A DNA stretch of 53,408 bases from the NCBI GenBank assembly GCA_023249675.1, contig JAHFCE010000022.1:1-53408 (forward strand), written 5' to 3'. A program made the translations under genes and the position numbers. The notes under the pieces are model-generated. The model saw only the letters and a program-made list of their open reading frames with translations. It was not told the DNA's origin and searched no databases. Within the stretch, counting starts at the first letter, position 1, and each line of letters starts with the position of its first letter. Positions 1 through 53,408 of this stretch are shown here, one piece after another. This stretch comes from Elusimicrobiota bacterium (lineage in GTDB: Bacteria > Elusimicrobiota > Elusimicrobia > UBA1565 > UBA9628).

Positions 1-42
1 ATTGGGGGATAACTCCGGCTTGGATCGGACCGCGGCCGAGCC

Positions 43-1104
43 TTAGGCCTTGGTCGACGGGATTTCGGGGCCGAGGAAGGCGGCGCTGGCTTCGCTGGAC
101 TGGCCGGCGGCCGTCTCGAGGTCGACCTTGGCCATGACCAGGCTGCGCAGCTGGCCGCCGAGAATGCGATGCGCTCGCAGCTGGATGGTGGTGGAATACG
201 TTTCGCCGCGCACGCTTTCGACTTCCACCCAAAGGCCGCGGTCCCCCCACCCCTGGAGCAGCGCGGCCATGCTCGCCGCGTACGCGGCATAGTCGGCGTC
301 GGACATACGAACAGTGGCACCCATGTTGTAGATCAATAGCCCAACTTCGGGATCATCGGCAGGGACGTTCTTCGTCACGAACGCCGCGGCCTTGGCCGGC
401 GGACAGGCGGCGAGCTGGAGAAAAGCGGCCTCGCTGCGCGTGCGCTCGGCGATTTTGTCGAGGACGGCATCAAGCTCGGCGATCGCCGGAAGGTCGTCCG
501 GCCAAAGGCAAGCGGTGAGCCAACGCCGGTCGATCATGTCCTCGGTCTGCAAAGGGCTCACGTCGAGCCCCACGCGCGCGGCGATGAGCTCCGAATCGAA
601 GTCTTTCGCCGGGCACGCGAGGTCCGCCGCCAAGTTGACGCCCGCGCCCGCATTCACCTCGACGAGATAGTAAGGAAGATCACGCCTTTGAAAGAACAGC
701 GCGGCGGGGGCCGTCCACATCGCCGCGCGGCTCGCGATATAAGTGCGCCGTTGACGGCTCTTGAGGTTCTCGAAAAAGGCCGGCGGCGGCGCCTCGAGGA
801 AGCGGGCGAGCGCTCCGGACGGATCGGCCTCCGCCGTTCCGCCGCACGAGGGGAAGTACGGCACGAGCGGGCACTTGGCGTCGCTTAAAGCCTCGAAGTG
901 CAGGCAGGCAAGGTAGAGGCTCCAGGCCTCGCTCCACGCGACGAACGTCCGCCTCTCCCAGGCCTTGGCGACCCGGCCCCACCAGGCGGGCTCGCCGCGC
1001 TTGAGCTGATCGGCCGTCCAGCGCAGGATCGCCGACGTCACGGGCAGCGCCCCGGCCTGCAGGGCCCCGCGCTCGAGCTGGGAGACGAATTCCTCTTTCG
1101 TCAC
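43..1104 (-). CDS. DUF2332 family protein
   Basis: This is a 353-residue soluble protein with no signal peptide. It matches the DUF2332 pattern: a central strand-turn reading VEVNAGAGVNL, where family members have a VE-x-GASAGLNL motif, followed by a GLDVSPLQTEDMIDRRWL segment and a tryptophan-proline-aspartate (LWPDD) motif. The biochemical function of the family is not established; its central motif resembles a nucleotide- or SAM-binding glycine loop, which is my inference. The start is GTG, 13 bases after the stop of the NarL-type regulator, so it is probably the last gene of the signalling operon. No good Shine-Dalgarno is visible. Family assignment is by recalled motifs and is fairly good; the role is unknown. 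Confidence 0.68.
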   Translation of the reverse strand: MTKEEFVSQLERGALQAGALPVTSAILRWTADQLKRGEPAWWGRVAKAWERRTFVAWSEAWSLYLACLHFEALSDAKCPLVPYFPSCGGTAEADPSGALARFLEAPPPAFFENLKSRQRRTYIASRAAMWTAPAALFFQRRDLPYYLVEVNAGAGVNLAADLACPAKDFDSELIAARVGLDVSPLQTEDMIDRRWLTACLWPDDLPAIAELDAVLDKIAERTRSEAAFLQLAACPPAKAAAFVTKNVPADDPEVGLLIYNMGATVRMSDADYAAYAASMAALLQGWGDRGLWVEVESVRGETYSTTIQLRAHRILGGQLRSLVMAKVDLETAAGQSSEASAAFLGPEIPSTKA

Positions 1105-1117
1105 CGTCGGGTCCGGC

Positions 1118-1801
1118 TCAGTTGGGATCGTCGGGCGAGATCAGGCCCATCTCGATGCCTTTGACGACGGCCTCGGTGCGATTGCTGACCTCGAGCTTCT
1201 GGAAGATCGCGTTCAGATGGTTCTTGATCGTCTTGACCGAGCACTCCATCTTCGCCGCAATCTCCTTGTTCGACTTGCCGGTTCCCAGGAACACCAGCAC
1301 GCGGATTTCGGTCTTCGTGAGCGCCACGGGCGAGTTGCCGTTGCCGCTGGCCATCTGGCGCAGGCCCTGGAGGAGCTTGCCCATCACCTGCTGCGGGATC
1401 ATCACCCCATCGTTGGCGAAAGCCTTGAGAGCGTTGACGAGCTCGACCGCGGGAAGCATCTTCGAGAGGTAGCCGTTGGCGCCGGCCTGAATCGACTCCA
1501 TCACGTGCGCCTCGTCTTCGTAGGAGGAGAGAATCAGGACGTTCGTGTTGGGGCACTCCTTGCGGATCAGCCTGGTCGCGGCCACGCCGTCGAGATGCGG
1601 GAGTTTGATGTCCATCAAGATCACGTCGGGCTTGAGCTTGCGGGCCAGGCGCACGGCTTCCTGGCCGTCGGCGGCCTCGCCGACCACCTCGATGATCTTC
1701 TCGTTCTCGAGCAGATCCTTGATGCCTTCGCGGAAAAGAGTCTGGTCATCGGCGATCAGCACTTTCACCTTTTTTCTCGGGGCAGCCTTCGTCGCAGCCA
1801 T
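1118..1801 (-). CDS. NarL/FixJ-type response regulator
   Basis: This is a 227-residue cytoplasmic two-component response regulator. The receiver domain spans about residues 12-130, with acidic residues D18/D19 and phospho-acceptor D64 in the segment VILMDIKLP; the conserved lysine is seen in YLSKM. A LuxR-type helix-turn-helix occupies about residues 158-225 (LTKTEIRVLVFLGTGKSNKEIA, then an NHLNAIFQKL recognition helix). It should bind DNA as a dimer when phosphorylated. The start is an ATG preceded by a strong AGGAGGAGG ribosome binding site, and a TTGACT-N16-CATAAT promoter lies at the end of the upstream kinase gene. The neighbouring kinase genes are likely partners, but pairing cannot be told from sequence alone. 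Confidence 0.93.
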   Translation of the reverse strand: MAATKAAPRKKVKVLIADDQTLFREGIKDLLENEKIIEVVGEAADGQEAVRLARKLKPDVILMDIKLPHLDGVAATRLIRKECPNTNVLILSSYEDEAHVMESIQAGANGYLSKMLPAVELVNALKAFANDGVMIPQQVMGKLLQGLRQMASGNGNSPVALTKTEIRVLVFLGTGKSNKEIAAKMECSVKTIKNHLNAIFQKLEVSNRTEAVVKGIEMGLISPDDPN

Positions 1802-1838
1802 GTCGATCCTCCTCCTCTTTCGCCTAGTCTAGCAGAAG

Positions 1839-1866
1839 ATTATGAGCGATTTTCACGGAAAGTCAA
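1839..1866 (-). promoter_or_regulatory. Promoter of NarL-type regulator
   Basis: On the minus strand a TTGACT box (1866-1861) and a CATAAT box (1844-1839) are separated by 16 bases, upstream of an SD-containing leader. The -35 box overlaps the stop codon region of the preceding kinase gene, so the regulator and DUF2332 gene may be transcribed both from this site and by read-through. Confidence 0.45.
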
Positions 1867-2966
1867 GCCTCGCCTAAGGGCTTGACGGGCACGGTAAACA
1901 AAAAAGCCGAGCCCTTCCCCAGGCCGTCGCTTTCGACCCAGAGGCGCCCGCCGTGGCTGTCAACGATCTCGCGCGAAATCGAGAGGCCCAAACCGAGACG
2001 CCCCCCGCCCGAGGCGCTCTCCCCTTGATAAAAACTTTGGAACAGCTTGCCCACTTCCTCGGGCGCGATTCCATCGCCCGTGTCGCGCACGCAAAAGCGC
2101 ACGGCCTTCGCGTCCCGCTCGGCCGCCACCATAACCGTGCCGCCCTTGGGCGTGTGGCGAATGGCGTTCTCCAGGAGGTTGTTGAGCACCTGCGACAGGC
2201 GCTTCTTGTCGGCCGCGAGTGTGGGCAGGCCGGGCTCGAGCACGGTCTTGAGGGTCAGCCCGCGCGCCGCCGCGCGGGCCTGCGGCCCCACCACGGTCTC
2301 CTCAACGAGCGAGCCGGCGTCGAAGAGGTTCGTCTCGAGACGGAATTTCCCCTGCTCGATCGAGGCCCAGTCCACGAGGTCTTCGATGAGGCGCGAGATC
2401 TGAGCGATGCCGCCGGCGATGTAGCGCATCTTCTTGAGCTGCTCGGCGTCGGGCTTGAGCGAAGCGCTCAGCATCTCGAAACTGACCTGCAACGTCATCA
2501 GCGAATTGGAGAGGTCATGGGAAGCCATCGACATGAATTTTGACTTCATCGCCGACAGGCGCTGGTTCTTCTCATTGGCGTTCTTGAGATCCTGCTTGAG
2601 CCTCATCTTTTCGAGCGACTTGGCGATCGCGCGCTTGAGGTGGTCGAAATTGACGGGCTTGGTGAGAAAATCGTCGACGGATTCCTGGATCGCCTTAAGC
2701 GCCGTGTCGAGCGAGGCATGGGCCGTGACCATCAGGATCTGGCTCTCGGAGTTGAGCGCGCGGATCTGCTGGATGGCGTCGATGCCGGTGCCGTCGGTCA
2801 GGTTGTAGTCCATCAAGATGACGTCGAACGGCGTCTTCTTGACCTGGGCGACCGCCTCCGCCGCGCTCGCGGCCGAGGCGGTTTCATAGCCCTCGACTTC
2901 CAAGTTGTCGCCAACACTCTCCCGCATGTTCGCGTCGTCGTCGACGATCAGTATCTTTCCTTTCAT
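1863..2966 (-). CDS. Receiver-histidine kinase hybrid
   Basis: This is a 367-residue cytoplasmic protein with an N-terminal receiver fused to a kinase core. The receiver (about 3-120) has D9-D11, phospho-acceptor D53 (VILMDYNL), T81 and K103 (FLTKP). A short coiled linker (about 120-140) leads to a HisKA domain with H150 in MASHDLSNSL, then a HATPase_c domain (about 245-362) with N-box NLLENAIRHT, DTGDGI and GLGLSI. There is no membrane segment, so it is likely driven by phosphotransfer from another kinase, such as the adjacent Cache-HAMP kinase 12 bases upstream. The order REC-HisKA-HATPase is typical of relay proteins that take input through the receiver. The substrate is probably one of the neighbouring regulators (inference). 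Confidence 0.93.
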   Translation of the reverse strand: MKGKILIVDDDANMRESVGDNLEVEGYETASAASAAEAVAQVKKTPFDVILMDYNLTDGTGIDAIQQIRALNSESQILMVTAHASLDTALKAIQESVDDFLTKPVNFDHLKRAIAKSLEKMRLKQDLKNANEKNQRLSAMKSKFMSMASHDLSNSLMTLQVSFEMLSASLKPDAEQLKKMRYIAGGIAQISRLIEDLVDWASIEQGKFRLETNLFDAGSLVEETVVGPQARAAARGLTLKTVLEPGLPTLAADKKRLSQVLNNLLENAIRHTPKGGTVMVAAERDAKAVRFCVRDTGDGIAPEEVGKLFQSFYQGESASGGGRLGLGLSISREIVDSHGGRLWVESDGLGKGSAFLFTVPVKPLGEA

Positions 2967-2978
2967 ATCATAACCGCC

Positions 2979-4862
2979 TCATGACGCCGTCGTCGGGATG
3001 TAGAGCTTGAACGTCGTGCCCGCGCCCACGGCACTCTCCACGTCCACCTTGCCTCGGTGGCGATCGACCACCTTGCGCACGACGGCCAGGCCCAGACCCG
3101 TGCCGCGCGCTTTGGTCGTGAAGAACGGCGCGAAAATTTTGTCGAGCACGTCGGGCGCGATCCCGCTTCCGGCGTCGGCGATATCGACGCGCACCCAGCC
3201 GGCCTCGGGGATCACGGTGCGGATCGTGATCTTGCCCCCCTTGGGCGCGGGCATCACCTCGATGCCGTTGCCCACGAGGTTGCGCACCGCCTGCTGCATC
3301 TCGGTCTTGTCGATGTCCACGACTGGATTGGCGGGATCAAAATGCTTGTCCACCGCGATGTGCGCCGGGAAGGGATAGACGGACAGAAGCTCCTCGAGCC
3401 AGTCGTTGACCTGAACGCGCTCGAGCTGCAGTTCGCGCTGACGCGAATAGGTGAGTATTTCGTTGATGATGCCGTTGGCCTGCTGAATCTCGGACTCGAT
3501 GATCTTAATGTGCTTGCTGATCTTGAAGTCCGGCTCGCCGGCGGTGCCGAGCTTGGTCTTGATGAAGTAGATCGAGTTGTTGATGACGGCAAGCGGATTG
3601 CGGATCTCATGGCCGACGACGGAGGCCATCTGGCCGATGGCGGCCAGGCGCTCTTTTTTGATGAGCTCGTCCTGGGCGGACTTGAGCTCGCGCGTGCGGG
3701 CATCGACGCGCTTCTCGAGGAACTTGGTGAATTTCTCGAGCTCCTGCTTCGCGTGGATGAGCTCGCCCGTCTTTTCCTTGAGCGACTCGCTCATGCCGAG
3801 GAAGGTCTGGGCCAGGTCGCCGATCTCGTCGTTGGTGGTCACGACCTCGGGCAGGTCTTCGAACTGCCCCTTGCCCAGGCGATCGGCGGCCTCCTTCAGG
3901 ATGCGAATGGGTTGGGTGATGTGGCCGGCGACGGCAAGCGACAATAGGACGGTGAAGAGAACGACCCAAATCAGCACCCTCAAAATTTGGGCCTTCATGT
4001 CGGCCGCGGTCTGATAAGCGGCTTCGACCGGCTGCTGGACGTAGACGATCCAGTCGAGCTTGTCGATGAGGCTGAAAGCGCCCAGCAGGCGCTTGCCGCC
4101 CCCGATCGCGATCTCGCCGCCACCCTTGACGTTGTCCTGGGACGTGAGCACCTTCTCGACTTCCGGGGGCATGCGCGCGTCGGGACGGTAGATCTCGCGC
4201 GGGTCGGAGTGCGCGATCAGAAAGCCATCTCGCGTCATCACAGCGGCCTGGCTCTTGCCCGAAGCCGGGAACTCCATCGCAAGCATGGTCGACAGACCAT
4301 TCAGGCTCACGCGCGCGGCGATCGCACCGACGGCCTTTGCGGGCTGCACGCGGCTGTCCATGATCGGCACGGAGAGGGTGACGGTCGGATACAGTCCCTG
4401 GAAGCGCTCGAGCCGCCCGACGAATTGGCCGCGCGGCCCCATCGCGCCGGTGAAGACCTCCTCCCCCCGAAAATCGCGCATCTCGGGGTTGGGGCCGAGG
4501 AAGCGACCGATGCGCAGGGCCTCCACGCCCTTGTCGTTGAGCACCGACAGCTCCAGAACCGCGAAATGGATCTGCAGGATGCGGTTGAGATACTGCTGCT
4601 GCTTGCCGGGGTTCATCGAGACGAAGTCCTCAAGGCCCGCGGTTTCCGTCAGCACGTTGCGGAAGGTCGTGACGTACTTGTAGGTCGTATCCGCGAAACC
4701 GACCGCCAAGGATTCCTGCATCGCCAGCGTCTCCTTGCGCAGCGACTGCTGCGTGATGCCGACCAGGTGCCAGCCGACGAAGATCATGGGTGCCAACGAA
4801 ATCAGCAGGAACCAGAAGAGGATCTTATAGGCAAGCTTGCCGCGGTTCCTGATGGAGGCCAT
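2979..4862 (-). CDS. Cache-HAMP sensor histidine kinase
   Basis: This is a 627-residue inner-membrane sensor kinase. TM1 is at about 11-36; a periplasmic dCache-like region at about 40-290 includes the typical segment ending in [11 protein letters not shown]2 is at about 293-315, and HAMP at about 315-368 (ITQPIRIL). A coiled coil (about 365-405) precedes HisKA with H418 in [13 protein letters not shown]. HATPase_c follows, with an N-box-like segment ([13 protein letters not shown]), ADAGSGI and GTGLGLAVV. It presumably binds a small ligand outside and passes phosphate to a neighbouring receiver. It lies between a stand-alone receiver gene and the REC-HK hybrid, all on one strand. No strong Shine-Dalgarno precedes the ATG. 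Confidence 0.93.
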
Positions 4863-4930
4863 GAGTTATCGTTCCGTGCCCAAAGGATGAGGGATTCGGA
4901 ACACGAATTTGTTGCGCCGGGGGGCGATAT

Positions 4931-5320
4931 TTATCCTTTCGCGGCGTTCCGCGAAAGGAGCTGCTTGATGCGGGCTGAAAGCTCCGCGAGGTCGAAAGGC
5001 TTGGTGATGTATTCGTCGGCCCCGAGCTCGAAGCCCTGCTTTTTCTCCTCCGACGAGAGAAAGCGGCCGGTCATCATGATCAGGATCGTGATCTTGGAGC
5101 GCTTGCGCAGTTCCTGGCAGATCTGGAAGCCGGAGGAGTCCGGAAGCTGAATGTCCATAATAACGGCATCGGGCTCAATTTTTGCGGCGGCCGCGAGGCC
5201 TTCCTTCGCCGCGCCGGCCTGGTGGCACTCGAAGCCATCGAGCTCGAGAACCTCGGCGAGGCTCTCGCGCAGGTGCGCGTCGTCGTCGATGATGAGCAGT
5301 TTGGGGGATTTTGCCGCCAT
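4931..5320 (-). CDS. Stand-alone receiver protein
   Basis: This is a 129-residue single-domain response regulator (CheY-like in architecture). Acidic residues D12-D14, phospho-acceptor D56 (VIMDIQLP) and the lysine of YITKPFD are all present, so it should be phosphorylatable. The reading frame is open further upstream, but the start at 5320 is fixed by a GGAGGT ribosome binding site directly before the ATG and by the upstream gene's stop codon at 5322-5324. There is no output domain. It probably acts by protein contact or as a relay between the kinase 68 bases downstream and the degenerate regulator just upstream (inference). Confidence 0.9.
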   Translation of the reverse strand: MAAKSPKLLIIDDDAHLRESLAEVLELDGFECHQAGAAKEGLAAAAKIEPDAVIMDIQLPDSSGFQICQELRKRSKITILIMMTGRFLSSEEKKQGFELGADEYITKPFDLAELSARIKQLLSRNAAKG

Positions 5321-5321
5321 A

Positions 5322-6119
5322 TTACCTCCGCATCTCCGCGCCGGGCGGCACGAGCTTGTAGCCGACGCAGGGGATGGTCGTGATGTACTTCGCCGCGACG
5401 CCGAGCTTCTCGCGAAGCCGGCGCACATGCACGTCCACGGTGCGGGGCGAGCCGAAATAGTTGTAGCCCCAGACGCGCTCGATCAGGTACGGACGCGAGA
5501 GCACGCGATTGGCCGAGCTCAGGAAGACGTAGAGCAGGTCGAGCTCCTTCGAGGTCAGCGGAACGCGCTTTTTCGATATGTGCAAAGTGTAGCTCGTGAG
5601 ATTGAGCTCGATCTCCCCCATGTTGATGATTTCCTCGGAGGCGTTGACCTGGGTGCGGCGCAGCACCGCCTTGATGCGGGCTAGGCATTCGGCCGCGTCC
5701 CAGTTGAGCGAGAGGCACTCGTCCGCGCCCGCCTGGAAGAACGCCAGGCGCAGCGACACCTTATCCTTGACCGAAGGTTGATTCGGCGCCGACGCCGGTC
5801 CGGAGCGGCCGAACAGGGCGTACGCGTGCTTGGACGGGGCCGCGGAGGCCGCCGGCTGGTCGGCGTGCTCAACGAGAGCGACGATCGGCATCTGGCGGGC
5901 CGGACCTTTGGCGCGCAGCGACTTCACGAGGTCGACTCCGTCCTCATCGACGAGTTTTTGGCCGAGGATCAGAAGATCGCAGCCGCGATGCGCCAGCAGA
6001 CCTGAAACCTCCTTGGCCTTCTGGGCGACGGTGACGGTCATTCCGGCAGCCTGAAGAGCCTCGAGGATGACGGCCGCGCGGTTGGGTTCGCGCGAGCCGT
6101 AGACGACGCTGGTTCTCAC
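5322..6119 (-). CDS. Atypical OmpR-type regulator, degenerate receiver
   Basis: This is a 265-residue transcription factor. The C-terminal part (about 162-259) is a clear OmpR/PhoB winged helix (LTSKELDLLYVFL, YLIERVWGY, RTVDVHVRRLREKL, VGYKL). The N-terminal domain has receiver-like secondary structure but lacks the phosphorylation site: the acidic pair is replaced by YGS at residues 7-9, the aspartate position is G53 (LLILGQKL), and the conserved lysine-proline is replaced by L138-N139. A proline/serine-rich insertion of about 30 residues (about 88-120) interrupts it. The GTG start at 6119 overlaps the upstream TGA as GTGA. It likely works without phosphorylation, perhaps by binding a partner such as the receiver encoded 1 base downstream. 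Confidence 0.88.
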   Translation of the reverse strand: MRTSVVYGSREPNRAAVILEALQAAGMTVTVAQKAKEVSGLLAHRGCDLLILGQKLVDEDGVDLVKSLRAKGPARQMPIVALVEHADQPAASAAPSKHAYALFGRSGPASAPNQPSVKDKVSLRLAFFQAGADECLSLNWDAAECLARIKAVLRRTQVNASEEIINMGEIELNLTSYTLHISKKRVPLTSKELDLLYVFLSSANRVLSRPYLIERVWGYNYFGSPRTVDVHVRRLREKLGVAAKYITTIPCVGYKLVPPGAEMRR

Positions 6120-6544
6120 TGCCCGGCGCCGCCCTCGTCCTCGAGTTCGAGGCTGAGGCCGCCGAGCGAACTGATCGCGGCGAAGAAGTTGTAGACGACG
6201 GCAAGCAGGAGCAGCGCGCCCTCGGTCAGCACCGCGTAGAACACGGTGTAGAAGCCGACCGACAGGGCCTTCTGCATCCCGGACAGCGCGGCGTTCGAGG
6301 AGTTCGGAGAGATCACGAACGTCACCAGGCCGCCGAGGAAGCCGAGCAGCATCACGGTGCCGGTGATCGCCGGACGCGTCGAGAGGAGAATGGCGACGGC
6401 CGCGATCAGCACGCCGACGATGGCGATGGGCGGTTTGCTCGCGTAGCCCGCGCCGAGCGCCAGCGCCGCGCCGAGGAAAACGGCGATCGGGAGGATGGGG
6501 TGCTTGAACCAATACGGATCGATTCTCTTCACGCGATAGCTCAT
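6116..6544 (-). CDS. Four-helix membrane protein, unknown function
   Basis: This is a 142-residue integral membrane protein with about four hydrophobic segments (roughly residues 20-35, 38-55, 62-82 and 95-125) and an acidic C-terminal tail. I do not recognise a family. The start at 6544 is chosen over an upstream in-frame codon because AAGGAGA lies six bases before it. Its stop overlaps the start of the atypical regulator (GTGA), so the two are translationally coupled. A membrane protein paired with a phosphorylation-independent regulator may be a sensor or anti-regulator, but this is speculation. Confidence 0.8.
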   Translation of the reverse strand: MSYRVKRIDPYWFKHPILPIAVFLGAALALGAGYASKPPIAIVGVLIAAVAILLSTRPAITGTVMLLGFLGGLVTFVISPNSSNAALSGMQKALSVGFYTVFYAVLTEGALLLLAVVYNFFAAISSLGGLSLELEDEGGAGQ

Positions 6545-6632
6545 GCCAATCTCCTTAATAACGGCCGCTTCCCTTACAGCGCGCGGAAGCGACACTTCCT
6601 CGCCTTATGGCTCGGTCGTCTGTAGCCCGCCA

Positions 6633-6661
6633 AGAATAACAGAAGCGGGACGATTTAACAA
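6633..6661 (-). promoter_or_regulatory. Candidate promoter of signalling operon
   Basis: TTGTTA (6661-6656) and TATTCT (6638-6633) are spaced by 17 bases on the minus strand. The predicted leader of about 80 bases contains a GGAAG/CTTCC hairpin (6585-6599) and ends in a good ribosome binding site. The hexamers are imperfect. Confidence 0.3.
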
Positions 6662-6728
6662 GAGGCGAATCAACGCACGTAAGATGTGACCGAAGGAAGG
6701 CTCGTCAACTCATTTAAGCTGCTACTGG

Positions 6729-6746
6729 ACTATCCTTGAGGATAGT
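6729..6746. repeat. 18-bp palindrome, copy 1
   Basis: ACTATCCTTGAGGATAGT lies between the PIN-like gene and the signalling operon. The reverse complement of this site differs by one base from the site at 23009-23026. No T-run follows on either strand, so it is not a standard terminator. An operator or mRNA hairpin is possible. Confidence 0.6.
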
Positions 6747-6793
6747 CGGCTTGGAGGCAACAAAGATGAGACACGCCCGCTGGGCTGGCCGGC

Positions 6794-7879
6794 TCAGTTG
6801 AGCAGGATCACGCCGGGAAGCTCATCTCCGATCTGGACGCGAACCTCGGGCGGGAAGCTCCCAATCAAGCGCTTGAAGTCGCGCTCGACCTTGGTCGGCT
6901 CCTGCGGCAAGCGCCGGTTCCGCCAGGACCGAAGCTGGCGAAAACCGCGGTCAAACGTCACGATCGCACAGCGCCGGCCGGGCCGGCAGGAGACGAAGAT
7001 GTCCGCCGCGACCCGGGCGTCCTCCGCGGAAACCGCGCGTTCCACGAAAAAGCGGGCGACCACGTCGCGGATCTCCGGCAGGCGCTCCGCCTCGCGGCGC
7101 AGACGGTCTCCGAACATCTCGGACAGAGCCCGCTGCTCGCCGTCGATGCGGGCGCTGCGCTCGGAGTCTCCTCGGGCCAAAAGCTTGACGTGGCCCGCGC
7201 GACGCTCGCGCTCGACCGCGTCGGAAATGTGGAATGCATGCCCGCCGGACAGCGCGTACAGGACGGCGCGGGTCTTCTCGCCGGTCATCTGCACGGCATA
7301 AGACATGAAATTAGTGTCCGGCCATAGCTGCAAATCGGTGCCACGGGCGGCCGCGTCGAATTGATCCATGTACGGATTACGCCTGGCGAAGCCATCGACC
7401 GCCGCAACCGATCCTTGATCCTCTGCGCCCTTGACGCGGCGATGGGCCTGCGCGCGCAGCGCCGCGTATTCCGGAGACTGAACCGAGCGGCTCTCCAAAC
7501 CGCCGTCAAAGGCGGCCCGTCCAGCCTCCGCGCCTTCCTCCGGAGCGGCTTCCGGGCTCGAAACCGGGCCCGCAGAAGCCGCCGCTTTCGAGCGCGGTGC
7601 GGCCACCGTCTCGGCGGCCAGCGCAGGGACATGAGCGTCGAGCGCGGCGGGATCCGCCGCCGGAGCGAGGACCACCGGCGTCAACCCGGGAGGCGCCGAG
7701 AGCGAAAGCTCGGGAGACGTCAGCGACAACGGCGAGGGCGGAGCCAACGGGCCCGGCGCCGCCCCCGATCCCGTCGGAGCCAGCGTCGGCATCTCCAAGA
7801 CGGCCGCCGTCTTTCCGTGTTGAGCGCCGGCGGGCCAAGCCAGGCACAGAACGACGGCCGCGCGAAGGACCCGGGTCAT
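6794..7879 (-). CDS. Exported protein with PIN-like C-terminal domain
   Basis: This is a 361-residue protein. Residues 1-19 look like a signal peptide ending AGA before Q20. Residues 25-145 are alanine/proline-rich and probably disordered. The C-terminal region (about 165-340) resembles a PIN nuclease fold: LWPDTNFMSY with D188, acidic D220/E223 (ISDAVERE), E286/D287 before a helix containing D293, and IVTFDRGFRQL with D310. These are the four positions expected for PIN metal-binding acids, but overall similarity is weak. Exported PIN proteins are unusual. The ATG has a TACAGT -10-like box six bases upstream, suggesting a leaderless mRNA. The gene stands alone between the Tad and signalling operons. 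Confidence 0.6.
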   Translation of the reverse strand: MTRVLRAAVVLCLAWPAGAQHGKTAAVLEMPTLAPTGSGAAPGPLAPPSPLSLTSPELSLSAPPGLTPVVLAPAADPAALDAHVPALAAETVAAPRSKAAASAGPVSSPEAAPEEGAEAGRAAFDGGLESRSVQSPEYAALRAQAHRRVKGAEDQGSVAAVDGFARRNPYMDQFDAAARGTDLQLWPDTNFMSYAVQMTGEKTRAVLYALSGGHAFHISDAVERERRAGHVKLLARGDSERSARIDGEQRALSEMFGDRLRREAERLPEIRDVVARFFVERAVSAEDARVAADIFVSCRPGRRCAIVTFDRGFRQLRSWRNRRLPQEPTKVERDFKRLIGSFPPEVRVQIGDELPGVILLN

Positions 7880-7885
7880 GCCGAT

Positions 7886-7891
7886 ACTGTA
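7886..7891 (-). promoter_or_regulatory. -10 box before PIN-like gene
   Basis: TACAGT ends six bases before the ATG at 7879. No convincing -35 box is seen at the expected distance, so the call rests on the -10 match and the spacing shared with other first genes in the window. Confidence 0.35.
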
Positions 7892-7935
7892 ACAGGGCCG
7901 CGCAGGGCCCGCCAGGGGCCGCTCGCGATCGCGCC

Positions 7936-9057
7936 CTAGATGCGCGCGCCGATGGTCTTGGTCTCGAACAGAATGAGCGTGCGGCGCAACTCCCCTTCTT
8001 CTTCGAGGTGGACGGCCTTCACGTGGCAGGGCTCGGACTTGAACATCGTGTCCGCCTCGACGACCTGGTTAGGCCGGTCGAGCGCCACCCCGACGAGCCT
8101 CAGGACGTCCTGCTGCTGGCTGTCGATGACGTCGAGCAGATGGAGCTTGCCGTCGGTCGTCACCGTGCCGGTGACCGGAAAGTTGGTGTAGAGCACGCTG
8201 TTGTCCTCATCGACGACGATCGCGCGGTGGTTCTTGGAGACGACGGCCTTGAGGATCGACTCCCACCACCTTGCCTCGGCGAGGCCCCGCTTCTTTTCTC
8301 GGACCATCGAGTTGGCGATCTCGGCCTTCACCTTGGACAGGAAGATGTTGATCGCCCCAGCGAGCTCTCCGATCTCATCGTTGCGGGCCGGAAACTTCAG
8401 CTCGAGGTTCTTAAATGAGATCGACTCGATCGCGTCGCGCAGATTCAAGATGGGGTTGAGGACAAAGTGGTGCAGGAAGAAGTACAGCGGTATGCCGAGC
8501 AGCAGCAGCACGCCGACAGCACCCACGGCATACTTGTGCATGGCCTTGTTGATGACCTTGACGACACCCTCGCGGCTGATCTGCATGTTGAGGATGCCCA
8601 AGACTTCCCCTCGCAAAGCGAGGGGGATTGCGATGTCGTACAGCGGCATGTTGGGCACCGCGCGCACGATCGGGGTCTTCGCAAGCCAGGCCTGCTCGAT
8701 GGCATCCGTCGGCAGGCTTACCTGCTTGACGAAATCGTCGAAGGTCTTGGTCATCATCGACGGGTCCTTGAACCAGCGGACCTCGCCGTACTTATTCAGG
8801 TACAGCAGAGCGGCGATCCGGTCATCCTTCGAGAAGCGGCTGACCGTGTCGAACTCGGGCATCGAGATCACGCCCTGATTGCGCGACAGCCCCTCGATGA
8901 GGGTCGGCGCGTACAGGCGGACCATATCGATGGATTCCTGCTTGAGCTTCTCGTCGAACGTCCACTTAAAGAGGTTGTAGTAGAAGATCCCGCCCAGGCA
9001 CATGACGTAGATGCCGATGCCCGTGAACCACAGGAACCATTTGGCGGAGAGCTTCAT
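7936..9057 (-). CDS. HAMP sensor protein without kinase
   Basis: This is a 373-residue inner-membrane protein. TM1 is at about 8-28, followed by a periplasmic region of about 145 residues that looks Cache/PAS-like (IAALLYLNKYGEVRWF, then YDIAIPLALRGEVLGILNM). TM2 is at about 176-198. A HAMP domain follows (NPILNLRDAIESI, NDEIGELAGAI), then a C-terminal PAS-like domain (about 265-370, with AIVVDEDNSVLYTN). No kinase, cyclase or methyl-accepting domain is present. It is the last gene of the Tad operon, starting immediately after the stop of the TPR gene. A role in sensing for pilus control is plausible but inferred. Confidence 0.8.
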   Translation of the reverse strand: MKLSAKWFLWFTGIGIYVMCLGGIFYYNLFKWTFDEKLKQESIDMVRLYAPTLIEGLSRNQGVISMPEFDTVSRFSKDDRIAALLYLNKYGEVRWFKDPSMMTKTFDDFVKQVSLPTDAIEQAWLAKTPIVRAVPNMPLYDIAIPLALRGEVLGILNMQISREGVVKVINKAMHKYAVGAVGVLLLLGIPLYFFLHHFVLNPILNLRDAIESISFKNLELKFPARNDEIGELAGAINIFLSKVKAEIANSMVREKKRGLAEARWWESILKAVVSKNHRAIVVDEDNSVLYTNFPVTGTVTTDGKLHLLDVIDSQQQDVLRLVGVALDRPNQVVEADTMFKSEPCHVKAVHLEEEGELRRTLILFETKTIGARI

Positions 9058-10404
9058 CTATTGCCCCGCGCCGTACAGCTTCTCGATTCTCTCGAGTCCG
9101 GCGATCGCGTCGGAGTTGCCCGGGTCAAGCTGCTTGGCGTGCAGCCACTTGTCGCGAGCCTTCTCGTAGTCGCCCTTCTGGTAGTAGATGACGCCCTCGA
9201 GGTAAGCCTGCTGGGAGGCCTGCTTGTTGCTCTCCGCATTCTGCGCCGGCGGCGGCGCCGTCTGGCCCGCCGGAGGTTGAGTTTGCCCCGCCGCAGCCGC
9301 CCGGGCCTTCTCTTCCTCTTCTTTTTTCTTGGCCTCGGCCGCGGCCGCGGCCTCGTCCGCCTTCTGTTTCTTAAGATCTTCCTCACGCGCCCTGGCGGCC
9401 TCGACCGAGCGCTTCTTGGCGGCCTCCTCGCGGCGCATCTGCTCCTTGGCGCGGGCGACAAGCTGGTCGGCGGCCTTCGGATCGTAGCCGTACTCGACGG
9501 CGTGCCTCCACTCCGTGATCGCTTTGTCGTACTGGCGCGACTCGTAGTCGCGGCGGCCCTCGGCGACGTGCTGGTTGGCGACCTCAGCGCGGATCTCGGC
9601 CTGCAGCTTCTGCGCCTTCACGTTGCCGGGGCCCGACTCGAGCACCGCATCAAGCATCTTCAGCGACTCCAGAACCAGGCCCTGGCTGTACAGGTTCAGC
9701 GCGGCCTGAAGCTTCTCGTTGGCGTCCTGCTCGCGCGACTCGGCCTCGACTTTCGCCAGCTCCGCTGTCAGGCGCGGATAGCGGGGATTGAGCACGAGCG
9801 CTGCGTACCACTGGTCAAGCGTCTCGCGCAGCCGATGCTGGCGATAGGCCTGCCGCCCTTTCCGGTAGTGCTCCTCGGCCAGCTCAACACGGGCCTTGCG
9901 GAGCCAATAATGAGACTTGAGATTGGTCGGGGCCAGCTTCGAGCACTCCTCCCAGCGCTGGGCCGCCTCCACGAGACGGCCCTGGCGATACAGGGCCATG
10001 CCCTCCTCGAAACGCTCCTCGATGAGACGCCGCTCCGAGGCGCGGGGCTTCGTCGAGCCCTTCAGGTCGATCGTCGCGCGGTTGAGGATCGAGGCGTCCG
10101 CGTAGCCGGGATCGATGGAGAGAATCTTGCGCGTCAGGTCATTGGCCGCCTCGTACTGGCCGTGCTTGTAGAGATCGAAGGCGTTCTCGTAGACGTTCTT
10201 CAACGTCTTCCTCGTGAGCCGCGACTTCTCGAGCTCGATCGTGTAGATATACTTCTTCTTGTCATCATCGGATGAAATCGTGCCGAGGTTGAGCTTCGAC
10301 ATGTCGAGGAACAAGCCCTCGGTTTCGTGGACTTTGGCTTCGGCGGCGCGCACGGGCCCCGCGGCGAACACGAGCCAGGCGGCAAGGAGTTCTGGACGGA
10401 TCAA
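9058..10404 (-). CDS. TPR-repeat exported protein of Tad operon
   Basis: This is a 448-residue protein with a short N-terminal hydrophobic export signal (about 1-20, ending VRAAEA). Several tetratricopeptide repeats follow: ENAFDLYKHGQYEAA, EGMALYRQGRLVEAAQRW, GRQAYRQHRLRETLDQW, EGRRDYESRQYDKAITEW and a final EGVIYYQKGDYEKARDKW near 410-430. A lysine/glutamate/alanine-rich helical stretch (about 325-370) and a proline/glutamine-rich linker separate the last repeat. It sits where TadD, a TPR pilotin-like protein, would be expected. The start is TTG at 10404, overlapping the TadC stop as TTGA. It may help assemble the secretin or the pilus base (inference from position). Confidence 0.82.
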   Translation of the reverse strand: MIRPELLAAWLVFAAGPVRAAEAKVHETEGLFLDMSKLNLGTISSDDDKKKYIYTIELEKSRLTRKTLKNVYENAFDLYKHGQYEAANDLTRKILSIDPGYADASILNRATIDLKGSTKPRASERRLIEERFEEGMALYRQGRLVEAAQRWEECSKLAPTNLKSHYWLRKARVELAEEHYRKGRQAYRQHRLRETLDQWYAALVLNPRYPRLTAELAKVEAESREQDANEKLQAALNLYSQGLVLESLKMLDAVLESGPGNVKAQKLQAEIRAEVANQHVAEGRRDYESRQYDKAITEWRHAVEYGYDPKAADQLVARAKEQMRREEAAKKRSVEAARAREEDLKKQKADEAAAAAEAKKKEEEEKARAAAAGQTQPPAGQTAPPPAQNAESNKQASQQAYLEGVIYYQKGDYEKARDKWLHAKQLDPGNSDAIAGLERIEKLYGAGQ

Positions 10405-11309
10405 AAGCCCAGGCCTCCCTGGACGAGACTCTTCATCATGGGTGCGAGCATCATGATGAACACCGTCGGGAAGATGAAAATGAACAGGGGTATGAGCATT
10501 TTTGTGGCCGCCTGAGCCGCCAGCTTCTCCGCCTTGTTGAGCCGGCGAAAGCGCATGTCCGCGGCATAGTTGCGCAGCAGCTCCACGAGGCTCGTGCCGA
10601 GCTCATCGGACTGGATGATGAGGCCGACGAAGGAGCGGATTTCGGGAACGCTGGTGCGCATGGCAAGGCGTTTGAGGGCATCGCGGCGCGTGTAGCCGAG
10701 CGAGACCTCGTTGACCATCTTCTGCAGCTCGTTCTCAAGCTCGGTGCGTTGGGCCTGCTTGACGTTCTTGAGGATGCGCTCGATGGCCGCCATATAGTCA
10801 AGACCGGCCTCGATGGTCAACGCCATCAGGTCGACCATGGTCGGAAAGTTGCGCATGATGTCGGCCTGGCGGGCCCGGATCTTGCCCTGGAACAACGAGT
10901 CCGGAATAAAGAAGCCGATCGCGCCGAGCGCGGCCAAGAGCGGCTCCTCGGTCGTGACGTAGATGACCACGACAAGGCCCGCGGCAAGAATCTCTTTGAG
11001 GTGCAGCATCTCAAGGGGCGTGGGCTTCATCGGGCGGCCCATCATCATGTGCAGCTCCTCGAGCTTGACGTCGAGGTGGAAGGTCTTGAGCAGGAACAGG
11101 TCGAGCTTGTCGATCAGGCTGCCGTGCGGGTTCAGGCTCGAGAACGCAGAACTCGTGCCGACCTCTTTTTTGGCCAGCCGCGACAGGTCGCTCTCATCGG
11201 CGTCGGCGGGCGGCGCGAACAGGCGGCCGGCCGCCGTGTACGCGGCGACGGAGCCCAGCACTCCGACCGCGAGCAGAAGATAGTGCATCGGGGGATCGAT
11301 GGGAGCCAT
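10401..11309 (-). CDS. tadC: Tad pilus platform protein TadC
   Basis: This is a 302-residue inner-membrane protein of the type II secretion F (T2SSF) family. An N-terminal TM (about 9-27) is followed by a cytoplasmic region, two TMs around 108-140, a T2SSF helical bundle (MRNFPTMVDLMALTIEAGLD, then RSFVGLIIQSDELGTSL) and a C-terminal TM (about 270-290). TadC partners with TadB to form the platform above the TadA ATPase. Its length is typical. It starts one base after the tadB stop and its own stop overlaps the TTG of the TPR gene. Confidence 0.93.
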   Translation of the reverse strand: MAPIDPPMHYLLLAVGVLGSVAAYTAAGRLFAPPADADESDLSRLAKKEVGTSSAFSSLNPHGSLIDKLDLFLLKTFHLDVKLEELHMMMGRPMKPTPLEMLHLKEILAAGLVVVIYVTTEEPLLAALGAIGFFIPDSLFQGKIRARQADIMRNFPTMVDLMALTIEAGLDYMAAIERILKNVKQAQRTELENELQKMVNEVSLGYTRRDALKRLAMRTSVPEIRSFVGLIIQSDELGTSLVELLRNYAADMRFRRLNKAEKLAAQAATKMLIPLFIFIFPTVFIMMLAPMMKSLVQGGLGF

Positions 11310-11310
11310 A

Positions 11311-12852
11311 TCAGACGCTGATGTCTCCGAGCTTGTTGACGATCTTCATGCCGATGCCGATCCAGATGGTGCAGAAGAGGAGCGTGGCGACGCCGATGCC
11401 GCTGAAGTAGTACTCCTTCATCGGACCGGGCTGGAAGACGAACATGATGACGAGCATGATCCAGGGCATGACGCCGACGACGATCGCCTGGATGCGCTGC
11501 TGGGCCGTCATCGCTGCGGTCTTTTCGGCCAGCTTCGACTCCTCGCGGATGTTGTCGACGATGCGGTCAAAAATCTTGGTCAGGTTGCCGCCGACGGAGC
11601 GCTGGATGACGACGGCCTTGATCATGTAGGAGAGCAGGCGGCTCTGCACGCGCTCCTCCACGCCCTCGAGCGCCAGCTCAAGGGCGGTGCCGAGCTGATA
11701 ATTCTTGATGCAGAGGCCGAACTCCTCGGAGATCGGCGGCAGGCAGTCGCGCTGAACCATCTCGAGGCAGCCGATCAAGTCGACGCCCGACTTGAGGCCG
11801 TTCGACATCAGGATCATCGCGTCCATGAGCTGCGCCTCGCACTTCATGCCGCGGCGAAAGCGGATGTTGCGCAGAAGCCAGCTCGGCAAGGTCAGGCCGG
11901 CGTAGACGCCGAAGCCCGCGCAAATGATGAATCCGAAGGGATCGAACGTGAGCAGGCCCAGGAGCAGGCCGAGCGCAATGGGTCCGCCGACGAGGTAGTG
12001 GATTTTGATGACGATGAACTGGCGCTCGTATTCATGGGCCCACTCCTTGGCCTTCGCCTTGTAGCGCTCCCAGCCGTCCCCGATTTTTTTCTCATTGAGC
12101 GAGCCGATGGTCCAGGCGCAGATGATGATGAGGCCCACGCCGATCATCTTGAACGCGACCGACGCCGCCTGCGAGCCCTTGTCGTCGCCCTGCTGAAACT
12201 TGAACCCGCGCGGCGTCGACTGCAGCGCCTCAAACGCCCCGTTCATCAAAGCGCCCATCGCCATGACGGCGTCCTTGTAGCGCTGCGTGTCGCCATTCAC
12301 GAGGCCGTCCATGACGCTGTCGTACTGCTTGTTGATGAGCTCGAAGTGCGCGATCACCGCGCGTCCGCGCCCGCCGAGCGAATCGCCGAGCTTCGCGCGC
12401 ACGAGGCGGTCGAGCGACATTTGGAAGCGGATGCGCTTGTCCTCGTAATCCTTGATCAGGCTGCCGGGCGGCATCAATTGGCCGCCGTCGGAGGGCGGCA
12501 GGCTCTTGCGGACCAGCTCGAAGAACTCGTAGAGAACGGAGGCCGGCGCCTGCCAGAGCTGCGCCTCATTCAGAATTCCCTCATCAGGATCCTGCCAAAC
12601 CGGGCGCTTGAGCATCGCCTCGAGGGTCTGGTCCACCCATTTCGGAACCTTGAGGCTCGCGTCGCGGTCCCGCTTGAAATAGTGATAGAAGACCTGAGTG
12701 CGCGTGATCGCACCCTCGACCTTCGCCTGGCCGGGCGCCGCCGACTTGCCGGAGCCGACGAGAAATACGATCTCCTCACGGCTGAAAATCTGGGCCCTGG
12801 ACGGGACCGCGGCAAGCAAAAGAAGAAGCAGCGGGAGCAGGCGTTGAGGCAT
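11311..12852 (-). CDS. tadB: Tad platform protein TadB with long exported N-terminus
   Basis: This is a 513-residue protein. The C-terminal half is a normal TadB: TM (about 233-252), paired TMs (about 285-325), T2SSF bundle (GMKCEAQLMDAMILMSNGLKSG) and C-terminal TMs. It differs from usual TadB proteins of about 300 residues by an N-terminal signal peptide (1-20, ending PSRA) and a soluble region of about 210 residues (21-232), presumably periplasmic. That region has no recognised domain. The start at 12852 is chosen because a classic signal peptide begins there and the ATG follows the upstream TAG by one base; codons further upstream lie inside the upstream gene. Confidence 0.9.
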   Translation of the reverse strand: MPQRLLPLLLLLLAAVPSRAQIFSREEIVFLVGSGKSAAPGQAKVEGAITRTQVFYHYFKRDRDASLKVPKWVDQTLEAMLKRPVWQDPDEGILNEAQLWQAPASVLYEFFELVRKSLPPSDGGQLMPPGSLIKDYEDKRIRFQMSLDRLVRAKLGDSLGGRGRAVIAHFELINKQYDSVMDGLVNGDTQRYKDAVMAMGALMNGAFEALQSTPRGFKFQQGDDKGSQAASVAFKMIGVGLIIICAWTIGSLNEKKIGDGWERYKAKAKEWAHEYERQFIVIKIHYLVGGPIALGLLLGLLTFDPFGFIICAGFGVYAGLTLPSWLLRNIRFRRGMKCEAQLMDAMILMSNGLKSGVDLIGCLEMVQRDCLPPISEEFGLCIKNYQLGTALELALEGVEERVQSRLLSYMIKAVVIQRSVGGNLTKIFDRIVDNIREESKLAEKTAAMTAQQRIQAIVVGVMPWIMLVIMFVFQPGPMKEYYFSGIGVATLLFCTIWIGIGMKIVNKLGDISV

Positions 12853-12853
12853 T

Positions 12854-15187
12854 CTAATGCCCCCCTTGGACATGCGTCGCGACGGCCTCGGCGTCGTCCG
12901 GCACCGAGATGCCCGCCTTGAGCAATTCATCGATGGCGTTGGGCAAACCCTTCTTCTTCTTGGTGCGCTCGCTCCAGAACGCTTCCGGCGAGACCGGCAG
13001 GCCCTTGAGCTTGATCTCATCGTAGCAGTGCGGGACATAGTCCATGGCCGTGAAGTAGCCGAAGCTCACGCCCTTTTCGTCCATGCCGGTTTGGATGAAG
13101 CGGTAGATGTCCTTGGTCAGGACTCTCTGGCCGTCGCGTCCCGTGCACTCCGAGATGTAGGTCACGCGGCGCTTGCCGTCGGCGAAGCGCGTAATCTGGA
13201 TGAAAAGGTGCACCGCGCTTGAGATCATATCGATGAGCACGTTCATGGGAAGTTCGACGCCCGACATCAGGCACATCGCGGAAAGACGGCTGATCGATTC
13301 GGTCGGAGTATTCGCATGCAAGGTCGCCAGGGAGCCTTCATGGCCGGTGTTCATGGCCTGGAGCATGTCGAGCGACTCTCCGCCGCGGCACTCGCCGACG
13401 ACGATGCGGTCGGGACGCATGCGCAGGCAGTTCTTGATCAGGTCGCGGATCGTGATCTCGCCCTTGCCCTCGATGTTCGGCGGGCGCGACTCGAGACGGA
13501 TCCAGTGCTCGGCCAACAGGCGCAGTTCGGCCGTATCCTCCACGGTAATGATGCGCTCGCCTTCGGGAATAAAGTTCGAGAGCATGTTCAGGAAAGTTGT
13601 TTTCCCGGTGCCGGTGCCGCCGGCGATCAGCATGTTCTTCTTGACGATGACCGCAGCGCGCAGGAACTCGATGAAGGTCTCGGTGCAGGCGCCAAAACCA
13701 ATCAACTGCTTGGAGGTGAAGGGCTTCGCCGAGAAGCGGCGGATCGTGAGCGTGGGCCCGGAGACGGCCAGGGGCGCTATGATCGCGTTCACGCGCGAGC
13801 CGTCCTTCAAGCGGGCGTCGACGAGCGGGACGGACTCGTCGATGCGGCGGCCGACGGGCGCGACGATGCGCTTGATGACCTGCACGACCTGCTCATCGTT
13901 GCGAAATCGCAGCGGCAGCAGCACGAGCTGGCCTTTCTGCTCGATGTAAATCTTGTCGAACGCGTTGACCATGATCTCGTTGATGCTGGGGTCGCGCAGC
14001 AGGGACTGCAGCGGGCCGAGACCGAGAATCTCATCGACGAGCTCGCCGGTGAACTGCTCACGCTGGGCGCGCGAGAGCGCTAGGCTTTGCTCGCGCTGAA
14101 GCAGATTCTCGATGATCTGGGAAACCTTCGCGCGGTTCTCCTCATTCTGGTTGGGATCATCGGAGATGCGGATGCGCTCGGTCTCCATCGCGCCGACGAC
14201 GAGCTTGTGCATCTTGCCCTTGAGTTCGTCCCAGAACTCGGGCACCGGGCCGACGGACTTCGTGGGGTCCTTCGGCGCGGTTTTGGGCGCCTCGGACGCC
14301 GATGAAGCGGCCGACGGCTTCCACAGGATGTCGGCCGATGCGGAAAACTCGTCGGCGTCCATGGACGACTCCCAGTGCTTGACGGAGGGTTTGATCTCCA
14401 TCAGGCGGCCGAGCAGGACGCGCAGGGATTTGACCCAATCACTCTGGAGCTGCTCAACGACGAGAATCTTCCGGGTGTTCGCGTACTCGGGGATCAAGTC
14501 CTCCCACGGGCAGTAGGCGAGCACGCGCTTTTGGATCGCGTTGAAGAAGCGGTCGACCTCCTTGGGCGCCAACGCCCCGGGGAGGTTGGCTTGGTTGACG
14601 ACGATCTCGAACTTGTCGAGCGCGAAATGCAGGGCCTTGACCTCGTTGAACAGCGCGTAGGTCGCCTCGAAGTGCGAGCGCTGAGGAAGGCAGACCCAGT
14701 AGATCAGATCGGCCAAATCAAATGAGAAAATCTGCATCGGAAAGAATGGGTCGACGTCGAGAAACAGATCATACGATTCGGCCAGAGAGCCGAGAACCTT
14801 GACGACCATGTTCGGCGACAATTTCTGGAATTCGGCGCGATTGGCGGCGAGCGGCAGGAGCCCCACGCCCCACTGCGAAATTGGAATGCGGCCCTTGAGC
14901 AGGCGGCCGAGGCCGCCCGTCGGGTTCTCACCGACAAGCGAGGCCATGCTGGCCAAAGTCGGAGGACTCACGCCGAGCATATAGCTCAAGTCGTTGCGGC
15001 ACATGGGATCCATGTGCACGATGACAACCTTGCGGTTCTGGCTTCCGGCCCAAGCGAGGGCCAAATTGAGGCAGGTCGTGGTTTTGCCGACCCCTTCCTT
15101 GGGGCCGGTGAAAACGACGACGCGCCCCGGCTCCTTGGGAGAGGCCGAGGCAACGCTCGCCGTCTCGGGGCGAGGGGGGTCAGCCAT
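12854..15187 (-). CDS. TadZ-TadA fusion: ParA-like plus CpaF-type ATPase
   Basis: This is a 777-residue cytoplasmic protein combining two Tad ATPases. Residues about 20-270 are a ParA/MinD-like domain as in TadZ/CpaE, with Walker A GPKEGVGKTT at 28-37 and HMDP near 58-61. A linker rich in serine, proline and alanine (about 290-315) follows. Residues about 320-740 are a TadA/CpaF secretion ATPase: Walker A GGTGTGKTT at 523-531, ITVEDTAEL at 547-555, Walker B region RPDRIVVGECRGGE at 591-604 and the histidine box ATLHANTPTES. In most Tad loci these are separate proteins, TadZ placing the machine and TadA powering pilus extension. There is no stop or frameshift between the halves. Confidence 0.93.
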   Translation of the reverse strand: MADPPRPETASVASASPKEPGRVVVFTGPKEGVGKTTTCLNLALAWAGSQNRKVVIVHMDPMCRNDLSYMLGVSPPTLASMASLVGENPTGGLGRLLKGRIPISQWGVGLLPLAANRAEFQKLSPNMVVKVLGSLAESYDLFLDVDPFFPMQIFSFDLADLIYWVCLPQRSHFEATYALFNEVKALHFALDKFEIVVNQANLPGALAPKEVDRFFNAIQKRVLAYCPWEDLIPEYANTRKILVVEQLQSDWVKSLRVLLGRLMEIKPSVKHWESSMDADEFSASADILWKPSAASSASEAPKTAPKDPTKSVGPVPEFWDELKGKMHKLVVGAMETERIRISDDPNQNEENRAKVSQIIENLLQREQSLALSRAQREQFTGELVDEILGLGPLQSLLRDPSINEIMVNAFDKIYIEQKGQLVLLPLRFRNDEQVVQVIKRIVAPVGRRIDESVPLVDARLKDGSRVNAIIAPLAVSGPTLTIRRFSAKPFTSKQLIGFGACTETFIEFLRAAVIVKKNMLIAGGTGTGKTTFLNMLSNFIPEGERIITVEDTAELRLLAEHWIRLESRPPNIEGKGEITIRDLIKNCLRMRPDRIVVGECRGGESLDMLQAMNTGHEGSLATLHANTPTESISRLSAMCLMSGVELPMNVLIDMISSAVHLFIQITRFADGKRRVTYISECTGRDGQRVLTKDIYRFIQTGMDEKGVSFGYFTAMDYVPHCYDEIKLKGLPVSPEAFWSERTKKKKGLPNAIDELLKAGISVPDDAEAVATHVQGGH

Positions 15188-15196
15188 GGTCGTTCC

Positions 15197-15940
15197 TCAT
15201 TTGACGATCTCCATAGTGATGAAGAGGAAGAGCGACTTCTGCTCCTCGACGATGCTGGTCTGCGTGAAGAGCAGGCCGAGAATCGGGATGCTGCCAAGAA
15301 ACGGAACCTTGGTCTTGGAGATGTTCTTGGCGCTGGACTTCAGTCCGCCGATGACGAGGGTCTCGCCGCTCTTGATTTCGACGGCCGTTTGGATTTGGCG
15401 CGTCACGATGGAGGGCACGGTGGTGTTGCCGACCGAAACCGTCTTCGAGTAGTCGACGTTGGAGACCTCAAGCTGCAGCTCGGCGCGAATCGTGTCCTTC
15501 TTGTTCGGGTTGACGACGGGCACGATGTTGAGGATCACGCCGAACTTCTTGAAATCCGCGGTCACCGTTCCATTGCCGTTGGCCGAAGGGTAGGGAATCT
15601 CGCCGCCGACCACGAAATTGGCCTGCGACTGGGCTTGAACCACCACTTTGGGGTTTGACAGAAGCTGGGCCTTGCCTTCGGTTTCGAGCATTTTGAGCTG
15701 GGTCTGGAGCTGTGTTTGACGAGCGAAATCGCCGACCCGGTAGATGCCCGGCATCGTCTTCTCGGCGAAGCCGATCCCGGCTGCGAACGGAGTCCACGCA
15801 AAACCGATGTCGCGCTGTACGGACCCGGAAATCTCGACGATATCCGCGGAAACGGCGATCAGCGAGTCCTCCGGCTGGGCCGAAGCCCGGGCCGCAAGCG
15901 CGCAGACGAGTGCTGTCGCCGTCCACAGTTGTCGATTCAT
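15197..15940 (-). CDS. Minimal Tad secretin (RcpA/CpaC-like)
   Basis: This is a 247-residue exported protein with a signal peptide (about 1-21). Nearly all of the mature part is the secretin C-domain: LLSNPKVVVQAQSQANFVVGGEIPYP, GVILNIVPVV, and the signature VPFLGSIPILGLLF followed by LFLFITMEIV at the C-terminus. Usual Tad secretins carry N-terminal N-domains and exceed 400 residues; here only about 40 residues separate the signal peptide from the pore domain. It should form the outer-membrane channel for the pilus. Contact with the inner-membrane machine would need another protein, perhaps CpaB, the TadB extension or the TPR protein (inference). Confidence 0.9.
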   Translation of the reverse strand: MNRQLWTATALVCALAARASAQPEDSLIAVSADIVEISGSVQRDIGFAWTPFAAGIGFAEKTMPGIYRVGDFARQTQLQTQLKMLETEGKAQLLSNPKVVVQAQSQANFVVGGEIPYPSANGNGTVTADFKKFGVILNIVPVVNPNKKDTIRAELQLEVSNVDYSKTVSVGNTTVPSIVTRQIQTAVEIKSGETLVIGGLKSSAKNISKTKVPFLGSIPILGLLFTQTSIVEEQKSLFLFITMEIVK

Positions 15941-15972
15941 GATGTCAAGTTTATCTTCGGCTGCAATGCGTA

Positions 15973-16728
15973 CTAGCGGAAAAGCTTGCGGAAACTGGCC
16001 ATCTCCATGGGATGCATCTCGGCGTCGCCAAGACCGCGCATGATGACGGTCGTGTCGCCCTGCTTGATGGCCAAAGCCAGATACTGCGATTCGTTGGGGT
16101 TGAGAGCGAGGCTGACGGAGGCCTTTTCGGAGAACGCAGCCGACTTGTCTTCCTTGTCCCCTAGATTCTTGAACTGCTTCGCATTCATTCCCTGTCCGAG
16201 GTTGGTGCCGACCGCGATGACGAGCACGTTCTGCAGGATCGTCGCGGTGACCTTCTCCTTGCGGCCGTCATTCATGAGGGCGTCGAAGGTGACGAGCACG
16301 TCCACGCGGTCGCCGGGCTTGATCAGGATCTTCATTTCTTGTTCGATCGGCAGGATGGCGCCGCGGTAGCCCGGCGGGATCTTGACGCTCAGGCCGGATT
16401 CGGGCGAGAGGGAGATCAGCGAGGATTGCGTGAGCTGGTTGCCTTTCGGCACGCGATTGCGCGTCACCAGGTTGACGATGAGCTTCATGTCGCCCTGCGT
16501 CTTGATCTCAAAGGAGTCCTGCTGCATGAATTTGCGCGGGACCTCGAGGACCTCGACCATGTCCTCCTTGAGGACCGTGCGCTCCGGAATGTCGACGCGA
16601 GCGGCGAGAACCTTGGCGGTCTCGTAAGCGCCGCGCAGTGCACTCTCCTTGCTGCTGAGCACCATTAAATAGAACACGGCGGCGCCCATCGCCAGGAGCA
16701 TCGGGACCAGCACGCCTTTCTTTTCCAT
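15973..16728 (-). CDS. cpaB: Flp pilus assembly protein CpaB/RcpC
   Basis: This is a 251-residue protein with one N-terminal TM (about 6-24) and a periplasmic SAF-type domain (VLAARVDIPERTVLKEDMVEV at about 40-60, then SPESGLSVKIPPGYRGAILPI). This is the standard CpaB architecture; the protein is thought to stabilise the secretin and bind peptidoglycan. The ATG follows AGGAA, part of which is the tadE stop codon (TAGGAAACAACCATG). It sits between tadE and the secretin gene. Confidence 0.92.
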   Translation of the reverse strand: MEKKGVLVPMLLAMGAAVFYLMVLSSKESALRGAYETAKVLAARVDIPERTVLKEDMVEVLEVPRKFMQQDSFEIKTQGDMKLIVNLVTRNRVPKGNQLTQSSLISLSPESGLSVKIPPGYRGAILPIEQEMKILIKPGDRVDVLVTFDALMNDGRKEKVTATILQNVLVIAVGTNLGQGMNAKQFKNLGDKEDKSAAFSEKASVSLALNPNESQYLALAIKQGDTTVIMRGLGDAEMHPMEMASFRKLFR

Positions 16729-16737
16729 GGTTGTTTC

Positions 16738-17163
16738 CTATTTCGTGAGCGGCGACTCGATCGGCATGCGAACGACGGCCTCGATGAGCCGCATGCCCGT
16801 GCCCTTCGGCTTGGCGAGGATCACATTGCTGATCGGGAAGATGAGCTTGATGTTGTTGCTTCCGGTGATGACGAGGTCGTAATTTTGCTGACCGGACTGC
16901 GGGTCCATCAACGTCGGGTCCATCTTGCAGTCGACCTTCGCCGATAAAATGATCTGTTTCATAAATTCGTTGAGCTTGCCGCAGCCATGTCCCGGCGGCG
17001 ACGTCGTCGTCATGCCGCCGATGCGAGCCACTTCATACGTCGCGTGATTGAGAAGGATCAACTGGAACGAAACGTACCCGATCTCCATGATCGTAAAGAT
17101 AATCGTCAGAAAGACCGGCAGGATCAGCAGCATCTCGACGACGACCTGACCGCCCTTTTTCAC
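16738..17163 (-). CDS. tadE: TadE-like pseudopilin
   Basis: This is a 141-residue minor pilin. The N-terminus has a prepilin-peptidase type motif, GGQVVVEM with glycine 5 before Q6 and glutamate at +5, followed by a TM (about 11-35). The rest is periplasmic and includes two cysteines (about 61 and 79). TadE proteins are processed by the Tad prepilin peptidase and act in pilus assembly. The start is GTG at 17163, with a strong GGAGGAGG immediately upstream. No tadF or tadG, and no TadV/CpaA peptidase gene, is found in this window. Confidence 0.88.
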   Translation of the reverse strand: MKKGGQVVVEMLLILPVFLTIIFTIMEIGYVSFQLILLNHATYEVARIGGMTTTSPPGHGCGKLNEFMKQIILSAKVDCKMDPTLMDPQSGQQNYDLVITGSNNIKLIFPISNVILAKPKGTGMRLIEAVVRMPIESPLTK

Positions 17164-17181
17164 ATCCTCCTCCCCCCCGGT

Positions 17182-17214
17182 TTCGTCCCGGCCCTCTTTC
17201 AGGGCCGGGACGAA
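17182..17214 (-). promoter_or_regulatory. 14-bp perfect hairpin between pilin and tadE
   Basis: TTCGTCCCGGCCCT and AGGGCCGGGACGAA form a 14-bp perfect stem around a 5-base loop (GAAAG in the mRNA). It lies 10 bases after the flp1 stop and upstream of tadE. It is followed by G-rich sequence, not a U-run, so it is more likely an mRNA-stabilising or partial-termination element that keeps pilin levels above machinery levels. Confidence 0.75.
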
Positions 17215-17224
17215 GCGGGAGACT

Positions 17225-17443
17225 TTACTGGCCGCCGGTACCCATTTGGCCGGCGGCGCCGGTGATCATCTGTTGAATATTGTTGAACAGCGTCGGCATG
17301 AACTTCTTGAGCATCGCGCCCGAGACGAGCACGACGCCGACGACGACCGTGAGCATCAAGAGATACTCGACGGTATTCTGGCCGCGGCGATTGGACGTCT
17401 TCGCCTGAAGCCACGATCTCATTTGAGACAATTTCATCCGCAT
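17225..17443 (-). CDS. flp1: Flp-type major pilin, copy 1
   Basis: This is a 72-residue prepilin. It has a short basic leader, processing site G21/Q22 (RRGQNTVEY) with glutamate 26 at +5 and tyrosine next to it, then a hydrophobic segment (about 28-45) and a small tail ending in glycine-rich residues. This is the standard Flp/Fap layout. After cleavage it would polymerise into the Tad fibre. It is preceded by a GGGGGGAG ribosome binding site and followed by a strong hairpin. It lies 33 bases after the second pilin gene. Confidence 0.95.
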   Translation of the reverse strand: MRMKLSQMRSWLQAKTSNRRGQNTVEYLLMLTVVVGVVLVSGAMLKKFMPTLFNNIQQMITGAAGQMGTGGQ

Positions 17444-17476
17444 AGTCTTCTCCCCCCTGCAGGAATTCCGTCAACG

Positions 17477-17659
17477 CTATTTTGGATACGTGGACAAAAT
17501 CTTCACCCCGGCAATCGTGAACAGATTCTTCAGCTGCCCCTGAAGGAACGCGAACATCCCCGCAAAAACCGCGACCAAAGCCACCGTCGTGAGCAGATAC
17601 TCCACGGCCGCCTGGCCCTTCCTTCCTCCTACGATCCGACGAAAAAAATGCCTCCTCAT
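17477..17659 (-). CDS. flp2: Flp-type pilin, copy 2 (first gene of Tad operon)
   Basis: This is a 60-residue prepilin with a basic leader, processing site G15/Q16 (RKGQAAVEY), glutamate 20 at +5, and a hydrophobic helix to about residue 42. The reading frame extends nine codons further upstream to 17686, but that region contains a near-consensus promoter, so the ATG at 17659 is preferred. The -10 box ends eight bases before this ATG, so the mRNA is probably leaderless or has 1-2 leader bases. It differs from copy 1 in its tail and may be a minor or alternative pilin. Confidence 0.92.
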   Translation of the reverse strand: MRRHFFRRIVGGRKGQAAVEYLLTTVALVAVFAGMFAFLQGQLKNLFTIAGVKILSTYPK

Positions 17660-17667
17660 TCGTTCTG

Positions 17668-17696
17668 AGTGTAACAGCCGACCCATAGGGTGTCAA
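17668..17696 (-). promoter_or_regulatory. Tad operon promoter
   Basis: TTGACA (17696-17691) and TACACT (17673-17668) are separated by exactly 17 bases on the minus strand, close to the sigma-70 consensus. The predicted transcription start is at about 17661, next to the flp2 ATG at 17659. The ten genes down to 7936 follow with short gaps or overlaps. Confidence 0.75.
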
Positions 17697-17718
17697 TATG
17701 TTGGTCATTAAAAAACCA

Positions 17719-18684
17719 TTAAAACTTCAACTTGACGGAGATCTGATCGACCGTGCCGAGCGCGCCGTAAGGAACGAAGGCGTAGTCCAGAGAGACGCCG
17801 TAGCCGAAAGCCTGGGACGTATACATGCCAAAGCCGAAGGACAGGTTGCTGGCGCGGTCCAGACGCAGGGACTTCAGGGTCTCGTCGTAGCTCTGACCGA
17901 GGCTGTCGCCGTTGCGATAGCCGACGCGAAAGGCGAGCTGGCCGACGTCCAAGTATTCCTCGGGGAGCTGGAACTCGCCGCCCACCGCGACATGCGCGCT
18001 GCTGTCCGAGGCTTTGCTCAGTTCAAGGCCCACGGTGATGAAATCGCCAAGCCGCACGCCGACGCCGCCGCGGCTGACCCGCGCGACGTTGCCCGCGCCC
18101 GAGCCGAAATTCTGGAGCGCCGCGCCCAGCGACAAAGTCGAATTCGGCTTTATGATCACGCCGACGTCGCCGACCATGGTGTCTTTGACCAAGCCGGCGA
18201 TATCCTCATGCACGACGCGCAGGGAGCTGCCGAGAAAGAGCTTTTCATACCAGAAGGAGCGGGCGATGCCTATCGACATCAGGCCATCGCGCACGCCGAC
18301 CTCGCTGTTGGGCTGGGGCACGCCGTTGGCGTCGCGGACATCGAAGCCGCTGACGCTGATGTAAGAGAGGTTCGTGCCCCAAGTCGTGCGGCCCATCGGG
18401 TGCGCGTAGGCGAGATAAAGCGGCGAGTCCACGTCCTGGACGTAGCGCAGATACGAGAAGCCCAACTCGCGCTGCTGGGTCACGGCGAGGCCGGCCGGAT
18501 TCCAAGCCAACGCGTCGGAACCCTCCGCGAGTGCGACATACGCGCCGCCCAAGGACATCGCGCGGGCAGAGCCCTGGCCGATTTTCATGAAGTTGGCGCC
18601 GCCGACGCCGGCGTTCGAGGCGGCGGCGCGCGCCCAGCCCGCCGCAAGGATGCTCAGCAAGAAGGCGAGGAGGAACTTGCTCAC
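17719..18684 (-). CDS. PorV/PorQ-family outer-membrane protein
   Basis: This is a 321-residue exported beta-barrel. A signal peptide (about 1-21) is followed by the typical family N-terminus: GVGGANFMKIGQGSARAMSLGGAY and then GSDALAWNPAGLA. Alternating beta strands continue to a C-terminal phenylalanine (VKLKF), the usual barrel signature. In Bacteroidota, PorV is the type IX secretion shuttle protein; PorV/PorQ relatives occur more widely. The GTG start overlaps the stop of the large FlgD-repeat protein (GTGA), so the two are coupled and probably act together. Whether it moves that protein to the surface is an inference. Confidence 0.88.
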   Translation of the reverse strand: MSKFLLAFLLSILAAGWARAAASNAGVGGANFMKIGQGSARAMSLGGAYVALAEGSDALAWNPAGLAVTQQRELGFSYLRYVQDVDSPLYLAYAHPMGRTTWGTNLSYISVSGFDVRDANGVPQPNSEVGVRDGLMSIGIARSFWYEKLFLGSSLRVVHEDIAGLVKDTMVGDVGVIIKPNSTLSLGAALQNFGSGAGNVARVSRGGVGVRLGDFITVGLELSKASDSSAHVAVGGEFQLPEEYLDVGQLAFRVGYRNGDSLGQSYDETLKSLRLDRASNLSFGFGMYTSQAFGYGVSLDYAFVPYGALGTVDQISVKLKF

Positions 18685-21600
18685 TGGATCAGCACCTTTT
18701 TGACCGTCTGGAGGATGTTCTTGCCGCCCTCCGTCTCCTCGACCCGGATCACCGCGAAATAGAGGCCGCGAACGACCTTATTGCCGGCCTGATTGACCTT
18801 GGTCCAGACGAAGGTCACCGGACCGGCCTGAAAGGCGGGCGGAACCTCGCCGAAATTCTTGTCCAGGACGAGCTCTCCGGACATGGTGTGGAGCTTCATC
18901 TTCACTTTCGCGCGGAAAGGCGGGAAGATCTGGAACGTCGTGGAATCACCGGTGACCGGGTTGGGATAGTTGAAGGTATTGTTGATGAAGTCCTCTCGCG
19001 GCGACAGCGACGCATTGCGCACCAGCGGAATATCATCGATCAAGCGGTCAAGCGAAAGCGCCCCGGCATTGAGGACGTTGCCGGTATTGTCGTCGATCGC
19101 CGCCATGTCGGTCGAGCCCACGATCTTGAACTTGTAGGAGCCGTCCTTGAGGAGAGAGAACATGAAATCCGTGCCGTCCCAGACCTCGTTGATCTGCGTG
19201 CGGGCCGGGCGCACGCCGACGAAGCGCTTGACCAACGACTGGGCCTCAGGCGGCGTGGGATTGCCGGAGGTATCGAAGATCGTGCCCGACTTGTAGATTT
19301 TGACGGCAACCTTCATGGTCTCCGACACCTGGTAGGACAAGACCGCGGGGCCGGAGTCACCACGCAAGGGCGTGATCGCGAGGTCGAAGATGCGCAGCGG
19401 ATCAAAGGCGATGGTCAGCTGCGAGGTCGCGCCGGAGGACATCACCGAGGCGACGTCCTCGGCCACCGCGCGCACCAAATAGAAGCCGGACGGAGGGAAG
19501 TTGCCTGCATTGTTGCGGCCGTCCCAAACATCGGTCTGAAGAAGCCCTGCCGGACGCACAGCACCGGTGATGATCGTACGCACGACCGCCGGAGGAATGC
19601 TCGTATTGGTGATCTGGATTGTCACCGACGACTGTCGAGTCAGCGCGTAGCTAATCGTAAACGGGTGCAAGGTGATCGTATTGCTCGAGTTGAAGAGCTG
19701 GGGCGTGTCGGGCAGAACGCTGAACTGCGTGAAAATGATCGAGCCGCGGGCCACGGTGACGCTGCCGAAGATCTTGTCCGTCGCGAAATACTTGGGCGTG
19801 GTCGTCGATTGGGCGGTCAACGTGTAGATATAGTTCCCATCCGGAACGAACAGCCCGTTCGCGTCGCGGCCGTCCCAGAACTCGGAGATTTTAAGTCGTC
19901 CGGGGCGTATGCCCCGGAAGGTCACGACGGGCACGGCCTGGGCGCCGGTGGGCGTCAGGACGGACGCGCTCGTGCAGGCCGCTGGCGGAGACTGCGTCGG
20001 GCAGGGAGGCCAGGCCGTCGCGCTGTTGACGATGACCGCGCCGGGCGCGTAGATGTTCCAGGCCACGAACATGGGCTGAGACAGCTGATAATTAAGAACG
20101 ACGTTCTCCGAGGCGCCAGACAGCAGCGGCGTGACGGCGACATCGGTCACCCGGAACATGTCGACTGGGAACATCGCGGTCGTCGTGGACACCTTCGAGG
20201 GTTGGGCCGGATCGCTGGCCGCCAACTGGACCAGATAAGTGCCCGAGGAAACCACATTGCCGGAGTCGTCGGTGCCGTCGGACCAGGTTTCGGAGTTCGC
20301 GAAGGCTCCGGGCCGAGTTTCGTTGTTAACCAAGGTCTTGACCAGGGCGCCGCCCGTCGAAGTGAAGATTTTCATCGACACGATCGCGTCGCGGGTCAGC
20401 GTATAGCGGAAGGTGAACGGATTGACGCCGGCCACCGCCGGACTCGAGCCGACCACGGTTGTGGTGGGAGAAATCTGAGTGATCCCCACAAGCCCGCGCA
20501 GGATCGGCAGGAAACCGATCTTGGCGGTGGTCGTCCACACGCGCTGATTGACGCCGCGCTGGGAAGGAAGGGCGGCGTAGATCACAAAGACATAGTCGCC
20601 GTCCTCAAGAAGGTTCCCCGCGGTGTCGCGGCCGTCCCAAAAACTGATCACCGAGGAGCGGGCTGTCTTGACCTCGACGATCGACTTGACGGCAGCCACG
20701 CCGACGCCGCCGATGGTGGCGACGAAGCTCTTCCCGCCGTTGGGGCCGGCGGGCGAACTCGTGACATCGTTGAGCGTCCCGTCGAACTGCGTGCCGGGCG
20801 GGTAGACATCGATATAAACCGTGGCCGCCTCGGTGAGCATATAGGACATCACCGCCAGCGAGGTCGCGCCGCCCATCAGGGGCTGGACGCGGATATCGGT
20901 GACCTGCAGGGGATCGAGCACCACCTGTCGCGTGGTCGCCTCGGAAAGGTCGCCGCCGCCGAGGGTGTACTGGTCGATGTTGTTGGCCTGGAACACCGCG
21001 AGGTAGCTGCCGGCCGGCAGGATGTTGCCCTTGTCGTCGCGGCCGTCCCAGGAGTCGCCGTTGAGCACGGTGCCCTGGGGCAGTCCTTCACCGGTCCTGG
21101 GAAGGGCGGACACCACACTTCGCACCTGATTAAAAGGCGGCGACGCGCTGTTGATCGTAAGGTACATCGTCGCGTCCTTCGACAGGCGGTACGTGAAGTT
21201 ATAAGGCTGGGCCGCGACGCCCGTGATCTGACCGATGACGGTCGGCGAGGAACGGACGACGTGGATATTCGTCACATCCACGGTGATCGGCTTCTGGGAA
21301 ACCGCGAGGTTGTTGGCGTTGAGCGTAGCCCCGGAGGGATAGGCGCGCGTCGCCGTGATCTGGATGTTGCCGCTGGTACCGACCTGGTTCGTCTTGACCG
21401 TGACGCGAAAGCCGTATTGGCCATTCGTCTTGCCGAACTCGCCCTGAATGTTGGCCGAACCGTCCCACAGCACGCAAGTACCGTTGGCGGCGTTGTTGGG
21501 GATAGTCGACGAAATGTCCCCGCCGGCGAAGCCGGGAGCGTCGATGAAAAATGTGCGCAACGGTGGCGTCGAGGCTGGGTCGAGCGGGTTCGAGCCATCC

Positions 21601-22040
21601 TGGAACTTAAACAGCTCGAAGCTGATCTCGTCAACAGCGACTCTGCCTGCCACGCCTGCATCGGTGTTGGCCACGCCGATCTGGGTGCAGAGGAACACGC
21701 GATCGTTGCAGAAGTTGTGGCCGACCGTTCCGCTCGAGAGGTTGACGCCGCTTATGTTCGCTGTCGAGGCCAGCGGGTTCACGTTACAGCGCCCCGTACC
21801 ATTCGCCTCAAACTCGATGTGCGGGTCGTTGGAGATATTGCCCTGGGCTGGAGCGCTTGAGAGCGGGGCAAGGAAGGCGATCGGGGGACCGACAACGAAA
21901 GTGACCGAGGAGGGACTGGCGACGTAGGCGGTGTTGACGAATACCTGCACCGATCCCAACGCCGCGGCCCGCAACGGGAGCAAAGCGGCGGCGAGAAAGG
22001 CCGCGCGCGTCAAGCTCGAGAGGCACCGATGTCTGGTCAT
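18681..22040 (-). CDS. Large exported protein with FlgD Ig-like repeats and sorting-type C-terminus
   Basis: This is a 1119-residue protein with a signal peptide (about 1-28). The first 260 residues are a beta-rich, cysteine-containing region. Six FlgD-type Ig-like repeats follow, each marked by a W-DG-D/N motif then G-x-Y: W331, W468, W586, W722, W839 and W954. The last 95 residues begin NYPNP (1024-1028), continue KMKLHTMSGELV, and end GLYFAVIRV plus VKKVLIQ, which resembles a type IX secretion type A sorting domain. It is therefore likely a secreted or surface-bound structural protein. The coupled downstream gene encodes a PorV-like barrel, which fits. Ligand and function are unknown. Confidence 0.87.
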   Translation of the reverse strand: MTRHRCLSSLTRAAFLAAALLPLRAAALGSVQVFVNTAYVASPSSVTFVVGPPIAFLAPLSSAPAQGNISNDPHIEFEANGTGRCNVNPLASTANISGVNLSSGTVGHNFCNDRVFLCTQIGVANTDAGVAGRVAVDEISFELFKFQDGSNPLDPASTPPLRTFFIDAPGFAGGDISSTIPNNAANGTCVLWDGSANIQGEFGKTNGQYGFRVTVKTNQVGTSGNIQITATRAYPSGATLNANNLAVSQKPITVDVTNIHVVRSSPTVIGQITGVAAQPYNFTYRLSKDATMYLTINSASPPFNQVRSVVSALPRTGEGLPQGTVLNGDSWDGRDDKGNILPAGSYLAVFQANNIDQYTLGGGDLSEATTRQVVLDPLQVTDIRVQPLMGGATSLAVMSYMLTEAATVYIDVYPPGTQFDGTLNDVTSSPAGPNGGKSFVATIGGVGVAAVKSIVEVKTARSSVISFWDGRDTAGNLLEDGDYVFVIYAALPSQRGVNQRVWTTTAKIGFLPILRGLVGITQISPTTTVVGSSPAVAGVNPFTFRYTLTRDAIVSMKIFTSTGGALVKTLVNNETRPGAFANSETWSDGTDDSGNVVSSGTYLVQLAASDPAQPSKVSTTTAMFPVDMFRVTDVAVTPLLSGASENVVLNYQLSQPMFVAWNIYAPGAVIVNSATAWPPCPTQSPPAACTSASVLTPTGAQAVPVVTFRGIRPGRLKISEFWDGRDANGLFVPDGNYIYTLTAQSTTTPKYFATDKIFGSVTVARGSIIFTQFSVLPDTPQLFNSSNTITLHPFTISYALTRQSSVTIQITNTSIPPAVVRTIITGAVRPAGLLQTDVWDGRNNAGNFPPSGFYLVRAVAEDVASVMSSGATSQLTIAFDPLRIFDLAITPLRGDSGPAVLSYQVSETMKVAVKIYKSGTIFDTSGNPTPPEAQSLVKRFVGVRPARTQINEVWDGTDFMFSLLKDGSYKFKIVGSTDMAAIDDNTGNVLNAGALSLDRLIDDIPLVRNASLSPREDFINNTFNYPNPVTGDSTTFQIFPPFRAKVKMKLHTMSGELVLDKNFGEVPPAFQAGPVTFVWTKVNQAGNKVVRGLYFAVIRVEETEGGKNILQTVKKVLIQ

Positions 22041-22052
22041 GTTGAGGTCAAG

Positions 22053-22058
22053 AGTGTA
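22053..22058 (-). promoter_or_regulatory. -10 box before FlgD-repeat gene
   Basis: TACACT (22058-22053) ends 12 bases before the ATG. No clear -35 box is seen at 16-18 bases. Confidence 0.33.
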
Positions 22059-22091
22059 GCGGACTCGCGTTACCTGCTGATTAAAGGAATG

Positions 22092-22898
22092 TTAAAAAAT
22101 GGCAAAGGGGGGTCCGCGCCGCAGGCGCAAGCGGAGGCGGAGCAGCGCGGCCCCAATGACGGCGCCTCCCGCGAGCGCCAGCGCCGCAACGCGCGAGCGC
22201 CCGGCGCGAATCGTCGTCTCCAGCCTCTGGACTGTGGGGCCGTCGGTGGACCTGAGGGGCGGATTCTCCCCTTCCCACAGCTGATGCAGATCGGTGAAAT
22301 GACGCTCGACCTCCTCCGTCTTCTTGAGGGCGCGCGCGTGTTCCTCTTCGGCGCGGACGCGCTCGCGGCGCTCGAGCAGGAGCTCGGCCAAGGTCTTCTC
22401 GAGGGCATTCTTCGCCTCGGAGAGGCTGCCTTTAAGCGCAGTCACGGCCTGGAGGGCTTCCTGCTGGCGCCGCTCGGCTGATAACTGGGCGTCCTTCAGA
22501 TCGACCAGGGCCGTTTCCAGAAGACGACTTTGCCCCCGCTCATGCTCGAGCGCGCGCAGCGCGCCCTCCAAGCGCTGCTGGGTCTCGAGCAGCTGGGCGA
22601 ACACCCTCTCATCGCTCGCCGTCACGCGCGCGCGCAGCCCGTCGGTTTCGCACTGGAGCGCCTCGGCCCGTGCGCGCCAGTGCTTGAGCGCTTCCTCTTT
22701 GGCGTCCATCGCCGCGGCCAGCGCGGCCTCGCGGCGGCGCTGCTGGGTCTTCAGCATGGCCGCCGTTTCCCACGCGAGCGCGGACCCCGCCGCCGCCGGC
22801 GAGGACGAAGGCGCCGCCGCTTCGGTCGAGACGGTTCCCAGACGCGCCCAGAGGCGCTCGATCTCGCGGCTTAAGTCTTCGGGCGGGAGATTACCCAT
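22092..22898 (-). CDS. Tail-anchored coiled-coil protein, unknown function
   Basis: This is a 268-residue protein. Residues 1-45 contain a helix and an alanine/proline linker; about 50-215 form a long alpha-helical coiled coil rich in glutamate, arginine and leucine. A single hydrophobic segment (about 238-255) near the C-terminus is followed by an arginine-rich end, so the coiled coil probably faces the cytoplasm. I recognise no family. It stands alone between tsaD and the FlgD-repeat gene. A TATACT box lies about 16 bases before the ATG with no Shine-Dalgarno between. Confidence 0.72.
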   Translation of the reverse strand: MGNLPPEDLSREIERLWARLGTVSTEAAAPSSSPAAAGSALAWETAAMLKTQQRRREAALAAAMDAKEEALKHWRARAEALQCETDGLRARVTASDERVFAQLLETQQRLEGALRALEHERGQSRLLETALVDLKDAQLSAERRQQEALQAVTALKGSLSEAKNALEKTLAELLLERRERVRAEEEHARALKKTEEVERHFTDLHQLWEGENPPLRSTDGPTVQRLETTIRAGRSRVAALALAGGAVIGAALLRLRLRLRRGPPFAIF

Positions 22899-22914
22899 GG
22901 TCGCTCACGACCGC

Positions 22915-22920
22915 AGTATA
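22915..22920 (-). promoter_or_regulatory. -10 box before coiled-coil gene
   Basis: TATACT (22920-22915) lies 16 bases before the ATG at 22898. Transcription would start near an out-of-frame GTG, giving a leader of about 10 bases. A -35 box is not clear. Confidence 0.35.
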
Positions 22921-23008
22921 GCGACCGAACGTTCATCCCTAATGTCGAATTTATGAACGCTTCGCCGAAACTATCCGCGGCTCTTCCACTGCCACAGCGC
23001 CTTGAGTG

Positions 23009-23026
23009 GCTATCCTCAAGGATAGT
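23009..23026. repeat. 18-bp palindrome, copy 2
   Basis: GCTATCCTCAAGGATAGT differs by one base from the reverse complement of the site at 6729-6746. Here CCTTGAG just upstream can also pair with the CTCAAGG inside the palindrome, giving two mutually exclusive hairpins. It lies 82 bases after the tsaD stop and about 90 bases before the coiled-coil gene's -10 box. Confidence 0.6.
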
Positions 23027-23107
23027 TTAACGATAAAACATTAAGTGAGCGGCACTGGCCCATGGAACACCCAATATGTGGATGAATATCACGCTCGCTG
23101 AACGCGG

Positions 23108-24118
23108 TCACGCCCAGCTGCGCAGCGGCAGATTGGGATCACAGGAAGCGCCGACCGCGCGATAACGCGCGGAAGTGCCGCTTCCACACGCCGTAAGAAA
23201 GCGGCCAGCCGCGTGGGCGATCATCGCGGCGTTGTCGGTGCACAGCGCGCGCGCGGGCAGGCGCACGGAAAAGCCCGCGGCCTCTCCGCGCTCGACCATC
23301 AGCGCGCGCAGGCGCAAATTGGCCGCGACGCCGCCGCCGAGGACGATGTCCTTCGCCTTATGCTTCTTCGCGGCGGCCACGGTTTTGTCCACGAGCGTTT
23401 CCGCGACGGCCTCTTGGAAGGACGCGCACAGATCGTTGAGCTCTCGGCCGAGCGGCTTGCGGCCCTTAAGAAGGTAGAGCACCGAGGTCTTGAGGCCGGA
23501 GAACGAAAAATCCCATGTGCCGGCCATCGTCGGCCGCGGAAAGGCTACGGCAGCGGCGTTGCCTTTCGCCGCCCGCTTGTCGATCTCCGGACCGCCCGGA
23601 TAACCGAGGCCGAACAGGCGCGCGACCTTGTCATAGGCCTCGCCCGCGGCATCATCGCGCGTGCGGCCGAGCACGCGGTAGCGCCCGGGACCCTTCGCCA
23701 GCACGAGGTCGGTATGCCCGCCCGAGACGACAAGGGCCAGCGCCGGCCAGCGCAGCCTGTGCTCAAGTTCGGCGGCGAGCACGTGGCCCTCGAGGTGGTT
23801 GACGCCGACGGCGGGAACCGACAAGATGCGCGCCAGCGTCTGCGCGGCGACCTTGCCGATCAAGAGCGGACCCATGAGGCCCGGGCCGCGCGTGTAGGCG
23901 ACGGCGTCGAGCTTCCCCGGCCCCGCAATTAAGAGCGCGCGGGCGACCGCGGGCATCAGGTTGTCGAGATGGGCGCGCGCGGCGAGCTCGGGCACGACGC
24001 CGCGGTAAGGGGCGTGAAGCGCCGTCTGCGAGGACACCACGTTTGAGCGCACGCGCCCGTTCTCGACCACGGCGGCCGAGGTGTCGTCGCAGGAGGTCTC
24101 GAGGCCGAGGATTCTCAC
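23108..24118 (-). CDS. tsaD: tRNA threonylcarbamoyl transferase TsaD
   Basis: This is a 336-residue cytoplasmic enzyme that transfers the threonylcarbamoyl group to A37 of ANN-decoding tRNAs, with TsaB and TsaE. It starts LGLETSCDDTSAAVV, typical of the family, has the metal-binding HLEGH (H108, H112), a GGHTDL loop, and ends with GGGVAANLRLR and CTDNAAMIAH. Length is normal. The GTG at 24118 overlaps the stop of the upstream protease gene as GTGA; a longer in-frame extension lies inside that gene and is rejected. It is the last gene of the ftsX-envC-ctp-tsaD run. Confidence 0.96.
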   Translation of the reverse strand: MRILGLETSCDDTSAAVVENGRVRSNVVSSQTALHAPYRGVVPELAARAHLDNLMPAVARALLIAGPGKLDAVAYTRGPGLMGPLLIGKVAAQTLARILSVPAVGVNHLEGHVLAAELEHRLRWPALALVVSGGHTDLVLAKGPGRYRVLGRTRDDAAGEAYDKVARLFGLGYPGGPEIDKRAAKGNAAAVAFPRPTMAGTWDFSFSGLKTSVLYLLKGRKPLGRELNDLCASFQEAVAETLVDKTVAAAKKHKAKDIVLGGGVAANLRLRALMVERGEAAGFSVRLPARALCTDNAAMIAHAAGRFLTACGSGTSARYRAVGASCDPNLPLRSWA

Positions 24119-25395
24119 CCTTCGCGCTTGAGCGCCCCGAGCACGTCGCGAGCCTTCAGCAACTCCACGGCCCGGGCCAGCGCCTCGTCGCGCACCATCT
24201 CCTCGGTCTTCACCGCGGAGCGGGGCTTCTTGTCCTTGGCGTAGATCAGCTCCCATTGCGCGTAGAGCTTGGCTTCGGCCTCGGGCGTGACGGGCACGAC
24301 GATGTCGGGCACGATGCCGCCGGTCTTGTTCTTCTCGTCGCGATGGATCGAACGGCCCGCGGGCGTGTAGTAGCGCGCCACGGTCAGGCGCAGGCCCGAA
24401 CCATCGGGCAGCGGGATCAGCGACTGCACGCTCGCCTTGCCGAAACTGCGCTCGCCGACGACGACCGCGCGCTTGTGGTCCTGCATGGCGCCCGCGACGA
24501 TCTCAGAGCCGGACGCCGAGCCGCTGTTGATGAGCACGACAAGAGGCAACGCCGCATACGGAGCCTTCGCGCCGGCGGTAAAATCCTGGCGGCTGTCGGG
24601 CTTGCGGCCCTGCGTGTACACCACAAGCTTGCCTTCTCCAAGAAACATCGAGGCGACTTCGACGGCAGCCGAGAGCAGCCCGCCCGGATCGTTGCGCAGG
24701 TCGATGATCAGGCTCGTGGCGCCGTCCTTCTTGAGCTTCTTGAGGGAATCGGCGACGTCGTCCGCGGTCTTGGCGCTGAATTCGGCGATGCGTAGGTAAC
24801 CGACCCCGCCGTCGAGCTTCATCGAGAGCGTGGACTCGATCTTCACCAGTTCGCGCGTGATCTCGACGGTCACCGTCTTCCAGTCGCCGCCTTCGGCGTC
24901 ATCCTTGGACTCGGGGCCGCGCTCGAGCTTGAGCTTCACCTTGGTCCCGGGCGCGCCGCGCAGGAGGCGCAGGGCGTCGGACATCGTCATGTCCTTGGTC
25001 GCAGCGCCGTCGATCTCAACGACGCGGTCATTGGGAAGGACTCCCAGCCGATAGGCCGGAGAGCCCGGCATCGGCGTCTGCACGGTCAGCCAGTCGTCCA
25101 TCAGCGTCAAGCGCAGGCCCACGCCGCCGAACTGGCCCTCGGTCTCGGTCTTCATCTCGCGATGAACCTCCGGCTCCATGAACTGCGAATACGGATCGAG
25201 GGTGCGCACCATGCCGGCGGCCGCGCCGTAGATCAGCTTCTGCGTCTGCGGCTCGTCCACGTAGTTGTCCGAGACGAAGCCGAGCACGTCCATGAGGAGC
25301 TTGAGCTGCTCGTAGGTCTTGTCCGCGTTGGCCGCGTACGCGGGACGGACGGCAAGTGCGGCGGCGACAGCCGCCGCGATCAGATAGCGCTTCAT
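24115..25395 (-). CDS. C-terminal processing peptidase (S41, CtpA-type)
   Basis: This is a 426-residue exported serine protease. A signal peptide occupies about 1-21. A PDZ domain (about 88-180) includes FGGVGLRL and GVLPNDRVVEIDG. The S41 catalytic domain has SLIIDLRNDPGGLL and the Ser-Lys dyad S295 (GSASGSEI) and K320 (FGKASVQ), with Q324 as the usual third residue. Such proteases cut C-terminal tails of periplasmic proteins, including cell-wall hydrolases. The position 12 bases after envC suggests control of the division amidase pathway. A ribosome binding site (GGAG) precedes the ATG. Confidence 0.95.
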   Translation of the reverse strand: MKRYLIAAAVAAALAVRPAYAANADKTYEQLKLLMDVLGFVSDNYVDEPQTQKLIYGAAAGMVRTLDPYSQFMEPEVHREMKTETEGQFGGVGLRLTLMDDWLTVQTPMPGSPAYRLGVLPNDRVVEIDGAATKDMTMSDALRLLRGAPGTKVKLKLERGPESKDDAEGGDWKTVTVEITRELVKIESTLSMKLDGGVGYLRIAEFSAKTADDVADSLKKLKKDGATSLIIDLRNDPGGLLSAAVEVASMFLGEGKLVVYTQGRKPDSRQDFTAGAKAPYAALPLVVLINSGSASGSEIVAGAMQDHKRAVVVGERSFGKASVQSLIPLPDGSGLRLTVARYYTPAGRSIHRDEKNKTGGIVPDIVVPVTPEAEAKLYAQWELIYAKDKKPRSAVKTEEMVRDEALARAVELLKARDVLGALKREG

Positions 25396-25407
25396 GGTCG
25401 CATTCTC

Positions 25408-26514
25408 CTATTTCCTCTCCAGCCAGTCCGCCGGATCCAGCGCCTCGACGCCGCGGCGGATCTCGAGATACACGCGTTCGCCGGCATTCGCCAGCTTCTC
25501 CTTGGCCCGCACAGCAGCGCCCTTCGCCGCGAGAATCGCGGCTAATTCACCATAGACGCTGAAGAACCCGCCGCCGTGATCAACGATGACGACTTGCCCG
25601 TACGAACGGAACGGACCGGCAAAAATAACTTTGCCCGACGCGATCGCGCCGACGGCGGATCCGGGAACCGAGCCGAAAGTGGCGCCCTGCCGCACGGTCC
25701 AGGTGCCGAGTTGGGGATCCAGCTCCCGGCCGAAGGGCCGCAGGACCTTTCCGGCGACCGGCCAGGGCAGGGAGTGCGCCGGGACCTCGAGACGCGCGAC
25801 AACGCCGGACTTTCGGTATTTGCCCGCGCGGCCGAGGGTCTCAAGCAAGGAGGCCATGGCCTTCGCCGACTCCTCGAGCTCCTTGGCGCGACGGGCCGCG
25901 GCGGCGACCTTCACCTGCGTTTCCTCAAGAGCGGCCTTCTTTTCCTCGTACTCGCGGCGGCGCCCGAGGTATTCGCTCTGGGCGCGGCGGCGGCTTTCAT
26001 CGAGCTCGCGCGCGCGGCGCCCGGTCTCGACCGCGGCTTCCTCCGTCTTGCGGCGAAAACCGCGCAAGCCCCGAAGGTGCCGGGCCTTCTCGATGATCGC
26101 GGAACGACGCAGTTCCTCGGCCCAGACCCCGCGTGTGCCGTACACCTCGGAACTCGCGGCCGAGGCGGCGACATGGTGGGTGGCCTCGGAGGCGATCGCC
26201 GCCGACCAGAACCCGGCCACGCTCTTCGCCGCATCAAGACGGGATTTCAGGTCCGCGCGCCTGGTCTCCGCGCGGCGGATGTCGGACTGAAGCCCCTCGA
26301 TCCGCTTGCGCGACCGCGCATCGAGGCTCTCTAAACTTGTGACGTCGGTGCCGAGCTCCTTTTCCGCACTGCGCAGCTCTTCGAGCTCCTTCAGAGTCCT
26401 TTTGAGCTCGATCTGAACGCGCGCGAGTTCCTTGCGCTTGGCCCTGAACTGGGCGACCGCTGGAACCGCGCCCATCGCAAGCAACGCGACGAGGATCAGG
26501 ACTCGGCGCGCCAT
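25408..26514 (-). CDS. envC: EnvC-like amidase activator with degenerate LytM domain
   Basis: This is a 368-residue exported protein. A signal peptide (about 1-21) is followed by long coiled coils (about 22-95 and 150-235) and a C-terminal M23/LytM-like domain (about 270-345). The zinc ligands of active M23 peptidases are missing: the first histidine motif is replaced by RQGATFG and the HxH region reads SVYGEL. EnvC has the same loss and activates cell-wall amidases under control of FtsEX. The start at 26514 is where the signal peptide begins and overlaps ftsX by 19 bases, so coupling is tight. Confidence 0.9.
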   Translation of the reverse strand: MARRVLILVALLAMGAVPAVAQFRAKRKELARVQIELKRTLKELEELRSAEKELGTDVTSLESLDARSRKRIEGLQSDIRRAETRRADLKSRLDAAKSVAGFWSAAIASEATHHVAASAASSEVYGTRGVWAEELRRSAIIEKARHLRGLRGFRRKTEEAAVETGRRARELDESRRRAQSEYLGRRREYEEKKAALEETQVKVAAAARRAKELEESAKAMASLLETLGRAGKYRKSGVVARLEVPAHSLPWPVAGKVLRPFGRELDPQLGTWTVRQGATFGSVPGSAVGAIASGKVIFAGPFRSYGQVVIVDHGGGFFSVYGELAAILAAKGAAVRAKEKLANAGERVYLEIRRGVEALDPADWLERK

Positions 26515-27242
26515 AGCGACAAGGACCACCCCAGAGTCGCGCAGACCGCGAGCAGGGATATTTGCGCGAGCGGTCGCGGCCATGCCCACAGCAGCTCGTC
26601 GCGGTGCAGCGGCCAAGAGACCGCGATCGTGAACAGAACGCCCGCAACGCCTCCGGCGGCCGCCCAAAGCGCCGATGAGGCCGCTGGACCATCAGAGGCG
26701 CTGCGTCTAGGGCCGCTGAGCGCGGCCAGCGCGAGGCCGGCGAAAAGACACAGGAGAGTGCTGAGCGCCATGCGCAGAAGATGGGCGTAGAAGCGCAGGC
26801 GCAGGATCGCCTGGACCTGCCCGGGTTTGTAGCGGAGGTCCGACCAATCGGCCAGGCGCCGGGCGCCGTCGATCCACGCGCCGAGGTGAGTCAATGACTC
26901 GGGCGTCGGGCGCACCTCGAAGGCCGCAGGCAGGGGATTGTCGCCGACGAGCGCCACTGATTCGGCGAGCTCGGGGTCGTCGCGCTTGAGCGCTGCCAGC
27001 GCCTCATCCGCCGAAATGAAGCGCACGTCCGCGACCTCGGGGGCCGCGCGGAGCTTTTCCTCGAGCACTTTCGCGCGGGACTCTTCCAGGGATGCGCGCA
27101 AAAACAGCACCACGCGGAAATCGTCGCGCAAGGAAGCCTCCAGGCGCGAACAGTGCCGTTCGGCCAGCAGAAGAGTTTCCCCAGCGAGCCCGGCGGCCGC
27201 CGCGAGCGCGAGCAACGACGTCAGTCGAGCCTTGGCACCCAT
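26496..27242 (-). CDS. ftsX: Cell division protein FtsX-like permease
   Basis: This is a 248-residue inner-membrane protein. It starts almost directly with TM1 (about 6-24), has the FtsX extracytoplasmic domain (RVVLFLRASLEES, EVADVRFISADEALA, NPLPAAFEVRP) and then three TMs (about 155-175, 190-210 and 222-240). It is shorter than usual FtsX (about 300) and lacks the N-terminal cytoplasmic arm. FtsX normally works with the ATPase FtsE, but no ftsE gene is next to it here. The following gene is EnvC-like, its expected partner. A TAGAAT box ends seven bases before the ATG. Confidence 0.87.
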   Translation of the reverse strand: MGAKARLTSLLALAAAAGLAGETLLLAERHCSRLEASLRDDFRVVLFLRASLEESRAKVLEEKLRAAPEVADVRFISADEALAALKRDDPELAESVALVGDNPLPAAFEVRPTPESLTHLGAWIDGARRLADWSDLRYKPGQVQAILRLRFYAHLLRMALSTLLCLFAGLALAALSGPRRSASDGPAASSALWAAAGGVAGVLFTIAVSWPLHRDELLWAWPRPLAQISLLAVCATLGWSLSLWRAES

Positions 27243-27249
27243 GTGCGCG

Positions 27250-27255
27250 ATTCTA
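27250..27255 (-). promoter_or_regulatory. -10 box before ftsX
   Basis: TAGAAT (27255-27250) lies seven bases before the ftsX ATG. No good -35 is seen. It would give a leaderless transcript for ftsX-envC-ctp-tsaD. Confidence 0.42.
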
Positions 27256-27269
27256 TGAAATGCGGGGGT

Positions 27270-28361
27270 TCAGCGGTAGGGGACGAACACGGCCAGGCCC
27301 TTCCTCAAGATCGCGCCGAAGGCGCTCAAAGAGAGCCAAACGGTGAGCAGAACCAGCCACAAACCGCGCGCCATAACGAATTGAAGGAATCCCACCCTCT
27401 TGGCTGGCACGGCCGGAAGAATCACGGCTCCGGGGTCCGCGAGCGCCGCGTGCCCGGAACTGATCTTGATGACGCCGGGCAGCCCCAAGGCGCGCGACAA
27501 GCGGGAAACCGGCATCGTTCCGGACACGAGCACGGTCGCGCCGCCGCCGGGAACGGTCTCGACCGCGAATACGCGGTCGAGCTTAAAGCCGGTCTCAGCG
27601 GTTAGTTCCCGCACGCTCGCCGCGATCGATTCCACGGGGCGGACGTCGCTCACGCGCAGTTTTAAAAGATAATCGCCGGTGAGGCGATGATCCCCCGCCG
27701 AGCGGGAGCCGCGCTCCACCGCGACGCGCTTGACGCCGGGACGCGCGATCGCATCGCCAAGCCGGGAGACCGGAAGCCAGCCGCTGATCCGCACCGAACC
27801 GCCCTCGCCCGGCAGCGGCTGGAAACGGGCGTCGGGGCGGAAAGCCGCGGCTTCACCGAGTCCGGCCACCGCATCGCGCAAAGAGCCGGCCTCCTGAGAA
27901 TCGAGCTCCAACGAGACGAAGAGTAGGCCTTCTCCCGCCGAGGCGGACGGGGCGAGATCGGCCGATGTCCTCTCTGCTGGATCCCGGAGACCGGGGCGGC
28001 GAGGCGTGGGCGCCGCCGCGAATAAGCGCGCCTCATAATCGCGCCGTGCGTCCTCGCTGGCTGAATCGAGATCCACGCTCCCGATGCCCACCGTCTGCGC
28101 GGCGACGGGCGCGAATGGCCGAGGACGCGGACGAGACGCAATCTCTTTGACCGGGCCGTGAGGCGCGGCCTCCTGAGCAACCTTCGTGGGAATCTGGGGC
28201 TTGCTTTCGAAGAACTGACCGACCGCCGCGTCGGGATGCTTGTAGCCCCCGCCGTCGCCGAACGACTTGTTTGAGAAAGGGCCGGTTTTAGCAGGGTCGG
28301 CATGCGCCATCGAGGAACCGATGAGCGCTGCGAGCAGGGCGAGGATTGGATGTCTCACCAC
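27270..28361 (-). CDS. Exported membrane-anchored protein with tandem repeat domain
   Basis: This is a 363-residue protein with a signal peptide (about 1-21), a low-complexity region (about 22-140), two tandem copies of a domain of about 70 residues (146-217 and 231-303), and a C-terminal TM (about 325-350). The two copies share VSLELDS/LKLRVSD starts, a central (L/M)PVSRL at 196-201 and 283-288, and an ending PGV-K. I do not recognise the family. The GTG start is preceded by one of the best promoters in the window with only six bases between -10 and start. It lies just upstream of ftsX, so an envelope role is plausible. Confidence 0.78.
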   Translation of the reverse strand: MVRHPILALLAALIGSSMAHADPAKTGPFSNKSFGDGGGYKHPDAAVGQFFESKPQIPTKVAQEAAPHGPVKEIASRPRPRPFAPVAAQTVGIGSVDLDSASEDARRDYEARLFAAAPTPRRPGLRDPAERTSADLAPSASAGEGLLFVSLELDSQEAGSLRDAVAGLGEAAAFRPDARFQPLPGEGGSVRISGWLPVSRLGDAIARPGVKRVAVERGSRSAGDHRLTGDYLLKLRVSDVRPVESIAASVRELTAETGFKLDRVFAVETVPGGGATVLVSGTMPVSRLSRALGLPGVIKISSGHAALADPGAVILPAVPAKRVGFLQFVMARGLWLVLLTVWLSLSAFGAILRKGLAVFVPYR

Positions 28362-28367
28362 GGCCCG

Positions 28368-28396
28368 ATTCTAGCACGGGATCTCTTCTAGGTCAA
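28368..28396 (-). promoter_or_regulatory. Leaderless promoter of tandem-repeat gene
   Basis: TTGACC (28396-28391), 17 bases, TAGAAT (28373-28368), then six bases to the GTG start at 28361. Spacing and hexamers are close to consensus. Confidence 0.7.
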
Positions 28397-28402
28397 TAGG
28401 CC

Positions 28403-29986
28403 CTAAGGAGTAGGTCTAAAGACCCATATGTCTATCCGGGCCCTCAGCCCCGCGAGGAGGAACCCGAGCGCTGCGCCGATCGCCGCAGCCACAGCGCCGT
28501 GGGCAACGGACAGCGTCGGGGCAGCGCCGCCCGCGCCGATCGCGGCCACCGTTCCGGCGGGTCCAAGCAAACCAAGAACCAGCCAGCCGCGCGGGTCCCC
28601 AAGGAATTTCGGGGCATTATCCGAGCCGCCGTCTCTGGCCGCGGTCTCGCGCTTGCCGATGAGAATCAGAGCGAGCACCAGACTCGGCGTGCCGATGAGA
28701 ATTTCCCGCCAGCGCCACGGCCACCACCAAAGCACATCGGCAACGGAGGGGAGGCTGTCCACCAACTCCCAAATACCGGTCGCGCGCAGGGCCGCCCGCG
28801 GAGCCAGCAGCCCGAACAGCGCCAGCGCCAGAACAAACGCCGCCGCCAAGTCGCTCAGGCGCAGGGGAGCGCGCCAGCGCGCGCGAAGAGCACGGCCCTC
28901 GGAGGCGAACAGCGCCGCGGCGCCGGCGACGAGCGGCGCTGACAAGGTCCACACGGTCCAACTGCGGGCAAGCGCCTCGCGCGCTCCAGGCGCGACGGAC
29001 ATCGCGGCGAGCAGGCCTGCGGCCGAAGCCGTCGCCCACGCCGCGGCAAGGCCGGCCAAGGTCTCGGGCACCGGCGCTGCGGTCTCGGCGTGCGCCGCGA
29101 CCCAGCGGCGAACCGTCCGCTCAGCGCCCAACCCGGCCCGGACAGCCAGCAGCGGGCCTAGGAGCCCGATCGCGTAAAGGAGGAAGAGGCGCACGACTTT
29201 TTCCAACCGCGCCGCAGGCGCTCCCGGCGCGGAGGATGAAAGCACCGCCGGCAGACCCGCGCTCTTGACGACCTTCAGCGCCGCGCGCAGCCGCTCGAGG
29301 TTGTCGTCAAGCCCGACGCCGGCGGACGGCTTGAGGATGAGCAGGCGCAGCGCGCGCCCGTTGACCGCGCGCAAAAGCTCCGGCGGACGCGCGGCAACGG
29401 ACAAGGAGCGGACCCAGAACCGTCGGCCGGCAACCGACATGGAGGGGCCCGTCGAGGCCATGACTGGGATCAGTCCGGCTGAGGAGACGACCGCGAGGGT
29501 CTCCGGGTCAAAACCCGCCGGCACGCGCGCAAGATCCACGCCCGACGCAAGCTCAAGCGCCCATCCGCCGGCGACCGCGCCATAAGCTCCCCCTCCTGGT
29601 CCCGTTGCAGAAGGGTGGAGACGAGCCAAAACTCTCGCGTCCTTGGTCCATAGCGAATCGGGCTTGGGGCCGCCGCCCGCGGCAACGAGTCCAAGCGCCC
29701 GCCATTTTTCGACCTCCGCGCGCGAGAAGTGGAGCAACGCGCCGCGCGCCGCGAGATCAGCGGCGGTTTCCTCGCGCAGGACCACGGCCGCGATTCCCAT
29801 CGCCTTCAGGCGCTCCCACAGCTCGGGCGTGGACGCCGCCGTGCGCCCGGTCAGCGCCGTGAAAGCCTCGGCCTCAACCGCCGGCAGGACCGCGCGCTCC
29901 AAGACCGGCCACGCCTGCCACACCGCAGTGGCCGCCGCGGCGGCCAGCGCGACGAGCAGGATGCGGCGCGGGCGCGGCGCGCTCAC
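28403..29986 (-). CDS. DUF5693-like polytopic membrane protein
   Basis: This is a 527-residue membrane protein. An N-terminal TM (about 8-24) is followed by an extracytoplasmic region (about 30-265) with GIAAVVLREETAADLAARG and LLILKPSAG, then about seven TMs from residue 265 to the end. The WWWPWRWREILIGTPSLVL segment and the later DPRGWLVLGLLG resemble DUF5693 proteins, whose extracytoplasmic part looks like a TIM-barrel-like domain. Function is unknown. The start GTG overlaps the glgA stop (GTGA). It is the last gene of the trpS-scpAB-glgA run. Confidence 0.65.
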   Translation of the reverse strand: MSAPRPRRILLVALAAAAATAVWQAWPVLERAVLPAVEAEAFTALTGRTAASTPELWERLKAMGIAAVVLREETAADLAARGALLHFSRAEVEKWRALGLVAAGGGPKPDSLWTKDARVLARLHPSATGPGGGAYGAVAGGWALELASGVDLARVPAGFDPETLAVVSSAGLIPVMASTGPSMSVAGRRFWVRSLSVAARPPELLRAVNGRALRLLILKPSAGVGLDDNLERLRAALKVVKSAGLPAVLSSSAPGAPAARLEKVVRLFLLYAIGLLGPLLAVRAGLGAERTVRRWVAAHAETAAPVPETLAGLAAAWATASAAGLLAAMSVAPGAREALARSWTVWTLSAPLVAGAAALFASEGRALRARWRAPLRLSDLAAAFVLALALFGLLAPRAALRATGIWELVDSLPSVADVLWWWPWRWREILIGTPSLVLALILIGKRETAARDGGSDNAPKFLGDPRGWLVLGLLGPAGTVAAIGAGGAAPTLSVAHGAVAAAIGAALGFLLAGLRARIDIWVFRPTP

Positions 29987-31425
29987 TTGGGCGCGACCTC
30001 GCGAAAGAGATCCAGGTACAGCCCGGCCGACCGGTCCCAGGAGAAATCACCCGACATGCCCGCGCGCACGCGCTCGTCCCAGCCGGGGGCGCGCGCCGCC
30101 GCGAGCGCGCGATCGAGCGCCTTTGCTAGGTCTTCGCCGTCGCTAGGCTTGCACAGAAAGCCGTTGGCCGGCCGCCCCGCGCGCGGCTCCTCAAAGACCG
30201 TGTCGCTCAAACCTCCGGTCTTCGAGACGAGCGGCACCGCGCCGTAGCGCATCGCGATCATCTGCCCGAGGCCGCAAGGCTCGAAGCGCGACGGCATCAG
30301 AAAAAGATCGGACGCCGCATAGACGCGATGCGCGAAAGTCTCATCGAACGAACGGTGAAAGTGCACCGAGCCGGCGTGCCGGCGCTCAAGCGCTACGAAC
30401 ATCTCGGTCAACGATGGGTCGCCGGCGCCGAGCACCACAAGTTGGCAGCGCTTGAGGCGCGCCTCGAGCGCTGCCAGCGCGATATCGAGCCCTTTTTGAT
30501 GATCAAGCCGCGAGACCACGCCGATCAACGGGCGGTCGCTGCGAACCTCAAGCCCGCACTCGCGCTGGAGCGCTTCCTTGCACGCGGCCTTGCCGGCGAC
30601 CGCGCTCTGCGACGAGTAGCGGCGCGGCAGCGACGCGTCGCTTGACGGGTCCCAGACCTTGAGGTCGATGCCGTTGAGGATGCCGCGAAGATCTTTCGAT
30701 CTTCGCCTGAGCAATCCCTCAAGTCCGAAGCCGCGATCCGGCGACTCCTGAATCTCGCGCGCGTAGGCGGCGCTCACCGTCGTAAGCTTGTCGGCGTGCA
30801 CGATCCCGCCCTTCAAGTAACTCACCTGCCCGTAGTACTCAAGGCCCTCGGACGACCAATCCTCGGGGCCAAAGCCACCCGCCTCAAGAGCCGCGCGCGG
30901 AAAATTTCCTTGATACGCCATGTTGTGGATCGTGAACACGCAACGCGTGCCGGTGAAGTGTGAATCGTTTTTATAATGGCGCTTCAGGTGCGCCGCGACA
31001 AGGCCGGTCTGCCAGTCATGAGTGTGAATGACATCGGGCTTGAACCCGACCGCCTTCGCGCCTTCAAGCACTGCGCGAGAGAACAGGGCAAAGCGGCGGT
31101 CATTGTCCTCATGATCCTTGCCCGCGTTGCCGTACAGGCCCTCGCGGTCGAAGAACAACGGATAGTCCACGAAGTACACGGACACCCCGTGCCGATGCAG
31201 AAAGCGAAGACCGACGTCTGCCGCGCCGCCGGCAAACGGCACCTTGATCCAACGCGTCATGCCGCCCTCAAGCGGCGCTGCGCGAATCGCGCGATACTTG
31301 GGCAGGAACAGGCACACGTCGTGGCCGAGTTCGCCGAGCCTCTGCGTGAGGGCCCCGACCACGTCCGCGAGCCCCCCAGTCTTGCAGAAGGGGACCGCTT
31401 CGCTGGCCGCAACCAGGATCTTCAC
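29983..31425 (-). CDS. glgA: Glycogen (starch) synthase GlgA
   Basis: This is a 480-residue GT5 glycosyltransferase that extends alpha-1,4-glucan from ADP- or UDP-glucose. The N-terminal K15-TGGLADV motif binds the sugar nucleotide, a GILNGID segment is present, and the C-terminal Rossmann domain has SRFEPCGLGQ and a KTGGLSDTV repeat. Length is normal. The GTG start follows the scpB TAG with no gap. No other glycogen genes are in the window. A perfect GCGAAGATC/GATCTTCGC inverted repeat lies inside the gene at 30685-30706. Confidence 0.96.
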   Translation of the reverse strand: MKILVAASEAVPFCKTGGLADVVGALTQRLGELGHDVCLFLPKYRAIRAAPLEGGMTRWIKVPFAGGAADVGLRFLHRHGVSVYFVDYPLFFDREGLYGNAGKDHEDNDRRFALFSRAVLEGAKAVGFKPDVIHTHDWQTGLVAAHLKRHYKNDSHFTGTRCVFTIHNMAYQGNFPRAALEAGGFGPEDWSSEGLEYYGQVSYLKGGIVHADKLTTVSAAYAREIQESPDRGFGLEGLLRRRSKDLRGILNGIDLKVWDPSSDASLPRRYSSQSAVAGKAACKEALQRECGLEVRSDRPLIGVVSRLDHQKGLDIALAALEARLKRCQLVVLGAGDPSLTEMFVALERRHAGSVHFHRSFDETFAHRVYAASDLFLMPSRFEPCGLGQMIAMRYGAVPLVSKTGGLSDTVFEEPRAGRPANGFLCKPSDGEDLAKALDRALAAARAPGWDERVRAGMSGDFSWDRSAGLYLDLFREVAPK

Positions 31426-32142
31426 CTACTCAGGCCAAAAGCTCTCGTCTTCGCCCTTGGATGTCACATCCTCGGATACGGCCGACGGCTCCTCAACGGA
31501 AGGCTCCACGACGGGAGCTTCCACGGCCGGAGCCTCCGCTCCGGGCGCAAAACGCTCGAGGGGCGGCAGATCCTCGAGGCTGCGCAGGCCAAAATGACGA
31601 AGGAACTCCATCGTGGTGCCGTACATGAGCGGCCGGCCGACGGTTTCTTTGCGTCCGACGACCTTGATGAGGCGCTTTTCGAGCAAGGTCTCGAGCGCCG
31701 CGATGACCTCGACGCCGCGGATCTCCTCGACCTCGGCGCGGGTCAGCGGCTGCTTGTAGGAGATGATCGACAGCGTTTCCTGCGCGGCGGTGGACAGGCG
31801 CATCGTCGCTCGGTCGGAAAAGAGCTTGCGCATATATGGCGCCAACTCCGGGCGCGTCGCCATCTGCCAGCCCTCGGCGACGGCGATCAGGCGGTAGCCC
31901 AGGTTTCGGTCCTCAAGCTCGCGGCGGAGCTCTTCGACGGCAGCCACGATGCGGTCCTGGTCGCGCACGTTGACGAGCTTGCACAGCTCGCCGGCCGACA
32001 GCGGCCGGTCGGTGATGAACAGCAGGCCTTCGAGCGCGCGGCGCAGCAGCGCGGGATCGTTGGCGGGCGACGGCGCGGGCGACTGGGGCTCGGCCGGCGC
32101 TTCGGCGGCCGCTTCGACGTTCTCGGCTTCAGTGCTGGACAT
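31426..32142 (-). CDS. scpB: Condensin accessory protein ScpB
   Basis: This is a 238-residue protein. A disordered Ala/Pro/Glu-rich start (about 1-28) precedes two winged-helix domains: LEGLLFITDRPLSAGELCKL, then ETLSIISYKQPLTRAEVEEIRG and VGRPLMYGTT with an FGL ending, all standard for ScpB. The tail (about 190-238) is again low-complexity and acidic. ScpB dimers join ScpA on the Smc heads for chromosome compaction. It overlaps scpA by 14 bases. No smc gene is in the window. Confidence 0.95.
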   Translation of the reverse strand: MSSTEAENVEAAAEAPAEPQSPAPSPANDPALLRRALEGLLFITDRPLSAGELCKLVNVRDQDRIVAAVEELRRELEDRNLGYRLIAVAEGWQMATRPELAPYMRKLFSDRATMRLSTAAQETLSIISYKQPLTRAEVEEIRGVEVIAALETLLEKRLIKVVGRKETVGRPLMYGTTMEFLRHFGLRSLEDLPPLERFAPGAEAPAVEAPVVEPSVEEPSAVSEDVTSKGEDESFWPE

Positions 32143-32878
32143 CGGTCTCTCCCGGGATCTCGGCGGCTGCGTCTTCTTTCTTGAAGACGCTGATCTTTCC
32201 GAAGTTCCCTTCCTGGCGGATGAAAATCTTCTGCAGCTTGGTCAGCTCGAGCATCGCGAGGAAGCAGGCGATGATGCCGCGCCGCCTACGCTCATCGGCG
32301 AACAACTCCTCCCACGGGATCATCGGCCGCTCAGAGAGAAGGAACAGTATCTTTTCCATCTTCTCTTCGATCGGGAACTCTTCGCCTTCGACGGTCTGGG
32401 AGTCGTCCTCAGCGCCGGCGAGAATGACACGCAGGTGCGCCATCAGATCGAACAGGGAAACGTTGGGGGACTTCTCGGCCTCCTCGAAATGCGGCGCGCC
32501 CCGGTAGAACACGCCGGCCATCTCGTCGCCGCGGCCCGCGAGGAACTTCGAGGCCTCCTTGAACTTCTGGTACTCGAGAAGCTTCTGCGCCAACTCCGCC
32601 GCCGGATCGGGGCCCTCGTCGCCCTCTAAAGCGGACTGCTCGCTGGGCAGAAGCGAGCGCGACTTCACGGCCATCAAGGTCGCGGCCATGACGAGGAACT
32701 CGCCCGCAATGTCGAGATCTAGGTCCTTCATCAGCTCGATGTAGGCGAGATACTCCTTCGTGATATGCGCGATCGGGATATTGTGGATATCAAGATCGTC
32801 CTTCTTGACGAGAAACAGCAGCAGGTCGAGGGGGCCCTCGAACAACTCGAGCGAAATCTCGTAAGCTTTTTCAGTCAT
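32129..32878 (-). CDS. scpA: Condensin kleisin ScpA
   Basis: This is a 249-residue kleisin with the diagnostic N-terminus LELFEGPLDLLLFLVKKDDLDI, then HITKEYLAY and AATLMAVKSRSLLP. The C-terminal winged helix contains ACFLAMLELTKLQKI. It bridges the Smc heads and binds ScpB. The ATG overlaps the trpS stop as ATGA. Confidence 0.96.
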   Translation of the reverse strand: MTEKAYEISLELFEGPLDLLLFLVKKDDLDIHNIPIAHITKEYLAYIELMKDLDLDIAGEFLVMAATLMAVKSRSLLPSEQSALEGDEGPDPAAELAQKLLEYQKFKEASKFLAGRGDEMAGVFYRGAPHFEEAEKSPNVSLFDLMAHLRVILAGAEDDSQTVEGEEFPIEEKMEKILFLLSERPMIPWEELFADERRRRGIIACFLAMLELTKLQKIFIRQEGNFGKISVFKKEDAAAEIPGETDVQH

Positions 32879-33957
32879 TTCCTGAGCCCCATCGCGCGGC
32901 GAACACTCTCCATCGTCTTGCGCGCGACGACGCGCGCCTTCTCAGCGCCCTCCGCAAGGACGGCGTCAACCTGAGCCGCCGAGAGCGCCTCGCGGCGCTT
33001 GCGGAACTCGTTGAACGGACCCGACATCTCCGCCAGCAAATCTTTTTTGCAGGCGCCGCAGCCGATCCTGCCCGCGCGGCACTCGTCGCCGCGGCGCGCG
33101 CAGAATGCCTCATCGGCGTACAGCGTGTGCAGCGCGTACACGGCGCAGCCGGGCGGATTCTCGGGACAGGCAAGCGGATGGCCGGGGGAGGTCGCGGACG
33201 TGCGCGTCGGATCGGTGTACAGGCTCTTGACCTTTTTCTCGAGCGACGCGGAAGTCTCGTAGAGGTCGATTGCGTTATTGTAGGACTTCGACATCTTGCG
33301 CGCGTCGGTGCCGGGAACCTTCGGCGTCGGGGTCAACAGCGGCTGGGGCTCGGCAAAAACCTCGCCGAAGACATGATTGAATTTCCGGGCGATTTCGCGT
33401 GCCAGCTCAATGTGAGGCAGTTGATCTTGGCCCACAGGCACCTTGGTGCCGCAGTAGAGAAGAATGTCCGCGGTCTGCAGAACCGGGTAGCCGAGGAAGC
33501 CGTAGGTGCGCAGCTCCTGCTGAGCGGCGCGAACGCCTTTCGACGCGACGGCCGCCGTTTTGCCCGCGCCCTCGAGAATCTGCTCATGCTTGGTCTTCGC
33601 CAGTTCTTGAAGCTGTTCTTTCCAGGTCGGATTGTTCTCAAGCCAACCGAGAGGGGTCACCATGGACAGCATCAACGACAGCTCGGCATGCTCGGGCACG
33701 TCGGACTGCCTGAAGATCACGCACCGAGCGGGATCAAGGCCGGCCGCGAGCCAGTCGAGGACCATATTGAGCGTATCGTCGCGCAGCGACGACACGTCGG
33801 CGTAGCCGGTCGTCAGCATGTGCCAATCGACGACAGAGAAAAAGCACGGATATTGGGATTGGAGCGCGACCCAATTCTTCAGCGCCCCCCAATAGTTTCC
33901 CAGGTGGAGGCGGCCGGTCGGACGCATGCCGGAAAAGACGACATCCGCGCGCTTCAT
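32875..33957 (-). CDS. trpS: Tryptophanyl-tRNA synthetase
   Basis: This is a 360-residue class I aminoacyl-tRNA synthetase. Its HIGH-type motif is RPTGRLHLGNY near the N-terminus and the KMSKS loop is DARKMSKSYNN. Near the C-terminus is a cysteine set (C-x21-C-x6-C-x2-C, ending CRAGRIGCGACKK) that matches the [4Fe-4S]-type region known in some TrpRS enzymes. Length is normal to slightly long. It is the first gene of the trpS-scpA-scpB-glgA-DUF5693 unit. A TAGAAT box ends nine bases before the ATG and no Shine-Dalgarno is visible. Confidence 0.97.
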   Translation of the reverse strand: MKRADVVFSGMRPTGRLHLGNYWGALKNWVALQSQYPCFFSVVDWHMLTTGYADVSSLRDDTLNMVLDWLAAGLDPARCVIFRQSDVPEHAELSLMLSMVTPLGWLENNPTWKEQLQELAKTKHEQILEGAGKTAAVASKGVRAAQQELRTYGFLGYPVLQTADILLYCGTKVPVGQDQLPHIELAREIARKFNHVFGEVFAEPQPLLTPTPKVPGTDARKMSKSYNNAIDLYETSASLEKKVKSLYTDPTRTSATSPGHPLACPENPPGCAVYALHTLYADEAFCARRGDECRAGRIGCGACKKDLLAEMSGPFNEFRKRREALSAAQVDAVLAEGAEKARVVARKTMESVRRAMGLRK

Positions 33958-33966
33958 TCCGTCGGG

Positions 33967-33972
33967 ATTCTA
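33967..33972 (-). promoter_or_regulatory. -10 box before trpS
   Basis: TAGAAT (33972-33967) lies nine bases before the trpS ATG. The -35 is not clear. It would give a 2-3 base leader. Confidence 0.42.
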
Positions 33973-34034
33973 GCGTTTACCGACGGGAAATTCCAGGGAA
34001 TTATGAGAACGCCCCAGAAAGGCCCCGAACCGGC

Positions 34035-35159
34035 TCATTGCGCCTTCGACGACAGCCAGGACAGAGCGGCCGACCGCGTCTTCAAGCGGCCCGCGCGTTG
34101 CAGCTTGGCGGCGGCGTCGAGCACCTCATGAAAGGCCGGGCCGGGCCTCAGTCCGGACGCGATGAGATCGGCTCCCGTCAGGAAGCACGGCTTGAGCGCG
34201 GCCGCCGCAAGCTGAGGAAGGAAGCGGCGGACGGCCACGGCGGCGAACACATCGGGAGCGACGCGCGGAGACTTGTCGGAAAACGCAAGCGCCAAGGTCT
34301 CGTGCAGGAGCGTACGCCGATGATGCGCGTGAGGAAAGGCGTCCACGAAAGTCCGGCCTTGCGCCGGACCCCGAGCGAGCGCCAACGCCGCCAGGCGCGG
34401 CTCGACGCCGGCCGGTAGGGCGCGCTTCCACGGAAATTCAAGATGGAGCAGCGCGAGATACCCCCAAGCCTTGAGCAACGCGAACGCCGCCCGCGGGTCC
34501 TTCTCCCCCAAGATGCCCTCCAGCTCGTGCAGCCGTCGGTGAGACGACAGCCTATCCGCATAGCCGGACACCAACGTGTCCTTGACCCCACCGATCATGC
34601 CGGAGGCAGGACGATATCCGAACCGGCCGAGGAAGCGCGCTGCGCGGAATACGCGCGTCGGGTCGTCCCGAAAGCTCGCGGGATGCAGCACGCGCAGGAC
34701 GCGGTCCTTCAGGTCGCGCGCGCCCCCGTAAGGATCGGTCAGCGCGCGCGAGCCGTCATCGAGACGCACGGCCAGCGCGTTGATCGTGAAGTCCCGCCGA
34801 AATAGGTCGCGCTCAATGGGGACGCGGACCGCGTCGACCACGGGCAGGCAAGCCGGCTCGGGATAGGATTCGGCGCGCGTGGTCGCGATGTCCAGGCGGA
34901 ACTTCCCCTTCGCGACGATGCGGCGCGTGCCGAAGCGGCCAAAGGTCTCGACGCGCCCGCCGAGCAGGCGGGCCGCGGCGGCGGCGACAGGATCGGGATC
35001 GCCCGCGACGGCCAGGTCGATGTCGAAGTTCGCTCGGCGCAGGAGCCAATCGCGCACGGGGCCGCCGACGGCGTACAGCGCAATCGCGCGGCGGCGAGCT
35101 TCCTCGGCGAGCGGTCTTAAAATTTTCGCCGCGGCCGTCGGTATGGAAATCCCGCTCAA
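34035..35159 (-). CDS. CCA-adding enzyme / poly(A) polymerase family
   Basis: This is a 374-residue class II nucleotidyltransferase. The N-terminal catalytic domain has VGGPVRDWLLRR followed by D46-x-D48 (FDIDLAV) for metal binding, then the family motif RDFTINALAV. The RNA-binding half includes DDPTRVFRAARFLGRF. It should add or repair tRNA 3' CCA ends, or polyadenylate RNA; the two activities cannot be separated safely here. The start is TTG overlapping the previous stop as TTGA. No HD domain is evident. Confidence 0.9.
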   Translation of the reverse strand: MSGISIPTAAAKILRPLAEEARRRAIALYAVGGPVRDWLLRRANFDIDLAVAGDPDPVAAAAARLLGGRVETFGRFGTRRIVAKGKFRLDIATTRAESYPEPACLPVVDAVRVPIERDLFRRDFTINALAVRLDDGSRALTDPYGGARDLKDRVLRVLHPASFRDDPTRVFRAARFLGRFGYRPASGMIGGVKDTLVSGYADRLSSHRRLHELEGILGEKDPRAAFALLKAWGYLALLHLEFPWKRALPAGVEPRLAALALARGPAQGRTFVDAFPHAHHRRTLLHETLALAFSDKSPRVAPDVFAAVAVRRFLPQLAAAALKPCFLTGADLIASGLRPGPAFHEVLDAAAKLQRAGRLKTRSAALSWLSSKAQ

Positions 35160-35812
35160 TGCGCCGCCATCGCGGCGGGCGGCAGGCCCGCATCCTTCTC
35201 CGCCTTCTCCAGTTTCGCGAGATAGTCGGACCAGGCCGTGAGGCGCTCATTGGCCGCGACGATCTTCTTGATGCCGGCGATGAGCGAGTCACGTGTCGGC
35301 GTCTTACCGGCGTACGGGAACCATGACGGAGCGCCGTGCTCTCGCGCCCATGCGGGGCTCGCCTTGTACAGCGAGAGCCCCAGGTCTTGGGCGAAGAACG
35401 CCATGACGTCGCGCTCATCGCTGCGCCAATCCTCGAGCTCGAGAAGCTGGGCGAGGCCCTCGGGACCGAAGAACACTTCGGGCTCGTGGCCGATCGGCAG
35501 ATGATCGCCGAGAGCCTCGCGCATCGCGGCGAAGTCGGCCTTCATCTTGTCACGCCACTTCGCCTCTTCGGCTTTGAACGACGTCGGAAAGACGAAAGCG
35601 AGGATTTCCTCCTTGGGCTCGTAGTAGATCCACGCCGCCTCGGGCACGAACGCCGCGCCGCACGATGGACAGAGAAGGAGATTGCACTCCATCGCCTTGG
35701 CTTGATCGCGCAGGGCCGCGTCCTTGCCGCCGTGCACGAAGCTCCAGATCGGAGCCGTGAATCCATCTTGGCAGGAGGGGCAGTTCGCCTCGACGCTTCC
35801 TTGGAATGACAT
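35156..35812 (-). CDS. CpXC-domain protein
   Basis: This is a 218-residue soluble protein. Two CPxC pairs, CPSC near residue 11 and CPSC near residue 48, with LLLCPSCGAAF between them and the later YYEP strand, match the CpXC domain, a likely zinc-ribbon-containing module of unknown function. The C-terminal part is helical and has no recognised domain. It is the first gene of a pair with the CCA enzyme. A perfect TATAAT lies seven bases upstream of the ATG. Confidence 0.68.
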   Translation of the reverse strand: MSFQGSVEANCPSCQDGFTAPIWSFVHGGKDAALRDQAKAMECNLLLCPSCGAAFVPEAAWIYYEPKEEILAFVFPTSFKAEEAKWRDKMKADFAAMREALGDHLPIGHEPEVFFGPEGLAQLLELEDWRSDERDVMAFFAQDLGLSLYKASPAWAREHGAPSWFPYAGKTPTRDSLIAGIKKIVAANERLTAWSDYLAKLEKAEKDAGLPPAAMAAH

Positions 35813-35819
35813 CGGGATG

Positions 35820-35825
35820 ATTATA
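35820..35825 (-). promoter_or_regulatory. Perfect -10 box before CpXC gene
   Basis: TATAAT (35825-35820) ends seven bases before the ATG at 35812. Just upstream, TAGGTC and GACCTA (35829-35846) form an 18-base inverted repeat that could be an operator at the -35 position, where no canonical hexamer is seen. Confidence 0.5.
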
Positions 35826-35843
35826 CGATAGGTCGACAGGGAC

Positions 35844-38800
35844 CTAGCGGGTCAAGCGACGGAAATATTCCTTGATCGCGGAGTCGTGGGCGGCGGGACG
35901 CGGCTCGCGCAGGGAGCGCTCAAGCTCGTCGCGCAGCTCGCGCGGCGGCCGGTATTCATCGGCAGAAGGCAGGCGCACGCGGCCCGTCGAATGTCCGCGC
36001 GAACCACGCGGCGCAGCGCGCACGACGCCGCCCGAAATCTCAAACGGCCGGCTCAAGGCCTCACCGAGAACCGAGCTCCCGGATGCGCCGCCGGATGGGT
36101 CGCCGGAGACGCTCTTGTCGCCGTCCTGCAGGATCGCAAGCGCGGCTTCGCCGCGGCGGATGCCCTCGGCCGCATCACCGCGGCGCAGGGCCTTTTCAGC
36201 GGAATCCTGCTCGGCCATAGCCTCATCGATGCGCCGCACCGGGCCGCCAGGCATAAAGCCGAACAGACCCGCCGCATCGGAGACGGCACGGCGCAGGCGC
36301 CCCGCCGATTCGCGCGCTGCGGCCTGAGCGTCGGCTGCCTCGCCCATCGCGGCCGGATCGAGGGCGGCGCCATCGCTGCCGCGCTCGAGAGCGGCAGCGG
36401 CCCCGGCCAACGTCTGCACGGCGCGCAGAAACTTGACCGCCTCATCGGTCCGACCGGCCGCAAGGCTCTCTCGCGCCGAACGGGCCGCGCGCTCGATTTC
36501 AGCGGAGGGCGCTGAAGCCAGCGCCGAGTCGATCGCGTCCCGCGTCCGGAGAAGCAGCTCTTTCTGCGCGCGCACCGTCTGCGCCAAGCGCGCGTTCTCG
36601 CAGCGGCGCGCGACCTCGACGGCTGTCTCCTGCCGCTCGACGGCTTCGCGCCAAGCTTGGGCCACACGTCTAGCCCCGTCCTGAGCGCGACCCGCCTGTT
36701 CCTGGGCGACGCGCTTGCCCGACTCGCGCAATCCCTTCGAAATCCGGGCGAGCTTCTCCGCGAGGTCTTTCGCCGCCTTCACGGCGCCAACGGCGTCGCC
36801 GCTGCGCAGGGCGCGGCGCATACGAGTCGCTGCCTCCCGTGCGTCATTCAGCGGCAGTTCGCGGACCGCGCTTGTTTCCGGGGACGCTTCCGGAAGCGCG
36901 TCGATGGATTGGCGAAGCTCTTCAAGCGCCGCGTCCACGGAAGCAAGCGCCTTCTCGAACTCGTCGGCTGCTGCGGACGTCAACTGGTTCTTCAGGCGCT
37001 CGATGGACTCGCCGATTTCGCGGCCCTCCCGCTCGGCATCGAAGGCGCGCTCAGCCATGTCCTGGGCGTTCTGCACGCTTAACCCCGCGCGCAGGGCCGA
37101 GGAAGCGGCGCGAGCCTGCTCGGCCAGCGCCGTCTGCTCGCGCGAGGCTCTTGGGAGATCTCGTTGCTCAAGAGCCGCGTCAGCTTTAGGCAGGCCTTCC
37201 ATGCCGGCGGTCGCCAGGGATTCGGCGGCGGCCGCGGCCTGCTCGGCGAGACCCGGGTTGGCGCGCAGATCGGCGCTCATAGCCTCGTTCCAGGCCATGA
37301 GCGCGCCCACGGCGGCGGACCACAGCCCCGCGACGGGCCGCGCGGCCTGGCGCGCGGCTTCCTCGCTTCCGGAGGCAGAGGCTTTCCTCGCCCCTTCGAC
37401 CGCCGCGGCCGCGCGGTCAAGCGCCGCCAGCGCCGTTGAACGCGCCGCGAGCGCCGCGGCGTGCGCGGCATCGACATCGACGATCTCCACCGAGCCCTTC
37501 TCGGAACGCGCGGACTGCTGCGGCGACGCGTCGTCGAACGCCTCGAGCCAGAATTCGATGATGCCGCCCGGAGCAAACGAGCGCAGCGGCAGCGCCGCAT
37601 CACCGAGCGCCTGCGCCGAGCCGCGCTCGAGGGGCAGGACGCGACGGACCTCTGCCTTTGGCGTGTGAATGACCAGCTCGAGGCGCGTGAGTTCGCCATC
37701 ATCGCGCGCGGCGTAGGCGAGCGTCACCACATCGCGCGGCCCGGCCTGCAGCGGCGCTTGAGGCGACAGAAGCTCAACGGAGGGTTTGGCGTCGCGGAGC
37801 ACGGACAGAGCGTAGACCGGCGGCGACGGATCTCGCCGCGCATCCATCGAGACCAGAAGCAGCGACAGCGTCGCGTCCTCCTGCGCCAAAAAGCCCGCTG
37901 ACCATTCGCGACCGCTCTCTTGGCGCATTGCAATCGGCGCGGGCAAGCTTGACACCCTTAATACAGCCGAGGCAAGCGGAGCGTCGGAGTCCGCGCGCAC
38001 CGTCACCCAATCGCCGCGCCGCGCGCGCACCGGGTCCTCCTCCCCGAGAACGAAAGTCTTGGCGCCGTGCGCGCCGTGCACGATCACCTTCGCGTTCTTG
38101 AGGCGGGGTACAGGGACCCCGCGCAGACGCTTGGAGCCCGTGACGAGATCCCGGCGGCGCGCGCGATAGTCGAGCGCGCCGGTCAAGGCTCCCGTCTCGA
38201 AGGAGGCGGAGGCAGCGTCCACGGCGTCCCACGCCGCCGCACGCCACGCGCCATCCTCGCCCCTTGTCTCGAGCGTCAAGTCGGCGCCGCGCAGGTCGGC
38301 CGCCGTACCCTCCGGCGTGAGCCTCGCGGTCACGATCACCGATGAGCCCCAATCCACGCTCGCGTCGCCGGGAAGCAGGACGACGAGGCGGTCGAGGGGC
38401 GCGTCGAGCCAAGGCGCCAACACGCGCATCCAGGACGCTCCCACGGCGAGGCACAACGCGAGCGCCGCCATCCCCGCAAAGCCGCCGACGCGGGCCGCGC
38501 GGGACGGCGCCCACGAGTACAGAGGCGCGTCCGGCAAATCCGCGGCCAGCGCATCGGCGCGCGCAAGATGCTCACGGCGAAGCTCCTCGGACACATCCCG
38601 GCCGGCCGCTTCTTGGGTGCGGTCGCCGCCTAACGCCCAGGCCGAGGCGAACATCGGCCGAGTCGCCAGCCAGAGGCGCGCCGCGTCCGCGAAAATCGCC
38701 TCCCAGCCTCCCGTCCGCCAGGGAACAATCAGGCCGCGCCAAACATGGACGCCGAGCGCCGCTAAGCCGGCCAGCCACGCGACCATCCGAAATGGCCGCG

Positions 38801-38939
38801 GCAGAGAAAGGAAGTGATCTGCTGCGGCCGCAGCCCCCGCGACGGCTAGCCCCCACCCCAGCGCGCAGGCAACGGCCTCAAGAACAAGCGCGCGACGGCG
38901 CTGGGCGCGCCAATCAAGCGCGCGTTTTTCAAGACTCAT
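35844..38939 (-). CDS. DUF4175-like giant membrane/coiled-coil protein
   Basis: This is a 1031-residue protein. Two N-terminal TMs (about 22-42 and 50-70) and a third near 150-172 are followed by a beta-rich extracytoplasmic part (about 185-480) with Ig-like strands (DASVDWGSSVIVTARLTP). A long alanine/glutamate/arginine-rich helical region (about 490-950) follows, then a disordered tail (about 945-1031). This layout matches the DUF4175 family. The function is unknown; the family is membrane-anchored in Gram-negatives. A TACACT box ends five bases before the ATG. Confidence 0.72.
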   Translation of the reverse strand: MSLEKRALDWRAQRRRALVLEAVACALGWGLAVAGAAAAADHFLSLPRPFRMVAWLAGLAALGVHVWRGLIVPWRTGGWEAIFADAARLWLATRPMFASAWALGGDRTQEAAGRDVSEELRREHLARADALAADLPDAPLYSWAPSRAARVGGFAGMAALALCLAVGASWMRVLAPWLDAPLDRLVVLLPGDASVDWGSSVIVTARLTPEGTAADLRGADLTLETRGEDGAWRAAAWDAVDAASASFETGALTGALDYRARRRDLVTGSKRLRGVPVPRLKNAKVIVHGAHGAKTFVLGEEDPVRARRGDWVTVRADSDAPLASAVLRVSSLPAPIAMRQESGREWSAGFLAQEDATLSLLLVSMDARRDPSPPVYALSVLRDAKPSVELLSPQAPLQAGPRDVVTLAYAARDDGELTRLELVIHTPKAEVRRVLPLERGSAQALGDAALPLRSFAPGGIIEFWLEAFDDASPQQSARSEKGSVEIVDVDAAHAAALAARSTALAALDRAAAAVEGARKASASGSEEAARQAARPVAGLWSAAVGALMAWNEAMSADLRANPGLAEQAAAAAESLATAGMEGLPKADAALEQRDLPRASREQTALAEQARAASSALRAGLSVQNAQDMAERAFDAEREGREIGESIERLKNQLTSAAADEFEKALASVDAALEELRQSIDALPEASPETSAVRELPLNDAREAATRMRRALRSGDAVGAVKAAKDLAEKLARISKGLRESGKRVAQEQAGRAQDGARRVAQAWREAVERQETAVEVARRCENARLAQTVRAQKELLLRTRDAIDSALASAPSAEIERAARSARESLAAGRTDEAVKFLRAVQTLAGAAAALERGSDGAALDPAAMGEAADAQAAARESAGRLRRAVSDAAGLFGFMPGGPVRRIDEAMAEQDSAEKALRRGDAAEGIRRGEAALAILQDGDKSVSGDPSGGASGSSVLGEALSRPFEISGGVVRAAPRGSRGHSTGRVRLPSADEYRPPRELRDELERSLREPRPAAHDSAIKEYFRRLTR

Positions 38940-38944
38940 GCTTC

Positions 38945-38950
38945 AGTGTA
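38945..38950 (-). promoter_or_regulatory. -10 box before DUF4175-like gene
   Basis: TACACT (38950-38945) lies five bases before the ATG at 38939. The -35 region is weak. Confidence 0.42.
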
Positions 38951-38990
38951 CCGAAAAGACGAGGCTTGGGGGATGGCCGACTGCCCCAGG

Positions 38991-40373
38991 TTATCTCAAT
39001 ATGAGATCGTCACGCTCCAACTGGCCGGTGGCTAGAAGCTTGGGCGTCTGGTCGCGGTTCTGGCGGTGAGCTTCGTCGGCCACCCTGGGCGCCAAATAGC
39101 GATAAAGCGAATCGACGGTCACCTGGCCGTGGTTATCCTTGGCGGCCCCATTGAGGCCTGTCAAGACATAATAAGTGAATAGGCCGTGCCTTTGCTCCTC
39201 AATGGTTCCTGACACTTGATCGGAATCCGAAGCGGTCAACGAAACGATCCGGCCGCCTTGACCTGGAAAGCCGAGATCAACCTTGTTAACCAGCGGCCGC
39301 GTGCCCTTGGGTAGGACCGAGCGGCCTCCGGCCCCCGAAAAACAAGCATCCAGCATGACCAGCACCGTCCTAGCCTTCAAGGCGCCGAGCTGCTCGTAGA
39401 CGCGCTTGACCGGATAGGCCGTTTCCTCGAGGTACTGGGGATCGCCATCGATCGGCACAAGATAGGCTTGGCCCGTCTTGACGTTGGGAGCTCCGTGGCC
39501 GGAGTAGTAGAAAAAGACGGTGGACTTCTCATCCGTGTTGCGCGCAAGCCAATTCTCCAGGTTCTTGGCCAGACCGGCTCTCGTGGCCTTGCTGCCGGTC
39601 AACAGCACGATGTTCCGGCTGGGATAGCCCAGCGCCACAAGGTGGCTGCGCATCGATTGCGCGTCTCGCTCAGCATAGCGAGCCTCGGGCAGGTCGGCGT
39701 ATTTTTCGGCACCGACAATCAAGGCATACCTGCTTGCATCCTCACGATTGCGATAGGCGGGCTTATCGGCGTCCGACTCAGCTTGCGTCGGCGTCGGCTG
39801 GGCCTGTTGGACGGTGCTCTGCACCGCCGCCTGGACGATCTTGCTCAGCTCCTCTTTGGAAATGCCGGTCGCTGCGACGGCAGGCTCGTTCTGGCGGTGT
39901 TTGCTCGCCTCCCGGTCGGCGATGATCTGGGCGTACAGAGGACCCGAAGCAGCCAGCGATTCTATGATCTCTCCGGCAATGACCTCGAACCTGCCCGTCG
40001 GGATGCCCAGCCGCTTAAGCCGTGTTTTGGAGTAGGCGGACACGATGTCCACCCTCGTGTCGACGCTGATAAGATGCGGGGTCGTCTGAACATGAACCAT
40101 GACGTCGCAGTTACGGTCATCTTCGAGCGACTCCACTTCCGTCGCAGAGCGGAAGGGGTAGGGGTGTTTCGCGAGGTACTTATCGACCACGTATTGCTTG
40201 TACATCCCAGCGACGTTCCTTGTCGCATGACCCTCGGCGACTTGGGAGTAATAAAAGCAGGCGTCTAAGTCTATCTTCTCGCGACGAACGTTTGAAATTC
40301 CGCCCTTCGTCATCGTCGCACAGGACACCGCGAGGCAGGGCAGCAGAAAGAGCAAGCATGCGGTTTTCTTCAC
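38991..40373 (-). CDS. Caspase-like (C14) lipoprotein
   Basis: This is a 460-residue protein. It starts with a lipoprotein signal (LLPCLAVSC, lipid-linked C18). Residues about 19-160 form an unknown domain with LISVDTRVDIVSAYS strands. A glutamine/proline linker (about 185-205) leads to a caspase-fold peptidase: YALIVGAEKYADLPEA, catalytic H293 in YYSGHGAP and C344 in MLDACFSG, then RIVSLTASDSDQ and HGLFTYYVLTGL. The start GTG at 40373 is chosen because the longer frame's first codon (40409) is the -35 box of a good promoter. It is probably anchored in the periplasm; substrate unknown. Confidence 0.92.
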   Translation of the reverse strand: MKKTACLLFLLPCLAVSCATMTKGGISNVRREKIDLDACFYYSQVAEGHATRNVAGMYKQYVVDKYLAKHPYPFRSATEVESLEDDRNCDVMVHVQTTPHLISVDTRVDIVSAYSKTRLKRLGIPTGRFEVIAGEIIESLAASGPLYAQIIADREASKHRQNEPAVAATGISKEELSKIVQAAVQSTVQQAQPTPTQAESDADKPAYRNREDASRYALIVGAEKYADLPEARYAERDAQSMRSHLVALGYPSRNIVLLTGSKATRAGLAKNLENWLARNTDEKSTVFFYYSGHGAPNVKTGQAYLVPIDGDPQYLEETAYPVKRVYEQLGALKARTVLVMLDACFSGAGGRSVLPKGTRPLVNKVDLGFPGQGGRIVSLTASDSDQVSGTIEEQRHGLFTYYVLTGLNGAAKDNHGQVTVDSLYRYLAPRVADEAHRQNRDQTPKLLATGQLERDDLILR

Positions 40374-40379
40374 GGATGC

Positions 40380-40409
40380 AGTATAGCCCCCGATCTTGGG
40401 TGCGGTCAA
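40380..40409 (-). promoter_or_regulatory. Leaderless promoter of caspase-like gene
   Basis: TTGACC (40409-40404), 18 bases, TATACT (40385-40380), then six bases to the GTG start. Transcription should begin at or next to the G of GTG. Confidence 0.7.
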
Positions 40410-40433
40410 GCACGGCCGCGGCCGGCGCCGCGC

Positions 40434-40766
40434 CTAAAGGGCTTCGGAAACGTGCGGCGAGGAGAGGCGGTCTTCAGCCTCGCGGATGTCGCGCAAGGCC
40501 TCGCGGCGGCGGTCGATCGAACGCGGGGGCAGGCGGCGTTTCGCGTAGTCGCAGTCGCGCTCGATCTCCATCAGGATATCCTCGGCGCGCACCGAATCGG
40601 CATAGGGACGGGCATGGAACAACGCATGCCAGCCGTTCTGGATTTCATGCACCGCGTCCCATTCGTGCAGGATCGTCTCGAGGAGAGTTTTGAGCACCAT
40701 GCCGACGCCCACGAGACCGACCGTGAGGGTGAACATGAACTTGACGTACATCTCCATGGAGCTCAT
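40434..40766 (-). CDS. Small single-TM protein, unknown function
   Basis: This is a 110-residue protein with one N-terminal TM (about 8-28) and a charged helical cytoplasmic part (about 30-108) rich in arginine and glutamate. I do not recognise a family. TACAAT lies six bases before its ATG. It sits alone between the caspase-like gene and the MFS gene. Confidence 0.7.
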   Translation of the reverse strand: MSSMEMYVKFMFTLTVGLVGVGMVLKTLLETILHEWDAVHEIQNGWHALFHARPYADSVRAEDILMEIERDCDYAKRRLPPRSIDRRREALRDIREAEDRLSSPHVSEAL

Positions 40767-40772
40767 AACGAC

Positions 40773-40778
40773 ATTGTA
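40773..40778 (-). promoter_or_regulatory. -10 box before small TM gene
   Basis: TACAAT (40778-40773) ends six bases before the ATG at 40766. No clear -35. Confidence 0.42.
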
Positions 40779-40833
40779 GCCGCGTAACCGCTCTCATGCA
40801 CGGGCCGACAGGGCCCACCCAAGAGAGCCCATC

Positions 40834-40853
40834 GGCCTACTCTTAAATAGGCC
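40834..40853 (-). terminator. Weak 3' hairpin after MFS gene
   Basis: GGCCTA and TAGGCC (40853-40848 and 40839-40834) form a 6-bp stem with an 8-base loop starting 7 bases after the MFS stop. No U-run follows, so terminator function is doubtful. Confidence 0.25.
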
Positions 40854-40860
40854 ATAAGAC

Positions 40861-42051
40861 CTATATCCTCCTGATACGTCGACCATAACCCGCTGCGAGA
40901 ACGGCCATGCCGGCCGCCATACCCGCGGTGGTCCAGGCGACACCAAAGCGCGAGGCGAGCCCGCCCGCCAGGAAGCTCCCGAGCGGGGAAAGCCCGATGA
41001 AGATCATGGAGTAGAAGCTCATGACGCGGCCGCGGTGGTGGTCGTCGGATAGCTCCTGGAGTGCTGTGTTCGCGCCGGCGAGCACGCGGATCGCGCACCA
41101 ACCGGCCAAAGTCATGAAGAAACACGACGGCCAAAACCACCGCGACCAGGCCATACCGCCCAAGGCGAGCGCCATGCCGGCCGCGCCGGAAACGATCTCC
41201 GCGCCGACGCCGGCCGCGCCGCGCCGCCTGGCCAAGGCCAACGCCCCGATCGTCGCCCCGACGCCCGAGAACGAGGAGAGCAAGCCAAGCCCCTTCGCCC
41301 CGGAACGCAGGACGCCCTCGGCGAACACCGGCAGCAATGTGTACACCGGCAGAGCGGCAAGGCTGAAAACACTGAGCGCCAAAAGGACGAGACGGATCGG
41401 CTCGTTGACGAAGGCGTAGGCCATGCCGTCGCCGATTTCCTGCCACGGTCCGCCGCGCGGCTCGGGGGGAGGGGGCTGGCGCACCCCGCGCATCGCCCGC
41501 AGCGCAAACAGCACGGCGACGTAGCTGAGCGCGTTGATCGCGAAGCAGCCCGCCTCTCCCGCGTAGGCGATCGCCAGCCCCGCGAAGGCGGGGCCGAGCA
41601 CGCGCGAAGCGTTGACGACGGTCGAGTTGAGCGCGATCGCGTTGTGCCGGTGATCCACGGGCACCAGTTCGCCGATCAGCACTTGGCGCGCGGGCATGTC
41701 GAAGGCGTTGACCACGCCAAGGCCGATCGACAGCACAAAGACCTGCCACACGTGGATGTTCCCGCCCCAGGTCAACAGCGCCAATAGCACGGCCTGGGCC
41801 ATCGCAAGAAACTGCGTGCGCTTGACCAGGCGCAGATGGTCGGCATGGTCCACGGCAAAGCCCGCATAGAAGCCGAGAACGAACACCGGAAACTGGCCGA
41901 CGAAGACGGCCAGCCCGAGCATGAGAGGATCCTTCGTCAGGCGGTAGACGAGCCAGGCCTGGGCCGTATTCTGCATCCACGACCCGATCAACGAAACGAA
42001 CTGGCCGAAGAAGAAGAGCCGGAAATTGCGGTGGCTTAAGGCCGAGAACAT
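40861..42051 (-). CDS. MFS transporter (EntS-like MFS_3 group)
   Basis: This is a 396-residue inner-membrane protein with about 11-12 TMs. It begins FSALSHRNFRLFFFGQFVSLIGSWMQ and has AWLVYRLTKDPLMLG and NAFDMPARQVLIGELV, which are typical of the MFS_3/EntS-like drug or siderophore exporter group. The substrate is not predictable. It is divergent from uvrB with about 105 bases between the starts. A possible -10 TAGAAT lies about 30 bases upstream of the ATG. Confidence 0.9.
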   Translation of the reverse strand: MFSALSHRNFRLFFFGQFVSLIGSWMQNTAQAWLVYRLTKDPLMLGLAVFVGQFPVFVLGFYAGFAVDHADHLRLVKRTQFLAMAQAVLLALLTWGGNIHVWQVFVLSIGLGVVNAFDMPARQVLIGELVPVDHRHNAIALNSTVVNASRVLGPAFAGLAIAYAGEAGCFAINALSYVAVLFALRAMRGVRQPPPPEPRGGPWQEIGDGMAYAFVNEPIRLVLLALSVFSLAALPVYTLLPVFAEGVLRSGAKGLGLLSSFSGVGATIGALALARRRGAAGVGAEIVSGAAGMALALGGMAWSRWFWPSCFFMTLAGWCAIRVLAGANTALQELSDDHHRGRVMSFYSMIFIGLSPLGSFLAGGLASRFGVAWTTAGMAAGMAVLAAGYGRRIRRI

Positions 42052-42117
42052 GTCAGCGTTTTTGATTTCACAATCGAGATTCTACATGAAAGAACCGCGG
42101 CGAAGGAGCGCAGCAGC

Positions 42118-42146
42118 TTGACAGGACCCGCCGCGCGTTCCATAAT
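42118..42146 (+). promoter_or_regulatory. uvrB promoter
   Basis: TTGACA (42118-42123), 17 bases, CATAAT (42141-42146), then 10 bases to the ATG at 42157, leaving a leader of about 3 bases. No LexA-type box is recognised here. Confidence 0.75.
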
Positions 42147-42156
42147 GGGCACGGTC

Positions 42157-44166
42157 ATGTTCCGCCTCCGCTCGTCGTTTAAGCCCGCCGGCGATCAGCC
42201 CGACGCCATCGCAGCGCTCGTCTCGCGCCTCAACGAAGGGGCTTCCGCGCAGACCTTGCTCGGCGTCACCGGTTCGGGCAAGACCTTCGCGATGGCCAAC
42301 GTCGTCGCGCAGCTGAACCGGCCCACCTTGGTGCTCTCTCCCAACAAAGTGCTCGCCGCCCAGCTGTACGCCGAGTTCAAGTCCTTCTTCCCCGATAACG
42401 CCGTCGAATTCTTCATCTCCTACTACGACTACTTCCAGCCCGAGGCCTATGTCCCCTCGACCGACACCTACATCGAGAAGGACTCCTCGATCAACGACCG
42501 CATCGACCGGCTCCGGTTGAAGTGCACGAGCTCTTTGCTCGCGCGCCGGGACGTTCTCGTCGTCGCGTCGGTGTCCTGCATCTACAACATCGGCTCGCCC
42601 TCGGCCTACGCCAACCGCCGGGTGCCGCTGGAGGTCGGCTGGACGGTGACCCGCGAGGAGCTGATCAAACAGCTCGTCGAGGTGCACTACGAGCGCAACG
42701 AGACGGATTTCGTGCGCGGCAAATTTAGGGTCAAGGGCGGGACTGTGGATATCTTCCCCGCGTACATGGAGACCGCCTTGCGCGTGACGCTCGAGGACGA
42801 CGTCGTTTCTTCCTTGATTGAGTTCGATCCGCTCACCGGCGTCAAAATCAAGGAGCTCCAGCGCGAGTGGGTATACCCCGCCAAGCACTTCGTCACCGGC
42901 GGGCCGCAGCGCGAGCGCGCGATCGCCTCCATCGAGGAGGAACTCGCCGAGCGTCTCGCCGACTTCAAGTCGTCAGGCCGGCTCCTGGAAGCCCAGCGCC
43001 TGGAACAGCGGGCCCGCTACGACCTCGAGATGCTGCGGGAAATGGGTTTTTGTCATGGCATTGAAAATTATTCCAGACACTTATCAGGACGCCCGAAGGG
43101 CGCACGACCGTATTGCCTCATCGACTTTTTCCCCAAGGACTATCTGCTCATCGTGGATGAGTCGCACGCGACGGTCCCCCAGATCGGCGGCATGTACGAG
43201 GGCGACCGCGCGCGCAAGCAGACCCTCGTCGACTTCGGCTGGCGCCTGCCGTCTGCGCTCGACAACCGCCCGCTCAAGTTCGCCGAGTTTGAGAAGCTCG
43301 CGGGCCAGACCGTATTCGTGTCCGCCACGCCCGGACCCTACGAACTCAAAAAGACGCGGGGCGAGATCGTCGAGATGGTCGTGCGGCCGACCGGCCTCGT
43401 CGACCCGGAAACGATCATCCGCCCGTCCGAAGGGCAGCTCGACGATCTCATCGTCCGCCTGCGCGGCCGCGCCGCCAAAAAAGAACGCGCCCTGATCACC
43501 ACCTTGACCAAGCGCACCGCCGAGGACCTGTCCCAGTTCCTGGGAACGAAGGGCCTCAAAGTCCGCTACCTGCACTCCGACATCGACTCGCTCGAGCGCA
43601 TCCAGATTCTGCAGGACCTGCGCGCCGGTATTTTTGATGTCCTCGTCGGCATCAATTTACTGCGCGAGGGCCTCGACCTGCCCGAGGTGTCTCTCGTCGC
43701 GATTCTCGGCGCCGATCACGAGGGCTTCCTGCGCTCCGAGACGACCTTGATCCAGATCTCAGGGCGCGCCGCGCGCAACGTCGGCGGCCAGGTCATCCTC
43801 TACGCCGACGCGATCACCGGCTCCATGAAGCGCGCCTTGGGCGAGATGGACCGGCGCCGAGTCAAACAGCTCGCCTACAATGAGACGCACGGCATCAAGC
43901 CTCGAACGATCGTGAAGGCGATCGAGGAGCTCGAGGAATTCCAGAGCGCGGCCAAGCGGGAGGGCCTGATGCTTCTGCGCGATGCCGAAATGCCCTTGTC
44001 GGCGAAAGAGCTTCCGACGATCATCGCGGACGTCGAAAGCCGCATGCGCGCCGCGGCCGACACGCTCGATTTCGAAGCAGCCGTTCTCCTGCGCGACCAG
44101 CTCTTCGAGCTGAAGTCCATGTCCGCGAGCCGCCCCTCGAAAGGGCCCGCCAAAAGCAAGAGCTAG
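42157..44166 (+). CDS. uvrB: Excinuclease ABC subunit B
   Basis: This is a 669-residue DNA-repair helicase-like protein. It starts MFRLRSSFKPAGDQPDAI and has Walker A GVTGSGKT at 36-43, the beta-hairpin YYDYFQPEAYVP, Walker B DESH and the GIENYSRHLSGR segment. The motif region TNLLREGLDLPE is present as INLLREGLDLPE, and a C-terminal UVR domain (about 625-660) binds UvrC/UvrA. Length is normal. The frame is open 13 codons further upstream, but that stretch is the promoter, starting exactly at the -35 TTG. It verifies DNA damage in nucleotide excision repair. Confidence 0.97.
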   Translation: MFRLRSSFKPAGDQPDAIAALVSRLNEGASAQTLLGVTGSGKTFAMANVVAQLNRPTLVLSPNKVLAAQLYAEFKSFFPDNAVEFFISYYDYFQPEAYVPSTDTYIEKDSSINDRIDRLRLKCTSSLLARRDVLVVASVSCIYNIGSPSAYANRRVPLEVGWTVTREELIKQLVEVHYERNETDFVRGKFRVKGGTVDIFPAYMETALRVTLEDDVVSSLIEFDPLTGVKIKELQREWVYPAKHFVTGGPQRERAIASIEEELAERLADFKSSGRLLEAQRLEQRARYDLEMLREMGFCHGIENYSRHLSGRPKGARPYCLIDFFPKDYLLIVDESHATVPQIGGMYEGDRARKQTLVDFGWRLPSALDNRPLKFAEFEKLAGQTVFVSATPGPYELKKTRGEIVEMVVRPTGLVDPETIIRPSEGQLDDLIVRLRGRAAKKERALITTLTKRTAEDLSQFLGTKGLKVRYLHSDIDSLERIQILQDLRAGIFDVLVGINLLREGLDLPEVSLVAILGADHEGFLRSETTLIQISGRAARNVGGQVILYADAITGSMKRALGEMDRRRVKQLAYNETHGIKPRTIVKAIEELEEFQSAAKREGLMLLRDAEMPLSAKELPTIIADVESRMRAAADTLDFEAAVLLRDQLFELKSMSASRPSKGPAKSKS

Positions 44167-44187
44167 ACCGGGCGGACGCATACGCCA

Positions 44188-44216
44188 TTGCGAGGATATC
44201 ATAATCATGATATACT
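44188..44216 (+). promoter_or_regulatory. Toxin-antitoxin promoter
   Basis: TTGCGA (44188-44193), 17 bases, TATACT (44211-44216). A normal leader with ribosome binding site GGGAGGG (44231-44237) precedes the antitoxin ATG. Confidence 0.68.
44195..44214. promoter_or_regulatory. Operator-like inverted repeat in TA promoter
   Basis: GATATCAT and ATGATATA (one mismatch) are separated by AATC and fill the space between the -35 and -10 boxes. This is where an autorepressing Phd/YefM antitoxin would be expected to bind. Confidence 0.6.
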
Positions 44217-44241
44217 GGGGCGACGATCCAGGGAGGGACCG

Positions 44242-44505
44242 ATGCCGACCATCCGTTCGATCTCCGATCTACGCAACCGCGCCGATGAGATTTCCCGCAT
44301 CTGTCATGCGACTGCGGAGCCCGTCTTCATCACGAAGAACGGCAGGGATGATCTCGTGGTGATGAGTCAGGCCGCCTACGAGCAGCACCAGGCTCGGCTA
44401 GATCTCTACGCAAAGCTCGATGAAGCCGAGTCCGAGGCCGAGTCAGGGCGCAGCTTGGTCGCCCACGATGATCTGATGCGACGCTTCAAGAGCAAACTGG
44501 GTTGA
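44242..44505 (+). CDS. Phd/YefM-family antitoxin
   Basis: This is an 87-residue protein. The N-terminal part, SISDLRNRADEI followed by EPVFITKNGRDDLVVMS and AYEQ, is the standard Phd/YefM DNA-binding fold; the C-terminal helix (about 55-87) would wrap the toxin. The ATG at 44242 is preceded by GGGAGGG. It should repress its own promoter through the inverted repeat upstream. It overlaps the toxin gene by 4 bases (TTGA). Confidence 0.93.
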   Translation: MPTIRSISDLRNRADEISRICHATAEPVFITKNGRDDLVVMSQAAYEQHQARLDLYAKLDEAESEAESGRSLVAHDDLMRRFKSKLG

Positions 44506-44813
44506 AACGGCGGCGCGTCGTCTATCTCCCCTCCGCGCAGCGCGACCTGCTCGAGGCTTTCGAGTATGTCCGCAAGGATAGCCCGGCGGCGGCAGCGACG
44601 TGGCTGCAACGTATCGACAAGGCCCTGGGACGCCTGGCGTCTTTCCCTCTCTCGGGCCCGCTCCCGAAAGACCGCCGGCTGGCCGCGCGCGGCTACCGTA
44701 TGGTCGTCATCGATGAGCACCTGGCATTCTATATCATGCGCTCCCGATCCGTTGAAGTGCGCCGCATCGTGCACGGTCGACGTCGCTACGAATTCCTCCT
44801 TGGCTCGACCTGA
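44502..44813 (+). CDS. RelE/ParE-family toxin
   Basis: This is a 103-residue basic protein: VVYLPSAQRDLLEAFEYV, then ASFPLSGPLPKDRRLAARGYRMVVIDEHLAFYIM and VRRIVHGRRRYEFLL. The pattern is typical of ParE/RelE toxins, with the conserved pair R/H near the C-terminus; which of gyrase or mRNA it attacks cannot be told. The start is TTG overlapping the antitoxin stop. Together the two form a complete type II pair. Confidence 0.92.
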   Translation: MKRRRVVYLPSAQRDLLEAFEYVRKDSPAAAATWLQRIDKALGRLASFPLSGPLPKDRRLAARGYRMVVIDEHLAFYIMRSRSVEVRRIVHGRRRYEFLLGST

Positions 44814-44839
44814 CAATGCGCACCATCGGTAAAAAGTAA

Positions 44840-44845
44840 TAAAAT
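44840..44845 (+). promoter_or_regulatory. -10 box before DUF502 gene
   Basis: TAAAAT (44840-44845) lies seven bases before the TTG start at 44853. The -35 is weak. Confidence 0.42.
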
Positions 44846-44852
44846 AGCGGGG

Positions 44853-45467
44853 TTGCGACAGAAAATCCAGACGCGGTTGAGGCGTTATTTCGTCTCGGGG
44901 TTCTTCACCTTGATCCCGATCGGCCTCTCCGTGCTCGTCGTGTGGACCTTCGTCAGCGGCGTGGACCGGACCTTGGCGCCCGTCCTGGACGCGGCCCTCG
45001 GCTTTCACCTGCCGGGCCTCGGCCTCATCGCCGCGGTCCTCCTGATCCTCGCGGCCGGCGTGCTCGCCTCCCACGTCGTGGGCGAACGCCTGCTCGAACT
45101 CGCCGAAGACGTCCTCTCCCGCATTCCCGTGTTCAAATCGGTGTACGGCACAATCAAGCAGATGACCGAGGCCGTTCGGCCTTCGGCCGAAACTTTCAAA
45201 AATGTCGTCCTCGTCGAGTTCCCCCGCCCCGGCGTCTACAGCCTCGGCTTCGTCACCGGCGAGACCGTCCTCGACCTGCCGGACGGCGCGCATAAGAAGC
45301 TGACCTCGGTCTACGTCCCCACGAACCACGTTTACATCGGAGACCTCATTTTCGTCCCGAGCGAGCGCGTCCTCACAACCCAAATGGGCATCCAGCAAGG
45401 CATCCAAGTGGCGCTCTCGGCGGGCGCGGTCATCCCCGAACGCCTCGGCCAAGCGCGGAAAAGCTAG
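44853..45467 (+). CDS. DUF502 family membrane protein
   Basis: This is a 204-residue protein with two TMs (about 13-35 and 54-78) and the DUF502 hallmarks GFFTLIPIGLSVLVVW, RIPVFKSVYGTIKQM, VVLVEFPRPGVYSLGFVTG and VYVPTNHVYIGDLIFVP. Function is not established. The start is TTG with a TAAAAT box seven bases upstream. It begins a run with nadC, birA, greA and queG. Confidence 0.9.
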   Translation: MRQKIQTRLRRYFVSGFFTLIPIGLSVLVVWTFVSGVDRTLAPVLDAALGFHLPGLGLIAAVLLILAAGVLASHVVGERLLELAEDVLSRIPVFKSVYGTIKQMTEAVRPSAETFKNVVLVEFPRPGVYSLGFVTGETVLDLPDGAHKKLTSVYVPTNHVYIGDLIFVPSERVLTTQMGIQQGIQVALSAGAVIPERLGQARKS

Positions 45468-45469
45468 GC

Positions 45470-46318
45470 ATGCGCCGACTCTCCCCCGCCGACTGGCGCG
45501 CGTTGCTCCGCAGCGCCCTTCAAGAAGATCTCGGCCGCGACGGGGACGTCACGACGCGCTGCTTTATTCCCAAGAACGCCCGCCTCAACGTCCGCATCGT
45601 CAGCCGCGAGGCCGGAGTCATCTGCGGACTTGAGATCGCGGCCGCCGCCTTCAAAGCCTGCGAGCCGCGCGCCCGCGTCACCTTGCTTGCCCGCGACGGC
45701 GCGCGCGTGCGCCCCGGCCGGGCGGTCATGGCGGTGTCGGGCGGACGCGGTCTGCTCACGGCCGAGCGCACCGCGCTCAACTTCCTGCAGCGGATGTCGG
45801 GCGTCGCCTCCTTGACCCGCCGCTACGCCGACCGCGTGCGCGGCACGCGCGCGAAAGTTCTCGACACGCGCAAGACTTTGCCGGGCTGGCGCGCGCTCGA
45901 CAAGTACGCGGTCGCCTGCGGCGGCGGGCTGAACCATCGCCTGGGCCTCTACGATGCGGCGATGGTCAAGGACAATCACTATTGTGGCAAGAACCTCGAG
46001 GAAGGGGCAGCGCGGCTTCGCCGCGCGTTTCCTCAAATGCCGCTGATCATCGAGTGCGACACCTCAGCCCAGGTGACGCGCGCGCTGCGCTTAAAGCCCG
46101 AGGTCATCCTCCTCGACAACATGCGCGGCCCGCGCCTGCGTCGCGAGATTCGCCGCATCCGAGGCTCCGCGCCGCGCGTGAAAATCGAAGTGTCCGGCGG
46201 CGTGGGGATCGAAGACGTTCGCGCCTTGGCGAGGCTCGGCCCCGACCGCATCTCGATCGGGCGCCTGACGCACAGCGCGCCGGCCCTCGATGTGGGCCTT
46301 GATCTGTCCGACCGATGA
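45470..46318 (+). CDS. nadC: Nicotinate-nucleotide pyrophosphorylase NadC
   Basis: This is a 282-residue enzyme of NAD synthesis that converts quinolinate and PRPP to nicotinate mononucleotide. Diagnostic segments are EDLGRDGDVTT, RTALNFLQRMSGVAS, DTRKTLPGWRALDKYAV, GGGLNHRLGLYDAAMVKDNH and VSGGVGIEDV. Length is normal. It starts two bases after the DUF502 stop and its TGA overlaps the birA ATG. nadA and nadB are not in the window. Confidence 0.97.
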   Translation: MRRLSPADWRALLRSALQEDLGRDGDVTTRCFIPKNARLNVRIVSREAGVICGLEIAAAAFKACEPRARVTLLARDGARVRPGRAVMAVSGGRGLLTAERTALNFLQRMSGVASLTRRYADRVRGTRAKVLDTRKTLPGWRALDKYAVACGGGLNHRLGLYDAAMVKDNHYCGKNLEEGAARLRRAFPQMPLIIECDTSAQVTRALRLKPEVILLDNMRGPRLRREIRRIRGSAPRVKIEVSGGVGIEDVRALARLGPDRISIGRLTHSAPALDVGLDLSDR

Positions 46319-46869
46319 AACTTCCCGGCGTGCGGCGGCTCGTGCGCCTGGCAAGCGTCGATTCCACCCAGTCCGTCGCGCGCCGCCTCGCCGAGGAGGG
46401 CGCCCCCGATGGGACCTTGGTCTGGGCTCTCAAGCAAACCTCGGGTCGGGGTCGCCTAAGACGGCGCTGGCGCTCGGCACCCGGCGGACTGTACGCCTCC
46501 TGGCTGCTGCGCCCGAAGTTCGCTCCCGCCCGCCTCGGTGAGCTCTCGCTCGCCTGCGGCGAGGCGCTGGCCGAGGCCCTGCGGGATTTCGGCGCGGCCG
46601 TCACGGTCAAGCCCCCGAACGACGTCTTGGCGCTGTGCCCGGACGGCAAGGCGCGCAAGCTGTGCGGCATCCTCTGCGAAGCGGCGGGCGACGAGCAGCG
46701 CCTGCACTGGCTCGCCATCGGCTTCGGCGTCAACGTGAACAACTCGCCTGCGCTGAAGCGCTCGACCTCTCTGCGTTTGTTGCTCAGACGGCGCGTCGAT
46801 GTCCCGTCGGTGCTGCGCGCCGCTCTGACCCGCCTTTCCCGCGCCCGGCGTCTGGGCAATTTCATATAA
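46315..46869 (+). CDS. birA: Minimal biotin-protein ligase (BirA catalytic domain)
   Basis: This is a 184-residue enzyme. It has the catalytic core only: DSTQSVARRLAEEG, the ATP/biotin loop QTSGRGRLRRRW, GGLYASWLLRP, the VKPPNDVLA lysine motif and IGFGVNVNNSP. There is no N-terminal HTH, so it is not a repressor, and the C-terminal SH3-like domain is short or absent (usual length about 230+). It would attach biotin to carboxylase carrier proteins. The ATG overlaps nadC (ATGA). Confidence 0.9.
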   Translation: MKLPGVRRLVRLASVDSTQSVARRLAEEGAPDGTLVWALKQTSGRGRLRRRWRSAPGGLYASWLLRPKFAPARLGELSLACGEALAEALRDFGAAVTVKPPNDVLALCPDGKARKLCGILCEAAGDEQRLHWLAIGFGVNVNNSPALKRSTSLRLLLRRRVDVPSVLRAALTRLSRARRLGNFI

Positions 46870-46870
46870 T
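46865..46870 (+). promoter_or_regulatory. Candidate -10 box for greA
   Basis: A perfect TATAAT lies across the birA stop codon, 30 bases before the greA ATG. No -35 box is visible at the right distance. Confidence 0.3.
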
Positions 46871-46900
46871 GACCGTCGTATTCCACCTCTGGAGATTCCC

Positions 46901-47371
46901 ATGGCCGACACCTATTTGACCCGCGCTGGATACGCCAAGCTCAATGAAGAGTTGAAGGCTCTCATGAAGCAGAAAACGCAGCTCTCGCTCGATATTGGCG
47001 AGGCCCGGGAGAAGGGCGACCTCAAGGAAAACGCCGAGTATCACTCCGCCAAGGAGAAGATGGGCGAGGTGATGGGCCGCATCGGCAAGATCCAGGACAA
47101 ACTGCAGAGCGCCAAGATCATCGAAGAGATGGACATCCCGAAGAACACCGTCGCCATCGGCACGACCGTGGACCTCGAGGACTCCGATGGCGAGACGGTC
47201 GAGTACTCGCTCGTCGGCGAGGACGAATCCGACCCGAACGAAGGCAGGATCTCCGTCCAATCCCCTCTCGGCGCGGGCCTGCTCGGGCGCAAGTCGAAAG
47301 AGACCGTCGAGATCCAGCTCCCCAACGGTCCCCGCACGTTCAAAATCCTCAAGGTTTCGCGTTCCTCCTGA
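46901..47371 (+). CDS. greA: Transcript cleavage factor GreA
   Basis: This is a 156-residue protein. The N-terminal coiled coil (about 10-75) includes the tip motif GDLKENAEYHSAKE, and the C-terminal FKBP-like domain ends with RTFKILKVS. It rescues backtracked RNA polymerase by stimulating transcript cleavage. The ATG has GGAG six bases upstream. Its stop overlaps the proposed CTG start of queG (CTGA). Confidence 0.97.
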   Translation: MADTYLTRAGYAKLNEELKALMKQKTQLSLDIGEAREKGDLKENAEYHSAKEKMGEVMGRIGKIQDKLQSAKIIEEMDIPKNTVAIGTTVDLEDSDGETVEYSLVGEDESDPNEGRISVQSPLGAGLLGRKSKETVEIQLPNGPRTFKILKVSRSS

Positions 47372-48399
47372 ATAGGACCGAACTGGCGGCCGAGCTCAAG
47401 AGGCGCGCCCGCGCGGCCGGCGCCGACCTCGCCGGGATCGCCGCCGCCGCCCCTTCCGCCGGCGGCCCCGCGTACGACGCCTGGCTCGCGGCGGGCATGC
47501 ATGGCGAGATGAACTACATGTCACGCAACGCGCAGTCGCGCCGCGACATCCGCGCGTGGATGCAGGATGCGAAGTCCGTTCTCATGTGCGGCTTTTCGTA
47601 CGGAGAGCCCGGCGCCCGCTCCTCCTCAAAAGAAGGCCGCGGCCGTCTGGCGCGCTACGCGACGCGCGCGGACTACCATGCGATTCTCCGCGACCGTATG
47701 AACGAGGTCCGCGACTGGCTGTCCGCCTCGGTCCCGGGCGCGCGCGGAGTCGCATTCTGCGACATGAGCCCGATCCTCGAGCGCGCCTATGCGAACGCCG
47801 CCGGACTTGGCTGGCAGGGCAAGAACACGATGCTCCTCGCGGGAAATCTCGGCTCCTACTTTCTCATCGCCGGTCTCGCGATGAACATCGACCTCCCCGG
47901 CGATTCCGCGGGACCCGACCGCTGCGGCACCTGCACGCAATGCCTCGACGCCTGCCCAACGGACGCGTTTGCGAGCGCGCACGTCCTAGACGCGTCCAAA
48001 TGCATCTCATACTTCACGATCGAATCCAAGGGATCGATCCCCGAACCGTTTCGCGCGGGGATCGGCGATTGGGTGTACGGCTGCGACGTCTGCCAGGATG
48101 TGTGCCCTTGGAACCGCTTCGAACAGCCGGCGCGCGCCCTGCCTCCCCCGACGATCCCCACCGAGATTCCGCTTGAGGAGCTTGCCGGCCCGGCCTCCGC
48201 GGGCCTGCGCTCCCGCCTGAAGGGCCTGCCCGTCCTGCGCGCGGTGCGCAAACGCCTGACGCGCAACGCGCTGCTCGCCATGGGCAATTCCCGCCTCGAA
48301 CGATATCGCCCGATTCTCGAACAGTACGCCACCGACGCGGACCCCGTGCTCGCCGAGCAAGCACGGTGGAGCCTGGAGCGCTTGTCCGGCGCGGTGTAA
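47368..48399 (+). CDS. queG: Epoxyqueuosine reductase QueG, probable CTG start
   Basis: This is about 343 residues if the CTG at 47368 is used. The enzyme reduces epoxyqueuosine to queuosine in tRNA, using cobalamin and two [4Fe-4S] clusters. Cluster motifs are CGTCTQCLDACPTDAF and GCDVCQDVCPWNRF. The first in-frame ATG (47497) would remove about 43 residues of a normal N-terminus (AELKRRARAAGADLAGIAAA, then AYDAWLAAGMHGEMNY). No ATG, GTG or TTG lies in the frame between 47368 and 47497. The CTG overlaps the greA TGA exactly as other genes here overlap with ATG, GTG or TTG. Confidence 0.9.
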   Translation: MNRTELAAELKRRARAAGADLAGIAAAAPSAGGPAYDAWLAAGMHGEMNYMSRNAQSRRDIRAWMQDAKSVLMCGFSYGEPGARSSSKEGRGRLARYATRADYHAILRDRMNEVRDWLSASVPGARGVAFCDMSPILERAYANAAGLGWQGKNTMLLAGNLGSYFLIAGLAMNIDLPGDSAGPDRCGTCTQCLDACPTDAFASAHVLDASKCISYFTIESKGSIPEPFRAGIGDWVYGCDVCQDVCPWNRFEQPARALPPPTIPTEIPLEELAGPASAGLRSRLKGLPVLRAVRKRLTRNALLAMGNSRLERYRPILEQYATDADPVLAEQARWSLERLSGAV

Positions 48400-48409
48400 A
48401 TGATAAAAT
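48382..48409 (+). promoter_or_regulatory. Leaderless promoter of outer-membrane barrel gene
   Basis: TTGTCC (48382-48387), 16 bases, TAAAAT (48404-48409), then seven bases to the GTG at 48417. It overlaps the end of queG. Confidence 0.5.
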
Positions 48410-48416
48410 CGGCGCG

Positions 48417-49778
48417 GTGATTCGACGCAAGACGGGCCTTGCACTCCTGCTTGCCTCCGCGGCGCTCGGCGCGGGCGCGACCGACGCGCGCCTTCTTAAG
48501 CGGCCGGCCAAGCCTGTCGATCCACACGCGTCCAAGCTCGCCCCGCAATCCCGAGAAGTCATCCCCGGACGGCAATTCCCGGAAGCCACCCGGCAGGCGC
48601 CTATGACGGACGAAACCCCTCGCGTCGTCCGCTGGATGATCAAGCCTATGCGGCGCGGCATGTTCGTCCGCCTGCCCATCATCGACACGGACCCCAACCG
48701 CGGCATCACATTCGGGATCATGCCGATCTGGGTCCTGCAGGGCGAGACTGACGACCGCATCAAGCATATTCACGCGCCCTCGCTGACCCGAAACAAGGAC
48801 TTCAAGATCATCCCGACCTACCGCTACTACTACTACCCGCAAGAGGACGCATCGCTCATGGTGCGCGGCTCCTTCTCGAAATACGAGCGCGAGGCGTTCG
48901 TCGAATATGAAGACGGCAGCATAGCCGGAACCGACCTCGACGTCTTCATCCGCCTGCAGTACAACGTCGATGCTGGCCAGCGCTTCTTCGGCTTCGGCCC
49001 CGACTCCCCCAAAAATGGAGAAGCCAACTACAAGGAAGAATACGCTAAATATAGAGTCGGCATCGGCGTCCCGTTCAGCCACGACTCGCCCTGGCGCGCG
49101 CACTTCTCGCAATACTCTCAGGCCAGCCGCATTCTCGACGGTCCGCTGAAGAACCTCCCCATCTTTTCGGGCGTCTATCCGAACCAGACCGTTCGCAGCT
49201 ATCAGCAGACGAATGAGAACCGCTTCAGCCTCGACTACGACACCCGCGACCACGGCGTGACCACAAGCCGCGGCATCTTGACCCAGGTCTTCGCCGAGCA
49301 CGCGATCCGCGGCTTCGCAAGCCAGTTCGACTACGGCCGCTACGGCCTTGACGCGCGCTGGTTCCGCCCCTGGGAATCCGACAAGGACAAAGTCTTCGCG
49401 ATCCAGGCCAAATACGAGCAGCTCCTCGGTCCGACGCCCCCGTTCTGGCTCCAGTCCCGTCTCGGCGGCAAGTACAGCCTGCGCGCCTACGGCGATGGCC
49501 GCTATGTCGACCGCGGCATGGCCACGGTCAATATCGAGCAGCGCTTCAAGCTCCTGGAGCAGCAAACCGCAGGCGTGACGACCGAGCTGCAGCTGGCACC
49601 CTTCATCGGCTTGGGCGAGGTGTTTGACACGCCCAACCGCGCCGCCGCCCGCTACGCGCGCCCGGTCGTCGGCGCCGCGATCCGCGCGGTCGCCAAGCCC
49701 CAGGTCGTCGGCTCCGTGGACTTCGGCGTGGGCCAGGAAGGCCTGGCGGTATTCATGGACATCAACTACTCCTTCTGA
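48417..49778 (+). CDS. BamA/TamA-like outer-membrane beta-barrel protein
   Basis: This is a 453-residue exported protein with a signal peptide (about 1-22). After a linker with prolines (about 25-65), the chain is a beta-barrel of alternating strands: RGITFGIMPIWVLQ, IIPTYRYYYYP, a GFGPDSPKNG loop seen in surface-antigen barrels, LQSRLGGKYSLRAYGDGRY near residue 360 (similar to the Omp85 loop-6 region) and a terminal MDINYSF. No POTRA domains are present. The GTG start at 48417 is set by the signal peptide and by a -10 box seven bases upstream. Its role is unknown. Confidence 0.78.
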   Translation: MIRRKTGLALLLASAALGAGATDARLLKRPAKPVDPHASKLAPQSREVIPGRQFPEATRQAPMTDETPRVVRWMIKPMRRGMFVRLPIIDTDPNRGITFGIMPIWVLQGETDDRIKHIHAPSLTRNKDFKIIPTYRYYYYPQEDASLMVRGSFSKYEREAFVEYEDGSIAGTDLDVFIRLQYNVDAGQRFFGFGPDSPKNGEANYKEEYAKYRVGIGVPFSHDSPWRAHFSQYSQASRILDGPLKNLPIFSGVYPNQTVRSYQQTNENRFSLDYDTRDHGVTTSRGILTQVFAEHAIRGFASQFDYGRYGLDARWFRPWESDKDKVFAIQAKYEQLLGPTPPFWLQSRLGGKYSLRAYGDGRYVDRGMATVNIEQRFKLLEQQTAGVTTELQLAPFIGLGEVFDTPNRAAARYARPVVGAAIRAVAKPQVVGSVDFGVGQEGLAVFMDINYSF

Positions 49779-49780
49779 CC

Positions 49781-49966
49781 ATGGATTCCGTCACCATGCC
49801 GACGATCGTCAAGGACTCTCAATCGATCACGGCCCTCGTTCTGCTCGCGATCGTCGCGGCCGCGTTCGTGTACGTCCTCTACATGCTGCTCCGGCATCAG
49901 CGCCGCACGCGCAAGGCCCGCAAGCGCGGCCGCAGCCCCCACACCGGCCGCCACGGCAATCACTAG
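49781..49966 (+). CDS. Small membrane protein with basic tail
   Basis: This is a 61-residue protein with a single TM (about 16-38) and a C-terminal tail of arginine, lysine and histidine. It starts two bases after the upstream stop, so it is probably translationally coupled. Its last codons overlap the end of the convergent fixX gene by 4 bases. Small size lowers confidence. Confidence 0.55.
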   Translation: MDSVTMPTIVKDSQSITALVLLAIVAAAFVYVLYMLLRHQRRTRKARKRGRSPHTGRHGNH

Positions 49967-50271
49967 CCGTATTTGTACTTCACGCCCATGCCGCCGCCGG
50001 GCCACTCGCAGACGATGTTGTCGAAGGGGCAGAGCATGCGGCAGGCGCCGCACTCGATGCAGTTTTCGTAATTGACGATGACCTTCCGGTGGGAGGCCTC
50101 CCACTCGTAAACCTTGGCGGGACAGACTGTCGTGCAGGGTTTCTCCTTACACTTCGTCACGCAGGGAGAGTCCGCGCCGGCATTGCGCAGCAGGATATTG
50201 GCTTCAGGCTGCTTCTTCCACTCGAGCGTGCCGAGCTTCGCCTCAACGGTCATCTCCACCTTGATGTCCAT
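49963..50271 (-). CDS. fixX: Ferredoxin-like protein FixX
   Basis: This is a 102-residue ferredoxin-like protein of the FixX family. Cysteine motifs are CVTKCKEKPCTTVCP and CIECGACRMLCP, the second being a classic 4Fe-4S set; VYEW and NYENC are typical. It passes electrons with FixC to quinone. It starts directly after the fixC stop (TAA ATG). fixA and fixB are not adjacent. Confidence 0.93.
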   Translation of the reverse strand: MDIKVEMTVEAKLGTLEWKKQPEANILLRNAGADSPCVTKCKEKPCTTVCPAKVYEWEASHRKVIVNYENCIECGACRMLCPFDNIVCEWPGGGMGVKYKYG

Positions 50272-51576
50272 TTAGATCGCCACCTTGCGCAGAGGAAATA
50301 GGTCCCGAGCGACGCGCAGAAAGCCGCGCTCGCGAATCATATTCATCGCCGCCTTCAGGTGGCGGCGCTTGGGCACGCCGTCGGCCGAGAAGCGCAGCTG
50401 GGCCAACTCGCAGGCAAGCCTCGGGTAGAACTCGAGGAAGCCCGGAGAGTTCTCCACGTGCTCCTCCAGGTCTTGGATGTCCTCCATATCGGGAAGCACG
50501 TAGGACGCTGTGAGCTTTTCCACGTAGGCGGACAAGGCCGCCTTCGAAAAGTCGCCCTTCTTCTTGGCCGCGATCACGGTCTCGCCCGCGAGCCTGCCCG
50601 CGGTCATCGCGAGGTTTGAACCCTCGCGGTAGGCGGGGTTCGTCATCTGCGCAGCGTCGCCCGCGACGAGGAAGCCGTCGGCGGCCAGCGGCGGCATGGA
50701 CTTGTAGCCGCCCTCGGGAATCAGGTGCGCGGAATACTCGAGCGTCTTGCCGCCGGAAATCAGCTTCTTGACCAGCGGATGCTGCTTGACGTATTCGAGG
50801 TGGTCGGAAGGGCGAATGCCCTTCTTCTGATAATCGGACAGCTTGCAGCCCACGCCGAGGGCGAGCGATTCCTTGTTGGTGTAGAGAAACGCATAGCCGA
50901 GCATGCCGAGTGAGACCGACCCGAAGATCTCCATCGTCGCGCCCTCTCCGGGATTGAGCTGGAAGCGGTCCTCGATCACACCGGAAGGAAGCGCGATCAC
51001 CTCCTTGGCGCCAAGCGCCACCTCCGAGGACTTCAACTCATCAATGAAGCCGGCCTTCTGCGCCATGATCGAGTTGACCCCGTCGCAAGCGATGACGACA
51101 TGGGCGGTGAGCTCGTCGCCCTCGGCTGTCTTGATGCCGGTGATCGAACCCTCGGCGTCTTTGAGCACATCGCGAACCATGACGCCGCAGAACACCTCGG
51201 CGCCGGCCTCCTCGGCCTTCTTCGCGTACCACTGGTCGAAGCGCACGCGGATGATCGTGTAACAGTTCGGGATGCCCTCGAGGAACTTCAGGGACTTATA
51301 GCCCACGGTGACGTAGGAGTCCTCGGTCGTGATGCAGGTTTTCTGCTCGACGATCGGGCGCTCGATGGGAGCGTCGGCGGCCTTCCAAAACTCGGGGACG
51401 ATCTCGTGGAGCATCTTCGAGTACAGCACCGCGCCCTGCACGTTCTTGGCGCCGGGGTACTCGCCGCGCTCGAGCACGACGACCTTAAGGCCCGCGCGGG
51501 CCATGACGATGGCGGCTGAGAGGCCGGCGGGACCCGCGCCGACAATTATCGCGTCGTAGCTGGGTTCTTCGGCCAT
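50272..51576 (-). CDS. fixC: FixC / ETF-quinone oxidoreductase family flavoprotein
   Basis: This is a 434-residue FAD enzyme. The N-terminal GAGPAG at 12-17 binds FAD. Further motifs are LERGEYPGAKNVQG, VVIACDGVNSIMAQKAG, the second FAD motif FLVAGDAAQMTNPAYREGSNLAM, and a C-terminal region typical of FixC. It transfers electrons from an electron-transfer flavoprotein (FixAB) to quinone with FixX. FixAB genes are outside the window or elsewhere. It lies seven bases after the receiver gene. Confidence 0.94.
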   Translation of the reverse strand: MAEEPSYDAIIVGAGPAGLSAAIVMARAGLKVVVLERGEYPGAKNVQGAVLYSKMLHEIVPEFWKAADAPIERPIVEQKTCITTEDSYVTVGYKSLKFLEGIPNCYTIIRVRFDQWYAKKAEEAGAEVFCGVMVRDVLKDAEGSITGIKTAEGDELTAHVVIACDGVNSIMAQKAGFIDELKSSEVALGAKEVIALPSGVIEDRFQLNPGEGATMEIFGSVSLGMLGYAFLYTNKESLALGVGCKLSDYQKKGIRPSDHLEYVKQHPLVKKLISGGKTLEYSAHLIPEGGYKSMPPLAADGFLVAGDAAQMTNPAYREGSNLAMTAGRLAGETVIAAKKKGDFSKAALSAYVEKLTASYVLPDMEDIQDLEEHVENSPGFLEFYPRLACELAQLRFSADGVPKRRHLKAAMNMIRERGFLRVARDLFPLRKVAI

Positions 51577-51583
51577 AGCCGCG

Positions 51584-51958
51584 TCAACCCACGACCTTCG
51601 CCGCGGCGTCCGCGACCATCCTCAAAAGCTCCTCGGCCTTGAACGGCTTGCTCATAAAGCCGACGACCTGCGGGAACTTCTGGAACAGGGTCTTCGCGGG
51701 TTCGAGCGCCGTCAGGACGACGACGGGCAGATCCTTCGTGGTCGGCTCGGACGCGATCTTGATCTGCAACGCGTAGCCGTCGATGCCGGGCAGCATGACG
51801 TCGAGAACGAGCACATCGGGCTTGACCTTGACGATCTCCTCCCAGGCCTGGCGGCCGTTGTCACAGGTATGCACCTCGAAACCGCCTTGTTCGAGAGAGG
51901 ACTTCGCGAGGCTGAGCGTCTCGGGTTCGTCGTCGATGACGAGAACTTTTTTGGCCAT
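51584..51958 (-). CDS. Stand-alone response regulator receiver
   Basis: This is a 124-residue CheY-like protein: D9-D10-E11, phospho-acceptor D53 (VLVLDVMLP), T in VVLTALEP, K in FMSKPFK. No output domain. A longer open frame upstream is rejected because MAKKVLVIDDE is the standard domain start and a -10-like box ends five bases before its ATG. It is the first gene of a unit with fixC and fixX; a receiver co-transcribed with an electron-transfer enzyme is unusual. Confidence 0.93.
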   Translation of the reverse strand: MAKKVLVIDDEPETLSLAKSSLEQGGFEVHTCDNGRQAWEEIVKVKPDVLVLDVMLPGIDGYALQIKIASEPTTKDLPVVVLTALEPAKTLFQKFPQVVGFMSKPFKAEELLRMVADAAAKVVG

Positions 51959-51963
51959 GGCCG

Positions 51964-51992
51964 AATTTATCAATTCGCGCGGGAGAAGTCCA
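51964..51992 (-). promoter_or_regulatory. Leaderless promoter of receiver-fixCX
   Basis: TGGACT (51992-51987), 17 bases, TAAATT (51969-51964), then five bases to the ATG at 51958. Confidence 0.48.
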
Positions 51993-52002
51993 TGGGGCCC
52001 GC

Positions 52003-53142
52003 TTACGGCAAACCGCGCCTGAGCCCGCGGGCAAGCAGATCCAGAATGTCCTTGATCGCGCGCTGCGCGCCCAAGTAAAGTCCGGAATTGTGGTCCATAT
52101 CGCCAAGACTCACATTGTCGGCCTCGCGGAGACTGCCGCCCCGAGGCCAATGGAATCCCTCCACGTGGTAGCCTTTGCGGATCTCCGCCGGACCAATCTT
52201 GCGGAAAGGAAGGCCCAGCAGATTGGCCCCCTCAATAATGACATGAAGCCGTACTGGAAATCCGTAGCGCTTGAGAAACCACCGTGCCAATCGCTGCGAC
52301 GGCCCGGCGCCCCAACTGGCTCCGACCAGCACCAGCGACTGCCACCGCGGTCCCCCCTGCGAACGGTCAAAGGACATCCAGCGCTCGATCAGCTTCTGAG
52401 CCTGCTGAAACTCGGTTCGGTTCCTTTGGGCATACTGGATGCCCGCGATGCGAGGCTGGTTGTCTAATTCACGGCTCTCAATCCGACCGCCTCCTCCAAG
52501 ACCTTGAAAATTGACTACGAGGTAATGTTCGGGCTGTCCAGACAGGTCCAGAACGGCGAGCTTCTTGTTGAGTCGATCCAACACGCGCGTGTCGCCCGCT
52601 TCACGCGCATGGTCGAAGGCGCTGCGCAAATTCATATCGAGGGCCATGAGGTCGGCCTGAGGGGAAGCGAGGAGGAGGTCAAGAGTCTCAAGGTCCCGGT
52701 TTAAGGTTCCATAGATCACAGCCGTGGTGCCAAGACTGTCTTTCGCGCCCGCGCTCGCTCCCTTCTCCAACAAGTGAGCGACAAGCGCCGGTCGGCGGTG
52801 AGCCGCCGCTGTGAGCAACGCCGTTTGGCCGAATGCGGTCATGCCGTCCTGGTAATCGACCGGGATGCCGCTCGCGAGAGCCCGGTCAAGCCCAACGATG
52901 TCGCCGGCCTTTGCGGCCTCAAAATAGGCCTTGATCACCTCTGGAGCTGGTTGTACGGAGGATATTGTGCCGAGACTGGCCGAGCCCAACGGCAGACTCG
53001 ATGGCATTGCCGGGATTGGAATACGCATACCGACAATGAGAGAAATGGCAGGCATGGCCTCCTTTCCCATACCCACATTCTGGGCCGCCCAGCTATTCAA
53101 GGACAGAAGTATGACCAGCGCAATGAGCAAAGATATCTTCAT
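52003..53142 (-). CDS. Exported ankyrin-repeat protein with hydrolase-like C-terminus
   Basis: This is a 379-residue protein with a signal peptide (about 1-20). Residues about 67-190 form ankyrin repeats (IKAYFEAAKAGDIVGLDRALASG, FGQTALLTAAAHRRPALVAHLLEKGA, GTTAVIYGTLNRDLETLDLLL). The C-terminal part (about 205-375) resembles an alpha/beta-hydrolase: HYLVVNFQGLGG strand and loop, nucleophile elbow GASWG with S276, and DMDH with H351 near the end. The pairing is not one I know. The start at 53142 is supported by the signal peptide and a TATTAT box six bases upstream. Confidence 0.8.
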   Translation of the reverse strand: MKISLLIALVILLSLNSWAAQNVGMGKEAMPAISLIVGMRIPIPAMPSSLPLGSASLGTISSVQPAPEVIKAYFEAAKAGDIVGLDRALASGIPVDYQDGMTAFGQTALLTAAAHRRPALVAHLLEKGASAGAKDSLGTTAVIYGTLNRDLETLDLLLASPQADLMALDMNLRSAFDHAREAGDTRVLDRLNKKLAVLDLSGQPEHYLVVNFQGLGGGGRIESRELDNQPRIAGIQYAQRNRTEFQQAQKLIERWMSFDRSQGGPRWQSLVLVGASWGAGPSQRLARWFLKRYGFPVRLHVIIEGANLLGLPFRKIGPAEIRKGYHVEGFHWPRGGSLREADNVSLGDMDHNSGLYLGAQRAIKDILDLLARGLRRGLP

Positions 53143-53148
53143 CTGAAA

Positions 53149-53154
53149 ATAATA
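53149..53154 (-). promoter_or_regulatory. -10 box before ankyrin gene
   Basis: TATTAT (53154-53149) lies six bases before the ATG at 53142. No clear -35. Confidence 0.42.
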
Positions 53155-53226
53155 ACTGCCGCCATAGGCTCCACGCATGGGTCTTCTGGGCATTGGAATG
53201 ATGGGAAAAGACCCAGCCAAACTTTC

Positions 53227-53408
53227 TCAGTTTCCGTAATGGGTACAGGCGCGTTCAATATAAATCGTATGCGTCCGCTCATCCACGCTGTAAACGATGC
53301 GGTCCTTATAGGTCAGGCGGTAGGAATAACTTCCCGCGAGGTCCCCGAGCAGCTTCTTGCCCTCGTATGGGTCCTGGGCGATGACGTGGATCAGGATGTC
53401 GTGGAGTT
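53227..53408 (-). CDS. RelE/ParE/YoeB-type toxin, C-terminal part
   Basis: This partial gene runs off the window edge. The last 60 codons read KKLLGDLAGSYSYRLTYKDR, then IVYSVDERTHTIYIERACTH and YGN before TGA. This is the standard end of Txe/YoeB/RelE-type toxins (GxxxYRLxYxxRIVYxV then RxxTHYG). An antitoxin gene is expected beyond the edge. Confidence 0.85.
   Translation of the reverse strand, partial: LHDILIHVIAQDPYEGKKLLGDLAGSYSYRLTYKDRIVYSVDERTHTIYIERACTHYGN

Follow-up and report, generated by a model that had tools for sequence, protein, structure and literature searches.

The presence of two ATPase domains in a single open frame of a tad operon raises the question of whether a TadZ-like ParA-type ATPase and a TadA/CpaF pilus motor truly constitute one protein, and what their joining could mean for the motor. 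In the stretch of DNA analysed here (53,408 nucleotides in full, hereafter the window), which comes from a member of the little-studied phylum Elusimicrobiota, the fused gene belongs to a one-strand run of tad genes that also encodes a TadE-like protein, RcpC/CpaB, a short secretin, two T2SSF platform proteins (TadB/TadC-like) and a TPR protein. Its members with assigned coordinates are as follows.

16738..17163 (-), TadE-like pseudopilin, by domain match
15973..16728 (-), RcpC/CpaB, by Pfam/NCBIfam matches
15197..15940 (-), short secretin (RcpA/CpaC-like) of 247 aa, by Pfam/NCBIfam matches
12854..15187 (-), tadZ-tadA fused gene of 777 aa, by its single frame, domain matches in both halves and the same frame in relatives
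11311..12852 (-), TadB-like platform protein with a long N-terminal extension, starting 1 base past the fused-gene stop
10401..11309 (-), TadC-like platform protein, by domain match

Several features of the neighbouring genes were also observed. The secretin leaves little room for the usual N0/N1 domains, and Myxococcus KilC has likewise been described as short and without N0 (PMC8460266). The TadB-like protein has a signal-peptide-like start and approximately 220 extra residues ahead of its first platform membrane segment. Genes for a PorV-family protein and a 1119-aa FlgD-Ig repeat protein lie directly upstream of the tad genes, at 17719-22040 (-), and two response-regulator genes with overlapping frames are located downstream in the tad strand run, at 4931-6512 (-).

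The first-pass annotation had described the two ATPases as one continuous 777-residue chain without giving its strand. The frame, a single one of 777 codons, runs on the minus strand from the ATG at 15187 to the TAG at 12856-12854, and the plus strand of this interval contains stops. The start is credible because the secretin gene ends at 15197, a ribosome-binding-like GAGGA overlaps the secretin stop, and the ATG follows 9 bases on. Pfam detected CbiA (3e-9) on the ParA half and T2SSE (8e-62) on the motor half, and the chain was divided into the following parts, in which residues are numbered on the full protein with the first Met counted.

14390..15130 (-), ParA/MinD-like (TadZ-type) ATPase domain without REC, residues ~20-266, by sequence, profile and fold matches
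15077..15106 (-), deviant Walker A GPKEGVGKTT, residues 28-37, by motif search
14396..14440 (-), predicted amphipathic helix closing the ParA domain, DWVKSLRVLLGRLME, residues 250-264, a possible membrane or interface helix in the predicted structure
14237..14389 (-), variable linker of ~50 residues, residues ~267-317, with a core of pLDDT < 50 at ~291-311, from AlphaFold2 and dN/dS
12965..14236 (-), TadA/CpaF motor with three-helix bundle, NTD and ATPase domain, residues ~318-741, by profile, sequence and fold matches
13595..13621 (-), motor Walker A GGTGTGKTT, residues 523-531, by motif search

Elsewhere the two ATPases are usually encoded by neighbouring genes, and a sequencing or assembly error that removed a stop between these genes could have produced such a frame. 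However, the chain was found in one open frame in dozens among the 58 relatives searched, at 49-94% identity. Counted by hand from the match table for an even draw of phylum genomes, a full-length single-frame match was present in 88 of the 95 class members and in 103 of all 199 genomes. In the other seven class members, the match was cut at a contig end once and was of motor size only twice, and four genomes had no strong match. As the frame is open without interruption in so many independent genomes, the missed stop or frameshift between the domains, over which the first-pass annotation had expressed concern, is excluded, and the probability of an assembly error is practically negligible. 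The dN/dS values were 0.03-0.15 for the ParA half, 0.05-0.26 for the TadA half and 0.21-0.67 for the linker; as judged from these sequence comparisons, purifying selection acts strongly on the ParA and TadA halves and weakly on the linker. We regard the architecture, a TadZ-like ATPase and a TadA/CpaF motor in one chain, as near certain, and the 1:1 covalent ratio pointed out earlier is right, both domains residing in one polypeptide. The only split copy seen (L151, minus-strand frame 1676-3100, in the single-contig assembly of genome G010) carries a frameshift where its linker is rich in glycine.

The motor half matched solved CpaF both in sequence (phmmer E 2e-106, residues 356-728) and in fold (Z 39.9, 4.7 Å, 420 residues). 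The motor motifs, namely GGTGTGKT at 523, the acidic ITVEDTAEL at 547, RIVVGECRGGE with the Walker B Glu at 594, and the His-box TLHANT at 622, were all identified, and the key residues were invariant across the fusions. The score against the NCBIfam TadA model TIGR03819 (310 bits) was under the curated cut-off of 373, which is a naming threshold rather than a biological feature, yet this was the best family and no other motor family passed its own cut-off. By sequence and fold this half is a TadA/CpaF motor ATPase, which would presumably act as a hexamer that drives pilus extension and retraction.

For the ParA half, an AlphaFold2 model of the whole chain (48-row alignment, mean pLDDT 83) showed a ParA-type fold at ~21-266 followed by TadA from ~318, and the domain predicted alone reached a mean pLDDT of 86. 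In the fold ranking, 3EA0, FleN, MinD and FlhG (Z 24.5-22.5) preceded the TadZ structure 3FKQ (Z 20.6), so that the model would point to a MinD/FleN-like ParA rather than to TadZ alone. Against a profile of unfused TadZ, on the other hand, the ParA half aligned over 244 columns (hhalign E 8e-58), and an unfused-TadZ HMM scored it at 79 bits, compared with 59.5 and 60.1 bits for the ParA and Mrp encoded in the same genome; by this margin of about 20 bits it appears modestly nearer to TadZ than to general ParA/MinD proteins. We therefore base its TadZ identity on the tad operon, on its position at the site of the separate tadZ of unfused relatives, and on the unfused-TadZ profile match. The usual form of the deviant Walker A motif is KGGxGK[ST], and the window protein, with KEGVGKT, has both P-loop lysines. 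CpaE is described as having a membrane helix; in the model of the fused chain, the closing helix could serve in the same manner, an interface role being equally possible.

While a ParA/MinD ATPase domain thus stands in the tad operon beside the motor, as expected of TadZ, the N-terminal REC domain of classical TadZ is absent. The distance from the preceding stop to the P-loop is 33 residues, and because the secretin stop, GAGGA and ATG adjoin, an upstream REC could not be accommodated. Accordingly, the N-terminal half is TadZ-like, consisting of the ATPase domain only, and is not a complete TadZ, so that the "polar-localising" label given to it in the first-pass annotation is weaker than it sounds. 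Across the loci retrieved, which were picked by similarity to the window protein, approximately 10-35 residues separated the P-loop of the fused proteins from the chosen start (55 in one of them), and in most of them 12-81 separated it from the preceding stop, whereas the ATPase match of unfused TadZ started at about residue 126-202, with exceptions at 79 (a frame cut by a contig edge) and 391 (a long GC-rich frame). Given this N-terminal room, a REC of 110-130 residues fits only the unfused proteins. The pattern in these sequences suggests that REC loss accompanies fusion, every fused TadZ retrieved lacking REC and the unfused ones having room for it.

In the unfused relatives (Bacillota, Actinomycetota, Chloroflexota, Planctomycetota and some Pseudomonadota), a separate TadZ lies just upstream of tadA. 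No second TadZ was found beside the fused loci retrieved, and the check for a separate tadZ in the genome suggested at the outset also gave none by the CbiA family, a search that a P-loop-less TadZ would escape; the other ParA-superfamily proteins found were a chromosomal ParA/Soj encoded next to ParB, a carrier of the Mrp type and a match of 546 aa that fell below threshold. Two unusual loci were noted in the same order. One (L150, 2611-3519 (-), genome G036) encodes a TadZ-like ParA paralogue that stands alone, lacks REC and neighbours a lexA-like gene; the fusion is present in this genome as well. The other (L149, 1399-4512 (-), genome G042) is a frame of 1037 aa in which two TadZ-like ParA domains in tandem precede a remnant like the TadA three-helix bundle; where the motor would be, it ends in a domain of the Ser/Thr protein kinase family (Pfam Pkinase 3e-38).

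Both Walker A motifs had been reported as intact, which holds exactly, at 28-37 and 523-531, for the window protein but does not extend to the architecture as a whole, since sister lineages keep the fusion without the P-loop. In other lineages of the phylum, TadA chains of 620-720 aa have ParA-like N-terminal regions of about 250 residues in which the P-loop is damaged, as in KGGVGQT (L130), ETKEGLSRF (L129) and GAACSIPSA (L126), or missing, as in family f15 (21 loci), where it is fully lost. In single pairwise hhalign comparisons with the fused ParA profile, L130, L129 and L126 gave E 2e-44, 2e-28 and 1e-18, respectively, and the f15 profile gave E 8e-7 at a probability of 92%; L127 (f7), at E 6e-4 and 28%, is only suggestive of a ParA-like N-terminus. 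As the decay is graded and the ParA fold is retained, the fused domain outlives its nucleotide site.

The related-locus search also recovered single-frame ParA-TadA chains of about 700-770 aa in Omnitrophota (7 loci), Bdellovibrionota and one Myxococcota-assigned MAG, as well as single or few ParA-TadA chains in WOR-3 (Caldifarciminota), Eremiobacterota/Vulcanimicrobiota and further MAGs. In the TadA and ParA-domain trees, where FHA labels were mostly assigned from N-terminal length with Pfam confirmation at two loci only, the fused rows clustered strongly, and the resolved branches were compatible with one or repeated origin, long branches weakening the ParA tree.

Considering these sequences and models together, we favour, with fair though not high confidence, the reading that the window chain is a Tad pilus motor in which TadZ is incorporated as a permanent collar; the coupling of placement to motor activity proposed in the first-pass annotation is something we infer. 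In such an arrangement, the TadA part would form the usual hexamer beneath the TadB/TadC platform, and the six ParA domains would hang at its N-terminal side as a collar. Neighbouring ParA domains could pair when ATP-bound, with no more than three dimers forming in each ring, and the collar could be anchored to the membrane by the amphipathic helix closing each domain. The tether would keep the collar always at the motor, the place where Caulobacter CpaE was modelled around and below CpaF, and would thereby make REC-mediated CpaE-CpaE contacts unnecessary.

The ParA half may alternatively run an active ParA cycle that places the whole machine, for example at the pole, with the fusion serving placement. 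At least 90% of fused proteins retain the first P-loop lysine, switch Asp 60, Walker B Asp 144 and Asn198, the second P-loop lysine being missing in some cases, and the low dN/dS agrees with such a cycle; nevertheless, sister lineages keep the fused domain without a P-loop and REC is absent from the fused chain, and we consider this explanation rather unlikely. Still less probable is that proteolysis in the linker frees TadZ from TadA and the fusion merely yields equal amounts of them: the linker is indeed variable and predicted to be disordered, but even very distant relatives have both halves in one chain, the linker alignment shows no conserved cleavage site, and separate adjacent genes would serve equally.

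Returning to the built-in collar, its retention with a dead nucleotide site in sister lineages makes it more likely that the oldest shared job was structural than that it was an ATP-driven ParA cycle, and this job may have been recruiting, seating or steadying the motor. The intact P-loop under strong selection in the class of the window suggests that nucleotide-controlled pairing is still used there. A more tentative extension is that these proteins constitute a fourth CpaF class in which the TadZ ring is integral and ATP-dependent pairing acts on the symmetry states of the hexamer as a clutch or direction control, several lineages having later turned this ring into a pseudo-ATPase scaffold. 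For reference, CpaF is a C2-symmetric hexamer (PMC11300603).

The Caulobacter machine provides the only in-situ model: six CpaE dimers were fitted around and below the CpaF hexamer, touching the CpaF base when piliated, and are probably linked to one another via their REC domains, the CpaE assignment being a fit into a 4-5 nm map (PMC13170226). By comparison with this model, a REC-less 1:1 fusion cannot, from its own chains, build six REC-linked CpaE-type dimers per hexamer. With 6:6 fixed and no REC bridges, either 12:6 is not general or partners would come from neighbouring motors, and the fused proteins thus test how far REC contacts and a count of twelve CpaE per six CpaF can be generalised. 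For work on a reconstituted TadZ-motor complex they supply one polypeptide, and the natural P-loop-dead versions could help to tell structural roles from nucleotide-driven ones.

Among 292 CpaF orthologues, a survey published in 2025 distinguished three architectures, plain, with a disordered N-terminus, and with FHA (PMC12019362). The ParA-fused class is absent from this catalogue, and the open-access literature, to which the search was confined, yielded no description of it; "undescribed" holds for that literature only, because domain-architecture browsing would reveal such a fusion. The motor half resembles Caulobacter CpaF/TadA (PDB 8RJF, 8RKD, 9E24) over its full length, including the three-helix bundle and catalytic motifs, but where classes I-III have nothing, disorder or FHA at the N-terminus (PMC12019362), the window chain has a predicted folded ParA-type ATPase domain. 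TadZ/CpaE, represented by Eubacterium rectale TadZ (PDB 3FKQ), is likewise a tad-operon ParA-type ATPase, its unfused form being encoded directly upstream of tadA; it is, however, a separate protein with an N-terminal atypical REC, whereas the fused chain has no REC and is covalently joined to the motor. Among solved structures, the Chlorobium tepidum ParA-family ATPase 3EA0 is nearest to the ParA half in profile comparison (E 2e-43); it also ties for first by fold (Z 24.5, 2.4 Å, 235 residues), and its solved chain is without REC as well. The FHA-TadA fusions of class III, such as Myxococcus KilF, similarly carry a regulatory domain on the TadA N-terminus, but FHA binds phosphopeptides and is unrelated to ParA (PMC8460266). 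Finally, archaellum FlaH is a secondary ATPase accompanying a TadA-related motor, FlaI, and the gene positions of TadZ and FlaH match (PMC6668835); FlaH and FlaI are separate proteins, unlike the fused window chain, and the likeness lies in gene position and in the role of secondary ATPase.
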